DNA of 48,694 bases, from assembly GCA_021732415.1 (NCBI GenBank), contig JAKFVC010000063.1, positions 1 through 48,694 of the forward strand, in the 5' to 3' direction. Shown in pieces: positions 1 through 48,694 of this stretch. The notes under the pieces were generated by a model. That model ran no database searches. It was given only the letters and a program-made list of their open reading frames with translations, and was not told the origin of the DNA. Source of the stretch: Planctomycetaceae bacterium. Its GTDB lineage: Bacteria > Planctomycetota > Planctomycetia > Planctomycetales > Planctomycetaceae. The position numbers and the translations under genes were made by a program. Position 1 is the stretch's first letter. Every line of letters starts with the position of its first letter.

Positions 1-76
1 CCGCCTTCCCCGACCGAGCAACTTGAGGTCCCATCCCACGCGCCACATCAGCCAGATTCACGACTTCAAGCAACAT
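1..76 (-). CDS. AAA ATPase paralogue, 5' end only, cut by window edge
   Basis: Only the first 25 codons are inside the window. The start codon is the ATG read on the minus strand at 76-74, and the peptide begins MLLEVVNLADVARGMGPQVA. It matches the first residues of the complete ATPase gene starting at 7060, in opposite orientation, and the similarity continues through about 260 bases upstream of both starts. By analogy it should be a RepA-like P-loop ATPase, but no catalytic motif is visible here. Whether the rest of the gene exists to the left cannot be seen. Confidence 0.6.
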   Translation of the reverse strand, partial: MLLEVVNLADVARGMGPQVARSGKA

Positions 77-340
77 GCTGCACCCCATTCCGAAAGAGTC
101 GACAGCATCGTCCCGCGAACAACCCGCAGAAATCCCACGCTGCCGACTCAGTTCTACAGCACGCGGTCGCAGTCCGCGAAATTACGAAACGTGGACAAAT
201 CCAGGGGTTGGGGCCGCTCAAGAAGATTTCTGAGAGGCAAATTCCAGCGATCCACGCAGTTCAGTCACAATCTTAGAGCGGTGTGCGCCCTCGAACAGTC
301 GCGCAGATTCGCAGCAAGATTTAAACCCGACCAGAGATCC
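1..340. repeat. left copy of a large inverted repeat (partner 6802-7131)
   Basis: Read as reverse complement, 6802-7131 aligns with 1-340 at roughly 90 percent identity by eye. Both contain the ATPase start codon and about 260 bases upstream. Matching landmarks are the segment with AAAGAGTCGACAGCAT, the segment CCAGGGGTTGGGGCCGCTCA and GTGCGCCCTCGAACAGTC. Similarity fades near 340. The left limit is unknown because the window ends. Confidence 0.85.
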
Positions 341-549
341 TTCTGGGAGACGTCCGTCGCGGAACCAACTCCGGACCACTTCAACCGTTTTGCTCCTGAT
401 GGCAGGACGGTTCTACCTGGATGGTGATCAGCGGCCTCAGTCGCGTTGCCGACGATGTTTTTTTGAAACACGAACCCGTCGATTAGTAAACAGATCTTGT
501 CGTTGCAACTTATTCAGGGGGCATGACTTGCAGTAATCGTAAAGAATTG
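341..549. other. intergenic DNA, no gene seen
   Basis: Between the inverted repeat and the promoter of the Gly-Gly-Ser repeat gene there is no open frame with family-like composition. A short T-run near 461 is not preceded by a convincing hairpin. I see nothing else to annotate. Confidence 0.5.
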
Positions 550-579
550 TTGACACCTTTGGCACGCGACCTGCCTAAT
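550..579 (+). promoter_or_regulatory. candidate sigma70 promoter of the GGS-repeat gene
   Basis: TTGACA at 550-555 is a perfect -35 hexamer. CCTAAT at 574-579, 18 bases downstream, is a weak -10. It lies about 75 bases upstream of the ATG at 656. The -35 is seen directly; promoter activity is inferred. Confidence 0.4.
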
Positions 580-655
580 GTTTCATTCATCAAATGGATC
601 GAGGGATCCAATAATTAACCCAAACGCGTCAGTTTCTGAGAAAGGTCGTACACCC

Positions 656-1048
656 ATGAGCAACACCACCAGCAAGAAATCACGATTCCACATCGAACGC
701 CTCGAAGACCGTATTGCCCCCAGCGTGTACGCCTGGGGTGGCGATTCGTGCTGCGATAACGGCGGTAGCAACCATGGCGGCAGTAACCACGGTGGCAGTA
801 ACCACGGTGGCAGCAACCATGGCGGCAGCAATAAGTGTGGCGGCAGTGACCATGGTGGCAGCCACAAGTCTGGCGGCAGCAACCACGGCGGCAGCAACAA
901 GTGCGGTGGCAGTGATAAGAAGGGCGGCAGTGTTAAGTGTGGTGGTAGCGACAAGAAGGGTGGTAGCAACAAGTGCGGTGGCAGCGATAAGAAGGGTGGC
1001 AGCCACAAGGTCGCCTGTGCTCCTCCCCCCAAGACCAAGTGCAAATAG
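656..1048 (+). CDS. LEDR-motif, Gly-Gly-Ser repeat Cys/His-rich protein
   Basis: This 130-residue protein has a basic N-terminus followed by IERLEDRIAPS, a variant of the LEDR/LEPR-XLL N-terminal motif seen on exported planctomycete proteins. The remainder is about fifteen tandem units of five or six residues beginning with GGS, such as GGSNH, GGSNKC and GGSDKK, then a CAPPPKTKCK-like tail. Eight cysteines, many histidines and many lysines are present, so metal binding, cross-linking or side-chain modification is possible. The ATG at 656 is chosen because the LEDR motif should lie near the N-terminus; an in-frame ATG at 578 would overlap the promoter. It is monocistronic, with a strong terminator at 1125. 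The function is not known. Its neighbours at 1251-4234 make it a candidate precursor or cargo for processing and export. The 15-18 base DNA repeats are prone to slippage. Confidence 0.75.
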   Translation: MSNTTSKKSRFHIERLEDRIAPSVYAWGGDSCCDNGGSNHGGSNHGGSNHGGSNHGGSNKCGGSDHGGSHKSGGSNHGGSNKCGGSDKKGGSVKCGGSDKKGGSNKCGGSDKKGGSHKVACAPPPKTKCK

Positions 1049-1124
1049 TCGGTCGGCGTGGTTCCCTAAGTTCTTAGTCCGCAATGTGATTGCCGGTATT
1101 AAGAATGGAATCATCTGAAGAAAT

Positions 1125-1166
1125 GGCAGCCCAGCGACCCTCGCGTCCGGGCTGCCTTTTTCTTTT
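1125..1166 (+). terminator. rho-independent terminator after the GGS-repeat gene
   Basis: GGCAGCCC at 1125-1132 pairs perfectly with GGGCTGCC at 1149-1156 across a 16-base loop. TTTTTCTTTT follows directly at 1157-1166. It separates the small gene from the next genes on the same strand. Confidence 0.9.
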
Positions 1167-1250
1167 ACTTCATGAGCTATGTTTACGATGCGTGCGTAGC
1201 GGTTGATCCAAACGTGCGTTTCCTTCACACACAATTGGTCCGAGGTCAAC

Positions 1251-1673
1251 ATGTCCGCTGCAGCAAAATCCGAGTGTCCGCACTGCGTCTCCGGCCGTGA
1301 AACGTTTTGGTACATGGCCCATAAGTATCTATACGACGTCGATCTCGCGCGTACGCTGGTGCGTGATGGGCGGGAAGAAGTGGAACTCGACGACGAAAGT
1401 GTGCAGCATTCCGTCGACACGAGTGTGATCCACGCCGGGCACCTGCCGCACGTGAATACGAAATACCCGGGCATCATTGCCCACATCACCTACCGCACGG
1501 AAACGGGTGAGCTGGTGCGCGGACACGTGCTGATCGACGGCCACCACCGAGCGGCCCGCTGTCTACAACTGCAGATTCCGTTCTTCGTCTATCTGCTGAC
1601 GGAGGAAGAGAGCGAAACGGTGTTGCTGAAAAGTCCTATGAAACCCGAGCTGGCATCGACCACCTCATCCTAG
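1251..1673 (+). CDS. ParB/sulfiredoxin-like small protein
   Basis: This 140-residue soluble protein has a central segment, VLIDGHHRAARCLQLQIP, that resembles the GHR / GERR box of the ParB/Srx fold (ParB N-terminal domain and sulfiredoxin-like phosphotransferases). The N-terminus carries a CPHC pair (ECPHCVSGRE). The start at 1251 (MSAAAK) is preferred over an upstream ATG at 1203 because GAGG lies about six bases before it. It sits 59 bases upstream of the protease-transporter gene on the same strand, so co-transcription is likely. A nucleotide-binding or modifying role in peptide maturation is only an inference. A DNA-binding role seems less likely, since no helix-turn-helix is evident. Confidence 0.6.
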   Translation: MSAAAKSECPHCVSGRETFWYMAHKYLYDVDLARTLVRDGREEVELDDESVQHSVDTSVIHAGHLPHVNTKYPGIIAHITYRTETGELVRGHVLIDGHHRAARCLQLQIPFFVYLLTEEESETVLLKSPMKPELASTTSS

Positions 1674-1732
1674 TCGCGGACCTCCCCGGCATATTTCCGG
1701 CCCCTGACGCTCGGTGCGAGCGAGATTCCCCT

Positions 1733-4234
1733 ATGGCGACCGCTGTTGCAGAACCGGTGCCCGCGTCGGCGGCAGCGCCGAAGAGGCGACCGCTCCCTGG
1801 CCGGCGCGACGATCTGGTCGTGCGTCCGGTCGCCGGGAATCAGTACGTTATTAAAGATCCGGTCACCGAAGCCTATTTTCAAATCGGTGAGCAGGAATGG
1901 TTTCTGCTGTCGCAGCTGGACGCGACCGCGACCTCCTCCTCCGTGCTGAATGCCTTCGAGGCCAAATTTGGTGAAGAGTTGTCGTCGGAAGATCTCAACG
2001 ACTTCATCGAGATGGTATCGCAGCGCCATCTGTTAAAGGACAAAGCAGGCACCCGACCGCGCAGCAAGAGTTATGTCGACTCAGAAGATGAGAACTGGAA
2101 TGACGCATCGGCCGGCAGCGGCAAGAAGTCCAGGCAGAGTATCCTCTACTGGCGCTACAATTTGTTCGATCCCGACCGCCTCTTCAATCGGGTTGAACCC
2201 TTACTCCGCTGGGTGTGGACTCTCGAATTCTTCGTAGTCTCGTGTATTGCGATCACGGCGGCAGGCGCGGAACTGTGGGCGCATCGCTTGTCGTTTCTGG
2301 CGGCATTCCCCCAAGCGATGCGCTGGGAGACATTTGCGTTCGTCTGGTTCACGTTGATCGTGGCGACAATCTGCCATGAATTCGCCCACGGCCTGACCTG
2401 CAAGCATCATGGCGGCGAGGTCCACGAGGTGGGCTTCCTGATGATGTTTTTCACGCCTTGCCTCTATTGCAACGTGTCCGATGCCTGGCTGATTCCCAGC
2501 AAGTGGCACCGCTTGTGGGTGACCCTGGCCGGAGCCTGGTGCGATTTGTGTATCTGGGCCCTGGCGACGTTTGTCTGGCGGCTGACGGTGATGGACTCCT
2601 TCGTTAACTACCTGGCGTCGGTTGTGCTGTCGGTCTGTGGCGCCCGCGTGTTTATGAATTTCAATCCACTATTAAAACTCGACGGCTACTACCTGCTGAG
2701 TGACTGGCTGGAGATCCCGAATCTGCGTGGTCGCAGCTGGGAGCGTTGGCTGGGGTGGCTGCGCTGCGTCCTATGGGGTGCACCGCGACCTCCTCCGGCT
2801 CCGCGTGACTTTGCCGTCACATTGTATGGCATGATCAGCTGGACGTTTTCGCTGATGTTCCTGATCTTCGTGTTCGTCAATGTGACCCGACTGGCCCAAT
2901 CGCGGGGCGGACTAATAGGTGTCGCAATCGCTCTATTTCTGGCAACTTTCACGATCAAACGTCTGTTTCGAGGCTTTAACGGTGGCGAGGTTCGCAAGAT
3001 GATCACTGGACGACCCATTCGGATTGCAATGTGGCTGACGCTGCTGATCGCGGTGCCCCTCGTCATGGGGGCTGTGCGCATTGATGAGCGTGCGGGTGGC
3101 ACCTTTCATGTGCGGACCGGCAAGCGGCTGGAAGTCCGGGCCGAAGTCGCGGGCTTCTTGAAAGAGGTGCAGTTCGATGAAGGCGATAAGGTCTCTTCAG
3201 GAGCCCTGGTCGCTCGCATAGAGGTCCCCGATTTGCAAAGCCTGATTACTCAGAAGGCCGCCGAAGTACGCGAAGTCCAGGCCAATCTGCAGCGTTTGGA
3301 GATCGGATCCCGCCCGGAAGAAGTTCAGGAGCAGCGGGCCAAGGTCGATCGGGCGCGTCAATGGCGCGACCTGGCCGTCAAAGATCTGGAACGTGCCCAG
3401 CAGGGATTAAAAGAAGAATTGGCCCGATTTGATCAGCAGATCACTCTGCATCAGGCCGAGGTCGCGTTTGCCCAGCAGTCGGTCACCATATCGGAGCGGT
3501 TGTATCGAAAGGGAGTTCTCGCGGGCGAGCAATTGCGATCGGAAAAGAAAAAGGTCCAGATGGCGGAAGGCTTGTTGCAGCAGGCTCTCTCTCAGAAGAG
3601 AACGCGCGAAGCGTCGGGGAATCTGCAGTTCGAAGCGGAACTCGCGAAACGCGTGAAGGACCTGGCCGATACCGAAGCCTCCCTGGCCTTGTTGACAGCT
3701 GGTGCCCGTCCCCAGGAGATTGAAGCGGAACGTGCGCGATTGGAGAAGTTTCAAGAAGAGCTCGACTATAATCGCGATCTGCAGTCGAAACAGGTACTGC
3801 GTTCCACGCTGACCGGCTTCGTGACGACTCCGCGGCTGCGGGAGAAGGTGGGTCAGTTTCTGGAAAAAGGAACACTAATCTGTACGATCGAGGATTTGAC
3901 CAGTCTCGAGGCCGAAATCGACATCCCTGAGGACAAGATGGAGGGCGTGCAGGTCGGACAGACAATCAACTTGAAAGCCCGGGCCTTTCCCCTGCAAACA
4001 TTCACCGGCCGCGTCGATCGGATCGCACCCATTGCCACGGCGGCAGCTGAGGGGACCGCGGCCGCCGCCGGTCAGCAAGGCACCGTCACCGTGTATTGTC
4101 GAGTCGACAATCCGGAGTCCCAGCTGCGGTCTGGCATGAGTGGCTACGGGCGCATCTACCGCGGCCAGCAGACCCTGCGAAGCATGGCCGGAATGCAGAT
4201 TCTGCGCTATGTGCGGACTGAGTTCTGGTGGTGA
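1733..4234 (+). CDS. PqqD-like / M50 metalloprotease / HlyD membrane-fusion protein
   Basis: This 833-residue fusion has three parts. Residues about 27-103 resemble a PqqD-like domain, the fold used as a peptide-recognition element in RiPP pathways. Residues about 150-450 form a multi-pass YydH-type site-2 protease core with zinc motif H215-E-F-A-H219 and the distal LDGYY motif at 316-320, whose Asp317 is the third ligand. After a membrane segment near 430-447 comes an HlyD/RND-adaptor region: a biotinyl-lipoyl-like half, a long coiled coil (about 500-670), the second half and a beta-barrel. Such proteins are predicted to sit in the inner membrane, cleave a peptide and link to a TolC channel. 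A TolC-like gene converges from the other side, 21 bases away. All catalytic residues are present. Domain edges are read by eye; the PqqD-like call is the least certain. Confidence 0.85.
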   Translation: MATAVAEPVPASAAAPKRRPLPGRRDDLVVRPVAGNQYVIKDPVTEAYFQIGEQEWFLLSQLDATATSSSVLNAFEAKFGEELSSEDLNDFIEMVSQRHLLKDKAGTRPRSKSYVDSEDENWNDASAGSGKKSRQSILYWRYNLFDPDRLFNRVEPLLRWVWTLEFFVVSCIAITAAGAELWAHRLSFLAAFPQAMRWETFAFVWFTLIVATICHEFAHGLTCKHHGGEVHEVGFLMMFFTPCLYCNVSDAWLIPSKWHRLWVTLAGAWCDLCIWALATFVWRLTVMDSFVNYLASVVLSVCGARVFMNFNPLLKLDGYYLLSDWLEIPNLRGRSWERWLGWLRCVLWGAPRPPPAPRDFAVTLYGMISWTFSLMFLIFVFVNVTRLAQSRGGLIGVAIALFLATFTIKRLFRGFNGGEVRKMITGRPIRIAMWLTLLIAVPLVMGAVRIDERAGGTFHVRTGKRLEVRAEVAGFLKEVQFDEGDKVSSGALVARIEVPDLQSLITQKAAEVREVQANLQRLEIGSRPEEVQEQRAKVDRARQWRDLAVKDLERAQQGLKEELARFDQQITLHQAEVAFAQQSVTISERLYRKGVLAGEQLRSEKKKVQMAEGLLQQALSQKRTREASGNLQFEAELAKRVKDLADTEASLALLTAGARPQEIEAERARLEKFQEELDYNRDLQSKQVLRSTLTGFVTTPRLREKVGQFLEKGTLICTIEDLTSLEAEIDIPEDKMEGVQVGQTINLKARAFPLQTFTGRVDRIAPIATAAAEGTAAAAGQQGTVTVYCRVDNPESQLRSGMSGYGRIYRGQQTLRSMAGMQILRYVRTEFWW

Positions 4235-4255
4235 CCGACACGGCGTTCGAACGGG

Positions 4256-6181
4256 CTAGTAGCCATACCGTCCCGGAAGCGGCCGCGGGGTCGGCACGGC
4301 GGGTGGCCGCGCCGTGCCCGGTGGGGCGACTGGTGGAGCACCGGTGCCCGCGTCGAGATTCCAGATCTCCGGATCGATCACCCGCTCGCTTTCGGGCAGC
4401 CAGCGGCTCTTCCGGGCCTGTGTGATCGGGTCGCCTTCCAACTGAATGTCATAGTTAGCCAGCAACGTTCCCTGAACTTCCTGCAGGGTCGCCAGCAACG
4501 TGTTGTATTGCGCCAGCAACTGGGCCCGCGACGTGATCGAATCGGCCTGCGAACGCAACGACAACAGGTAGTCATTGAGTGCCGCCAGTAACCAGTCCCC
4601 ACCGTCGCTGCTGGGGGGCGGATCTTCGTAGCGCCCCCGGGACCCTTCCATCCAGATCGCCGATTCTTCCACACGCGTCTTGGCCTCGTCGTACTGATAG
4701 CGAACCGATTCGAGCTGCCGCAGGACGTCACTCAGGCGGTGGGCCGTGGCATGCATTTTCTGACGCAGAATGATTCGCTCACGGGTCAGTTCCAGTTCGG
4801 CCGCGTGCAGATTCGCACGGGCGGCTCGGCGGCCGATCGGCACTGAGAACGACGCCCCCGCGGTCCAGTCGGTGTACTTGTTCTGAAACATCATATCCAG
4901 CGAATCACCCACGTTGTCGCTGAGACCATTGCTCCGATACAGCCCCTGCAGATCGAACTGCGGCTTGAAGCCATTCTCCGCGACCAGCAGGTTCATTTCA
5001 CCGATCCGAATCCCCAGCCGTTGACGCATCAGTTCCGGCCGGTTGTCGGCCGCGGTATGGATGATTTGCACGGGGTCAAAATTCAGCGGTGATTCCGAAG
5101 CGCGATCCGTGGGGTCAATCGTCAGTCCGTCGTTGGGAGCCAGCCCCAGCAGATTCCGCAGGTGCAATTCCTGGTTCAGGGCATTCGAACGCGCTTCAAT
5201 GGCAGCTTGCCGAAATGCCGCTTGCTGCGTCCGTGCCTTGGCCACTTCCGCCCGGATCGTCCGCTCTTCCTCGAGTCGCTCCTGCTGAATGCGTACAATG
5301 CCGTCGAGCAGTGGCAACAGATCTTCAATCGCCTGCAATGCGGCCCGCGCGGCCTGCAATGACCAGTAAGCTTCCTCGACGCTGCGGACCAGGGACAAGG
5401 TCGCCTGCTTCACATCCCAGATCGACTGGTCGGCCTGCAACTGCGCGATCCGGATAGGAGCGCGATTCACGTCGATCCCGGCGCCGCGCAGCAACGGCTG
5501 CTTGATGTACAGCTCTGTGTTCGACGCGTACTTGGGGTTGTAGAGCCCGCTGGTCCCGTTGGGGAAAAAGAGATATCCCGGGTTCGGATTGTAGGCGACC
5601 GACGTCGTCGCCCCCGTGGCCCATGGTTTGACCAACGCGGCCGAGAACGTGGCATCGTCACGGCGAGTATTGGCGGGAATGCCAGGGCCGAACACGGTGG
5701 CCGGAGGTTGATTGAATCGATCCGCGCTGTAATTCAAATTCACGCTGGCATCGAACGCCGCCACCGCCGCATCCCGGGTCGCCTGGAAGATGGCGGGGTC
5801 ATAGTTCGTGACCCCCGTCGACGTGACTTGGTCCCCCTCCAGCGTCCGAATGACCTGGGAATTCCGCAGGGCAATATTCACCGCCTCACGCAGAGTCAGG
5901 GGCCAGAACTCGTTCGTCTCGGGAGTGACGACGATTTCGGGAAGCGGGATACTTGGGAGATTTGTGGGAAGTACGGCCTCCGCGTAATGACGGTTCAACA
6001 CCGATAGTTCCGGCGTCAGACTGACCACCGATTCCGCGGTGACCGCCGATTGCGTGGGGCGTAGCGGGGCCCACTGACAACCAGCCACCAGCAATCCGAC
6101 GGCCAGGATCAGCGTTTCACGTGTGCTCGGTATTCGACTTAAACAGGAACGAATCAAGCGCACCCTCTCCGCAATCGACAA
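4256..6181 (-). CDS. TolC/OprM-family outer-membrane efflux lipoprotein
   Basis: This 641-residue protein has a basic N-terminus, a hydrophobic stretch and a lipobox LVAGC with the lipidated Cys at residue 35. Two outer-membrane efflux repeats follow, with long amphipathic helices (for example around EAYWSLQAARAALQAI) and family-like strand segments such as ATGATTSVAYNPN. The C-terminal tail is proline-rich. It should form the outer-membrane channel for an HlyD-type adaptor. The gene is convergent with the M50-HlyD fusion, with stops 21 bases apart, so the two belong together by position but need separate promoters. The start at 6181 leaves a normal lipoprotein signal. No transporter ATPase is adjacent, so the energising partner is unknown. 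Confidence 0.9.
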   Translation of the reverse strand: MSIAERVRLIRSCLSRIPSTRETLILAVGLLVAGCQWAPLRPTQSAVTAESVVSLTPELSVLNRHYAEAVLPTNLPSIPLPEIVVTPETNEFWPLTLREAVNIALRNSQVIRTLEGDQVTSTGVTNYDPAIFQATRDAAVAAFDASVNLNYSADRFNQPPATVFGPGIPANTRRDDATFSAALVKPWATGATTSVAYNPNPGYLFFPNGTSGLYNPKYASNTELYIKQPLLRGAGIDVNRAPIRIAQLQADQSIWDVKQATLSLVRSVEEAYWSLQAARAALQAIEDLLPLLDGIVRIQQERLEEERTIRAEVAKARTQQAAFRQAAIEARSNALNQELHLRNLLGLAPNDGLTIDPTDRASESPLNFDPVQIIHTAADNRPELMRQRLGIRIGEMNLLVAENGFKPQFDLQGLYRSNGLSDNVGDSLDMMFQNKYTDWTAGASFSVPIGRRAARANLHAAELELTRERIILRQKMHATAHRLSDVLRQLESVRYQYDEAKTRVEESAIWMEGSRGRYEDPPPSSDGGDWLLAALNDYLLSLRSQADSITSRAQLLAQYNTLLATLQEVQGTLLANYDIQLEGDPITQARKSRWLPESERVIDPEIWNLDAGTGAPPVAPPGTARPPAVPTPRPLPGRYGY

Positions 6182-6397
6182 ATTATCCGGTTAATTATCG
6201 ACTTACGAATTTTCCGACCTGAAAGAAATTAAGGGTTAGGATGACATTAACGATTAAGGTGTTTGAAAATAAGAAGCGATGGAGATCTGGGCGATAAACG
6301 TCGAGGTTGTGACAATACGGACACCACTGCAAATCGGCAGAATTTGCCGAAAGTGGGACAGGGTGGCACTGGTTTTGAACGCAATAAAATGAAAATC
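6182..6397. other. intergenic DNA upstream of the TolC-like gene
   Basis: This AT-richer stretch should hold the minus-strand promoter of the TolC-like gene, but I could not pick a convincing pair of hexamers. Towards 6362 it contains the first GTGGCACTG word of the repeat family that follows. Confidence 0.4.
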
Positions 6398-6536
6398 GTG
6401 GCACTGTTTCACGACTGTACTCGGTCGTTAAGCAGTGTTTCTCTGGATGCGTTACTCACTCAGAGCACTGCTTAGGTGCGGCGAGCATGCCGTAATCCAA
6501 ATTCGAGCCAACCGCGCCGCACCGAAACAGTGGCAC
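6398..6536 (+). repeat. 139-bp dispersed element, copy A
   Basis: It starts with GTGGCACTGTTT and ends with AAACAGTGGCAC, a terminal inverted repeat of about 12 bases. Inside lie ACTGTACTCGGTCG, AAGCAGTG and GCACTGCTTAGGTGCGGCG, in the same order as in copies B and C. It encodes no protein. The size and ends resemble a non-autonomous (MITE-like) element or a compound REP sequence. Confidence 0.75.
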
Positions 6537-6608
6537 AAGATTGGGGCGCGGTGGCACTGGTTGTTTGGGCGGGGTGGCACTGTTTTGCCTGCCACATGAG
6601 GCGAGGTC
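6537..6608. repeat. extra end-fragments of the 139-bp element
   Basis: This spacer between copies A and B contains two more GTGGCACTG words, at about 6552 and 6573. This suggests nested or partial element ends. Confidence 0.5.
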
Positions 6609-6747
6609 GTGGCACTGCTTCGCGACTGTACTCGGTCGCTAAGCAGTGGTTCCGTAGGCTTACGAGCGTCCACGAGCACTCCTTAGGTGCGGCGGCGACG
6701 TCCAATCCAAAGTTAGCCGCGATTGCGCCGCCCCGAAGCAGTGGCAC
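6609..6747 (+). repeat. 139-bp dispersed element, copy B
   Basis: It has the same length and orientation as copy A. Ends are GTGGCACTGCTT and GAAGCAGTGGCAC. The internal words ACTGTACTCGGTCG, CTAAGCAGTGG and TTAGGTGCGGCGG are conserved. Confidence 0.8.
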
Positions 6748-6801
6748 GAATTCGCGGGATGTCCCAGGTGGCTTCCGCAACTTAGGTCCACAAGAGGCAT
6801 C

Positions 6802-7131
6802 TCTGGTCGGCTTTGAATCGGCTGCGAATCTGCCGGACTGTTCGAGGGCGCACATCCCTTAGAGATTGCGTGTGAGCTGCGTGGGTCGCTGGAATTTGCC
6901 TCTCGGGAATCTTCTTGAGCGGCCCCAACCCCTGGAGTTGTCCACGTTTCGTGATTTCGCTGGCTGCGGCTGCGTGCTGTAGAACTGAGGCGGCAGCGTG
7001 GGATTTCTGCGGGTTGTTCGCGGGACCATGCTGTCGACTCTTTCGGAACGGGGTGCAGCATGTTGCTTGAAGTCGTGAATCTGGCTGATGTGGCGCGTGG
7101 GATGGGACCTCAAGTTGCTCGGTCGGGGAAG
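6802..7131. repeat. right copy of the large inverted repeat (partner 1-340)
   Basis: It spans about 260 bases upstream of the ATPase start and about the first 24 codons of the gene. It is the reverse complement of 1-340 with scattered substitutions. Conservation of the untranslated part is as high as that of the coding part. Confidence 0.85.
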
Positions 7132-8619
7132 GGTGGGGGGCCGTCGCTTCAGGTGAGGCAGCCTGCTCCGCAGGTCGAGCAGACTTCTGGTGTCGCGACG
7201 TCTGGTGTCGCGAAGACAGTGCGGGATGGTGGGAATGTCCGTGAGGAAGCGGTGAGCGACCGGCGGGACGGCGGTGCGCGGTTGGATCGGCGGGCGGAGT
7301 TGGTCAAGTTGGCTCAGCCGTTGCTGGATCAGGGCTTGCCGGAATCTGAGGTGGATGCGGCTCTGCAGGAGTTTGTGCAGCACAAGGGGTGGGGATACCT
7401 GTCGCCGGTGACTCTGGAGGGGATTGTCGAATCGGCGTTGGAGGCGTTGGTGGACGCGGAAATGGAGGAGGATGTTGCTCAGCGGAGGGTGAGCCTGGTG
7501 CCGGAGGTGGATGAGTTGCAGGAGGTTTCGCTGGCGGACGTCACTCCGGAGCCGGTGCGGTGGTTGTGGCCGGGGAAGATTCCGCTCAATAAGGTGACGG
7601 TGATTTATGGTGAGGCGGGGATTGGCAAGACCTCGCTGGGGCTGGATCTGGCGGCTCGAGTGTCGGCTGGGATTAGCTGGCCGGATGGGTCTGGGGCTCC
7701 GGAGGCGGGACGCGTGCTGATTGTGAATGGCGAGGATCCTGTGGGGGACTCGATCTGCCCGCGGCTGACGAGTAGCGGGGCTAACCTTAAGAACATCGCG
7801 GTCATTGCCGGCATGCAGCCAAATGGCACGCGCTCTGGCTGTTCGATCAATCAGCCGCTGGGCGTTAGCCCCCGGTTCGGGCAACAATCGACTCCAATTT
7901 CCGAAGAACCGGACGCTAACGCGTACCGGCTGATTGGCCAAGACGCAAAGCGAGTGCCATCTGGGATGCGGGGGTTTGATTTGGGGCGGGATCTGCCGGT
8001 GTTGCGGTCGCGGATTGAAACGTTGGGGAATGTGCGGCTGGTGATCATCGATCCGTTGGAAGCGTACCTCGGGAAGGTGGGTTCGAATCGGGGGAAGCTG
8101 CGGGAGTTGGTGGCCTCGTTGTCGAAACTGGCGGCTGAGTGTGGTGTGGCGATCGTGGTGATTTCGGCGGCCTCCAAGTGTGATCTGCCGGTTAAGCATG
8201 TGTGGCGGGTGGACTGCGAGGTGCTCGATGCGACAGCTCGGTGCTGGGTGCCTGTGAGGCACAACTGCGGTGCTTTGCCCGATGGCCTGGCCTTCCGGAT
8301 CAACGCCGACGGAGTGGTCTGGTCGCAGGGACGTGAGGCTCCGACCGAGTCTCGGGTGCGCGGGACCTCAGCGCGGCATGCGCGCTGCCGGCAACTGCAG
8401 GAGCAGGCCGCCTGGTTGCGGGACTATCTGGCGGCGGAGCCTCGTCCGGCCAAAGAGGTGCTCGCGGCCGCTGGAGCCGCCGGCTGGTCGACCGGGCAGA
8501 TCAAACGTGCAAAGTGGGAACTGGGGATACGCTGTTATAAAGAATCGGCGGCGAAGGGGCGGTGGTTCTGGGAAGCGTTGAAGGGTGAAGAAGTCAAAGA
8601 GTTCAAAGAAGTCGCGTAG
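7060..8619 (+). CDS. RepA-like AAA ATPase (AAA_25 type) with repeat-derived insertion
   Basis: This 519-residue P-loop ATPase belongs to the RepA/RecA-like family often found in planctomycete genomic islands. Walker A is GEAGIGKTS at 184-192. GRVLIVNGEDP follows as the next core strand, and Walker B is VIIDP with Asp331. The first 150 residues are Pro/Gln-rich and then helical. The last 90 (from about ARHARCRQLQ) look like a winged-helix DNA-binding end, with conserved WLRDYL and GRWFWEAL. Residues about 255-300 are encoded by an in-frame palindromic element (7823-7960) that breaks the ATPase core between the two Walker motifs, so activity is doubtful. The start at 7060 is shared with the paralogue at the left edge. 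A role in plasmid, phage or island replication is inferred from the family only. Confidence 0.75.
   Translation: MLLEVVNLADVARGMGPQVARSGKGGGPSLQVRQPAPQVEQTSGVATSGVAKTVRDGGNVREEAVSDRRDGGARLDRRAELVKLAQPLLDQGLPESEVDAALQEFVQHKGWGYLSPVTLEGIVESALEALVDAEMEEDVAQRRVSLVPEVDELQEVSLADVTPEPVRWLWPGKIPLNKVTVIYGEAGIGKTSLGLDLAARVSAGISWPDGSGAPEAGRVLIVNGEDPVGDSICPRLTSSGANLKNIAVIAGMQPNGTRSGCSINQPLGVSPRFGQQSTPISEEPDANAYRLIGQDAKRVPSGMRGFDLGRDLPVLRSRIETLGNVRLVIIDPLEAYLGKVGSNRGKLRELVASLSKLAAECGVAIVVISAASKCDLPVKHVWRVDCEVLDATARCWVPVRHNCGALPDGLAFRINADGVVWSQGREAPTESRVRGTSARHARCRQLQEQAAWLRDYLAAEPRPAKEVLAAAGAAGWSTGQIKRAKWELGIRCYKESAAKGRWFWEALKGEEVKEFKEVA
7823..7960. repeat. 138-bp palindromic element inserted in frame in the ATPase gene
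   Basis: The ends are ATGGCACGCGCT and AGCGAGTGCCAT, near-perfect terminal inverted repeats. Inside, ATCAGCCGCTGGGCGTTAGC pairs with GCTAACGCGTACCGGCTGAT, and CCGGTTC pairs with GAACCGG. The length is 46 codons exactly, so the reading frame stays open. The encoded peptide (Ser, Pro, Asn and Arg-rich) interrupts a region that reads like normal family sequence on both sides. Confidence 0.8.
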
Positions 8620-8638
8620 GGTGTCGGGGATTTTGTTT

Positions 8639-8716
8639 GTGAGCGGAATGGCACTAGCCACCGGTTCTTCTCATCCATCGCAATGCAGAACCGGCGGCTA
8701 GCGCCGTGCCGCTCAC
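8639..8716. repeat. REP-like palindrome
   Basis: GTGAGCGG at 8639-8646 pairs with CCGCTCAC at 8709-8716. Inside, GGCACTAGCCACCGGTTC pairs imperfectly with GAACCGGCGGCTAGCGCC around a 20-base loop. Confidence 0.75.
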
Positions 8717-8832
8717 CGGGACGTTCAAAGAAATCAAAGAAGGCAAAGAGATCAAAGAAGTTGGTGACTGGCGCGAGCTCGATTGGCTGCGGGGCCTCGC
8801 GGTATATGGGCCTTTGTTGGTGAGCAAAATGG

Positions 8833-8878
8833 CGCCAGCCACCGGTGTCGCTGCAATATGTCTCGCCAGTGGCTGGCG
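8833..8878. repeat. second REP-like palindrome
   Basis: CGCCAGCCAC at 8833-8842 is the exact complement of GTGGCTGGCG at 8869-8878. The flanks resemble the palindrome at 8639 (a GTGAGC word before, ACCGGT inside), so both belong to one family. Confidence 0.7.
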
Positions 8879-9013
8879 ACGCTGTCCGAAGAGTTCGGGA
8901 TTCGTCCACAAGAATGGCGTTCGAGCGCATTCGCGCTCAGCTGAGAGCCACGCCATGATTCGGAGCGACATGCATTTTCGGAGGGTGAGTTCGGGCGTCG
9001 TGGTCGCCGGCAA

Positions 9014-9360
9014 CTAGAGCAACTCGGAAATCACCCCATTGGCCTGCCCGCCCTGGAATTCCCTGGGAATGGGCATGCCGATGCGGTCGACCATGGTTTG
9101 CCAGACATTACCGATCATCACATCTTTCTTAACGAGGTGGCCCTGGTGCTTAATTCCCAGTCCGGCTCCGCCGCATAGAATAAGCGGCAAGTTGTCTCTG
9201 TTGTACCCGCCCGCTCCGTTGGTCGTCGCCCAAGCCGCCATCGTGTGATCGAGCAGTGTGCCGTTGCCTTCCTTGACGCTCTTGAGCTGGCCCAAGAAGT
9301 AGGCCCAGTATTCCATATAGATCTGGTCCACGGAGGTGTCCACAAACGATAATTGATCGA
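9014..9360 (-). pseudogene. C-terminal remnant of a DUF1552 protein
   Basis: Read on the minus strand, the last roughly 110 codons encode a peptide with YMEYWAYFLGQLKSVKEGNG, then GTLLDHTMAAW, an LPLILCGGAG strand and GHLVKK. These are recognisable as the C-terminal part of DUF1552 proteins, a planctomycete family related to DUF1501. The stop is at 9014-9016. The N-terminal three quarters are missing. Upstream, the DNA passes at about 9350-9365 into esterase sequence in another frame. This is a remnant left by a deletion or recombination. Confidence 0.65.
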
Positions 9361-9984
9361 AACGAAGACGTAGCCCTGGTCGTTGCGATCCAGCAGCAGA
9401 GGCACGATCACGACAAACCCGTTTTCCGCCAGCCGCCTTGCGAACTGTGACTCAACCGGTACGCCCTGCGCGAGACTGACGAGCTGTTCCGGGGTCTGGT
9501 CGGCATCAGGTAACGCAACAACCAGGCCCTGGATCTTCCCTTTCGGCTCGAGCAACAGTCCCTCGCCGTGGACGCCATCGAGCACCGGCCAGCGCACCTG
9601 GAAGACACTGAATAGTTTCGTGTCCCCGACCAGGGCGGGATTGTTCTCGTCACCGAAGCGTTCCATCGACACCGGCAGACGGGAGTCCCGCAGCCCAATG
9701 ATTTCCTGGAACCGCTGGCGATTCGGCAAGATTGACCGTTCGTATGCTGCGGTCGAAGTGGCGTCACGCCGCCAGACGCGCGCCCGCGTCTGCGGCGAGT
9801 CCGCAATCGTCCGCTCCATGTCGCGATGCGCCGCTTCATGCATCTGCACGGAGATGTCGCCCGAAAGCAGGAGCGGCTTCGTGTTGGGGAGTGGCTGCGG
9901 ATCGGCAGGCGGTTCGGCCGCACAGAGGGGCAGGGCGGTCACAGATAACAGGCCGAGTAGCAGAATCTGAAAGGTGTAAATCAC
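9350..9984 (-). pseudogene. N-terminal part of a secreted alpha/beta-hydrolase (acetylxylan esterase-like), truncated
   Basis: About 210 codons starting at 9984 encode a signal peptide (IYTFQILLLGLLSVTALPLC, ending in AAE) and the N-terminal half of a planctomycete esterase of the acetylxylan-esterase/dienelactone-hydrolase type. Visible core strands include GLVVALPDADQTPEQL and NGFVVIVPLLLDRNDQ. The nucleophile elbow GxSxG and the rest are absent. At about 9350-9365 the sequence changes to DUF1552 sequence in a different frame, and translation in the esterase frame then reads nonsense until 9118. If expressed it would give an inactive product. Confidence 0.65.
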
Positions 9985-10248
9985 GTGATTGGTTCCGTTT
10001 CCCGAAAGAGAATGGTCAGTCTCCTTGTGGGCTACCGCTGCTTCGCGGCAATCACCAGCGCGGGCATTATATCACCAATACGAATCGCCAACTTTGATCG
10101 GCTTTGTTTCTAACCCTCTCCCCTATTCTTGCACGGGGCGAGGAATGACGCGTTTTTTTGCAAATTGATCAATCAATCTACTTGCGTCAATCTGTCAAGG
10201 CAGATACTTTGAACACAGGCCGCCGGCTAACTCTTCAGAGAGGACGCA
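9985..10248. other. intergenic region between divergent esterase remnant and DUF1501 operon
   Basis: It must hold the promoter of the DUF1501 operon, but no clear hexamer pair stands out. AGAGAGGA at 10237-10244 is a good ribosome binding site for the GTG start at 10249. Confidence 0.45.
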
Positions 10249-11532
10249 GTGAACATACCGTCAACGACACGCGCGGAACAAAACGACTGGAACCGCCGCG
10301 ACGTGCTGCAAGCGCTGGTGCAAGCGTCAGTCGCCACGGTCGCGTGCGGATTGCCTCGGACATTGCCGGCGGAGACGAAGGGCCGGGCCAAGCGGGTGGT
10401 CTGCATCTGGCTCGACGGCGCCATGAGCCAACTGGAAAGCTGGGATCCCAAGCCGGGCACGGAATTTGGCGGGCCGTTTCAGGCGATTCCCACTTCGGTG
10501 CCCGGTCTCGCCATTAGCGAACTGATGCCCCGGATGGCACAGCAGATGCATCGCTTCTCGATCATCCGCAGCATGCACACTCAGTACGAAGACCATTCCC
10601 GCGGGGTGATTCCGATCCAGCAGGGAGATCCTAAAAACCGGGGCGTGACCTATCCCTTGCTGGGGTCGGCCATCGTGAAATTGTTAGGCAAGGAAAATAG
10701 CGACCTTCCGCCATACATTCACATCAAACCTGGCTCCGGTGGGTTCATGTTTCAGGATGCGGGGTTTCTGGGTCCGAAATACGGAGCCTTGGCCCTGGGT
10801 GACGGCAAGGCTCCGCCGAATCTCGTCGTGCCCCAGGACGAATTCAAATCCCGCGTAGAACGCCGCCGTCAAATGCGGGACCGCTTGAATTCGCGATTTG
10901 AACAGCAGCGTCTAACCGACTCCAGTGCCGCCTACAATCAGACCTATCGCGTCGCCGAGCAAATGGCCCGGCATGCCGAATTATTCGACCCTACCCGCTT
11001 GCGGCCGGACGACGTGACGCGGTACGGCGGAAGCCAGTTCGGTCGTCACCTGCTTCAGGCACGGCAATTGATTGAGGCGGGCGTGACGTTCGTCAAGGTG
11101 ACGATGTTCCATTGGGACACGCACGGCGACAACTTCAACTGTCACCTGGATGGCGTTTCGCACGTCGATCAGGCACTGGCCGCACTCGTCGACGACCTGG
11201 TTGTTCGGGGCCTTTACGAGGAAACCCTCGTGCTGATCCTGTCTGAATTCGGCCGCACGCCCAAGATTAACGCTCGTGTCGGACGAGATCATTGGCCGGA
11301 ATGCTGGTCGCTCGGCATGGGAGGGGGCGGAGTTCAACTGGGAGGCGTCATCGGCAAGACGAACGACCTGGGAACGTTCAATGCCCACGAGGAATACGAT
11401 ATCGGACACGTTTACCATACGGTGTTCCGGGCGTTAGGGATTGATCCGCTGCTGGAAGAATATGACAACGGCGGTCAACCGCTGCCCATCGCCAATGAAA
11501 AGTGCGGGCCCATCACACAACTGTTGGCCTGA
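10249..11532 (+). CDS. DUF1501 family protein with Tat-like signal
   Basis: This 427-residue protein belongs to DUF1501, a planctomycete-rich family distantly related to sulfatases and alkaline phosphatases. The N-terminus has twin arginines (NRRDVLQAL, residues 15-23), then an Ala-rich hydrophobic stretch, consistent with Tat export. Family segments visible are VVCIWLDGAMSQLESWDPKP, IIRSMHTQYEDHSRG, GVTFVKVTMFHWDTHGDN and ILSEFGRTPKIN. The GTG start follows AGAGAGGA by five bases. The WD40 gene starts 25 bases after its stop, and a DUF1549/DUF1553 gene follows. In planctomycetes these families recur together, but their biochemical role is not established; links to polysaccharide breakdown have been proposed. 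The gene appears intact. Confidence 0.9.
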   Translation: MNIPSTTRAEQNDWNRRDVLQALVQASVATVACGLPRTLPAETKGRAKRVVCIWLDGAMSQLESWDPKPGTEFGGPFQAIPTSVPGLAISELMPRMAQQMHRFSIIRSMHTQYEDHSRGVIPIQQGDPKNRGVTYPLLGSAIVKLLGKENSDLPPYIHIKPGSGGFMFQDAGFLGPKYGALALGDGKAPPNLVVPQDEFKSRVERRRQMRDRLNSRFEQQRLTDSSAAYNQTYRVAEQMARHAELFDPTRLRPDDVTRYGGSQFGRHLLQARQLIEAGVTFVKVTMFHWDTHGDNFNCHLDGVSHVDQALAALVDDLVVRGLYEETLVLILSEFGRTPKINARVGRDHWPECWSLGMGGGGVQLGGVIGKTNDLGTFNAHEEYDIGHVYHTVFRALGIDPLLEEYDNGGQPLPIANEKCGPITQLLA

Positions 11533-11557
11533 TGAGGATGGCGGAAGGAACGGATCG

Positions 11558-12640
11558 ATGGATGTACAACCACAAGCCCTGCGTCTGGAGAAGTCGCTGA
11601 TACATCCGCGGCAACTGCTCTGTTGCCGGTTCGACGCCGATGGGACGCGCCTGTTTGCTGCGGGACATGACGGCCGGCTTTATCGCTGGACGCTGGCGGA
11701 TGGACAGCTGGCCGGCGTGGATGCTCATCGGGGCTGGGTCGAAGTCATGCTCGCCTCACGTGATCGGCAACTGCTCTATACGGCCGATAGCTGGGGGCAG
11801 GTCCATGCCTGGCGCGCGGCGGAAGATCCTCTGAAGCCCGCCTGGACGATCGACAAGGCCTGCGCCACATGGCTCCGCTCGGCAGCCCTCAGTCCGGATG
11901 GAAAGTTGCTGGCAACTTGTGGCAACGAACCGGTGGTGCGAGTGTTTTCCACGGCGGATGGCAAACTCATCCACGCATTGCGCGGTCATGAGCAGCCAGT
12001 GTTTAGCGTAGCGTTTCACCCAGATGGCGAACGGCTGGTTAGCGGCGATCTGCACGGGCTGGTCCGCGATTGGGATCTCATCAACGGCCAGTGTACACGG
12101 ACGCTGGAAGCGCGCAGTCTGTTCAAGGTCTTCGAGCACTATCGGCAGGGAGGCGTCCGGGCGATGACGTTCGATCCGGAAGGAAAACTGCTGTACTGTG
12201 GCGGGTTCCAGGGCACGAATGCGAACCAGGCCCAGGGAGCACCAATGGTCATCCCCATCGATTGGTCGACCGGAAAAACACTTCCGGAACTCACCCCACC
12301 GGCGGCGTTCAACGGTCCCTTGACCGATCTGGCCTTTCATCCTGCCGGCTTCCTGGTCGGCGCCGGCAGCAGCGAAGCGGGCGGCATGCTCTGGTTCTGG
12401 AAACCGTGTGAAGGCAAAGCCGTGCATTCACTGAGCTACAAGACCTCGTTTCGCCGATTCGATTTCGACCCGAGCGGCCAACGGCTGGCAGTGGCGGCTT
12501 TTGGAGATTCCAACGGTCAGCGGGGCGGCAACGGCCGAAAGCTGGACGAACGCCAACAATATGTCGGCTTTAACGGCGAAGCGGTGCTGTTTACGTGGCA
12601 GCCCGCGGTCCCGATGAACCCGTCTCCACAGAAATCGTAA
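11558..12640 (+). CDS. WD40-repeat protein
   Basis: This 360-residue beta-propeller protein has no signal peptide. WD-type repeats are visible at RLFAAGHDGRLYRWTLADGQ, SPDGKLLATCGNEPVVRVFS, HPDGERLVSGDLHGLVRDWD and FDPEGKLLYCGG. The ATG at 11558 (MDVQPQ) is preferred because GGAAGGA lies nine bases upstream; longer in-frame starts overlap the DUF1501 gene. It is the middle gene of a three-gene operon and probably gives a scaffold for the DUF1501 or DUF1549/DUF1553 partners. No catalytic domain is fused to it. Confidence 0.88.
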   Translation: MDVQPQALRLEKSLIHPRQLLCCRFDADGTRLFAAGHDGRLYRWTLADGQLAGVDAHRGWVEVMLASRDRQLLYTADSWGQVHAWRAAEDPLKPAWTIDKACATWLRSAALSPDGKLLATCGNEPVVRVFSTADGKLIHALRGHEQPVFSVAFHPDGERLVSGDLHGLVRDWDLINGQCTRTLEARSLFKVFEHYRQGGVRAMTFDPEGKLLYCGGFQGTNANQAQGAPMVIPIDWSTGKTLPELTPPAAFNGPLTDLAFHPAGFLVGAGSSEAGGMLWFWKPCEGKAVHSLSYKTSFRRFDFDPSGQRLAVAAFGDSNGQRGGNGRKLDERQQYVGFNGEAVLFTWQPAVPMNPSPQKS

Positions 12641-12652
12641 GGGCCTTGGCGC

Positions 12653-14302
12653 ATGCAGTCTCAACGTATACTCTCGGTTGTCATGCTGTACCTGCTGGTG
12701 CCGGGCGGTGCGTGGGGACAGACACTTTCCGTCGAGATTGACCGGCTCATCGTGGCGCAGGCAGGGGGACCTGTCGCCGAGCCTGCCGGTGATGCGGAAT
12801 TCCTCCGACGCGTAACGCTCGATCTGGCCGGTACGCTGCCTACGCCCGAAGAAACTCGAGCGTTTCTCCGCGATTTGAACGTCGATAAGCGCACGCAGGC
12901 AATTGACCGGTTGCTGAATGGCAACGACTACCCGCGCCGCATGATGGAGTTGGCGAGCGTGATCTTGCTGGAACGCCGCGACGGGCAACTGGTTTCCGAT
13001 GCCGGCTGGCAAACCTACCTGCGCGAATCTTTCACCACCAACAAGCCCTGGAACTTGCTCGTTCGAGACCTGTTGGCGGCAGATGGAGTCGATGAAAAAA
13101 CGCGCCCGGGGCTGCGGCTCATGTGCGACGGAGGCCGGGGCGATCCACATGTGCGCACGCAGGACTTCGCCCGGATCTTTTTGGGGCGGAATATTCAATG
13201 TGCTCAATGCCATGATCACCCGACGATCACCGACTACCTGCAACAGGACTATTTCGGACTCTTCGCCTTACTTAGTCCCAGTGCCGTGCATCGCAACAAA
13301 CAGCAGCAGCCATTGTTGATCGAGACCGTGGTCCGGGAGAAACTCTCCTTCCAGTCGGTCTTCAAGCCAGAGAACAAGCAGAGTATCGGTCCCCGAATTC
13401 CCGGCGGTTCCGAAGCCGAGATTCCCGTCGTTGTGCCAGGCGAAGAGTTCGTCGTGCCGCCGCAGGATGGACTGCCCGGCAGGCCCAAGTTTCAGCCCCG
13501 CCTGATATGGGCAGAGCAGCTCACCGCGCCCACCTATCGTCCGTTTGCACGGACGGCGGTCAACCGGTACTGGTTTGAACTGCTGGGGCGCGGGTTGGTT
13601 CATCCGCTCGATCAGGACCACAGCGCCAACCCTCCCTCGCATCCGCAACTGCTGGACCGATTGACCGATGAGTTCATCGCTCACAACTTCGATGTCCGCT
13701 GGTTGTTGAGAGAGATCGCGCTGTCTGCAACATACCAGCGCAGCAGTCATCTTCCCGACGGACTGCCGGCCGCATCCGTCATTCCATCCAACTATCGTGT
13801 CGCGCTGCCGCGACCACTGTCGGCAGAGCAGTTGGCCCAGGCCACCGCGCGAGCGCTGGGCCACCGGGCTCGGCTGGATGCTGCGGTTCCAACTCAGGAC
13901 GCCAAGTTCACCTATAAGGATTATGTCAACGGCCGTTTGCCACCCCCCGAAAACTGGCGCGACGTGCTGGTGGTCTTCTGTGGCACATTTGGGCATCCCG
14001 CAGGACAAGCCGAAGTCGATTTTCGGCCATCCGTGGAGCACGCGCTGTTTTTAGAGAACGACCGATTGATTGCGGTGTGGTTGCAACCCACAGAAGCCAC
14101 GCTGACCGGCCGATTGCAGGCGATGACGGATGCTGCCGCCATTGCGGAAGAACTCTATCTAGCCCTGCTCGCACGCCTGCCGCAAGAAGCCGAGCGGGCG
14201 GAGATCACTGCGATCCTCAAGGCCCAGGACGACCGACTGGACGCCATACAGGACATCTGCGTAGGAATACTCAGCTCGGCGGAGTTTCGTTTGAATCACT
14301 GA
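12653..14302 (+). CDS. DUF1549 and DUF1553 protein (PSD1-type) with CxxCH motif
   Basis: This 549-residue secreted protein has a signal peptide of about 23 residues ending GGAWGQ. The N-terminal half is DUF1549, with FLRRVTLDLAGTLPTPEE and the single heme-type motif C183-A-Q-C186-H187 followed by DHP. The C-terminal half is DUF1553, with PFARTAVNRYWFELLGRGLV, ANPPSHPQLLDRLTDEF and REIALSATYQRSS. A covalent heme is possible given CxxCH but unproven. The protein is shorter than the usual 700-1000 residues because the cytochrome-like PSD1 N-terminal domain and the middle domain are absent. It starts 12 bases after the WD40 stop and closes the operon. Confidence 0.88.
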   Translation: MQSQRILSVVMLYLLVPGGAWGQTLSVEIDRLIVAQAGGPVAEPAGDAEFLRRVTLDLAGTLPTPEETRAFLRDLNVDKRTQAIDRLLNGNDYPRRMMELASVILLERRDGQLVSDAGWQTYLRESFTTNKPWNLLVRDLLAADGVDEKTRPGLRLMCDGGRGDPHVRTQDFARIFLGRNIQCAQCHDHPTITDYLQQDYFGLFALLSPSAVHRNKQQQPLLIETVVREKLSFQSVFKPENKQSIGPRIPGGSEAEIPVVVPGEEFVVPPQDGLPGRPKFQPRLIWAEQLTAPTYRPFARTAVNRYWFELLGRGLVHPLDQDHSANPPSHPQLLDRLTDEFIAHNFDVRWLLREIALSATYQRSSHLPDGLPAASVIPSNYRVALPRPLSAEQLAQATARALGHRARLDAAVPTQDAKFTYKDYVNGRLPPPENWRDVLVVFCGTFGHPAGQAEVDFRPSVEHALFLENDRLIAVWLQPTEATLTGRLQAMTDAAAIAEELYLALLARLPQEAERAEITAILKAQDDRLDAIQDICVGILSSAEFRLNH

Positions 14303-14404
14303 CTGCCAGGCTGACCGGGCCACCCCACGGAAGCAAGCCGGGCTAGAGCGGTTTAACCTTGGATGTTCCGGGGCGATTTCAAGCGTCACGAAGTGACGGG
14401 ATAC

Positions 14405-14476
14405 TAGCCCGAAGCGCAAGCGAGTGCATTTCCCTGGAAATTCAAGCGAGAATGCGCTCGCTTGCGCTTCGGGCTA
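14405..14476. repeat. REP-like palindrome (AGCCCGAAGCGCAAGCGAG type)
   Basis: TAGCCCGAAGCGCAAGCGAG at 14405-14424 is the reverse complement of CTCGCTTGCGCTTCGGGCTA at 14457-14476. The stem could act as a terminator or mRNA-stabilising hairpin after the DUF1553 gene. This motif type is widespread in planctomycete intergenic DNA. Confidence 0.85.
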
Positions 14477-14548
14477 TTATTCGCGAGCTTCGCTCAGAAT
14501 GGAAACTAGTGGTAGATTCAAGCTTCAACCGCAATACATTTCGGATTC

Positions 14549-14685
14549 GTGCCACCGCTTCGGGGGGCGCAATCCCGCTTGAATTCGAAGTGGATGCAGC
14601 CGCCGCACCTAAGCAGTGCCCGTGGCGAGTAGCAAGCCCACGGAACACTGCTTAACGACCGAGTACAGTCGCCAAGCAGTGCCGC
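14549..14685 (-). repeat. 139-bp dispersed element, copy C (inverted, 137 bp)
   Basis: On the minus strand it begins GCGGCACTGCTTGGCGACTG, contains ACTGTACTCGGTCG, TTAAGCAGTG and GCACTGCTTAGGTGCGGCGG, and ends GAAGCGGTGGCAC. The order and spacing match copies A and B. It lies directly upstream of the porin remnant. Confidence 0.8.
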
Positions 14686-14724
14686 GACCTTGCTCCACCC
14701 GGAATAAAAACCAGTGCCATCCCG

Positions 14725-14895
14725 CCGATCCTGAAGACCCACGGGTTGGGTGCCGAGAACGGGGTGGAATTGTTTTATAACGCGGCGGTCACTCCCTGGT
14801 TCCATGTGACACCGGACGTGCAGATTCTCGATCCCGCTCAGCGACACAATTCGACAGCCCTCCTCGTCGGGATCAGGGCCAGGCTGTCGTTCTGA
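14725..14895 (+). pseudogene. C-terminal remnant of an OprB-type carbohydrate porin
   Basis: The frame ending at the TGA 14893-14895 reads GAENGVELFYNAAVTPWFHV, then TPDVQILDP and a terminal ALLVGIRARLSF. This is the typical last strand region of carbohydrate-selective porins, which end in an aromatic residue for outer-membrane assembly. There is no start codon, and the upstream 90 percent of the gene is replaced by repeat element C. A remnant, not expressed. Confidence 0.7.
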
Positions 14896-15021
14896 CACTG
14901 CTCTCAATCCCAGGCACGCCTTGCGAACTCTCCAACAGACTTCACCAGCAGGCGGGTTCGAAAGTCTGTCATAGTGAGAACTCGACTACCAGGCTGACCA
15001 GGCGAGGATCTTGTCGCACCG

Positions 15022-15777
15022 CTAAACCTGGGCGGCCCCCCCATCCACGAACAGTTCCGCCCCGGTCATGTAGCTGCTATCGTCGGAGGCAAGGAACACG
15101 ACCGCTTTGGCGATCTCATCCGGTGTGCCTGACCGTCCGAGCGGTGTTGTTAAGGCCGCCTGGGCCTCAAACGCTTCGATCTGCTCATCGTTCATCCCCA
15201 ATTCGCTCTTGTAGGCCGGGGTGACGACCGTTCCGGGACTCACCACATTCACACGGATATTTTTGCCTTTTAGTTCGACAGCCCACGTGCGTGCAAATGA
15301 TCGCAGCGCGGCCTTCGTTGCCGCGTAGACGCTGAAACCCGGCATGCCCTTGATTGTGACCATCGAGCCGTTGAGCACGATCGCACCGCCTGTGGTCATG
15401 AGGGGCAGTGCCTTCTGCACCGTGAACAGAGTTCCTTTCGCATTGATTCCAAAGTACTTGTCGAAATGCTCTTCGGTGACTTCGCCAAGCGGTACGAATG
15501 CGCCACCGCCTGCATTGGCGAAGAGGATGTCGAGTCTCCCATGCCGTTCGCGAATTGTTTCGTAGAGCCGGTCCAGTTCGGAGAGGTTCGACACGTCGCC
15601 CCGCACACCAAAGGCGCTGCTGCCGAGCTCTGTCACGGCCAGATCGAGTTCTGCCTGGCGTCGGCCCGTGATGACGACTTTTGCTCCTTCGATGATGAAT
15701 CGTTTTGCAGTCGCCAAGCCCAAGCCTGAGCTGCCGCCGGTGACGAGGGCGATTTTTCCTGCGAGTTTCGTAGACAT
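15022..15777 (-). CDS. short-chain dehydrogenase/reductase
   Basis: This 251-residue classical SDR has the nucleotide-binding motif TGGSSGLG at 13-20, NAG at 88-90, Asn112, Ser138 and the catalytic Y151-x3-K155. GRR at 38-40 after the second strand favours NADP(H). The C-terminal FLASDDSSYMTGAELFVDGG is typical of the glucose-dehydrogenase-like subgroup. The substrate is unknown. It is the last gene of a six-gene operon starting at 19363 and follows the isochorismatase-like gene after 46 bases. Full length, intact. Confidence 0.9.
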   Translation of the reverse strand: MSTKLAGKIALVTGGSSGLGLATAKRFIIEGAKVVITGRRQAELDLAVTELGSSAFGVRGDVSNLSELDRLYETIRERHGRLDILFANAGGGAFVPLGEVTEEHFDKYFGINAKGTLFTVQKALPLMTTGGAIVLNGSMVTIKGMPGFSVYAATKAALRSFARTWAVELKGKNIRVNVVSPGTVVTPAYKSELGMNDEQIEAFEAQAALTTPLGRSGTPDEIAKAVVFLASDDSSYMTGAELFVDGGAAQV

Positions 15778-15823
15778 GTTCCGTTCTCCATTAAATGCGA
15801 GCGGAGTGGATGAATTTGTGGCA

Positions 15824-16471
15824 TTACTTCATAGCCAGAACAGCATCGTCGGTGGTCAGGACCGCATTCGCTAGAAAGCCATAGTTGATGAGCGCGGCCT
15901 GGTAACCATCACCGATCGTCGGGTGCCGGGGAGCGGCTGTGGCGTCCTTGACGACGGCGACCTCAAACCCTTGTTCCAATAGCTCCCGCAGGTGACTTTC
16001 GACACAGAGGTTTGCCAACATCCCGGCCAGAATGATCTTGTTGACCCGACGCTTGCGGAGTTGAAACACCAGGTCGTTTGTTTGGGGGCCCCACATCTTG
16101 TGCGGGCTGACAACGACCGTCTTGCCGTCCTCAATGAAGGGCTTGTAGCGTTCCAGCCAATCCGCACCGGAGCCGGCGAAACCCTCGCGGCCGAGCGGAT
16201 CGGGCCTGAAGAACTCCTGGTCGTCGAGCATCATGTGTTCGACGACGCCCCCGTATTGCCATGCCTGGTCGTGCGGGTAGAGATAGTGGGGCGAAATGAA
16301 GACACCGTAGTCCGAATCCTTCGCCGTCGTGAAAAGCCGTGCGAGATTCTCCACGGTGTTGTTTTCCTTGACACTCTCCCCAACCAGGCCCCAGGAGACC
16401 CCTTTCTCGCTGAGGACATCGTTTTGCGGGTCTATGACAACCAGCGCTGTGTCGCTGTTATGGATCTGCAT
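15824..16471 (-). CDS. isochorismatase-family cysteine hydrolase
   Basis: This 215-residue protein has the family triad: Asp14 in VVIDPQND, Lys125 in VSPHKMWGP and Cys156 in AGMLANLCVESHLRE. The cis-peptide region precedes the Cys as expected. Members hydrolyse amides, carbamoyl groups or vinyl ethers (nicotinamidase, isochorismatase and similar); the substrate cannot be read from sequence. It is 20 bases downstream of the flavin-oxidase gene and upstream of the SDR, so it is co-transcribed. Confidence 0.88.
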   Translation of the reverse strand: MQIHNSDTALVVIDPQNDVLSEKGVSWGLVGESVKENNTVENLARLFTTAKDSDYGVFISPHYLYPHDQAWQYGGVVEHMMLDDQEFFRPDPLGREGFAGSGADWLERYKPFIEDGKTVVVSPHKMWGPQTNDLVFQLRKRRVNKIILAGMLANLCVESHLRELLEQGFEVAVVKDATAAPRHPTIGDGYQAALINYGFLANAVLTTDDAVLAMK

Positions 16472-16491
16472 GACTCATCTCCTTGTAACTG

Positions 16492-17139
16492 TTAGTGGAC
16501 GTTTGAAGTACCTGATTTCAGACTTTTGACTTCCGATTCCAAGTCCGCAATGCGCTGCTGAAGTTGCTCAATCACCGGGGCGATCTGTCGCTGTGAAAAC
16601 CGCTGGTGAATATGCTGTTGGCAGTTGACATCCCAGGCTTCCACTGTGAACAGGATCGCCCGCTCGACTTTGCCGGGATACGCTGGGTCGCGGAGTTTGT
16701 CGAGCAGGCCGGAATCGTTTTCGACCACACGCGCCGTACCCCAGAGTTTGATCCGTTGTTGATTGGCATAGTCCATGAGGAAGATGAATGCTCGCGGATT
16801 CTCGGAGAGATTTCCCAGCGTGATATACTGACGGTTTCCGCCGAAGTCGGCGAACCCCACCGTGTGCTCGTCAACCACTTTGAGAAATCCCGGTGAACCG
16901 CCGCGATATTGAATGTAGGGCTGGCCATCAGCGTTCGCAGTACCGAGATAGAACATGTCCAGGTCCGCCAGAAACCTCGCCAGTTCTGGAGTGACGGTCG
17001 CCGGCCATCCGCCACTGCGTTCCATGCGAGCATAATTCTTCCGTGAGCCTTTTTGTTCCTGAATTATCTTCACCGCCGGTGTAAAGGCGATGTCACTAGG
17101 GTATTCACGGCGGCTCGGAGATGTGGTGGTGACGGACAT
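16492..17139 (-). CDS. pyridoxamine 5'-phosphate oxidase-family (FMN-binding) protein
   Basis: This 215-residue split-barrel protein shows FYLGTANADGQPYIQYRGG, VGFADFGGNRQYITLGNLSE and IKLWGTARVVEN, which form the FMN-binding split barrel. An about 30-residue C-terminal coiled segment (QQRIADLESEVKSLK) may support dimerisation. The ATG at 17139 (MSVTTT) follows AGGGAGAG and is preferred over 17199. Likely a flavin-dependent oxidoreductase of stress or detoxification type; the substrate is unknown. Third from the end of the six-gene operon. Confidence 0.85.
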   Translation of the reverse strand: MSVTTTSPSRREYPSDIAFTPAVKIIQEQKGSRKNYARMERSGGWPATVTPELARFLADLDMFYLGTANADGQPYIQYRGGSPGFLKVVDEHTVGFADFGGNRQYITLGNLSENPRAFIFLMDYANQQRIKLWGTARVVENDSGLLDKLRDPAYPGKVERAILFTVEAWDVNCQQHIHQRFSQRQIAPVIEQLQQRIADLESEVKSLKSGTSNVH

Positions 17140-17214
17140 GGTTCTCTCCCTTCGTGGTGATTTCTTCAGAACGGATGCCCCTGGGATCACCAAGGGCATC
17201 CGCGGTCAAACCGA

Positions 17215-18186
17215 TTATTTCGTCACATGCTTACCGAGGAATTCTCGCATCAATTGGGCGATCTCGTCGCCATTCGATTCCAGAGCGAAGTGGCCTGCAT
17301 CGAGAAGATGAAACTCCAACTTCTTCAGATCTCGCTTGTATGGCTCGGCTCCATCAGCCGGAAAAATCTTGTCGTTCTTGCCCCAGGCGATCAGCATCGG
17401 CGGCTGGTGCTTGCGGAAGTAGTCCTGCCATTTGGGATACAGCGGCGGGTTACTGCCGTAGCTGAGGAACAGGTCGAGTTGAATTTCATCGTTGCCCCGG
17501 CGGTCGAGGAGGAACTGATCGTGCGCGGCACCGTCCGGGCTGACGAGTTCCGGGTTCTTCACTCCGTGCGTGTATTGCCATTTAGTGGCTTCGTAGGTGA
17601 CAAGGTTCCGAATGGCGTCGCGTTTCGCTTTGCTCGTCGGTTCCTTCCAATATGCCTTGATCGGCTTCCAAAAGTCGTTGTCGAGGCCTTCGTCGTAGGC
17701 ATTGCCGTTCTGCACCACGATGGCAGTGATGCGGTCCGGATGGGCCGAGGCCAGGCGATAACCGACCGGTGCGCCATAGTCCTGCACATACAGGGCGTAC
17801 TTTGTCAGTCCGACCTTCTCGGTGAAGTCGTCGATCACTTTGGCCAGGTTGTCGAACGTGTAGGCAAACTTGTCTCGCGAGGGCATCGAGCTATGACCGT
17901 AGCCGGGATAGTCCGGGGCTACGACTCGATACTTGTCGCCCAGCAATGGAATCAGGTTGCGAAACATCTGCGAGCTGGTTGGAAAGCCGTGCAAGAGCAA
18001 GATCGCTGGGGCATCCTTCGGCCCCGCCTCGCGGTAGAAGATGTCCAGATCGCCGATCTTGACGGTTTTGTGATGCACTTTCACAGGCTGTTGCGCCAAG
18101 GCTGGTTGCGGTGCAACAATGGCCAATGTGGCGATCGTCAGCAAAGCGGGAATCAGGGTCCATGTCGTCGAACGGGTCATGTTCAT
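17215..18186 (-). CDS. secreted alpha/beta hydrolase, epoxide-hydrolase/dehalogenase-like
   Basis: This 323-residue protein has a Sec signal peptide (about residues 1-31, ending PQPALAQQ). Oxyanion motif HGFP is at 66-69. The nucleophile position is Asp136 in VQDYGAP, an aspartate rather than serine, as in epoxide hydrolases and haloalkane dehalogenases. The catalytic His is in DAGHFALE near 302. It is the only clearly exported enzyme of this operon. It lies between the DUF1348 gene (37 bases upstream) and the flavin-oxidase gene. Confidence 0.88.
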
Positions 18187-18223
18187 TCTCCAGAAAAAAG
18201 GGGGAAACTGTCGGGGGCGAACG

Positions 18224-18712
18224 TCACTGCAAATCTGGTATACCGGGATGATCTGTGGGTCGGGCTCCCGGAGCGGGCCAGAAGAACTTGCGTTCGGTTT
18301 CGAGGATGTTTACGTCGTTGATGCTGGCTTCCCGGCGGCACATCAGGCCACTGTCGTCAAACTGCCATAGTTCGTTGCCGTAGCTGCGGTGCCATTGACT
18401 TGCGGCATCATGCCATTCGTATTGATAACGGACTGCGATCCGGTCATCCGTGAAGGCCCACAATTCCTTCACGAGCCGATAATCGAGTTCGCGGTCCCAC
18501 TTGCCGGCCAGAAATCGGCGAATCGCATCGCGCCCCGTGATGAGCTCGCTTCGGTTTCGCCATACCGAATTCTCACTGTAAGCCAAGGCGACACGTTTCG
18601 GATCGCGGGAATTCCAAGCATCTTCGGCCAGCCGGACTTTTCGCAGCGCCGTGACCAGGCTGAACGGTGGGGCGATCACCGTTTGAAGCTGGGTGCTATT
18701 ATTTGTGATCAT
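18224..18712 (-). CDS. DUF1348 (NTF2/SnoaL-like) protein
   Basis: This 162-residue protein carries the near-complete DUF1348 signature: [59 protein letters not shown] and [12 protein letters not shown]. This family folds as a cone-shaped NTF2-like pocket. The function is not established; a ligand-binding or isomerase-like role is possible. Second gene of the operon, 66 bases after the DUF417 gene. Confidence 0.9.
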
Positions 18713-18778
18713 TGTGAAATACTGATAAAGTTGAGTTAAGATTTGCCGAGCCGCCTTGTAATTCGCCAGCGAGAAATC

Positions 18779-19363
18779 TCAAACAATAGCGGTGCCAGAC
18801 TTCTGCAAGTAAGCTTTGGCGGCATCGGCCATCGTGACCAGCGCCGCCCCCGCCATGATCGCGTCTTTGACAACTAAGCGTCCGGCACCGGACAGGAGTG
18901 GGAAACCGTGTTCGGGACTCCCTAAGGCTGGGACCCAACATTCAGGGGTCGTGACCAGGAACGACAAGGTGACGAACGACATCACGAAGACCAGGAAGCT
19001 GCCCAAGGCCGATACTCGCGGAAGCCACGGGTGCATCGCGATCATCACCCCCAAAGCCACGATCACTGTGCCCAACCCGTACGCGAACACGTAGGTTCCG
19101 TTTCGCTCGTGCCACTCTCGATTGGAGGGAACTAGCTCACCCTCACGGTTCATGTGGTGTCTGTAATCCCCCGAAGGTTGCCGGTAAAAGAAACTCATGA
19201 GCGGGCTGTTAGCGACGAAGGCCACAATGCCCTCATCCTCATAGCGGAAGGCCTTAAGACTTCCGATCCAGACCAGAACGACAACCAACCCAATGCGGGT
19301 CACAGCGATACCGACGCGGTCGGATTTCGCGGCCAGTTTTAGAAGTGCTTCGTATCGATTCAT
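18779..19363 (-). CDS. DUF417 (YkgB/RclC-like) membrane protein
   Basis: This 194-residue inner-membrane protein has about four hydrophobic segments. Family features are VLVWIGSLKAFRYEDEGI, VANSPLMSFFY and SFLVTTPECWVPALG. The family includes E. coli RclC (YkgB), linked to reactive chlorine resistance, so an oxidative or electrophile stress role is a reasonable inference. It is the first gene of the operon. A sigma54-like promoter and tandem palindromes lie upstream, shared with the divergent activator gene. Confidence 0.85.
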   Translation of the reverse strand: MNRYEALLKLAAKSDRVGIAVTRIGLVVVLVWIGSLKAFRYEDEGIVAFVANSPLMSFFYRQPSGDYRHHMNREGELVPSNREWHERNGTYVFAYGLGTVIVALGVMIAMHPWLPRVSALGSFLVFVMSFVTLSFLVTTPECWVPALGSPEHGFPLLSGAGRLVVKDAIMAGAALVTMADAAKAYLQKSGTAIV

Positions 19364-19418
19364 GGTTCTTTCCTTCGTATTTTCTTGATCGAGTTAGCGG
19401 TCAACGATGGCGATACGA

Positions 19419-19434
19419 ATCATTTTGCGTGCCA
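19419..19434 (-). promoter_or_regulatory. candidate sigma54 promoter of the DUF417 operon
   Basis: On the minus strand TGGCACG (19434-19428) is a perfect -24 element. After CAAA comes ATGAT (19423-19419) at the -12 position, where TTGCA would be expected. The -12 part is weak. It lies about 55 bases upstream of the DUF417 start and downstream of the palindromes that could bind the divergent activator. Confidence 0.5.
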
Positions 19435-19501
19435 GTGGATCCTGTTTCCATAAGTCATGTCTCACATTCGTGTTACACGGATCTGCGATGACCAACCGGC
19501 G

Positions 19502-19556
19502 TTACGAGAAATCGTAATTTCACGAATTCTCGTGCTCTTGACGCGAAATCTCGTAA
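19502..19556. promoter_or_regulatory. tandem palindromic operator (two perfect sites, one weak)
   Basis: Site 1 is TTACGAGAAATCGTAA (19502-19517), a perfect 6-base inverted repeat around 4 bases. Site 2 is CACGAATTCTCGTG (19521-19534), a perfect 5-base repeat with the same spacing. A degenerate site, ACGCGAAATCTCGTAA, lies at 19541-19556. Centres are 18 and 21 bases apart. They overlap the 5' leader of the activator gene and lie about 70-120 bases upstream of the sigma54-like promoter, where activator sites are expected. Confidence 0.7.
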
Positions 19557-19567
19557 AATCACTCGCT

Positions 19568-21193
19568 ATGAATGCCCCTCTCGAACCACTTCTGTCTGAT
19601 CCCAAACGATTGCTGTTGAATCTTGCGCAACAACAGTCCGTGTCCGCATTACTGGATCTAATCGCGTCCTGCCTAAGCGAGACGGGACGAATCGCGCTCG
19701 TCCGCATCTGGCTGAATCAGCCGACTTCCAGCTGTTCCGGTTGCCCGAGCGTCGAGGTCTGCAAGACTCAAACGCAGTGTCTGCATCTCGTCGCCAGCGG
19801 CGGTCGGTCCGCAGTGTCGCCTAACGTCGAGTGGACCAGCACTGAAGGAGCCTTCCGACGGATGCCATTGGGGACAAGGAAGGTCGGACGCATTGCGCTC
19901 AGCGGTCAACCACTCGAAGAACCGGAGTTGACCGAACCGCTCCCTGATTGGGTCGCCCGGCCAGACTGGGTTCGCGCGGAAGGGGTTCGCGGTTTCGCAG
20001 GACAACCGATAATCCACCGCGGAGCAGTCCTCGGCGTACTGGCTGTCTTCTCTCGTCAACCAATCTCCGAAGAAGATATGGGTTGGCTGCGCATGATTGC
20101 CGACCATGCTGCCGCCGCCATCACGACGGGTCGAGCATTTGCGGAAATCGAAGCTCTGCGGAAACGCTTGGAGCAAGAGAATGAGTATCTCCGCGAAGAA
20201 GTCACTGAGGCGGCCGCGTTCGGCGAATTGATCGGCCAAAGCGCAGCACTAGAAGCCGTCACCAGGCAGATTGATTTGGTGGCTCCGACCGATTCAGCCG
20301 TCCTAATTCTTGGCGAGAGCGGAACGGGTAAGGAACTCGTCGCTCGCGAGATTCATCGTCGCAGCAAGCGGTCGGCCCGACCACTCATCAAAGTCAATTG
20401 CGCAGCCGTCCCACGAGAACTCTATGAGAGCGAGTTTTTCGGCCACGCGAAGGGCGCATTCACGGGTGCGCTGCGGGATCGCGTTGGTCGATTTGAATTG
20501 GCGGAAGGTGGAACGCTGTTCCTGGATGAAGTGGGAGAAATCCCTCTTGAACTCCAGGCCAAATTGCTGCGTGTGCTCCAGGAAGGAGAATTGGAACGAG
20601 TTGGCGAAGAACGGACCCGACGCGTCAATGTGCGACTCGTGGCGGCGACTAACCGTGACCTGCGCAGCGAAGCGGAAGCCGGTCGATTCCGACAGGACCT
20701 CTTCTATCGACTCAGCGTATTCCCGTTAGAAGTTCCGGCCCTGCGGAAACGGAAGGATGACATTCCGGTGTTGGCTCAACATTTCCTCGACGTTTCTTCG
20801 CGCAAGGTCGGTCGCGCACAGCCGTCGCTGACGTTGGCGGGGGTACAGCGCCTTCAGCAATATGATTGGCCGGGGAACGTGCGGGAACTCCAGCATGTCA
20901 TCGAGCGAGCCGTCATCACTTCAACGAAAGACCGGTTGAACATTGAGCTCCCCTTGCAGAACAAGTCGGCGCGGGTGGCTGAAACAGACGCCGAATCCGT
21001 GGTGCAAACCGACGCGCAAATTCGGCAGATCGAAGCCGATAACATCCGGGCCGCACTGAAAGCGGCGAACGGCAAAGTCTCCGGATCAGGTGGAGCAGCC
21101 GAACTGCTCGGGCTGAAGCCGACCACCCTCACGTCGCGAATCAAGGCGTTAGGAATCACCTTGCCGACCCGAAATTGGCCCGGGGTGACCTGA
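19568..21193 (+). CDS. NorR-like sigma54-dependent activator (GAF-AAA-Fis)
   Basis: This 541-residue enhancer-binding protein has three parts. A GAF-like sensor domain is at about 20-210. The AAA+ domain has Walker A GESGTGKE at 249-256, the sigma54-contact GAFTGA at 296-301 and Walker [14 protein letters not shown]-terminal Fis-type helix-turn-helix ([20 protein letters not shown]) closes the protein. The sensor has four clustered cysteines, Cys56, Cys59, Cys65 and Cys71, which may bind a metal or iron-sulfur centre. The ATG at 19568 is chosen because earlier in-frame starts would translate through the operator. It is divergent from the DUF417 operon, which it probably controls, and it likely regulates itself. 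Confidence 0.9.
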
Positions 21194-21481
21194 ACATCAC
21201 AGCAATGCGGGCTATGTTCCGGGCGAAAACGAGTTCTTCGGTTCGGATGAGGTGTGACCAGTTTGATACGCTGATCTGCGAGACTTGGAACAAGCAGTCC
21301 AAGATCGTGAAACGAGGTGAGGGTGAGACCACTCCTTACGTTGGCTTTCCGGCAATTAAATAGTCTTGGACCGGCAGAACAGGAAGGCCCGAAGGGTGGT
21401 CCGCACCGCTTCTCAACCTGGCCGGCATTCTCGCGTGACTTCGGTAGGACACTCAACGTCATACATGGGGTGAGTTGAGCG
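21194..21481. other. intergenic region between convergent genes
   Basis: It lies between the activator stop and the stop of the MerR-type regulator. No gene, clear terminator or repeat recognised. Confidence 0.5.
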
Positions 21482-22363
21482 TCAGGAGCGTGGACGCAAT
21501 GTGCCAGCGAATTCTTCGAGATGTTGCATGGTGTCGCAGAAGGCCGAGTGGCGCATCTGTTGCCGCAGGCTTTCGCCGAGCGCAAAGCCCCCCACTGCGA
21601 CTGCCGTTCCGGATTCTGTTGCGGCAGTGTTCAGGACTCGGAACTCTTCCAGAAAACGGGGCGGATCTGCGACATACGAAACGCTCAACCAGAAGAGTCT
21701 GGGCCGGTGCGCGCGAATCGCAACGGCCAGCGACGCGAATGGAATTGAACTTCCCAAGGAATGGGCCTGCCAGCCGGAATCTCTCAGCACGAGTTCCGCA
21801 GCCGTCGTGGGAATGACGTATTGATCCCCTTCGGCGGTACCCCCGAGCGCCACGAATTGGGGGTCTCCCGGGGGGAGGGCGCTCCGCAGTTCATGCAGCG
21901 CGCGAATCACGATCTCACACGCGCGCCGCTCCTGATAGACCTCAGCCTCCTGGCAGGCCCACTTGTCGCCTATGTCCACGAAGGCTCCGGCGATGACGCG
22001 ATCACAAATCTCGCTCAAGCGCTGGCCAGCCAGCCACAGATCGAAGATGACTTGGCGGCAAGCGGCTTCATCGCCGGCCAACAGCGCCTCGCGCAAAACG
22101 TCCCTGCCTCGACCGGTCACCCATTCGGACTTGCCGCTGGTGGCGGGCAGCCCCAGGACCTCGGGATCAACCAGGTTCTGTTTGCTTTCACGCAAGAACT
22201 CCAGCACACCGCTGATGGGCAATCGACGGTGGCCCCCCGCCGTCCGCACCGTGGGAATCAGTCCACGGTCGCACCACCGCTTCAGCGACGATTCGCTGAC
22301 CCCCATCGCTCGGGCGACCTGCTTGGGTGAGAGAAGTTCTTTCAAAGTGGCCTGACGTTTCAA
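21482..22363 (-). CDS. MerR-type regulator with B12-binding-like domain (CarH/LitR-like)
   Basis: This 293-residue protein has a MerR helix-turn-helix at about 10-58 (SPKQVARAMGVSESSLKRWC with the GGHRR wing), a four-helix region with W, E and R positions like the CarH B12-capping helices (KWACQEAEVYQERRACE), and a Rossmann-like cobalamin-binding-type domain. The expected cobalt-ligand motif DxHxxG reads D-Q-Y-V-I-P, so the His is replaced by Tyr and B12 binding is doubtful. The start is TTG at 22363; no in-frame ATG lies upstream. Divergent from the sigma-factor operon, whose promoter region has repeated TTGAACGAA words. CarH/LitR proteins repress light-induced genes in the dark; here another signal may be used. 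Confidence 0.8.
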   Translation of the reverse strand: MKRQATLKELLSPKQVARAMGVSESSLKRWCDRGLIPTVRTAGGHRRLPISGVLEFLRESKQNLVDPEVLGLPATSGKSEWVTGRGRDVLREALLAGDEAACRQVIFDLWLAGQRLSEICDRVIAGAFVDIGDKWACQEAEVYQERRACEIVIRALHELRSALPPGDPQFVALGGTAEGDQYVIPTTAAELVLRDSGWQAHSLGSSIPFASLAVAIRAHRPRLFWLSVSYVADPPRFLEEFRVLNTAATESGTAVAVGGFALGESLRQQMRHSAFCDTMQHLEEFAGTLRPRS

Positions 22364-22382
22364 ACAGAAGCGGTTGCTTGTT

Positions 22383-22640
22383 TTGAACGAATGTCGTTTG
22401 TCCGTAATCTAAATCAATTGCCAGCGTCTGCCTCGATTTACAAGCACCCCACAATCATAGTCAATCTCCCGTTGCTTTCCAATTTGCCAGTGCACTGCCT
22501 TGCCAGCAAACAAGTTACGTCAATTTGCAAAAAATGAACGTTTTGAACGAATTTACGGTTAAAGGACTACGCAATTCACGGTAAAGTGATTGAACGAATT
22601 GAACGACTTTTTCTGCTCACCCAGCTTCATGTCGTTCAAC
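22383..22640. promoter_or_regulatory. repeated TTGAACGA operators between regulator and sigma-factor operon
   Basis: TTGAACGAA occurs at 22383-22391, 22543-22551 and 22590-22598, TTGAACGAC at 22599-22607, ATGAACGTT at 22534-22542, and GTTGAACGAC on the minus strand at 22640-22631. Two pairs are direct repeats with a period of exactly 9 bases (22534/22543 and 22590/22599). This fits cooperative binding by a multimeric MerR-type regulator. The divergent regulator is the natural candidate. Apart from these words the spacer holds no gene. Confidence 0.6.
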
Positions 22641-22669
22641 GGGTGTCGCGATCCTCAGGAATCACTGCC

Positions 22670-23674
22670 ATGAATCGAGTCGTCCAGAAGGTGGCTGCCG
22701 TTTCCCCGACCTCTCGTAAGGCTTCAGCCAAGGCCTCTGCGGCAGCGCAGACGATCGAGTCGCGGTGTCCGCCCAAATCCGCTGCCGCCGCGCGGTCAAA
22801 GCTTCAAACGCGGATCCACGACGTCCTCCATCGTGAGATCGCGTTCATACATAACCCCGAATTCAACCATCGGGATGCAAAACGGAAGATCTTAAAAGAG
22901 ACTGCAGTGCAAACAGGGCCGACGGAATCTCCGCAGGGTCCACGCGTCGCCGTCCAGAATGGGCCAGTGGGCTACTTCGCAGAACTCCACGAACACGCGC
23001 TGCTGACTTCGGATCAGCAAACCACACTGTTCCGGCGGATGAATTACCTTAAGTTCAGGGCGAATGCCTTGCGTTCGGCCCTCACACTCCGGACGGCTGA
23101 CGAGTCAGCCATCAACGAAATTGAACGGTTGCTCGCGGAGGCGCGGAAATCGAGAGACCAGATCATCATGGCAAATTTGAGACTGGTGGTCTCAATTGCC
23201 AAGAAGTATGCCAGCAACTACCACACGTTTGAAGACCTGCTAAGTGATGGTCACCTGTCGCTGATGCGCGCGACTGAAAAGTTTGATTACGGCTTGGGAT
23301 ACCAGTTCAGCACATACGCGACTTACGCCATTCGAAATGACTTTTTTCGAATCTTCAAGCGTCAGCAGCAGGACAGCGAACGACTGGAATCGGGGGTCGA
23401 CGAACTCGCGGCGGTCGGAGACGACGACGCAGACGAAGACCTGCGGGCGGCGGAAGAGTACCGGCAGTACCAATTGTTGCTGCAGGCGATGCAGGGCAAC
23501 CTCGAAGATCGCGACCGTCGAATCGTCATGCTGCGTTTCGGAATCGACCAGCAGAACGGGCCACAGACCCTTAAGGAAGTTGGCCAACACCTGGCGCTCA
23601 GCAAAGAACGGGTCCGGCAGTTGGAGACTCGCGCAATTGCCAAGCTGAAGCAATATGTGGAAGGCCACCAATGA
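22670..23674 (+). CDS. sigma70-family RNA polymerase sigma factor
   Basis: This 334-residue protein has an Ala/Ser/Lys-rich N-terminal 90 residues, then sigma region 1.2 (ALLTSDQQTTLFRRMNYLKF), region 2 (IMANLRLVVSIAKKYASNYH, GYQFSTYATYAIRNDFFR) and region 4 (LKEVGQHLALSKERVRQLE). There is no obvious ECF truncation, so it belongs to the primary-like or group 2/3 type. The ATG at 22670 follows CAGGA; the earlier ATG at 22586 would be inside the TTGAACGA operator cluster. Its stop overlaps the next start (ATGA). As the first gene of a lipid-modification operon it may direct polymerase to this operon or to wider stress genes. Confidence 0.88.
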   Translation: MNRVVQKVAAVSPTSRKASAKASAAAQTIESRCPPKSAAAARSKLQTRIHDVLHREIAFIHNPEFNHRDAKRKILKETAVQTGPTESPQGPRVAVQNGPVGYFAELHEHALLTSDQQTTLFRRMNYLKFRANALRSALTLRTADESAINEIERLLAEARKSRDQIIMANLRLVVSIAKKYASNYHTFEDLLSDGHLSLMRATEKFDYGLGYQFSTYATYAIRNDFFRIFKRQQQDSERLESGVDELAAVGDDDADEDLRAAEEYRQYQLLLQAMQGNLEDRDRRIVMLRFGIDQQNGPQTLKEVGQHLALSKERVRQLETRAIAKLKQYVEGHQ

Positions 23675-24954
23675 AAATCGCCATCCTTGGTTCCGGCATC
23701 TCCGGGCTGACTGCAGCGCACTATCTGCAGGCGCGTCACGACATCACAGTGTTCGAAGCGAATGCTTACATTGGCGGCCACACCAACACACTGGATGTGG
23801 GACTCGATGGTGAGCGGCACCGGATCGACACGGGGTTCATTGTGTTTAATGACTGGACATATCCTAATTTCATCCGACTGCTTGACGAAATTGGTATCCC
23901 GTCACAGCCGACGGACATGAGCTTCAGTGTCCGTTGCGATCTGACTGGCTTGGAATACAAAGGCAGCAATCTGAATGGTCTGTTTGCCCAGCGCAGAAAT
24001 CTGCTGCGGCCACGCTTTTACCGAATGATACGCGACATTCTGCGCTTCAACCGCGAATCGCCCGCATTACTGGAGTCAGACAACGAGGAGCTGACGATTG
24101 GCGAATACTTTCGGGATGGGAAATATTCCCAGGAATTCGTGGACCACTATCTGTTTCCGATGGGTTCCGCCATCTGGTCCTGTCCCCCGAACACGTTTGC
24201 GCAGTTCCCCATCCGATTCGTGGTGGAGTTCTATCGCAATCACGGGTTGCTGAGTGTCACGAAACGCCCCATCTGGCGGGTGATTCAGAATGGCTCGCGA
24301 ACTTACGTCGATGCTTTGACGCGACCGTTTCGGGACCGGGTTCTCTTGAACTGTCCCGTGCAGTCAGTCCGGCGGTCGTTGGAAGGTGTCGATGTCTATT
24401 CGGCAGCGCGCGGTACCGAACGGTTCGAGCATGTGATCTTCGCCTGCCACAGCGACCAGGCACTCCGCATGCTGGCCGATCCGACTACAAAGGAGCGTGA
24501 GCTGCTGGGGGCCTTCCCCTACGAAGCCAATGTGGCGGTGCTGCATACCGACAGCACAGTGCTGCCGCGCCGGCGTCGTGCCTGGGCCGCGTGGAACTAC
24601 CACATTCAACGCGCGACATCCGATAAGGCCACGGTCACTTACAACATGAACATCCTGCAGGGACTGCGTTCGCGGCATGTCTTCTGCGTGACGCTGAATG
24701 GAGAAGACCATATCAGCCCTGGCCGGATCATTCAGCGGATGCACTACCAGCATCCCATCTACACGACTCGCCGGGCGGCCGCGCAACGGCGACACCGCGA
24801 ATTGATTGACTCGAACAACACTTCATATTGCGGTGCCTATTGGGGCAATGGTTTTCACGAAGACGGTGTGAACAGCGCCCTGGCCGTTTGCCTGTTTCTG
24901 AACGCTAAGCAAACCACAGTTGCCCAGCCATCTACCATTAGCAACAGCTTGTAA
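23671..24954 (+). CDS. FAD-dependent amine oxidase-like oxidoreductase
   Basis: This 427-residue flavoprotein has the dinucleotide motif GSGISG in the first strand (ILGSGISGLTAAHYL), FEANAYIGGHTNT, IDTGFIVFNDWTYPNF, and a C-terminal FAD segment YCGAYWGNGFHEDGV. This subfamily accompanies DUF1365 and cyclopropane-synthase genes in many bacteria and is thought to act on unsaturated or methylated acyl chains. The ATG overlaps the sigma-factor stop by four bases, which suggests translational coupling. Intact. Confidence 0.9.
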   Translation: MKIAILGSGISGLTAAHYLQARHDITVFEANAYIGGHTNTLDVGLDGERHRIDTGFIVFNDWTYPNFIRLLDEIGIPSQPTDMSFSVRCDLTGLEYKGSNLNGLFAQRRNLLRPRFYRMIRDILRFNRESPALLESDNEELTIGEYFRDGKYSQEFVDHYLFPMGSAIWSCPPNTFAQFPIRFVVEFYRNHGLLSVTKRPIWRVIQNGSRTYVDALTRPFRDRVLLNCPVQSVRRSLEGVDVYSAARGTERFEHVIFACHSDQALRMLADPTTKERELLGAFPYEANVAVLHTDSTVLPRRRRAWAAWNYHIQRATSDKATVTYNMNILQGLRSRHVFCVTLNGEDHISPGRIIQRMHYQHPIYTTRRAAAQRRHRELIDSNNTSYCGAYWGNGFHEDGVNSALAVCLFLNAKQTTVAQPSTISNSL

Positions 24955-24975
24955 GAACTGTTCTCACTATTTCCC

Positions 24976-25038
24976 CTCTGTGCTCTCCGTGGTGCAAAGA
25001 AATAGAACATTCACCACGGAGACACGGAGAACACAGAG
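24976..25038. repeat. palindromic repeat between operon genes
   Basis: CTCTGTGCTCTCCGTGGTG at 24976-24994 is mirrored by CACCACGGAGACACGGAGAA followed by CACAGAG up to 25038. This is a widely scattered bacterial intergenic palindrome. It sits in the only long gap (112 bases) of an otherwise overlapping operon and may attenuate or process the transcript. Confidence 0.8.
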
Positions 25039-25066
25039 AAAAGACTGAGTCCCAAAAGGCAACGAC

Positions 25067-25837
25067 ATGCAGAGCGGCATCTACGAAGGGCACGTGCAGC
25101 ATCGGCGGTATGCACCGCTGCGGCACGCCTTTCGGTATCCGTTGTATCTGCTGTACCTCGATCTGGCGGAACTGGACGAGGTTTTCCGTGGACGCTGGTT
25201 GTGGTCGACGCAGCGCTGGGCGTTCGCCAGATTTCAACGGGCCGATCACATGGGCGATCAGGGCCGGTCGCTCGATAGTGAGGTGCGAGATTTCGTTGAA
25301 TCGCGAACGGGGCGACGTCCCGCAGGTGCGATTCGACTGCTGACTCAGTTGCGGCACCTGGGGTTTATTATGAACCCCGTCAGCTTTTATTACTGCTTTG
25401 ATGCGGCGGACCAATCCGTCGAGTTCGTCGTCGCCGAAGTGACCAACACGCCGTGGGGCGAGCGGCACTGTTACGTGCTGCCATTCGACGGAGCCCGCAA
25501 CGGCGTGCTGCGTTGCCATCAGGACAAGGAATTTCACGTTTCCCCGTTCATGGGAATGAATCAGACATATGCCTGGCGGGTAGCCTCGCCCGGTCGTCAT
25601 TTGAGCGTGCTGATCGAGAGTTTTCAGAATGGCAGCAAACTGTTTGCGGCAGCTCTCGTACTACGGCGGCGCGAGATCGGCGGGTATCAACTCGCTCGGG
25701 TCCTGTGTCGTTACCCGTTGATTACAGCCCGTGTGTGGGCCGGAATCTACTGGCAGGCGCTGCTGCTGTGGTGGAAGAAATGCCCGGTGTTCCCACATCC
25801 CAAGACCAATTCTGTGCAGGAAGCAATTACCCGATGA
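25067..25837 (+). CDS. DUF1365 protein
   Basis: This 256-residue protein shows the DUF1365 pattern: IYEGHVQHRRYAPLRHAFRY, LLTQLRHLGFIMNPVSFYYC, EVTNTPWGERHCYVL and KEFHVSPFMGMNQTYAWRV. The family is almost always found with the amine-oxidase-like and cyclopropane-synthase-like genes flanking it here. In alphaproteobacteria related operons make methylated or furan fatty acids. Its stop overlaps the next start by ATGA. Confidence 0.9.
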   Translation: MQSGIYEGHVQHRRYAPLRHAFRYPLYLLYLDLAELDEVFRGRWLWSTQRWAFARFQRADHMGDQGRSLDSEVRDFVESRTGRRPAGAIRLLTQLRHLGFIMNPVSFYYCFDAADQSVEFVVAEVTNTPWGERHCYVLPFDGARNGVLRCHQDKEFHVSPFMGMNQTYAWRVASPGRHLSVLIESFQNGSKLFAAALVLRRREIGGYQLARVLCRYPLITARVWAGIYWQALLLWWKKCPVFPHPKTNSVQEAITR

Positions 25838-27150
25838 GTTCCGAGATTTGTACGCCGCCCAGAAGTTCGGCCAAAGCCACGTTCATGGACCAGATGGCGC
25901 GAACGACGCTGGAGAAAATGCTCGCCCAGCTTCAAGGTGGATCCATTACGTTGCGCGATGCAGGAGCCGAGCTAACCTACGGGACGATTAAGCCTGGGGA
26001 CCAAAGCCTTCGCGTCGAGGTGCTCCATCCCCGGTTTTATCGGCGGATCGTGGCCGGTGGCAGTTTGGGAGCCGCTGAAGCCTATCTCGACGGCGACTGG
26101 TCGTGCGATGATCTGACCGCGGTGATTCGGATCCTCATTCGTAATCAGAGTGTGGCGCGAGACATGGATCGAGGCCTCGCAAAACTGACGCGGCTGGGTG
26201 CTCGGGCCCTGCATTGGATGCGGCGTAACTCACGCTCGGGAAGTCGCCGCAATATCGAGGCACACTACGATCTGGGCAATGATTTCTTCCGCCTCTTCCT
26301 GGATCGGACGCTGTTGTATTCATCGGCCATCTTCGAGAATTCCGACAGCACACTGGAAGAGGCCTCCATCGCCAAAATGGAACGCATCTGCCAGCGACTC
26401 GATTTACGAACGAGTGATCACTTATTGGAGATCGGTACCGGCTGGGGAGGATTCGCGATTCATGCGGCCCGAAATTACGGCTGCCGGATCACCACCACCA
26501 CGATTTCTCGCGAACAGTTCGAATTGGCACGACAGCGCATCAGTGAGGCTGGCCTGGACCATCGTGTGGAGGTCATCCAGCGTGACTACCGAGATCTGGA
26601 CGGACAGTACGACAAGCTGGTGTCGATCGAGATGATCGAAGCCGTGGGTCACCAGTATTTTGACACCTTCTTTCGCAAATGTGGCACATTACTGAAGCCG
26701 GACGGTCTGATGTTGCTGCAGGGGATTGTCGCCAACGAGCAAGGGTATGCCGAGTACCTGCGGTCGACCGATTTCATTCAGCGCTATATCTTTCCCGGCG
26801 GCTGTCTGCCGTCCGTCCTGGCGATGGGACAGTCGATCGCCAGGACGACCGATATGCGCATTCTGCACGTCGAAGATTTCGCTCCGCACTATGCCCAGAC
26901 GTTGCGTTGCTGGCGTGAACGATTTTGGGGAGCGATCGACCGAGTCCGCGAACTGGGCTTTACCGAACGTTTCATCCGGATGTGGCACTACTACTTCTGT
27001 TATTGCGAAGCCGTGTTTGACGAGCGGTCAGTGGGAGTTGTGCAGATGCTGTTGGCCCGGCTGGGAAATCGCCGCGACTTGCAGTCACACCACACTCCCG
27101 CCGCGTGCAAACGGTCCTCGTCGCCTGCACCGATGGGGAGCACACCATGA
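25834..27150 (+). CDS. cyclopropane-fatty-acyl-phospholipid synthase-like methyltransferase
   Basis: This 438-residue SAM-dependent methyltransferase has an N-terminal lipid-binding-type region, then NIEAHYDLGNDFFRLFLDRT and YSSAIFE, the SAM motif LLEIGTGWGGFAIHAAR, VSIEMIEAVGHQYFDTFF and FIQRYIFPGGCLPS. These are hallmark segments of cyclopropane synthases, which methylenate or methylate double bonds in membrane phospholipids. The ATG at 25834 overlaps the DUF1365 stop; longer frames upstream are out of register with DUF1365 coding. Its stop overlaps DUF1295 by ATGA. The Ser/Pro-rich tail (SSSPAPMGSTP) is unusual. Confidence 0.92.
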   Translation: MSSEICTPPRSSAKATFMDQMARTTLEKMLAQLQGGSITLRDAGAELTYGTIKPGDQSLRVEVLHPRFYRRIVAGGSLGAAEAYLDGDWSCDDLTAVIRILIRNQSVARDMDRGLAKLTRLGARALHWMRRNSRSGSRRNIEAHYDLGNDFFRLFLDRTLLYSSAIFENSDSTLEEASIAKMERICQRLDLRTSDHLLEIGTGWGGFAIHAARNYGCRITTTTISREQFELARQRISEAGLDHRVEVIQRDYRDLDGQYDKLVSIEMIEAVGHQYFDTFFRKCGTLLKPDGLMLLQGIVANEQGYAEYLRSTDFIQRYIFPGGCLPSVLAMGQSIARTTDMRILHVEDFAPHYAQTLRCWRERFWGAIDRVRELGFTERFIRMWHYYFCYCEAVFDERSVGVVQMLLARLGNRRDLQSHHTPAACKRSSSPAPMGSTP

Positions 27151-27941
27151 ATTCCTGGCAGCTCATCTTAGGTGGTTGGGGCTGCATGGTGGTCGTGATG
27201 GCCGCCCTGTGGGCAATACAACGGATGCGTGGCGATGCGGGCATCGTTGATGTCGCCTGGGGACTGGGGGTAGGAATATTGGGCGCGCTGTACGCGGCAT
27301 TGTCTGCCAGTGGCGATCCCGCTCGTCGCGTGCTGATTGCAACCATGGTCTTACTGTGGGCCTTGCGATTGAGTGCTCACATCGCCGTCCGTTTGATGCG
27401 GCTGCCCGAAGACGGCCGATATCAATCTTTAAAGGACCATTGGGGAGCCCGGGCACAATGGAATCTGTTTCTCTTCTTTCAAGTGCAGGCTTTCTGGAGC
27501 ATGCTGTTCGCACTCCCCATGTTGCTGGCCGCCCAAAACCCGCGTCCGATGTGGCAGGTTCTGGATGGCATCGCCGTCGTGATCTGGTTGATCGCGGTCA
27601 GCGGCGAGAGCCTGGCCGATTGGCAGTTGTCCGCCTTTCGCCACAACCCGGCCAATGCCGGCCAGGTGTTCCAACGGGGGCTGTGGCATTACTCGCGGCA
27701 CCCGAACTATTTCTTTGAATGGCTGCATTGGTGGACTTACGTCTGCCTGGCAGCGGGTAGTCCATGGGGCGGTTTGGCTCTGGCAGGACCAGTTGCCATG
27801 TTGTACTTCCTGTTGAAAGTCACCGGCGTTCCGCCTACAGAAGCCCAGGCGCTCAAGAGCCGAGGAGACGCATATCGGCAGTACCAGCGGACGACGAGCG
27901 TCTTCTTCCCCTGGCCGCCGCAGCGAGGAGCAAGCGAGTGA
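27147..27941 (+). CDS. DUF1295 membrane protein (steroid-reductase-like fold)
   Basis: This 264-residue multi-pass membrane protein shows DUF1295 features: GDAGIVDVAWGLGVG, YQSLKDHWGA, SGESLADWQLSAFRHNPANA and GLWHYSRHPNYFFEWLHWW. The family resembles isoprenylcysteine methyltransferases and 5-alpha-reductases and may reduce or methylate lipids. The start at 27147 forms an ATGA overlap with the cyclopropane-synthase gene, and its stop overlaps the next gene by GTGA. Confidence 0.9.
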   Translation: MNSWQLILGGWGCMVVVMAALWAIQRMRGDAGIVDVAWGLGVGILGALYAALSASGDPARRVLIATMVLLWALRLSAHIAVRLMRLPEDGRYQSLKDHWGARAQWNLFLFFQVQAFWSMLFALPMLLAAQNPRPMWQVLDGIAVVIWLIAVSGESLADWQLSAFRHNPANAGQVFQRGLWHYSRHPNYFFEWLHWWTYVCLAAGSPWGGLALAGPVAMLYFLLKVTGVPPTEAQALKSRGDAYRQYQRTTSVFFPWPPQRGASE

Positions 27942-28978
27942 GTTTGATGACCTGGGGTATCGAAGCGGCGGAACGGGGCTGGATTCCGGATCCCCTGATC
28001 CGTTTCCAAATCCGTCAGCTGTGTGGTCAGCGTGCCAGACAAGCCGGCGGCGTTCATTCAGAGGCCAATCAAAAGTCGTTGCAAGACTTAGTCCAGCAGT
28101 TGCAACAGAGCCCGATCGCGCTGGTGCCGGACAAGGCCAATCAGCAACACTATGAAGTTCCTGCCGAATTCTTTCAACATGTTCTGGGGCCGCATCGTAA
28201 ATACAGTTGCTGTCTGTGGACGGATTCGACAGATAGTCTCGAAGCAGCCGAATGCGCGGCCCTGGCAGAGACGTGCCAGCGTGCCCAACTTCGGGATGGT
28301 CAGCATATCCTGGAACTGGGTTGCGGATGGGGCTCGCTGACGTTGTGGATGGCGGAACGTTATCCACAGAGTCAGATCACCGCCGTATCCAATTCGACGT
28401 CGCAGCGAAAATCGGTTTGCGATCTGGCCCGGGAGCGTGGTCTCCATAACGTGACAGTAATTACGGCCGATATGAACGATTTCCAAACGCACCAACAGTT
28501 TGACCGGGTCGTCTCCGTTGAGATGTTCGAGCACATGCGCAACTACGAGCTGCTTCTGGCCCTGATTGCCGGTTGGTTGAAGCCGGATGGCAGGCTATTC
28601 GTCCACATCTTTAGTCATCGCGAACTGGCTTATTTATTTGAATGCAACGGCGACAATGACTGGATGGCGCAGCACTTCTTCACGGGGGGGATCATGCCCA
28701 GCGAAGACCTCCTGCATCACTTTCAACGTGACTTGTCTCTGGTCGATCAGTGGCGATGGAGCGGGCAACATTACGAGAAAACGTCCCATGCCTGGCTGGC
28801 AAACCTGGATGCCCGGCGGTCACAGGTCTTCCCAATCCTCCGCCACGTGTATGGCGAGCGGGACGCCGTACGGTGGTTCCATCGCTGGCGTCTGTTCTTT
28901 CTCGCTTGTGCAGAGTTGTTCGCCTACAGGCAAGGCCAGGAATGGGGTGTATCGCACTATCTCTTCGAACGGCGATAA
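27938..28978 (+). CDS. second SAM-dependent methyltransferase (cyclopropane-synthase-like)
   Basis: This 346-residue protein shows QHYEVPAEFFQHVLGPHRKY (substrate-side), the SAM motif ILELGCGWGSLTLWMAERYP, ITAVSNSTSQ and VVSVEMFEHMRNYELLL. It lacks the N-terminal domain of true cyclopropane synthases and resembles the shorter methyltransferases (UfaM-like or coclaurine N-methyltransferase-like) that follow in related operons. GTG at 27938 overlaps the DUF1295 stop; an ATG nine bases on is an alternative. It ends the operon. Confidence 0.88.
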   Translation: MSLMTWGIEAAERGWIPDPLIRFQIRQLCGQRARQAGGVHSEANQKSLQDLVQQLQQSPIALVPDKANQQHYEVPAEFFQHVLGPHRKYSCCLWTDSTDSLEAAECAALAETCQRAQLRDGQHILELGCGWGSLTLWMAERYPQSQITAVSNSTSQRKSVCDLARERGLHNVTVITADMNDFQTHQQFDRVVSVEMFEHMRNYELLLALIAGWLKPDGRLFVHIFSHRELAYLFECNGDNDWMAQHFFTGGIMPSEDLLHHFQRDLSLVDQWRWSGQHYEKTSHAWLANLDARRSQVFPILRHVYGERDAVRWFHRWRLFFLACAELFAYRQGQEWGVSHYLFERR

Positions 28979-29032
28979 TTCCCCTTCGAGCCAGCCTCAG
29001 GTGGTTTCTTCTTCAACCTTCGGGAGAAGCAT

Positions 29033-29263
29033 ATGATACGCATGACGACTCTGCTCGCGTTCCTTGCCACATCGGAGGTCTTCTCGTCAGATTACCCGCA
29101 GTTGCGTGGGCCTGCCGGTAACGGCGTTGTCGAGCAGGCTGACGTGCCGACGACCTCGTCTGATACGAAGAACCTCGCCTGGACGGTGAAGCTTCCCGGA
29201 ACGGGTTGGTCGCAACCTGTCGTCGTCGCCAAGCGGCAAGTCGTGTTCGCCGTTCAGAAATAA
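29033..29263 (+). pseudogene. N-terminal fragment of a PQQ-type beta-propeller protein
   Basis: 76 codons with a good ribosome site (GGGAG at 29022-29026) encode a short signal-like start and SDYPQLRGPAGNGVVEQADV, the typical first segment of planctomycete PQQ-like/BamB-type repeat proteins (QWRGPxGxG pattern). The frame stops after one blade (WSQPVVVAKRQVVFAVQK), where such proteins run to more than 400 residues. It looks like the surviving 5' end of a truncated gene. Confidence 0.6.
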
Positions 29264-29392
29264 TCTGGATAAATCGTGCTGCACTGATCGGCGTCGATCG
29301 TGTCGGCGTCGATCGTGGGATCCGTAATTGAAGCTGCGTGATCCAATCAGTCGAACAGTAATTATCCCTGACGGTATCCATGTTGTGCTAAC
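29264..29392. other. spacer within gene debris
   Basis: A direct repeat of GTCGGCGTCGATCGTG-like words near 29290-29315; otherwise nothing recognised. Confidence 0.4.
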
Positions 29393-29545
29393 TCAACTTC
29401 GGTCAATTCGCGGCAAGAGCATGGCCAGGAGGCTCGATACCAGCAACGGCGGCAGAAACATCCAGTAGAGCCATTCCGGATGCTGGGCTTGGTTCGCGAC
29501 TGTCGTCAGGATCGCCACCACGATGCCGGCCAGTAAGATTCGCCG
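29393..29545 (-). pseudogene. C-terminal fragment of an unidentified membrane protein
   Basis: The minus-strand frame ending at the TGA 29395-29393 reads ILLAGIVVAILTTVANQAQH, then PEWLYWMFLPPLLVSSLLAM and LLPRIDRS. This is two transmembrane helices with an intact C-terminus but no start. It is joined near 29535 to cadherin-like sequence in another frame. Origin not recognised. Confidence 0.45.
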
Positions 29546-29780
29546 CTTCGTTCACAGTTAATTGTGGCAAGACAACGACAGGGGGCTGCGCACTAAGCCA
29601 AGTTACTGCTGAGCCGCCAAGGTTCATCCGCACGGATTCATCGACGTCCGATAGATCAACGGTGACCGTCGCCGAATCAATAGCACCATGGTTGTCAACG
29701 ACTTGCACCGTTAGTACGAACGATGGTGTTGTCTCAAAATCCAAAACGGAGGGATCTGCTACAGTGATGGCCCCGGTCTG
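29535..29780 (-). pseudogene. cadherin-like domain fragment
   Basis: The minus-strand peptide contains TGAITVADPSVLDFETTPSF and VQVVDNHGAIDSATVTVDLS, ending SDVDE. This is the characteristic C-terminal half of a bacterial cadherin repeat, similar in type to those of the giant protein at 35715. There is no start, and flanking residues are not cadherin-like. A stranded fragment of a surface-protein gene. Confidence 0.6.
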
Positions 29781-29955
29781 ACGCCTCAGCCCGTCAGTAT
29801 GCTTCGCGTACCACTCGCCGCCGAAACCGTGGGAAAACGATCTGATTGCAGGATGTCGCATGCGCAACATTGCTGGGATGAGTGCTGCAGTCATACTCGC
29901 GATGGACGTCATGACGATCCTCGATCTAGCCGTCCCAGTACTTCCCTGAGCCAAC

Positions 29956-31482
29956 TCACCTGATCGTGTATTCTACGTACAGTTCTTTGACCACCAGTTT
30001 GCTTTTGAATTCTTTCCATTCGGCAGCACTGAGTTGCTTGGGTTTGTTCAATTCCACCTTCTCTGGTGGGTATTTCGCATCTGCTGAAATGAGGACTCGG
30101 CCTTTGCACAGTTCGTTGAGCCGATCCAGAAGTGGCTCATACAGAATGCCCGAGTAGCTGTTTTCCTTTTCCGGAATCATGGCCACCAGTTCGGGGTGCG
30201 TCATCAATTCCAAGCCCTTGTCTTTGACGGTGGCATTGTGGCTGCCGTGATGGCTAACTTTGTATAAGACGGTATTTTCCAGCAGGTCTGTCGCGGTGAC
30301 AGTCTCGGTCTTGGAGCCTCGCTTCACCTTCCACTCGCAGTCATGCCAGCTCATCCAGCTGCCCACCTGGGCGTCGCCGGGGAACAACAAGACCTTGCCG
30401 GTATCGGCGAGTTCAATCGCCAGGACCAGACTGGTGTTGTTGATTGCTCCATCGAGTTGCAGGGCGAACTGGCCGGCGATATCCAGCCAGTTGTTTTCGA
30501 TGGTGCGATGTTTTTCCGATGGACTAAAGTAGGTGTGTTTGAAGTAGGGATCGGACTTGGCCGCTTCTGGGTCGATACCCACACCCTCGCCAAATGGGCT
30601 GGCCTGGCTGCCAGGACTTCCACCTGCTTTGTCCATCCCCAAGTGCAGCAATCCATCGACAAAGCTCGTTAGGCCTGAATTGTCGATGCCCAGGTAGGTC
30701 TCCTTGGAGGCCCCCTTAGAAGGAGTCGATTTGTTGATCATGCCTTTTTTCGGCGGGCCCAGAACATAGATGTTAACGCCGGACGGAATCGATCTGCCGT
30801 CGACTTTTGTGCCGGGAAGGAAGTACTTGACCCCGTCTCCGCTCTGACTGAGTTTGTCGGAGATGTTGGTCATCGCCACTTCAGTCTCGACGCTGATCTT
30901 GCCATCTTTCTTGTACGTGATCCCGCTATCACTTTTCAGTCCGTAAAACCCAAGCACATTGTTCAGGGAGACATTGAAGTCAGCTCGCGCTTTGGCTGCT
31001 TGGTCTCCCATGTACAGCCCTGCGACCTTCGCGACTTCTTCGCCTTCAGTCTTGGCCAGTTGCATGGAGGCGACCTGCAAAGCTGCAGCACCATCGCGCA
31101 AACGCGAGTTGATCGTAGCGGCTTCCTTGTCCTCCGGGTCCTCTGTCCAGGCGAGCCAGACTTGTCCGATTTTGAAATCGGCGAAGAAATCCGGGAATTT
31201 CGTGGGATGAAAGTAAGCAATGTGGTCCCAATGCTCGTGAGTCGCCACGAGGACATCCAGAACTGGAAACTTCTTACCGGGAGGAGTGAGCGTGGCTTTG
31301 AGATCGGCGATCACATCCGTGATTGGTACCTTTTCGGATTTCGTATTCAGCTTGATCCCGCAGTCGATCAGCATCGTGAAGACACGATTTTCTGCCTGGT
31401 AAAAGGAGAGTAGGAAGCAGTCACCGAACCCGTGTCGGTACATGCGAACCTTGACAGAATCGACAGATTTTTCATTGGCCAT
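29956..31482 (-). CDS. metallo-beta-lactamase-fold hydrolase (ComEC/Rec2-like)
   Basis: This 508-residue cytosolic protein has RHGFGDCFLLSF and MLIDCGI, then the metal motif T81-H-E-H-W-D-H87, a long insert, VLLFPGDAQVGSW and KVSHHGSHNATVKDKG, as in MBL proteins related to the ComEC C-terminal domain. Such proteins are often nucleases or phosphodiesterases; the insert of about 200 residues between metal motifs is unusual. No membrane segments. It follows the gluzincin peptidase gene by 102 bases on the same strand, so the pair likely works together. The start at 31482 is an ATG without a strong ribosome site. Confidence 0.82.
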   Translation of the reverse strand: MANEKSVDSVKVRMYRHGFGDCFLLSFYQAENRVFTMLIDCGIKLNTKSEKVPITDVIADLKATLTPPGKKFPVLDVLVATHEHWDHIAYFHPTKFPDFFADFKIGQVWLAWTEDPEDKEAATINSRLRDGAAALQVASMQLAKTEGEEVAKVAGLYMGDQAAKARADFNVSLNNVLGFYGLKSDSGITYKKDGKISVETEVAMTNISDKLSQSGDGVKYFLPGTKVDGRSIPSGVNIYVLGPPKKGMINKSTPSKGASKETYLGIDNSGLTSFVDGLLHLGMDKAGGSPGSQASPFGEGVGIDPEAAKSDPYFKHTYFSPSEKHRTIENNWLDIAGQFALQLDGAINNTSLVLAIELADTGKVLLFPGDAQVGSWMSWHDCEWKVKRGSKTETVTATDLLENTVLYKVSHHGSHNATVKDKGLELMTHPELVAMIPEKENSYSGILYEPLLDRLNELCKGRVLISADAKYPPEKVELNKPKQLSAAEWKEFKSKLVVKELYVEYTIR

Positions 31483-31584
31483 CGTGAACTCGGTACCCGG
31501 TGGGCGTTCGGGAATGATCTTAATTTGTGGACGAAATCCGCTTTGCGGGCAAATGTGTCAGGCTGGAAGACCCAACCTTCGAAG

Positions 31585-33642
31585 TCAGTGATCGTGCGAA
31601 TGCATAAAGGCAAAGGGGCCGGCCAGAGCATTCATGGTTTGGCTGCTGAAGTAGGTTTCGTCGGTCTCACCGAGCAGCCCGTGCTGGAACTTGTACTGCA
31701 GAACCATCCGCTCGTGATCGTCGATGTCTTTCTTGATGACTCGATGTAACTGCCGTGTGTCGAGGTCAAAAATGAGGGTGCAACCGCCCCGGAAGATGAT
31801 GTGGTCCGGTCCTCGTTCCGCTTCAGGAGTGGAGTCGGGAACGAAGAATCCCTTCTCATCCACGTTGACCGTCTTGCCATTGACCTTGAAACGGACGCCA
31901 CGTTTCTGGACCAGCGTCATGACCACATGGTTGACGATGTTTCCGTCAGGGGTGACTCGATTGGCCAGCCAAACATTGCCGATTGCATAGGAGGCTGATT
32001 TCGTAGTGATGTAGGCCCACTCCAACCCGAGTTTTTTCGCCGCCGCATCATTCGGCGGAAACATCAGTCCGGTCAGGTCGGCAAATTTGCGACGACTACC
32101 ACCGGAAACAAACACATCCTCAATTAAGCCGTGTAACCCCTGTCTTTTCTGTTTCCTGTCGCCCCTTATCAGATCTTTAGTCATGGCATAGAGTTCTTGC
32201 CGGTCTGTCAAATAGCCCACGCTGTTCTTCAAGTTACGCAGATGTTCGCCGAGAGACTGCTCCGCCGCGGCATCCAGCATTCCGTGACAAAGCGGATACA
32301 CCAGCTCTTCCACGGCCATATTCTTGATGCCGCCACTGATGCCGCGTTTTTGGAAGGCCTCGATGAACGCGACACGGTAGCCGTTGGTGTCTTCCGCGAC
32401 CATGTCATGATCCGCAGTGATGAGGGCTCGTAGATAGTCTCCGTAGGTGAGATCCATCGGCGGGCAGTAGTCGAGGGCGCGAATACAGATTCGCAGCACG
32501 TCACTGGCGGATTTAGCGGCTGCCTTCGCGATCTCATCGACGAGATCCGGATGCAGGTCACCGGTCGGCGTGCGGGCGTCACCGGTGGCAATGCGCATCA
32601 GCTTCTGCACGCGGGATTCGTAGATGGTCAGGAAGGCGTCAAACACGGCGGCCACCAGGATCGCCCCTCGTTTGTGGCATTCCATCTCATTCGCGTAATC
32701 CTGAGCATTGGGGATCTTCTGTTTCCAGACGCCGTCCTTGTCAAACTCACCAATGGCATCCCTGAGACCGCCATAGCCGCCGATCGCCTGCCCGAACTGC
32801 TGGGCCAACTGGCCGAGCAGATTCTGCTGCCGGAGGTCGCCGCGGGTTTGCGCCACCTGATGCCGCAAAACTTCGGGGAACGAAAAGTGCTGGAACAGCG
32901 CAACGATGTCTGCGAACGCTTCGTGGAAGGCCCGGGTATCCGGGTGTGTGGCGTCAATGTACCGGCGATGCAGTCCGTCGATGAGCGCATGCGTGGTCTC
33001 GTGAGCGATAATATCATGACTGAGACAGGTAAAGACGGTCGCTCCGGGCAACTGGATCTGAGCATTGGCCGGTGCCGAGTTGAAGTAACCGAATAGCATC
33101 GCCTTCTTGATGGGATCATAATAGGCATTCGCCTGCCGCAGGGCGTGAGGGTAAACGCGCAAACGCCTCACGAACTGGAAGTGCAGATCGAGCTTCTTCT
33201 GCCCCGGAGCCGGGCGCACGGGAATGTTCTCAGCCCACATGATTTTGCGGCCCAGCGCCCGCTCGAAATTCTCGATCGTCGTCATCATTACCGCGTAAAC
33301 CATCTGCTGATGGAACTGCGGATTACTGACGCTGGGTTGCAAGCCATCCTGAGCCAGCAGATGGGGATGGTCCAGATTCACGGGTTCATAAAATCGTCCC
33401 GTAGCCGGATCGAAGTCAACGATTTCCAGATACTCCCCTGCCGGATACGAATCGCATGTGGCCTCAGTTCGCGATCCCCCCTTCTTTTCCGCACCAGGCT
33501 GCTCCCGCGGTTCGAGTTGTTCCCACTTGACCTTGTAGACCAATTGGTTCATCAGCCTCGTTTGGAATTGCGTGCTCAGACCGGGATCGATCGCATAGCC
33601 TCGCAGCCGGCGAAAAGGAGGAGTCGGGATGTCTGATTGCAT
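31585..33642 (-). CDS. gluzincin (thermolysin-like) metallopeptidase, cytosolic
   Basis: This 685-residue protein has no signal peptide. The zinc site is H214-E-T-T-H218, with Glu241 in HEAFADIVALF as the third ligand 23 residues on, the gluzincin arrangement seen in M4-like enzymes. The N-terminal 200 residues and C-terminal 400 are not recognised. The C-terminus has a segment (GRVTPDGN to NHVVMTLVQKR) followed by a compact beta-rich region. A cytosolic gluzincin paired with an MBL hydrolase is not a housekeeping arrangement; a biological-conflict (defence) role is an inference. Full zinc ligands are present, so activity is likely. Confidence 0.75.
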   Translation of the reverse strand: MQSDIPTPPFRRLRGYAIDPGLSTQFQTRLMNQLVYKVKWEQLEPREQPGAEKKGGSRTEATCDSYPAGEYLEIVDFDPATGRFYEPVNLDHPHLLAQDGLQPSVSNPQFHQQMVYAVMMTTIENFERALGRKIMWAENIPVRPAPGQKKLDLHFQFVRRLRVYPHALRQANAYYDPIKKAMLFGYFNSAPANAQIQLPGATVFTCLSHDIIAHETTHALIDGLHRRYIDATHPDTRAFHEAFADIVALFQHFSFPEVLRHQVAQTRGDLRQQNLLGQLAQQFGQAIGGYGGLRDAIGEFDKDGVWKQKIPNAQDYANEMECHKRGAILVAAVFDAFLTIYESRVQKLMRIATGDARTPTGDLHPDLVDEIAKAAAKSASDVLRICIRALDYCPPMDLTYGDYLRALITADHDMVAEDTNGYRVAFIEAFQKRGISGGIKNMAVEELVYPLCHGMLDAAAEQSLGEHLRNLKNSVGYLTDRQELYAMTKDLIRGDRKQKRQGLHGLIEDVFVSGGSRRKFADLTGLMFPPNDAAAKKLGLEWAYITTKSASYAIGNVWLANRVTPDGNIVNHVVMTLVQKRGVRFKVNGKTVNVDEKGFFVPDSTPEAERGPDHIIFRGGCTLIFDLDTRQLHRVIKKDIDDHERMVLQYKFQHGLLGETDETYFSSQTMNALAGPFAFMHSHDH

Positions 33643-33759
33643 TATCGACCTTTGCGTTGTGAATGTCGCGCTTCGACCGTGTTCCGATATTTCACTAGCA
33701 GACTCTGGGGAATTAACCCGCCGGTCGCCATGGACCGTACATTACTGAAATAGGATAAC

Positions 33760-34138
33760 ATGAACAGGACGCCACTCGCCATGACATTCCACAGTTTTTT
33801 GCGGTTTCGGATGCCTGTCGATGTTTTCACCGAGGAACTCCATCCTGACGCAGCGCATTCCGCCCAGGCCGCACTAGGCCGCGCTCGGCAATACGAAGGC
33901 TCAGGTGGAAGATCTCGAGGCGGTCTGGAAACAGGTCAGCAAGTTCAATCTGTATGATCCGCTGGCTCTGCTGGCTGCGACACCCGGCGGTTCCGAACTG
34001 CTATTCCGAGGTGAAGTCCCAGACGGAGACCTTTCCAACGTCCGGGTGATCGGAAAGAACTCCATTAAAGATTCACAACTCATTAAAGATTTGCTGGCAG
34101 CGATGGGAATTGAGAGCTTGCAGCCATCCCGGCACTGA
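33760..34138 (+). pseudogene. possible frameshifted small gene
   Basis: Two frames together read like one protein. From 33760, MNRTPLAMTFHSFLRFRMPV continues to about 33897. Then, after a shift of frame, QVEDLEAVWKQVSKFNLYDP continues through ALLAATPGGSELLFRGEVP to the TGA at 34138. The second half has protein-like composition (DPLALLAATP, VRVIGKNS). Neither half alone has a good start. It could be a broken gene or chance. Confidence 0.3.
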
Positions 34139-34160
34139 CAATGCACACTATTGCAAGTTG

Positions 34161-34640
34161 CTAATTGCCGGAGTTCTCCAGCTCCGTCAAATCTTCCACG
34201 CCAGCCATGTCGGCGAGCATTTTGGTGTATTTGCGCAATTGAACTTGGAGTTCGATCAGTTCGTCGCGAAACCGCCGACAGCGAATCGGATCGCCGAGGG
34301 CACCCGTCAACGACTCTTTGTGCCACTTCACGGTAAACGGCCGGACCACCTGATTTAGAACAACGATCGCAATCTTGGCAAATTCGTTGCAGTGACGGCC
34401 ATGTTGCTTCAGGGTCGCACGCGTCAAACCGAACAAGGCGTAGACACTGTCCAGAGCCGACTTCTCGTCGCCGTGTTCTGGTTGCAGATGTTGCGTCGTG
34501 ATCCGGGTCAACAACTCGACGTAGAGTTCCCAAGCCGCGTCTCGGTCACGGTCCTCTGGCTTCCATTCCAGGTCGAGAAAACCAGTGTTGATCTTCAGCC
34601 CGGTCATGCTCCAGCGATCCAGCCACTCTTTCCATTTCAT
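34161..34640 (-). CDS. small cytosolic protein of unknown family, upstream of peptidase/MBL pair
   Basis: This 159-residue helical protein contains RDAAWELYVELLTRITTQHL, SVYALFGLTRATLKQHGRHC and a C-terminal coiled segment RRFRDELIELQVQLRKYTKM. GGAG six bases before the ATG at 34640 supports the start. No signal or membrane segment. It is on the same strand as the peptidase and MBL genes, about 520 bases upstream, so it may be a third component, an adaptor or a regulator. I do not recognise the family. Confidence 0.65.
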   Translation of the reverse strand: MKWKEWLDRWSMTGLKINTGFLDLEWKPEDRDRDAAWELYVELLTRITTQHLQPEHGDEKSALDSVYALFGLTRATLKQHGRHCNEFAKIAIVVLNQVVRPFTVKWHKESLTGALGDPIRCRRFRDELIELQVQLRKYTKMLADMAGVEDLTELENSGN

Positions 34641-35714
34641 TGCAGGCTCCTAATGGGTTGCCGTCATTTTATATCGGCCCCAAGATCGCGACGAGGGACA
34701 GCCTCAGCCAAACGGCCTAAATCCCCCAAAACATCACTGGATGTCATTCCGCATCTGAGGTATCTCGATGCGCGCAAAAGGATTTACCTTCCTTGTTATC
34801 GCTGGGTTTTTGAGATTAATCTGAAGACTCAGTTGGACTTCCCCGAACCGAACCCTCTTACGGAATCTTTCTTTGCCCGCCAAAGCGAGCTCGCGCCGAA
34901 CCCTGCTTTTAATCCGGCTTTATGAATCATGCCAACTCTTTGATGTGAGTTGGAAATTCAAAGTGAGCGCTTCACATGCGAACGAATCTACTCTTTGGCA
35001 GTGAAGTCTGTTAACCACTCAGAATTATTTCCTATGGCACACCAGTTCGGGAGCCAGTGATTAACAGAACAAAGAGTGTCGTTAGCGCCAGAACTGTTTT
35101 GGGACGGCAAAAGCGGGCGGCCTGGGTGATTGCGGATGTCCGGGCCGAATTCCGAATATCTCGTGCAGAGGTGTTCGAATCGAGCGATACAGAGACCAAG
35201 CGGAACACTCCTGGATCATCAGATCTACGAGCACACATCGAACGATTCATACAGTCATTGCAGATCGTGTGCATCCAGAAACTTTGCAGTAGCGTTTGAG
35301 GGGAACTTGAACCCGATCAACAAACAATACCCGGTCTGGTATAACCTTGCGCAGGCCGCATTCTGCGTGAGATTCCGACACCCGGATGTGAGTCGCCGCC
35401 GCCCCGTGACACGATCAGGTTGAACGAGGTTGTGTGCGAGACTCGACTGGGTGGAGTGCTGAAGTCGTACTCGTGCCGGGCCGCTCAGCACTACCGAGCC
35501 GCACCGGTGTTTATACACACTAATAACTGCGTTCGCGGTGCGCGCGTGTGGTCCACAACCAATGCTGGAAGCACAAGTCACCCGAACCATCGGAATCCTT
35601 GACTGTGGCCAAGCGGGCTGTCTTGCACATCACTTTACATCGCGCCGATGCGGAGAAACTCTTGGATTTAACCTGGCGGCGCTGTGGTATAGCTTTTGTA
35701 CGGGGCAGCGTCAA
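34641..35714. other. long region without a recognised gene
   Basis: About 1.07 kb downstream of the giant gene and upstream of the small unknown gene. Both strands have only short frames of low-complexity or Arg/Ser-rich composition. I see no tRNA, terminator hairpin or repeat matching the families above. Confidence 0.5.
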
Positions 35715-38700
35715 TCACATGGGATGTTTCGGTGGCTTCGGAGCTTTCTTCGTTACCGTCACATTCTGTGTGACCGTATTACTGTGCAATCCCGTTTGAT
35801 CTGTCACCTGGACCTGGAAGTTCCGGTTGGCGATTTTTAGCCCCGCGCCTTTCGTCGAGAACGTCATGCCATCCAGCATGGCTTGAACGGTCGCGTTGGT
35901 CGCTCCCGGCTTCAGCGTGATGGTGATTACCAGGCGTCCTGAGACGATGGTGTCGACCCGCGTGCCCATGCTACCCAGACCGGGTAAGTTCACGATATCG
36001 GGGTTCTTCTTCGCCGCTCCCAACGGCAGGCTGATCACAATACTGGCGAGAGTTGCATTGCCGTCCGCGTCGGTCACCATGAGCGTCGGGACGACATTCA
36101 CGGGGGTCTTCAAGTTGCCATAGAAGGTCGAAACCGGACCGGGAGTCGCGAGGACCGGGGCCGTCGCGGCGGGCCCCACGGTGACGCTCACGCTTTGAGT
36201 GGCTGACAATGGCGAGGTCCCGCCATCCGTATCGGTCACCTGCAACGTGATCGTCTGCCCTGCCACTGCGACCAGCGCAGCGGCGTTGGCGACAGACATC
36301 TGCCCCGCAGCATTGATCGCGAAGATGGCGGAGCCGTTCGGGAGACTGAAGGTCTTCGTGCTGTTGGGAGCGGACATGTCTGGATCGTTCGCTGTCACGG
36401 TGCCGATCACCGTTCCCGCCCCCGCACTGGCAGCGACATTGAACGCCTGACCGCTGGGGATGACCGGGGCCTCGTTGACGTCCGTGACATTGATCGTCAT
36501 CGACGCGGAACTCGATTTGCTCGGCGAGCCACTGTCGGTCACTTGGACGATTAGTGTAAAGGTTGTCGTACCTTCGAAATTCAACACGGCACCGGCGGCC
36601 ACCTTGATGCTGCCCGTGGCCGGATCGATCGTGAAGTTGTTGCCGGTATTGCCGCTCAGGATGCTGTAGGTCAATGTGCTCGAGCCAGTCGCCTGGACTA
36701 TCCCCACGACTGTGTGCGCCGCCGAGTTCTCGGGCACATTGAACGACTGATTGGCAATCAACGGGGGTAGGTTGGAGACAGTCGTCTGCGTATCGGCGGT
36801 CAATGGTGCCAGTTCGTCATGGCCGACATTGTCATGCGCCACGGAATAGAAGCGGTACGTCTTTCCTGGTTGTCCCGTATACGTGGCGGAGGTGGCGGCA
36901 GTCTCGAATTGCCAGATGGTGAAGTCGCCGCCGTCGATACTCACATAGATGTCGTAGTGGGCAATTCCTGAGCCTCCCGTGTCATCGGAGCCTGACCAGT
37001 TGACGGTGAAGCTGTTGGGAGATTGCGCGGACAGGGCGGTCACGGAACTCGTGGGCGAACCAGCATCGATCGTGTTCAGGGCCACGGGTGTCTGCACAGG
37101 GGTATTCAGGTCGAATATGATTCCGGTCTGTTCTGTAATCTGAGTTCCACTGGCCAAGCCAGCCTTGGGCTGCACGGTAAACGTGAAGTAGCCCTGGCCA
37201 TCGTGTGCGGGATTGTCGACCGGCAGGAATCCGTCGTTGACTCCATCCGGCGGCAAGTTCGTCTGCGGATCGAGCGACTCCAACTTGATGCTTACGACGC
37301 CGGTAACCGGATTCTCATCCAGGGTCACCGGGACTAGCAGGTTAATCCCGTGAGGACGCAGGTCGAGGGTCGTCTGATAGTGGAACAGGCCCTCGGGAAT
37401 CTGGAAGTTTAACTGCCCGAAGCCGAAGCCGGTGAACTGCAGTGTTGCCGGATCGAGATCGGAATCGAGGGTGAACGTCGTGCTCACGATCTGCGCCGCA
37501 GCCGTGGCGAGGTTGGGATCGTTTTCGAAATCGACCCGATAGGACATCAACTGCGACTGGATAAACTTCTGAGGTCCGAACCCGGCTGGGCCCGTGAAAT
37601 CATTCGGATCGAGGGCGCCTTTAGAGATGGTGATGGTACCGCCACCAGGCTTATTCACAGGCGGATCCATCGGAGAAGGAGGGGGCTGGCCGATTTCCAG
37701 GGTGGGGTTAGGTTCGCCGGGCGGATCCACGGGCAACATGTCGACGTCTGCCGGGGGCGCCGTGACGACTCCAATCAAGACTTCTTTGATTCCAGGAGTC
37801 GTCGGTTCGTAGGCGATCGCGGGGGGATTTCGCTCAGCGGGCGGTGGAGGCGGTGAATCCTTGACCGGCTCGACAGGACCGCACGACTGCACCATGATGT
37901 CGAATACTTGAATCACTTTGGCGATCGATGCGAGATAACGTTCCTTCAGCTCATCATAAAATTGGAACCTTAACAGTGATTGTTCGACTTCACTCGCTAC
38001 AGACTCAATGGTCTTAAGTTCCGCTTCAAACGTTATCGTCAGGCCTCTTAATTCCACGCCAAACTGCGTTGGGAGCTGCGGCGAATTGAGAATTGGGCTG
38101 CCCGGCAGCTCGGCCAAACTCTTCAAGCGCCCCTCTTCTCGTGCAATCGACTTCACAAGTTCTCCAATCAGCACATCCACCTTTCGACCTGCGGTCATAT
38201 CGTCGAGCGCGTGTAGCAACTCTTTCATACTTGACCGTGTCGTCGCAAATCGATCCCTCAGCACGACCTGATCGGTGCTGTCGGGGTATTTTGCCGCCGT
38301 GTTTTGATACTGTTCATCCAGTGAAGAGACCACTTGTTTGATAAGCGGAATGCTATCCTCAATTTTATACTGTGACTGCAGGACTGTTTCGTAATAGGAT
38401 TGCAAGGATTTGAGTAGCTGGTTGGACTCCAGTATCGTAATCAAAAGTCCAAAGGGCAACACGCCCTGAGCCGGCGTGGGTGCGGGGCAATTGATCTGCT
38501 CCATGATCTCGTCAAGCGGCAGCGGCTGCAGATCGCGCGGGTCCGTTTGCGAAAAGCCGAGGACATACGAGGAAGGCGATTCGTCTGCAGCACTAGAACC
38601 CGGGCCAGTGGCATCCGTAATGGCGACTGCCGCCAGCGTCACATTGGTGCCGCTCACCGATTGTGCCGCGGCCAGTTGGATCGCCAACGGCGCGGATGGC

Positions 38701-41700
38701 TGGTACCCCACGGCCCTCGCGGTGACCGAATAGGATCCAGCCGGCAAACCGGAAACTGAGTACGATCCGTTACTGTCTGTCGTCGTCGAACCCCAGACGA
38801 GTCCCTGGCTGTCAGTAATCCGAATCGCCGCGTATTTTAGTGGACCGATATTGCTCGAAACCGTGCCACTCACGGTGGTCGTGCTGGTGCCCAGGGTCGG
38901 ATTCGAAATGTTGGAACCAGCACCAATCGTGACATTCTGAATCAAGGTGTCGTTGTATCCGGGAAACTCCACCAGCAAGCGGTATGTCCCGGCGGCCAGT
39001 CCAGCCATCTGATAGTTTCCAGTCGCATCCGTAATTGACGCGCCGACAACTTCCAGCGAACCGGAGCGGATCAGTTGCACACTCGCGCCGGCCAGCGGCA
39101 GCACGGTACTGGTGTTGCGAACTGTGCCCTGCAAGGTCAGGCCAGTGGTTAACGCGAAAGTCAGCGGCGCTGGACCATTGGCGGTCACGGTCACAGTCTG
39201 AATTTGAGGGACGAATGTGCCAGCCACCGCGTAGACCGAATAGCTGCCCGGGATCAAGTTGTCGGACACAAAACTCCCATCGCTGCCCGTGGAGAGCAGA
39301 TCCACGAAGACCGGCCCCAGGGTAGGGTCGTTGAACACAACTGACACCGTGGCAGCAGACACGGGTTGCCCGGTGGCCTGGTTTTTTACAGTTCCCTGCA
39401 GCTGCCGATTCCCCGCCTGGAAATTCTTCCCCGTCAGGATGGCACCACCAGAAACCGCCACACCCGTGATCGACGGGAAACTCATCCCCAAAGCGTTGGC
39501 CTGCAATTGATAAGTACCACCTACGAGCAAATCAAACGTGTAGCTGCCCGCCGCATCGGTCTCCATAGAGAGGATGAAAGCACCATCGTGCAAGAGACGG
39601 ACCGTCACGCCCTCCAGCGGTGTAGTTCCATCCGCCGCATAGACGACTCCGGAGACCATGCCCGCCAGCGTTGTCGAGAGATTCGCCGTCGCCTGAACTT
39701 GGTTCGTGGTCAAATTGACCGTGGTTTTCGACACGCCAGGACTGCCGGGGTCGCCCAGAACAATCTGATACGATCCGGCATCCAATCCCTCGATCACATA
39801 ATTGCCATTGGCATCCGTTAACGCCATGGTAGAAAGGCCGTCCGCACCTTCCGCCCGGACGAGGACCTTAAAGATGGGAGCACCATTCACACTATTAGTG
39901 ATCTTACCCGTGACAGTTCCCAGAGGTGCGGTCGTCAAATTCTTCGTGACCGTTCCTCCCACGCTCACGGTAACCGTAGAGACCAATGACATGAAACCGG
40001 CACCGCTGGTCGTCAGGTCATAATTTCCCGCCGGCAGACTCGCGAGTGAAAAATGACCTGTGTCGTCGGTCGCGACAGCAAATGTCGCCGTGGAACCAGT
40101 CAACGTCACAACGACCCCTGCCGCAACCTGGCCACCGGCCACCTGAGTGATCTGACCGACGACGGTGCCCGCCCGCGTGAGACTGAAATTCTTGCTCGTC
40201 AAACTGGCGGCAGTCGCGACGTTCAAACTGTGAATCCGGCCTGACACCAGACTAGGTAAGGTGGCGGTCAGTTCATAAATCCCGGCAGATAACCCGTCGA
40301 TGGTGTACTGTCCCGCAGCATCGGTCCGTGCGGAGTTGGAGCTGCCATCAGCAGCGATCGCGATCACCACTGCACCGACGATTGGACCACTTGGACCACT
40401 GACCGTACCACTAATCACGGCGGCAGACTGGAGCGTGAAATTGACATGCCCCGTTTCAGCTCCCAGGGCGACATCCACGTCCGCATCGGTCAACTGCGTC
40501 AGCGTGCCGCCACCCGTGTGTACGGAATAGACCCCGGCCGGCAGCGAGTCGATCTGGTAATAGCCGTTCGCATCCGTCCGACCCATGTAGAGCTTGCCGT
40601 CAGCGCCAAACGCCGAAACCCCCTCGTCGGGTAGCGGCGCTCCCTGCGACGTGATCACTCTCCCGGAAATGCTGCCGGAGGGGGTAATGACGAATTGCAG
40701 GTTGCTGATCCCGGAAGCGCCGACATCGAGCGTCGCGGGCGAAGCAATGTATCCCTGGACTTCGATCTCATAATGACCTGCCTCCATGTACGGGATCTGG
40801 AAGGTACCGTCCGTCAACGTGGAGGTCAGGAAGATCACCCCGGTCGACGGATTCCCCACCGTAAACGTGACATTACCAACAGGATGGCCGCTGTCACCCA
40901 GGACGATCTTGCCGGTCAGCGCCGGGCCCTGTTCCAGGGCCTGCTTGGCAATTTCCAACTGAAAGACATCAGCGAGGGAGTAATTCCGTCCCATCGACGT
41001 TGGCATCAGCGTGGCATCGCGAGAGATCGCGAGTGCGAAATCGTCCCAGTTCGGACCAATGTTCGCCGCCAGACGCGTCATGACTCCGTGCCAATCTGCG
41101 TCCGCAATCTCGTCCGGCTGCAGCAGCGGTTCAATCGCGGACCAATTAATCGGAGTTCCCGGATAGCCGCCAATCGTCAGCTGGAACGAGTTGCCCCCGG
41201 GAGTTGCTGCCTGGGCATAGATCGTCAAAGTCCCATGAGCACCTGGCGGCAATATTCCGGCGGGCCCGTCCGGGTTGATGCCGATGAGGTTCAGCGAATT
41301 CGTCGCGCGCGTGAAGTCAGTCGTGAAGCTCAGCGGATCAGAGTTGGAACCGGTCACATTCAAAATCGGTGCCAGGATGTCTGTGTCACCCGCGTTGGCA
41401 TATTCGATGGTAATCGCATACGTACGACCACTGCGCACCTCACTCGGGGATGAGATGCTCGTAGTGAGCGTCCCGGCCTGGCCCGCGATGATGTTAAACC
41501 CGTCAGCCAGTGTCTTCGTGACTCCGGTGTTCACGACCTGGACATCGGCCGCTCCGGTCGCGGCTCCGGTCAGGTCAAATGTCGCAGAGATGGTCCCGGA
41601 ATCGATGTAATACACTTCGAGCGGTTGAATGGTGACCCCGTGGCTGTCCACTAACTGCGGATGCGAATTCGCATTAAACTTCGCACCGTTGAAGGTCAAC

Positions 41701-44700
41701 GTCACCTGACCCTTGTTGCTGCCTTGCAATGGCCCGACACGACTCACCGTAAACGCTGGGGTCGTTGCAGTGATTGAAAATTGCTCGATCGACGGAATGC
41801 TGGCACCATAGACCAGGACGTAATAGATCCCGGCCCGCGTGTTCGACACGCTGACCGACTGATTGGCAGTGCCTAGTTTCGCGCCGCGTTCATCAAACGC
41901 TTCACGCGTCGGCGCAACTCCGTACGAGACATACAGTTCATTCGAATTGCCGCCGGGACCGGTCAATGCCAGGTTCAGATCCGTCCCCGCTGTCGTTGTC
42001 ACCTGATACAGAAGAGCCACACCTGTCGCCGATAATGTTCCTGTCGTCGCACTTCCCAAGATCAATGCCGGTAACGTCATCGCAATCGTCTGGGAGCTGG
42101 CTCCGACGTTGTTCGCTCGCTCACTGCCTTCAAACACCTCGTTCTGAGCATTCGATCGGACCAGGAAGTAGTAATCTCGGGGCGTCACTCCCGGGAGCTT
42201 GAAGCTGCCTGACGCGTTATAGGTTTGACCGGAACTGAGGTTACCGGCATGCGTCACTGACCCCAGCAAAATGGCATCCGCCGTGAAGACGGGGCTCGAT
42301 GAGAGGTACACCGCGTCTTGCCACGTACCGGTCGCGTCACCCGTGCCGACGCTTTGCACCGTCCAACTGACAGTGACGCTTTGTCCCTGTTGTCCCGCTT
42401 GCGGCCCGCTGACCGCCGTAACAGTGAGGTCCACATCCGAAGTCGCGAATTCCTGAACCTCGATGGCCCCCATGTCGTAGCCGGAACCATTGCCACGTCC
42501 CGCCAGATTCGGATCCTTGAAGCGCGGGTGGCCGTAGAAATCGGTGAGCGGTGCGCCCACATTCGTCCCGGCGTCTTCCGCAGGTGAACCGGGCTTGAGC
42601 TGGTACTGACCGCCCTGACGATTGAAATACTTCGGATCGACCGAGATGTTGCCGTTGCTACCAGTCTGGGATGCCAGGCCGACATAGTTATTGAGTCCCG
42701 AGTTGTAGACGTTCGAGAAACTGAGCGTCAGATTCGTCGGGCCGGTCTGGACTATTCCGTTCCCCAAGCTGTTGGTGATCAAGACATTGGTCAACTTCGC
42801 GGTGGGCGAATCGAGTAACACTCCGGTCGTGTTTCCGTCAATCGTGTCGTTGAACGCGATCAGATTCGCCCCTGCTTGCGCCTGGACACCCACGCCACTG
42901 GTGTTGTTAACGATCAGGCTGTTGGTCAGCGTCAAGGTGGATCCCGCCAGCGCCATGATTCCGACATGACCCGAATTTCGAATGATGCTGTTGCTGACGG
43001 TCAGGCTGGACCCGGCCACGTTCACCATGCCAAACGTCCCGTCAGCCGCATCGTGACCGTATCGCAACTCCACATGATCCAGCACACTGTTCGTACTCGT
43101 GGCCTTGAATGACCAACTGCGCCAGTCGCCATTGTGTGGTACGGAGTTCGTGCCGTTGTTATTCGAGTCGCCCCCGACGCTATCGTCGTCGAAGGACGTG
43201 CAGATGACCGGATCAGCCTCCGTTCCCAGGGCTTTCAACGTGCCATTGACGATGAAGGCCTCGCGTCGGTTGGTCACTTTGATGATCTGGCCAGCACCCA
43301 GTGTGAGCGTCACTCCGACAGGAATCGTGACTCCTGCCCCGTTACCATCCATGACATAGGTGATGTCCGGATTGTTCCAGCTCGTATTGGCTGGCAGAGA
43401 ACCGCTTAGCACCACAACTCCGTTTACCGGACTATTGGAGAACGTGTTGCCGCCACCGCTCGTGATGTTGCTGGCCACATCCGCGGCGATCGCCAGCCAT
43501 GTATTGCGATCAAAATTCGTGTTACTGAGCGTCATCGTACCGGCATTCATCCAGATACCGGCATGCGGGGCATCTCGAACCACGCTGTTGGTGAGAGTGA
43601 TCGAGGCGCCATTCACCATGATCGCGGCGTTATCGTCGTAGCCGGAATTCCGGACTTCGACATGATCCAGCACGCTGCCGGTACTGGTCGCCGAGAACAC
43701 AATCCCGCCAGAGGCGTCGTTGTTCACATCGGTGGCCCCGTTATTCGTGGTATCATTTCCTGCGGCATCATCGGACAGATTGGCAAAGATCACCGGCTTG
43801 GCTGCGGTCCCATTCACAATCAGGGTGCCATTCACAAACAGTTCCGTCCTGAACCCCGCCTTAACAATTTGCCCGGCACCGATCGTGAGCGTCTTGCCCT
43901 GAGGCACAGTGACATCGTCCTGCAAGGCGTACACGATATCGGGATTGTTCCAGGTCGCGTTGGCAGTCAGGCTTCCGCCCCGCATCAACAGTCCATTGAT
44001 GGCATTATTCGAGAATGTATTGCCGTTGATCGTCAGGATCGATGACAGAGTCGCATTGATGGCTTCAAACGTACTGTTCTGAAACACATTACCGGTGATC
44101 ACTGCCGTACTGGAGTTGAGACTCATGCCGGCACTCACCGAATTGCGGATCACACTATTGGTCACCGTGATCGGGGCGCTGTTTACCACAATTGCGGCGC
44201 CCACATCGAAGCCAGAATTCCGGACCTCGACATGATCCAGCACGCTGCCCGTACTGGTCGCGGAGAACACAATCCCGCCAGAGGCATCGTTGCTGGCATT
44301 GTTGGCCGTCCCGTTGTTGTTGGTATCGCCACCCGCCGTGTCGTCGGCTGGATTGGCAAAGATGACCGGGGCGGCAGTCGTACCGTTGGCGAGCAGCGTT
44401 CCATTCACAAACAGTTCCGTCCGGAACCCGGTCTTAATGATCTGACCGGCCCCCAGAGTCAACGTTTTGCCCTGCGGGACCGTGAGATCATCTGGCAGGA
44501 TATACACAATATCGGGATTGTTCCAAGTGGCATTGCCTGGCAGCGTGCCAGAATCCAGCCACAATCCGTTCCACCCGTTGTTGGTCATCGTGACGCCGCT
44601 GATCACCGGAGCCGAATTCAAGTCCATGCTGATCGCGGCGAAGGCGCTGTTAATATACGAAATATTGGTGAGCGTCGGTGATGCATTTGTGATGCGGACA

Positions 44701-45263
44701 CCGTAAAAGTCGGCATCGCGCACGGCGCCATTGGTCCATGTCAGTTGCCCGCCGTTCACGACGACCGCAGCATTCGCGCGCCATCCGCCGTAGCGCACTT
44801 CGACATTATTCAGGACGCTGCCGGTGCTGCCCGCTCGAAAAACCAGCGCACCCCAGTTGGAGCGCGACGGACCATTGGCCGTGCCATTTCCGTTCGTGTC
44901 GCCACCCGTGTCATCCCGGAGTTCCGTAAAGATGATGGGGGCCCCGACCGTGCCTTGAGCCAACAGAGTCCCATCCACATTGAAGTCGATATCCGAGTTG
45001 TCGTTGAATTTGATGACCGCGCCCTGCTGAATGGTCAGCGTCGACCCGAGGGGAATATGGACATCCCCGGTAATTTGTTGAACCTGCCCGGCAGGCCAGA
45101 CGGTGCCGTTCGGAATGTCACCCGACCACGTGGCCAGCAGCACGCGGTCTTCCAGATGCTCGAGCTGTGTTGACGTCGCGCGTCGACGTTGACGGAGCAG
45201 TTGCCCACGGCGTGAAATGCCACTCAGCGCGTACAATGTCTCTAACCAATGAGCGACTCGCAT
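35715..45263 (-). CDS. giant multidomain surface protein (beta-helix, CARDB, carboxypeptidase-like repeats, FN3, cadherin)
   Basis: This is a 3182-residue protein. A basic N-terminus has the motif LEHLEDRVLLATW (about 35-47) in place of a classical signal peptide. About 45-940 is right-handed beta-helix sequence in which modules of about 190 residues recur (WNNPDIVY, VPQGKTLTLGAGQIIK, DHVEVRNSG). About 940-1060 is CARDB, 1070-1165 a PPC-like domain, 1170-1265 IPT/TIG and 1270-1340 DUF11-like. About 1445-2210 holds nine or ten carboxypeptidase-regulatory-like modules (for example SVSGLPAGSYSVTARA). About 2250-2470 is helical, followed by a Pro-rich linker, a beta domain, FN3 (about 2735-2825) and cadherin repeats to the end. 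Likely a secreted or surface adhesin or carbohydrate-binding fibre. GGGGA before the ATG supports the start. It is 78 bases downstream of the kinase gene, probably the same transcript. Confidence 0.88.
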   Translation of the reverse strand: MRVAHWLETLYALSGISRRGQLLRQRRRATSTQLEHLEDRVLLATWSGDIPNGTVWPAGQVQQITGDVHIPLGSTLTIQQGAVIKFNDNSDIDFNVDGTLLAQGTVGAPIIFTELRDDTGGDTNGNGTANGPSRSNWGALVFRAGSTGSVLNNVEVRYGGWRANAAVVVNGGQLTWTNGAVRDADFYGVRITNASPTLTNISYINSAFAAISMDLNSAPVISGVTMTNNGWNGLWLDSGTLPGNATWNNPDIVYILPDDLTVPQGKTLTLGAGQIIKTGFRTELFVNGTLLANGTTAAPVIFANPADDTAGGDTNNNGTANNASNDASGGIVFSATSTGSVLDHVEVRNSGFDVGAAIVVNSAPITVTNSVIRNSVSAGMSLNSSTAVITGNVFQNSTFEAINATLSSILTINGNTFSNNAINGLLMRGGSLTANATWNNPDIVYALQDDVTVPQGKTLTIGAGQIVKAGFRTELFVNGTLIVNGTAAKPVIFANLSDDAAGNDTTNNGATDVNNDASGGIVFSATSTGSVLDHVEVRNSGYDDNAAIMVNGASITLTNSVVRDAPHAGIWMNAGTMTLSNTNFDRNTWLAIAADVASNITSGGGNTFSNSPVNGVVVLSGSLPANTSWNNPDITYVMDGNGAGVTIPVGVTLTLGAGQIIKVTNRREAFIVNGTLKALGTEADPVICTSFDDDSVGGDSNNNGTNSVPHNGDWRSWSFKATSTNSVLDHVELRYGHDAADGTFGMVNVAGSSLTVSNSIIRNSGHVGIMALAGSTLTLTNSLIVNNTSGVGVQAQAGANLIAFNDTIDGNTTGVLLDSPTAKLTNVLITNSLGNGIVQTGPTNLTLSFSNVYNSGLNNYVGLASQTGSNGNISVDPKYFNRQGGQYQLKPGSPAEDAGTNVGAPLTDFYGHPRFKDPNLAGRGNGSGYDMGAIEVQEFATSDVDLTVTAVSGPQAGQQGQSVTVSWTVQSVGTGDATGTWQDAVYLSSSPVFTADAILLGSVTHAGNLSSGQTYNASGSFKLPGVTPRDYYFLVRSNAQNEVFEGSERANNVGASSQTIAMTLPALILGSATTGTLSATGVALLYQVTTTAGTDLNLALTGPGGNSNELYVSYGVAPTREAFDERGAKLGTANQSVSVSNTRAGIYYVLVYGASIPSIEQFSITATTPAFTVSRVGPLQGSNKGQVTLTFNGAKFNANSHPQLVDSHGVTIQPLEVYYIDSGTISATFDLTGAATGAADVQVVNTGVTKTLADGFNIIAGQAGTLTTSISSPSEVRSGRTYAITIEYANAGDTDILAPILNVTGSNSDPLSFTTDFTRATNSLNLIGINPDGPAGILPPGAHGTLTIYAQAATPGGNSFQLTIGGYPGTPINWSAIEPLLQPDEIADADWHGVMTRLAANIGPNWDDFALAISRDATLMPTSMGRNYSLADVFQLEIAKQALEQGPALTGKIVLGDSGHPVGNVTFTVGNPSTGVIFLTSTLTDGTFQIPYMEAGHYEIEVQGYIASPATLDVGASGISNLQFVITPSGSISGRVITSQGAPLPDEGVSAFGADGKLYMGRTDANGYYQIDSLPAGVYSVHTGGGTLTQLTDADVDVALGAETGHVNFTLQSAAVISGTVSGPSGPIVGAVVIAIAADGSSNSARTDAAGQYTIDGLSAGIYELTATLPSLVSGRIHSLNVATAASLTSKNFSLTRAGTVVGQITQVAGGQVAAGVVVTLTGSTATFAVATDDTGHFSLASLPAGNYDLTTSGAGFMSLVSTVTVSVGGTVTKNLTTAPLGTVTGKITNSVNGAPIFKVLVRAEGADGLSTMALTDANGNYVIEGLDAGSYQIVLGDPGSPGVSKTTVNLTTNQVQATANLSTTLAGMVSGVVYAADGTTPLEGVTVRLLHDGAFILSMETDAAGSYTFDLLVGGTYQLQANALGMSFPSITGVAVSGGAILTGKNFQAGNRQLQGTVKNQATGQPVSAATVSVVFNDPTLGPVFVDLLSTGSDGSFVSDNLIPGSYSVYAVAGTFVPQIQTVTVTANGPAPLTFALTTGLTLQGTVRNTSTVLPLAGASVQLIRSGSLEVVGASITDATGNYQMAGLAAGTYRLLVEFPGYNDTLIQNVTIGAGSNISNPTLGTSTTTVSGTVSSNIGPLKYAAIRITDSQGLVWGSTTTDSNGSYSVSGLPAGSYSVTARAVGYQPSAPLAIQLAAAQSVSGTNVTLAAVAITDATGPGSSAADESPSSYVLGFSQTDPRDLQPLPLDEIMEQINCPAPTPAQGVLPFGLLITILESNQLLKSLQSYYETVLQSQYKIEDSIPLIKQVVSSLDEQYQNTAAKYPDSTDQVVLRDRFATTRSSMKELLHALDDMTAGRKVDVLIGELVKSIAREEGRLKSLAELPGSPILNSPQLPTQFGVELRGLTITFEAELKTIESVASEVEQSLLRFQFYDELKERYLASIAKVIQVFDIMVQSCGPVEPVKDSPPPPPAERNPPAIAYEPTTPGIKEVLIGVVTAPPADVDMLPVDPPGEPNPTLEIGQPPPSPMDPPVNKPGGGTITISKGALDPNDFTGPAGFGPQKFIQSQLMSYRVDFENDPNLATAAAQIVSTTFTLDSDLDPATLQFTGFGFGQLNFQIPEGLFHYQTTLDLRPHGINLLVPVTLDENPVTGVVSIKLESLDPQTNLPPDGVNDGFLPVDNPAHDGQGYFTFTVQPKAGLASGTQITEQTGIIFDLNTPVQTPVALNTIDAGSPTSSVTALSAQSPNSFTVNWSGSDDTGGSGIAHYDIYVSIDGGDFTIWQFETAATSATYTGQPGKTYRFYSVAHDNVGHDELAPLTADTQTTVSNLPPLIANQSFNVPENSAAHTVVGIVQATGSSTLTYSILSGNTGNNFTIDPATGSIKVAAGAVLNFEGTTTFTLIVQVTDSGSPSKSSSASMTINVTDVNEAPVIPSGQAFNVAASAGAGTVIGTVTANDPDMSAPNSTKTFSLPNGSAIFAINAAGQMSVANAAALVAVAGQTITLQVTDTDGGTSPLSATQSVSVTVGPAATAPVLATPGPVSTFYGNLKTPVNVVPTLMVTDADGNATLASIVISLPLGAAKKNPDIVNLPGLGSMGTRVDTIVSGRLVITITLKPGATNATVQAMLDGMTFSTKGAGLKIANRNFQVQVTDQTGLHSNTVTQNVTVTKKAPKPPKHPM

Positions 45264-45341
45264 GACTGTCCCCAGAATTTGGACCGGATATGGAATATCA
45301 GAGAAATTCCATCGTGGATCGTAGCATACTCGAATTAGTGA

Positions 45342-48300
45342 TCATGGCCGAAATATCGGCGTCTTAAATGCACCCGACTCATATTCTTTCACAAACGCGT
45401 CCGGTGCATAGTTGAAATTCTCATGCCCTTCAGTTGCGATGATGGTGACATTCGACATCGGCCGCAGGACCTCAGTTCCCCGTAGAATATAGCGCGGAGT
45501 GAGATAGCACTGTTTCAGATCCATCCCCTGCAACGGAGAGAGATCGGTGATTCGACAACCGGTCAATCTGATTGCCTGTAGCGGCATACCTTTGAGTGGA
45601 GCTAAATCGCGAACTAGAGTGTGTCCCATTTCCAGCCACTCCAGTTTCATTCCTTCCAATGGAGAAAGGTCTGAAACTTGAGTGAGATCACAATTCAGGG
45701 ACAATAACGGCATTCCTGTCAGCGGTGAAAGGTCTGAAACTTGGGTGCGATTGCAAATGAGGAGGCGTAACGGTTTCCCCTTCAATGGCGACAGGTCAGA
45801 GACTCCTGTGCCACCACACTTGAGCTCCTTGAGGGGAGCGTCTGCTAGCGGACTTAAGTCAAAGACGCGGGAATTATTGCAATCCAGCCATTCGAGCTTC
45901 ATTCCCTGCAGCGGAGAGAGATCCGCGACGCGACTGTGCGAGCATCCCAAGTGCGTCAATGGCATCCCTTTGAGCGGCGTGAGGTCCGACACCATCGCGC
46001 CTTCAAAGATCAGGCTTTTTAGTGACATGCCTTGCAGCGGCGACAGATCTTGGAAAACATTCACCTCTCGTGAGATGTTGCCAGTCCCTCTGAGTTCCAA
46101 CGTGTCCAGTCCCTTGAACGCTCGAACTGGTGAAATGTCGACGATCTGCAGGGACGACAGTTGAATGCGCGTCACCGTCTCAAACTCGATGGCGTGATTG
46201 ATAAACTTTCCGTCGAACTTGGGATTGAGTTCCTTGAGCTTCGTGGCAACTGCTTCCAGTTGTTTCTCGGCCGGCATGGCAGCAACATCGTTCGTCCATT
46301 TGATGAATTCAGGATCGTCCAGCCGTGTGAGTGGTTTGGCCGGCGGAAACTCGCCGGCGGCAAGTTTCTTCCAGAAGTCCGCGGTCGCCATGTAGGGAAG
46401 TGTGCCAGTGGCGATGGATTGGAGAGTTTTGTGGTTCCGCAAGCCATCCAGAGCGCGGGTGATGGAGCCTGGCGTTAAGCGAACTCTTTCGAGTGGCATT
46501 TGCTGAAGTGGTGTCAAATCGGTAACCAGTGTGCCCGCACAATCCAAGTCAACCAGCGGAGCACCAGTCAGCGGCGTCAAATCACGCACATCCGTATTGC
46601 AGCAGATGAGTCTTCTCAATGGCATCCCCTTCAGCGGAGACAGATCAGACACCTGCGTGAAGTGGAATCCCACGTTGACCAACTGAATTCCCTGTAAGGG
46701 CGATAGATCTGCGACACGTGTCATTTCGAATTCAAGACTTGTCAAAGGCATTCCTTTGAGCGGCAGCAAGTCACTCACTAGCGTATTCATGCAGTTCAGG
46801 GTCTCGAGCGGCATGCCTTGCAGCGGTGACAAGTCTGCGACTTGCGTTCCGGGCATCAAGAGTGTGGTGAGTGGCATACCTTGCAGGGGACGCAGGTTCG
46901 AAATCAATGTAAATGACGCGTCGAGATACTTTAGTGACATCCCTTCCAGAGGTGCCAGGTCCTGGATGTACGTGTTGAAGATGGACAATTCCGTCAGCGG
47001 AAGTTTCGCAATCGGCGACAGATCGACCACAGGCGCATAACTCAAATCCAGAGACGTCAGTGGCAAGCCCTGTAATGATGAGAGGTCTGCGACGCGTGTC
47101 CTGGCAATGTTGAGCCGCTTCAGCGGCAGTTCCTGCAATGCCGTCAAATCGGAAACGGGACAACCTTGCAAATTCAGCGACACCAGGCCCGAGAATGCGC
47201 GAATTGGTGAGATGTCCGTAATTTGCTGCGAGGAGATTTCCACGTCTTTGACCACGCTGCTCGCAATCCTCGGATGCACCTTCAACATGCAGCCGGGATT
47301 GAGTTCTTTCATCTTCTGGTCAAAAGCCACCACCTGTTGTTCGGCCGGGAGCGCTCTGACTTCCTGAACCCATTGATCCAGGGCTCCTGGTGGCAGCGGC
47401 TTTCTGGGCAGAATCACCGGCTGTTTCGTGGGTGGATTAATCGGTAACTGCGCGGCCATCGTCGCGGGCTTCAGAGGAACTAGTCTCACGTTGATGGGAC
47501 GCTGGTTTTCTCCCGTCTTAATTTCAATGCTATTTTCGACATGAGTGACGAAGCCCGCTTTCTCAACCCGGATTTGCTTCTTGCCGGGCACCAGTGAGAC
47601 TGTGACAGCGTCCTTCTTGGAGGGTTCTCTAATCTCGACGGATCCCTTGTCGTTGAAGACCGTGATCACTGCATCCGGCTCATTCACCGTGATCTCTAAT
47701 TGCGTGCCGTCTGGCCCCTGGAGAATGATGATCACTGCCGCCAGCACCAGCGCCGCAGCGGCTCCACAGGCCAGTAGCCCTCGCCGAAAAGTCCAACTTT
47801 TTCCCGTCGATCCCGGCCGTGCGAAGCTTGTGGTAGCCGGTAACACGATGGCCGACTTGCTGAGTGTCACCGTGTCGTTGCCCGCCCTGTCCGTGTCAGT
47901 CTGCCGCCGCTTGAGCGGTGTCGCAGATGGCAGGCGTTCGAGGTCCGCAATCAATTCCGCCATGGACCGATAACGCTCGGAAACCCGCTTGGCCGCCATC
48001 TTCTTGAAAATCGCCTCTAGCATCTCACTGACGTCTGGCCGGCTGGCACGCAGGTCAGGGATGGGTTGTGCCTGATGAGCCAATAGCCGCGACGTGATCG
48101 TGTCCCCTGGGTAAGTTGCGTGACCAGTCAGTAAGTAGTACAGGGTACATCCAAGACTATAAATATCTGCCCGGCCATCGACCGATTTCGTGTCGAGAGC
48201 TTGTTCGGGAGCCATGTAATCGACCGTCCCCATCACCATGCCGGAAGCTGTCAGTTCGGCCAGCGTCGAGACGTCACCATGAAACCGCGCCAGTCCCATG

Positions 48301-48694
48301 TCGAGAATCTTGATCGTCCCTTTGTTGTCCAGCAGCAGGTTCGCGGGCTTGATGTCGCGATGCACGATTCCCTGGGAATGGGCAGCCTGCAGACCTCGGG
48401 CCGCCTGCAGAATGCAGTTGATCGCCAGTTCCACCGAGAATGCGCCTGACTGCTTGACGAGCACCGACAGGTCGCTCCCTTCGACGTACTCCATGACCAG
48501 GAAGTGAACTTCGCCAGCCTGGTCGGCATCATGAGCAGCAACGATGTTCGGGTGGCTGATGGCGGCGACCGCTTTCACTTCCCGTTCAAACCGGGCGATC
48601 ACGGCAGGATCCCGCATCGATTCTGCGGGCAAAACCTTCAACGCGACAATCCGATTCATGCGACGGTGCCTCGCTTTAAACACCTGCCCCATCC
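45342..48694 (-). CDS. Ser/Thr protein kinase with PEGA and leucine-rich repeats, 5' end outside window
   Basis: At least 1117 residues; the glycine loop begins just beyond the right edge (the frame starts within GMGQVFKA). Numbering from the first Met in view: Lys19 in VALKV, HRD at 111-113, Asn118, and a DMG variant of DFG at 131-133. A membrane helix is at about 305-324 and a PEGA-like domain at about 330-415. Two leucine-rich blocks follow, each of about 23-residue units with DLSPLQGMPL, each block preceded by a similar linker (LKELNPKFDGK, MKELNPGCMLK). The kinase is cytoplasmic and the LRR tail extracytoplasmic, as in planctomycete signalling kinases. The giant gene follows in the same direction. 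No truncation seen apart from the window edge. Confidence 0.9.
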   Translation of the reverse strand, partial: MGQVFKARHRRMNRIVALKVLPAESMRDPAVIARFEREVKAVAAISHPNIVAAHDADQAGEVHFLVMEYVEGSDLSVLVKQSGAFSVELAINCILQAARGLQAAHSQGIVHRDIKPANLLLDNKGTIKILDMGLARFHGDVSTLAELTASGMVMGTVDYMAPEQALDTKSVDGRADIYSLGCTLYYLLTGHATYPGDTITSRLLAHQAQPIPDLRASRPDVSEMLEAIFKKMAAKRVSERYRSMAELIADLERLPSATPLKRRQTDTDRAGNDTVTLSKSAIVLPATTSFARPGSTGKSWTFRRGLLACGAAAALVLAAVIIILQGPDGTQLEITVNEPDAVITVFNDKGSVEIREPSKKDAVTVSLVPGKKQIRVEKAGFVTHVENSIEIKTGENQRPINVRLVPLKPATMAAQLPINPPTKQPVILPRKPLPPGALDQWVQEVRALPAEQQVVAFDQKMKELNPGCMLKVHPRIASSVVKDVEISSQQITDISPIRAFSGLVSLNLQGCPVSDLTALQELPLKRLNIARTRVADLSSLQGLPLTSLDLSYAPVVDLSPIAKLPLTELSIFNTYIQDLAPLEGMSLKYLDASFTLISNLRPLQGMPLTTLLMPGTQVADLSPLQGMPLETLNCMNTLVSDLLPLKGMPLTSLEFEMTRVADLSPLQGIQLVNVGFHFTQVSDLSPLKGMPLRRLICCNTDVRDLTPLTGAPLVDLDCAGTLVTDLTPLQQMPLERVRLTPGSITRALDGLRNHKTLQSIATGTLPYMATADFWKKLAAGEFPPAKPLTRLDDPEFIKWTNDVAAMPAEKQLEAVATKLKELNPKFDGKFINHAIEFETVTRIQLSSLQIVDISPVRAFKGLDTLELRGTGNISREVNVFQDLSPLQGMSLKSLIFEGAMVSDLTPLKGMPLTHLGCSHSRVADLSPLQGMKLEWLDCNNSRVFDLSPLADAPLKELKCGGTGVSDLSPLKGKPLRLLICNRTQVSDLSPLTGMPLLSLNCDLTQVSDLSPLEGMKLEWLEMGHTLVRDLAPLKGMPLQAIRLTGCRITDLSPLQGMDLKQCYLTPRYILRGTEVLRPMSNVTIIATEGHENFNYAPDAFVKEYESGAFKTPIFRP

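Follow-up and report, generated by a model that had tools for sequence, protein, structure and literature searches.

In our reading, to which we give a probability of about two in three, four neighbouring genes in the 48,694-nucleotide stretch of Planctomycetaceae DNA analysed here (the window) form a planctomycete module for RiPP-like maturation and export guided by a leader peptide. The linkage of these genes and the logic of a conserved leader preceding a variable core are well supported. The sequence-only reading had placed a peptide maturation and export pathway here; all four open reading frames were recovered, and the pathway is supported by co-occurrence of the genes and by the PqqD/RRE likeness of one N-terminus.

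Gene layout of the module

The precursor (repeat) protein GGS is encoded at 656..1048 on the + strand (130 aa; an upstream in-frame ATG at 578 gives a 156-aa alternative) and consists of a leader followed by GGS-x-K/H repeats. The leader, MSNTTSKKSRFHIERLEDRIAP (656..721, +), is predicted from daptide analogy to be cut after P22, and in the core (722..1045, +) an aromatic/acidic/Cys stretch is followed by GGS repeats that contain Lys, His, Asn and Cys. A terminator-like hairpin with a T-run (1125..1166, +), recognised by its folding energy, separates this gene from the small ParB/Srx-fold-like protein PBL (1251..1673, +; 140 aa). The fold at 1115-1170 has an energy of -25.7 kcal/mol (z -5.1; 0/200 shuffles equally low), the shuffle control among the precursor/terminator folds across loci being for the window fold only. 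This hairpin is missing from the output of a consensus scan, which returned 3 terminator-like sites where 5.0 were expected and 2 promoter-like sites where 1.9 were expected, both of the latter at 6241-6390, outside the module. Next comes the fusion protein FUS (1733..4234, +; 833 aa), composed of a PqqD/RRE-like domain, an M50 intramembrane protease and an HlyD adaptor, and, convergent with it, a TolC-type outer-membrane channel (4256..6181, -; 641 aa from a TTG start; Pfam OEP/TolC, E 1.8e-33).

The genes occur together across genera

Co-occurrence across genomes, which the sequence-only reading had named as a check on its pathway, was found. FUS is present in 21 of the 170 genomes searched in the order (14 genera), and PBL in 20 of these 21 and, at a strong E-value, in no other of the 170 (strong PBL: 13 of the 58 genera searched within the order). 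FUS adjoins PBL at 19 of the 20 fetched loci, the 20th (L056) being a weak match from genome G159. A convergent TolC gene is present at 17/20 PBL loci, and a repeat protein was found in 18/20 PBL genomes, that is, in 17/19 besides the window's own; 14 of these 18 are complete, and the other four, fragments at contig ends, do not include the leader. Searches for a precursor in PBL genomes G056 and G047 found none, and at L050 TolC is absent from the locus and the leader protein sits on another contig. Three gene orders were seen: the repeat gene precedes PBL, lies in between PBL and FUS (L042), or, at L041, L048 and L052, precedes TolC on the TolC strand.

Counting ATG open reading frames of at least 80 aa at the 20 PBL loci, no family besides FUS, TolC, PBL and an antisense shadow of PBL occurs in more than 4/20. 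Likewise, neither an ATPase nor an ABC, MFS or RND pump is co-conserved at these loci, which bears out the earlier remark that an ABC ATPase is lacking; one may be encoded elsewhere. Flanking genes mostly differ, three flanking families recurring in 3-4 of the 20 loci, a pattern that could be taken to favour a chance neighbourhood of unrelated genes; however, the same genes stand together again in 13 genera, and the distribution of FUS and PBL, together with the tree split described below, refutes chance, which we regard as negligibly probable. Leader codons of 14 sequences differ mainly at the third position, which accounts for 591 of the 973 pairwise differences (these not being independent events), and since the same genes recur in many genera and the leader changes are biased in this way, the linkage is more than chance. 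Across 19 loci the distances of PBL and FUS are correlated (Mantel r 0.84; 0/2000 permutations as high), a correlation that shared ancestry alone could produce.

Searching 392 genomes phylum-wide with the PBL profile gave two strong matches, both in the home family; weak ones in G401 (E 6e-4) and G512 (E 0.008) were regarded as chance. The match in G159 was not counted as PBL (E 0.005, eight internal stops); a later search scored it at E 3e-4 with 25% identity, on a 3.5-kb contig without FUS. No further copies were found in the orders of G349 (5 genomes) and G192 (1 genome).

In a tree of FUS and its relatives, a branch with 99/99 support sets the FUS clade apart from related proteases; a leader or repeat protein is linked to 19/21 members of the clade and to 0/18 of the other proteases. 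The tree leaves out five contig-edge sequences (L038, L043, L046, L049, L053) and scores precursors at the same locus only, four of them (L037, L041, L048, L052) being repeat fragments without a visible leader; it supersedes a first tree that had scored PBL loci positive even where no precursor was seen. One member of the FUS clade, L104, is without an LExR protein.

A conserved leader precedes variable cores

All 14 complete repeat proteins share one type of leader, [RK]Fx[IFL]xRLE[DE]R[IV][AVT]P (LEDRIAPS in the window protein), followed by variable Ser/Lys/Gly cores in which S+K+R make up 29-71%. As in RiPPs, a conserved leader, here with LE[DEP]R[IV][AVT]P in common, and a variable core lie beside maturation genes; the cores downstream of this motif range from 37 to 1463 residues and are unlike in composition. 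A leader peptide is a better reading of what the sequence-only reading had called an export motif. A strict leader pattern matched the window's own genome once, at the precursor, and its reversed control also matched once. A looser pattern gave 7 matches against 3 for the control in six genomes that had no precursor at the locus; its matches pointed to a repeat precursor in four of these genomes (one each), whereas L154 and L159 yielded none. L042 carries, beside PBL, a second LEDRVAP protein in which Ser/Lys are scarce (15%).

In other families, relatives of FUS also adjoin LExR[IV]AP proteins. Directly before the relative at L102 are five tandem proteins of 54-74 aa with LE[EP]RIAP leaders and unlike cores, and other LE[DE]R[IV]AP proteins stand beside the relatives at L101, L146 and L107. 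Since the LExR[IV]AP leader is kept beside FUS relatives while the cores change, the earlier proposal that the GGS protein is the substrate, made from proximity, now appears better supported, and we regard the protein as the probable substrate on these sequence comparisons.

Genome G134 has FUS and no PBL. It keeps TolC and a LEDRIAPS protein, but the repeats are not kept: the core has 19% S+K+R, little below the lowest PBL-linked cores (29-31%), and 4% Cys. In the tree G134 is nested among the PBL loci, with moderate support inside the group (84/84, 90/92), so that PBL was probably lost there along with the repeats. FUS and TolC track the leader, and PBL tracks the Ser/Lys cores.

Cys and His each make up 7% of the window core, and the HlyD part of FUS also matches CzcB (18/19 members) and CusB (4/19), as a metal-handling module of Cys/His-rich metal buffer, efflux adaptor and TolC would have it. 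Yet the L051 core has 1% of each, which rules out Cys or His as the defining core feature, the five L102 cores are without Cys, the G134 core retains Cys although it has no repeats, and no pump gene is co-conserved; we consider a metal-handling role very improbable.

Alternatively, the module may serve dedicated secretion without chemical modification, the LExR leader being a sorting tag of a structural surface or matrix protein, FUS a signal peptidase plus adaptor, and PBL a chaperone or regulator. LExRxxP N-termini do occur on large proteins on other contigs of the genome (5/9 pattern matches lie in long open frames; a reversed control also gave 5 matches), the 3182-aa protein of the window begins with LEDRVLLA, and the leader proteins at L101 and L146 (about 1,490 and over 1,200 aa) are long for classic RiPPs; moreover, no known modifying enzyme is among the listed neighbours of L101 and L102. 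Nevertheless, PBL accompanies cores of Ser/Lys repeats and is missing where the core is of another kind, and proteins of the ParB/Srx fold bind nucleotides, some being enzymes (PMC12704722). We therefore judge secretion alone unlikely and retain leader-guided maturation as the preferred reading.

FUS combines a PqqD/RRE-like domain, an M50 protease and an HlyD adaptor

The N-terminal domain of FUS (about residues 20-103; 1790..2041, +) is modelled as three strands followed by three helices. PqqD PF05402 matches 14/19 FUS members at E up to 1, and the L048 member exceeds the curated Pfam cut-off (28.7 vs 23.4 bits). The PqqD-like assignment of the sequence-only reading thus holds in the family context, whereas the window's N-terminal piece alone matches weakly (E 0.025, residues 38-101). 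In that family context the domain is predicted, from profile and model, to bind the leader as an RRE.

The motifs of an M50 site-2 protease, HExxH and NPxxxxDG, are intact in FUS: H215, E216 and H219 of the zinc site HEFAH (2375..2389, +) and N311, P312, D317 and G318 of the second active-site motif NPLLKLDGYY (2663..2692, +) are invariant in 19/19 members. Pfam M50 scores the window protein at E 0.0017, under the family cut-off, and all 19 members match PF02163 at E up to 1, the best of them at 3.1e-6. The HlyD/EmrA-like adaptor part (3110..4231, +), identified by profile, alignment and fold match, has an invariant C-terminal RTEFWW, matches PF16576 in the window protein (E 1.1e-18), and finds its best fold match in EmrA (4tko). 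FUS and its neighbour supply the periplasmic adaptor and the TolC of a tripartite exporter; no energised inner-membrane pump is co-conserved with them across the 20 loci.

PBL is a candidate core-modifying enzyme

PBL has an invariant C9xxC12 (1275..1286, +; 20/20 sequences) and a DG[HN]HR motif at residues 96-100 (1536..1550, +) in which D96, G97, H99 and R100 are invariant in the alignment (20/20). The latter contains GxxR, the phosphate-binding motif (Box II) of the ParB-type fold (PMC12704722), which in the PBL model stands at a helix start (98-107) after a strand (88-96), as in ParB/Srx proteins. Sequence searches of PDB, Pfam, NCBIfam and plasmids gave no meaningful match. With VIA-align the model reached a best Z of 5.2 (rmsd 4.3, 86 aligned), and 23 of the 25 matches listed are named sulfiredoxins, free serine kinases, ParB/Noc/KorB or SbnI; the remaining two, 1vk1 and 2hwj, are titled hypothetical or by locus only. 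Since Foldseek alone was not significant (E 0.22) and sequence searches returned no useful match, the fold assignment comes from VIA-align. These models suggest that PBL is a ParB/Srx-fold-like protein and make it a candidate core-modifying enzyme.

ParB, Noc and KorB are among these fold matches, and many ParB-fold proteins act as switches (PMC12704722), so PBL could instead be a CTP/ATP-dependent switch for expression or assembly, like canonical ParB relatives. A protein of 140 aa, however, offers little space for an HTH or dimerisation domain, and, as G134 indicates, PBL tracks core chemistry and not just the operon. A switch is accordingly improbable in our view, and modification of the core remains the role we favour for PBL. 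SerK, a kinase of the ParB/Srx fold, is reported to be inactive on serine inside peptides (PMC5120207), which counts against PBL as a Ser phosphotransferase.

Proposed mechanism

In the maturation route that we favour, PBL would act first and would most likely be a phosphotransferase that modifies Ser in the Ser/Lys-rich repeats. The PqqD/RRE-like domain of FUS would bind the conserved leader, the M50 domain would cut it off, probably just past AP/VP, and the HlyD part, in the same polypeptide, would hand the freed core on to TolC for release from the cell, by a route whose energy source may be encoded elsewhere. If so, leader recognition, intramembrane cleavage and export would be joined in one polypeptide, and a new fold would be added to RiPP-modifying enzymes, among which, to our knowledge, the ParB/Srx fold is not represented. 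Uncharacterised planctomycete proteins would gain a testable function, and the sorting of LExR-type N-termini in planctomycetes a handle. Among the matches listed from the open-access literature (titles and abstract openings), no description of such a system was found, and the peptide-maturation route would be previously undescribed.

A broader proposal, doubtful in our estimation, is that this is a new leader-guided product class in Planctomycetota, in which a single-chain RRE-protease-HlyD protein matures and exports LExR[IV]AP proteins, a peptide kinase of the ParB/Srx fold adds phosphate to Ser in SSKK/GGSxK repeats like those of silaffins, and the product is a secreted polyampholyte (adhesive, matrix or mineral-binding); the LExRxxP N-termini of giant surface proteins would then be leaders of the same kind, read by RRE-M50 proteases. 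Silaffins are Ser/Lys-rich phosphoproteins of diatoms; their SSKK-type repeats are alike, but they belong to a different kingdom, and modification and mineral binding are hypothetical for the module.

Comparison with known systems

The closest parallel in architecture is the daptide leader peptidase (MpaP/DapP; NF041824), in which an N-terminal RRE is likewise fused to an intramembrane M50 protease, and whose leader motif ELExMEAP, with P at -1 (PMC10036551), resembles LEDRIAP by eye in placing LE...AP directly before the core. FUS differs from it in having a C-terminal HlyD adaptor and an adjoining TolC gene, and its RRE-M50 part (window FUS residues 28-415) matches NF041824 at 209 bits, below the cut-off of 300. 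Furthermore, the daptide set of aminotransferase, oxidative decarboxylase/dehydrogenase and methyltransferase is not conserved at the 20 PBL loci, and the last residue of the complete precursors seen is K, C, W, Y, H, P, D or G, never the C-terminal Thr of daptides. NF041824 also matches six further M50 proteins of planctomycetes nearly equally (168-198 bits); L104, which groups with FUS in the tree, is among the six. The daptide likeness is therefore no peculiarity of the FUS clade, and the profile was ruled out as its RiPP-specific marker.

The YydH/LiaK epipeptide proteases (NF058609) share with FUS an M50 protease in RiPP maturation, but the match is weak (36 bits vs a cut-off of 225), and we know of no RRE or HlyD part in them. 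With NHLP/type I and EmrA-type tripartite export the module has an HlyD adaptor and TolC in common, and differs in that no pump is co-conserved and the adaptor is fused to an RRE-protease. PBL, like SerK, SbnI and sulfiredoxin, is a small stand-alone domain with GxxR at a helix start; it is without detectable sequence similarity to them, and its proposed substrate is a peptide.

Conservation of the module across the order

We verified four genes at 656–6181 from open reading frame (ORF) lists and the sequence of the window, which is one entire planctomycete contig: a GGS-repeat precursor (656–1048, +; 130 aa), a small ParB/Srx-fold-like protein (PBL; 1251–1673, +; 140 aa), a fusion of PqqD/RRE-like, M50 protease and HlyD parts (FUS; 1733–4234, +; 833 aa) and TolC (4256–6181, −). 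In searches with Pfam and NCBIfam, window FUS gave a HlyD match and an M50 match below the cut-off, and the minus-strand gene gave a TolC match; the GGS protein and PBL had no meaningful match in either. The sequence-only reading had joined these genes into a peptide maturation and export system, and this module proved to be real and more interesting than stated there: leader-guided processing and export is its likely predicted role, with modification of the core by PBL, a candidate enzyme, a plausible further step.

Of the 170 genomes searched in the order, 21 gave a PBL match; 20 of these matches, from 13 genera, were strong (E ≤ 1.0e-39), and the match in genome G159 (E 0.005, eight stops) was left out of the PBL count. 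The six named nearest genomes by PBL similarity are MAGs (Planctomycetaceae, Planctomycetota, Rhodopirellula and one "bacterium"). FUS of the same clade occurs in 21/170 genomes (14 genera), namely the 20 PBL genomes and G134. Of the 20 loci retrieved in addition to the window, 19 have FUS adjoining PBL as judged by tblastn; the one left is the G159 contig. ORF clustering of 20 loci, window included, recovered FUS in all 20, TolC in 17 and PBL in 13, with PBL shadowed by an overlapping antisense ORF in 5 more; three flanking families were present in 3–4 loci, and no other family was present in at least three. TolC is convergent with FUS in all 17 loci, with other ORFs lying between them in L045 and L046. 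Among the three loci lacking TolC, L044 is cut off by the end of its contig, 2.1 kb of sequence remain in L043, and at L050 the gene is simply absent.

A common leader and variable cores

At 14/20 loci we found a protein in which a LEDR leader is combined with Ser/Gly/Lys repeats; for L037, L041, L048 and L052 the contig end leaves just the repeat part visible. Ten loci have it ahead of PBL and L042 has it between PBL and FUS, while in L041, L048 and L052 it precedes TolC and shares the strand of that gene. For the remaining six genomes, a leader pattern search located the precursor on a separate contig for G076, G113, G119 and G057 and gave none in G056 and G047. In the G119 precursor (L163:3776–4492), an additional acidic block of PSEDTPSDD repeats precedes the GGSSKK repeats. 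Common to the 14 complete precursors is the leader [RK]Fx[IFL]xRLE[DE]R[IV][AVT]P. The next residue is S (nine), C (two), G (two) or T (one), after which come, in most, an aromatic or acidic/Cys stretch and then the repeats (GGSNK, GSSKK, GGSSRK and SSKK). Third positions account for 591 of 973 pairwise differences in leader codons (13 complete precursors and G134 compared; L051 left out). A strong hairpin with a T-run lies 3' of the window precursor gene.

Among the FUS genomes of the order, only G134 gave no PBL match. It keeps a FUS 46% identical to that of the window, TolC in convergent orientation and a LEDRIAPS protein of 89 aa; the core of this protein is rich in Gly and hydrophobic, contains an APPKDDFS repeat and has 19% S+K+R. 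Complete cores linked to PBL contain 29–71% S+K+R (14/14), and four precursor fragments about 38–65% (summed percentages), compared with 2–19% in the nine cores not accompanied by PBL (G134, five in L102, and one each in L101, L107 and L146, all four being loci of FUS relatives outside the window family). G134 branches inside the group of PBL loci in the tree (100/99 for the group), and its position next to the window genus and L042 is moderately supported (84/84, 90/92). From the G134 locus, core compositions and tree placement, we conclude that FUS and TolC accompany the leader, and PBL accompanies the Ser/Lys repeats. However, one PBL locus also encodes, on the opposite strand, a second LEDRVAP protein whose core differs and is poor in Ser/Lys (15%; L042:8740–9258, +), and the lowest PBL-linked cores are little above G134 in S+K+R.

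PBL as a candidate peptide-serine kinase

CxxC, H64/H67 and DG[HN]HRAARC are invariant in 20 aligned PBL sequences. The PBL model was good (pLDDT 88), and of the 25 VIA-align rows listed, 23 were named sulfiredoxins (best Z 5.2, where values under 8 may reflect merely a common arrangement), free serine kinases, ParB/Noc/KorB or SbnI; 1vk1 and 2hwj bore no family name. Foldseek alone gave nothing significant with this model. PBL has GxxR at a helix start, as in Box II (PMC12704722). According to that paper, SerK, SbnI and Srx have neither the HTH nor the dimerisation domain and bind ATP through the fold. Taken together, the fold, the core chemistry and G134 suggest that PBL may be a peptide-serine kinase, although the SerK substrate, according to PMC5120207, is free serine and not serine in a peptide.

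FUS domains and relatives

HExxH and NPxxxxDG are invariant in 19/19 FUS. PF05402 (PqqD) matches 14/19 members; against nine N-terminal pieces it matched seven, one above the cut-off, and missed L051 and L101. The N-terminal region has three strands and three helices in a model whose domain arrangement is unreliable (overall pTM 0.47); for the C-terminal half, the match is EmrA. The model for the daptide RRE-M50 protease, NF041824, matches 19/19 FUS but also 6/6 other planctomycete M50 proteins tested. PMC10036551 describes daptide MpaP as an RRE-dependent, intramembrane leader peptidase and gives the leader motif as ELExMEAP, its P being at −1; by eye, this resembles LEDRIAP. Among known kinds, the nearest is RiPP maturation that uses an RRE-M50 leader peptidase; the module is not a member of the daptides.

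PqqD-M50 proteins are scattered in the phylum (45/199 genomes at 1e-15; 89/392 at 1e-60 in a profile search). Many, by eye, are ~740 aa and are encoded next to both a HlyD-like gene of its own and a gene for a protein that we take to be GAF-like. We scanned 23 loci (16 + 6 relatives, mostly high-scoring, and the own-genome second copy) for LExRxxP-type N-termini. LE[DEP]R[IV]AP proteins occurred at four: five small tandem ones directly before the FUS relative in L102, one directly after it in L101 (1,491 aa) and in L146 (more than 1,200 aa, truncated by the contig end), and one about 3 kb upstream in L107. The other 19 had none, with one chance match (LERKLTP) in L103. In a tree of 39 M50 domains (five contig-edge rows dropped), a 99/99 branch separates 19/21 rows with a linked leader/repeat protein from 0/18; of the two rows that break the pattern, L104 has no such protein and L050 has its precursor on a different contig. 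None of 500 label shuffles was as clustered. Near-copies inflate these counts, the independent points being the window family, L102, L101/L146 and L107. The second PqqD-M50 protein of the own genome (L061, C224) lies beside a HlyD-like gene, and similar sets recur in planctomycetes.

Other features of the window and genome

A 312-nt inverted repeat (4–315 and 6821–7132; 93% complementary) flanks the module; it could represent the end of a mobile element or a repeat dispersed through the genome. One arm is overlapped by an AAA_25 ATPase gene (7060–8619, +), presumably RepA-like. At 45342–48692 (−) lies a protein kinase with leucine-rich repeats. The 3182-aa protein at 35715–45263 (−), with LEDRVLLA near its N-terminus, nine CarboxypepD_reg stretches and SdrD_B and cadherin domains, is a predicted large surface-type protein, its N-terminal motif apparently related to the leader. 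Long open frames with [LF]E[DEP]R[IVL]xP[AS] near the N-terminus were also seen in the own genome, on contigs other than that of FUS (L062, L064, L067, L068, L069).
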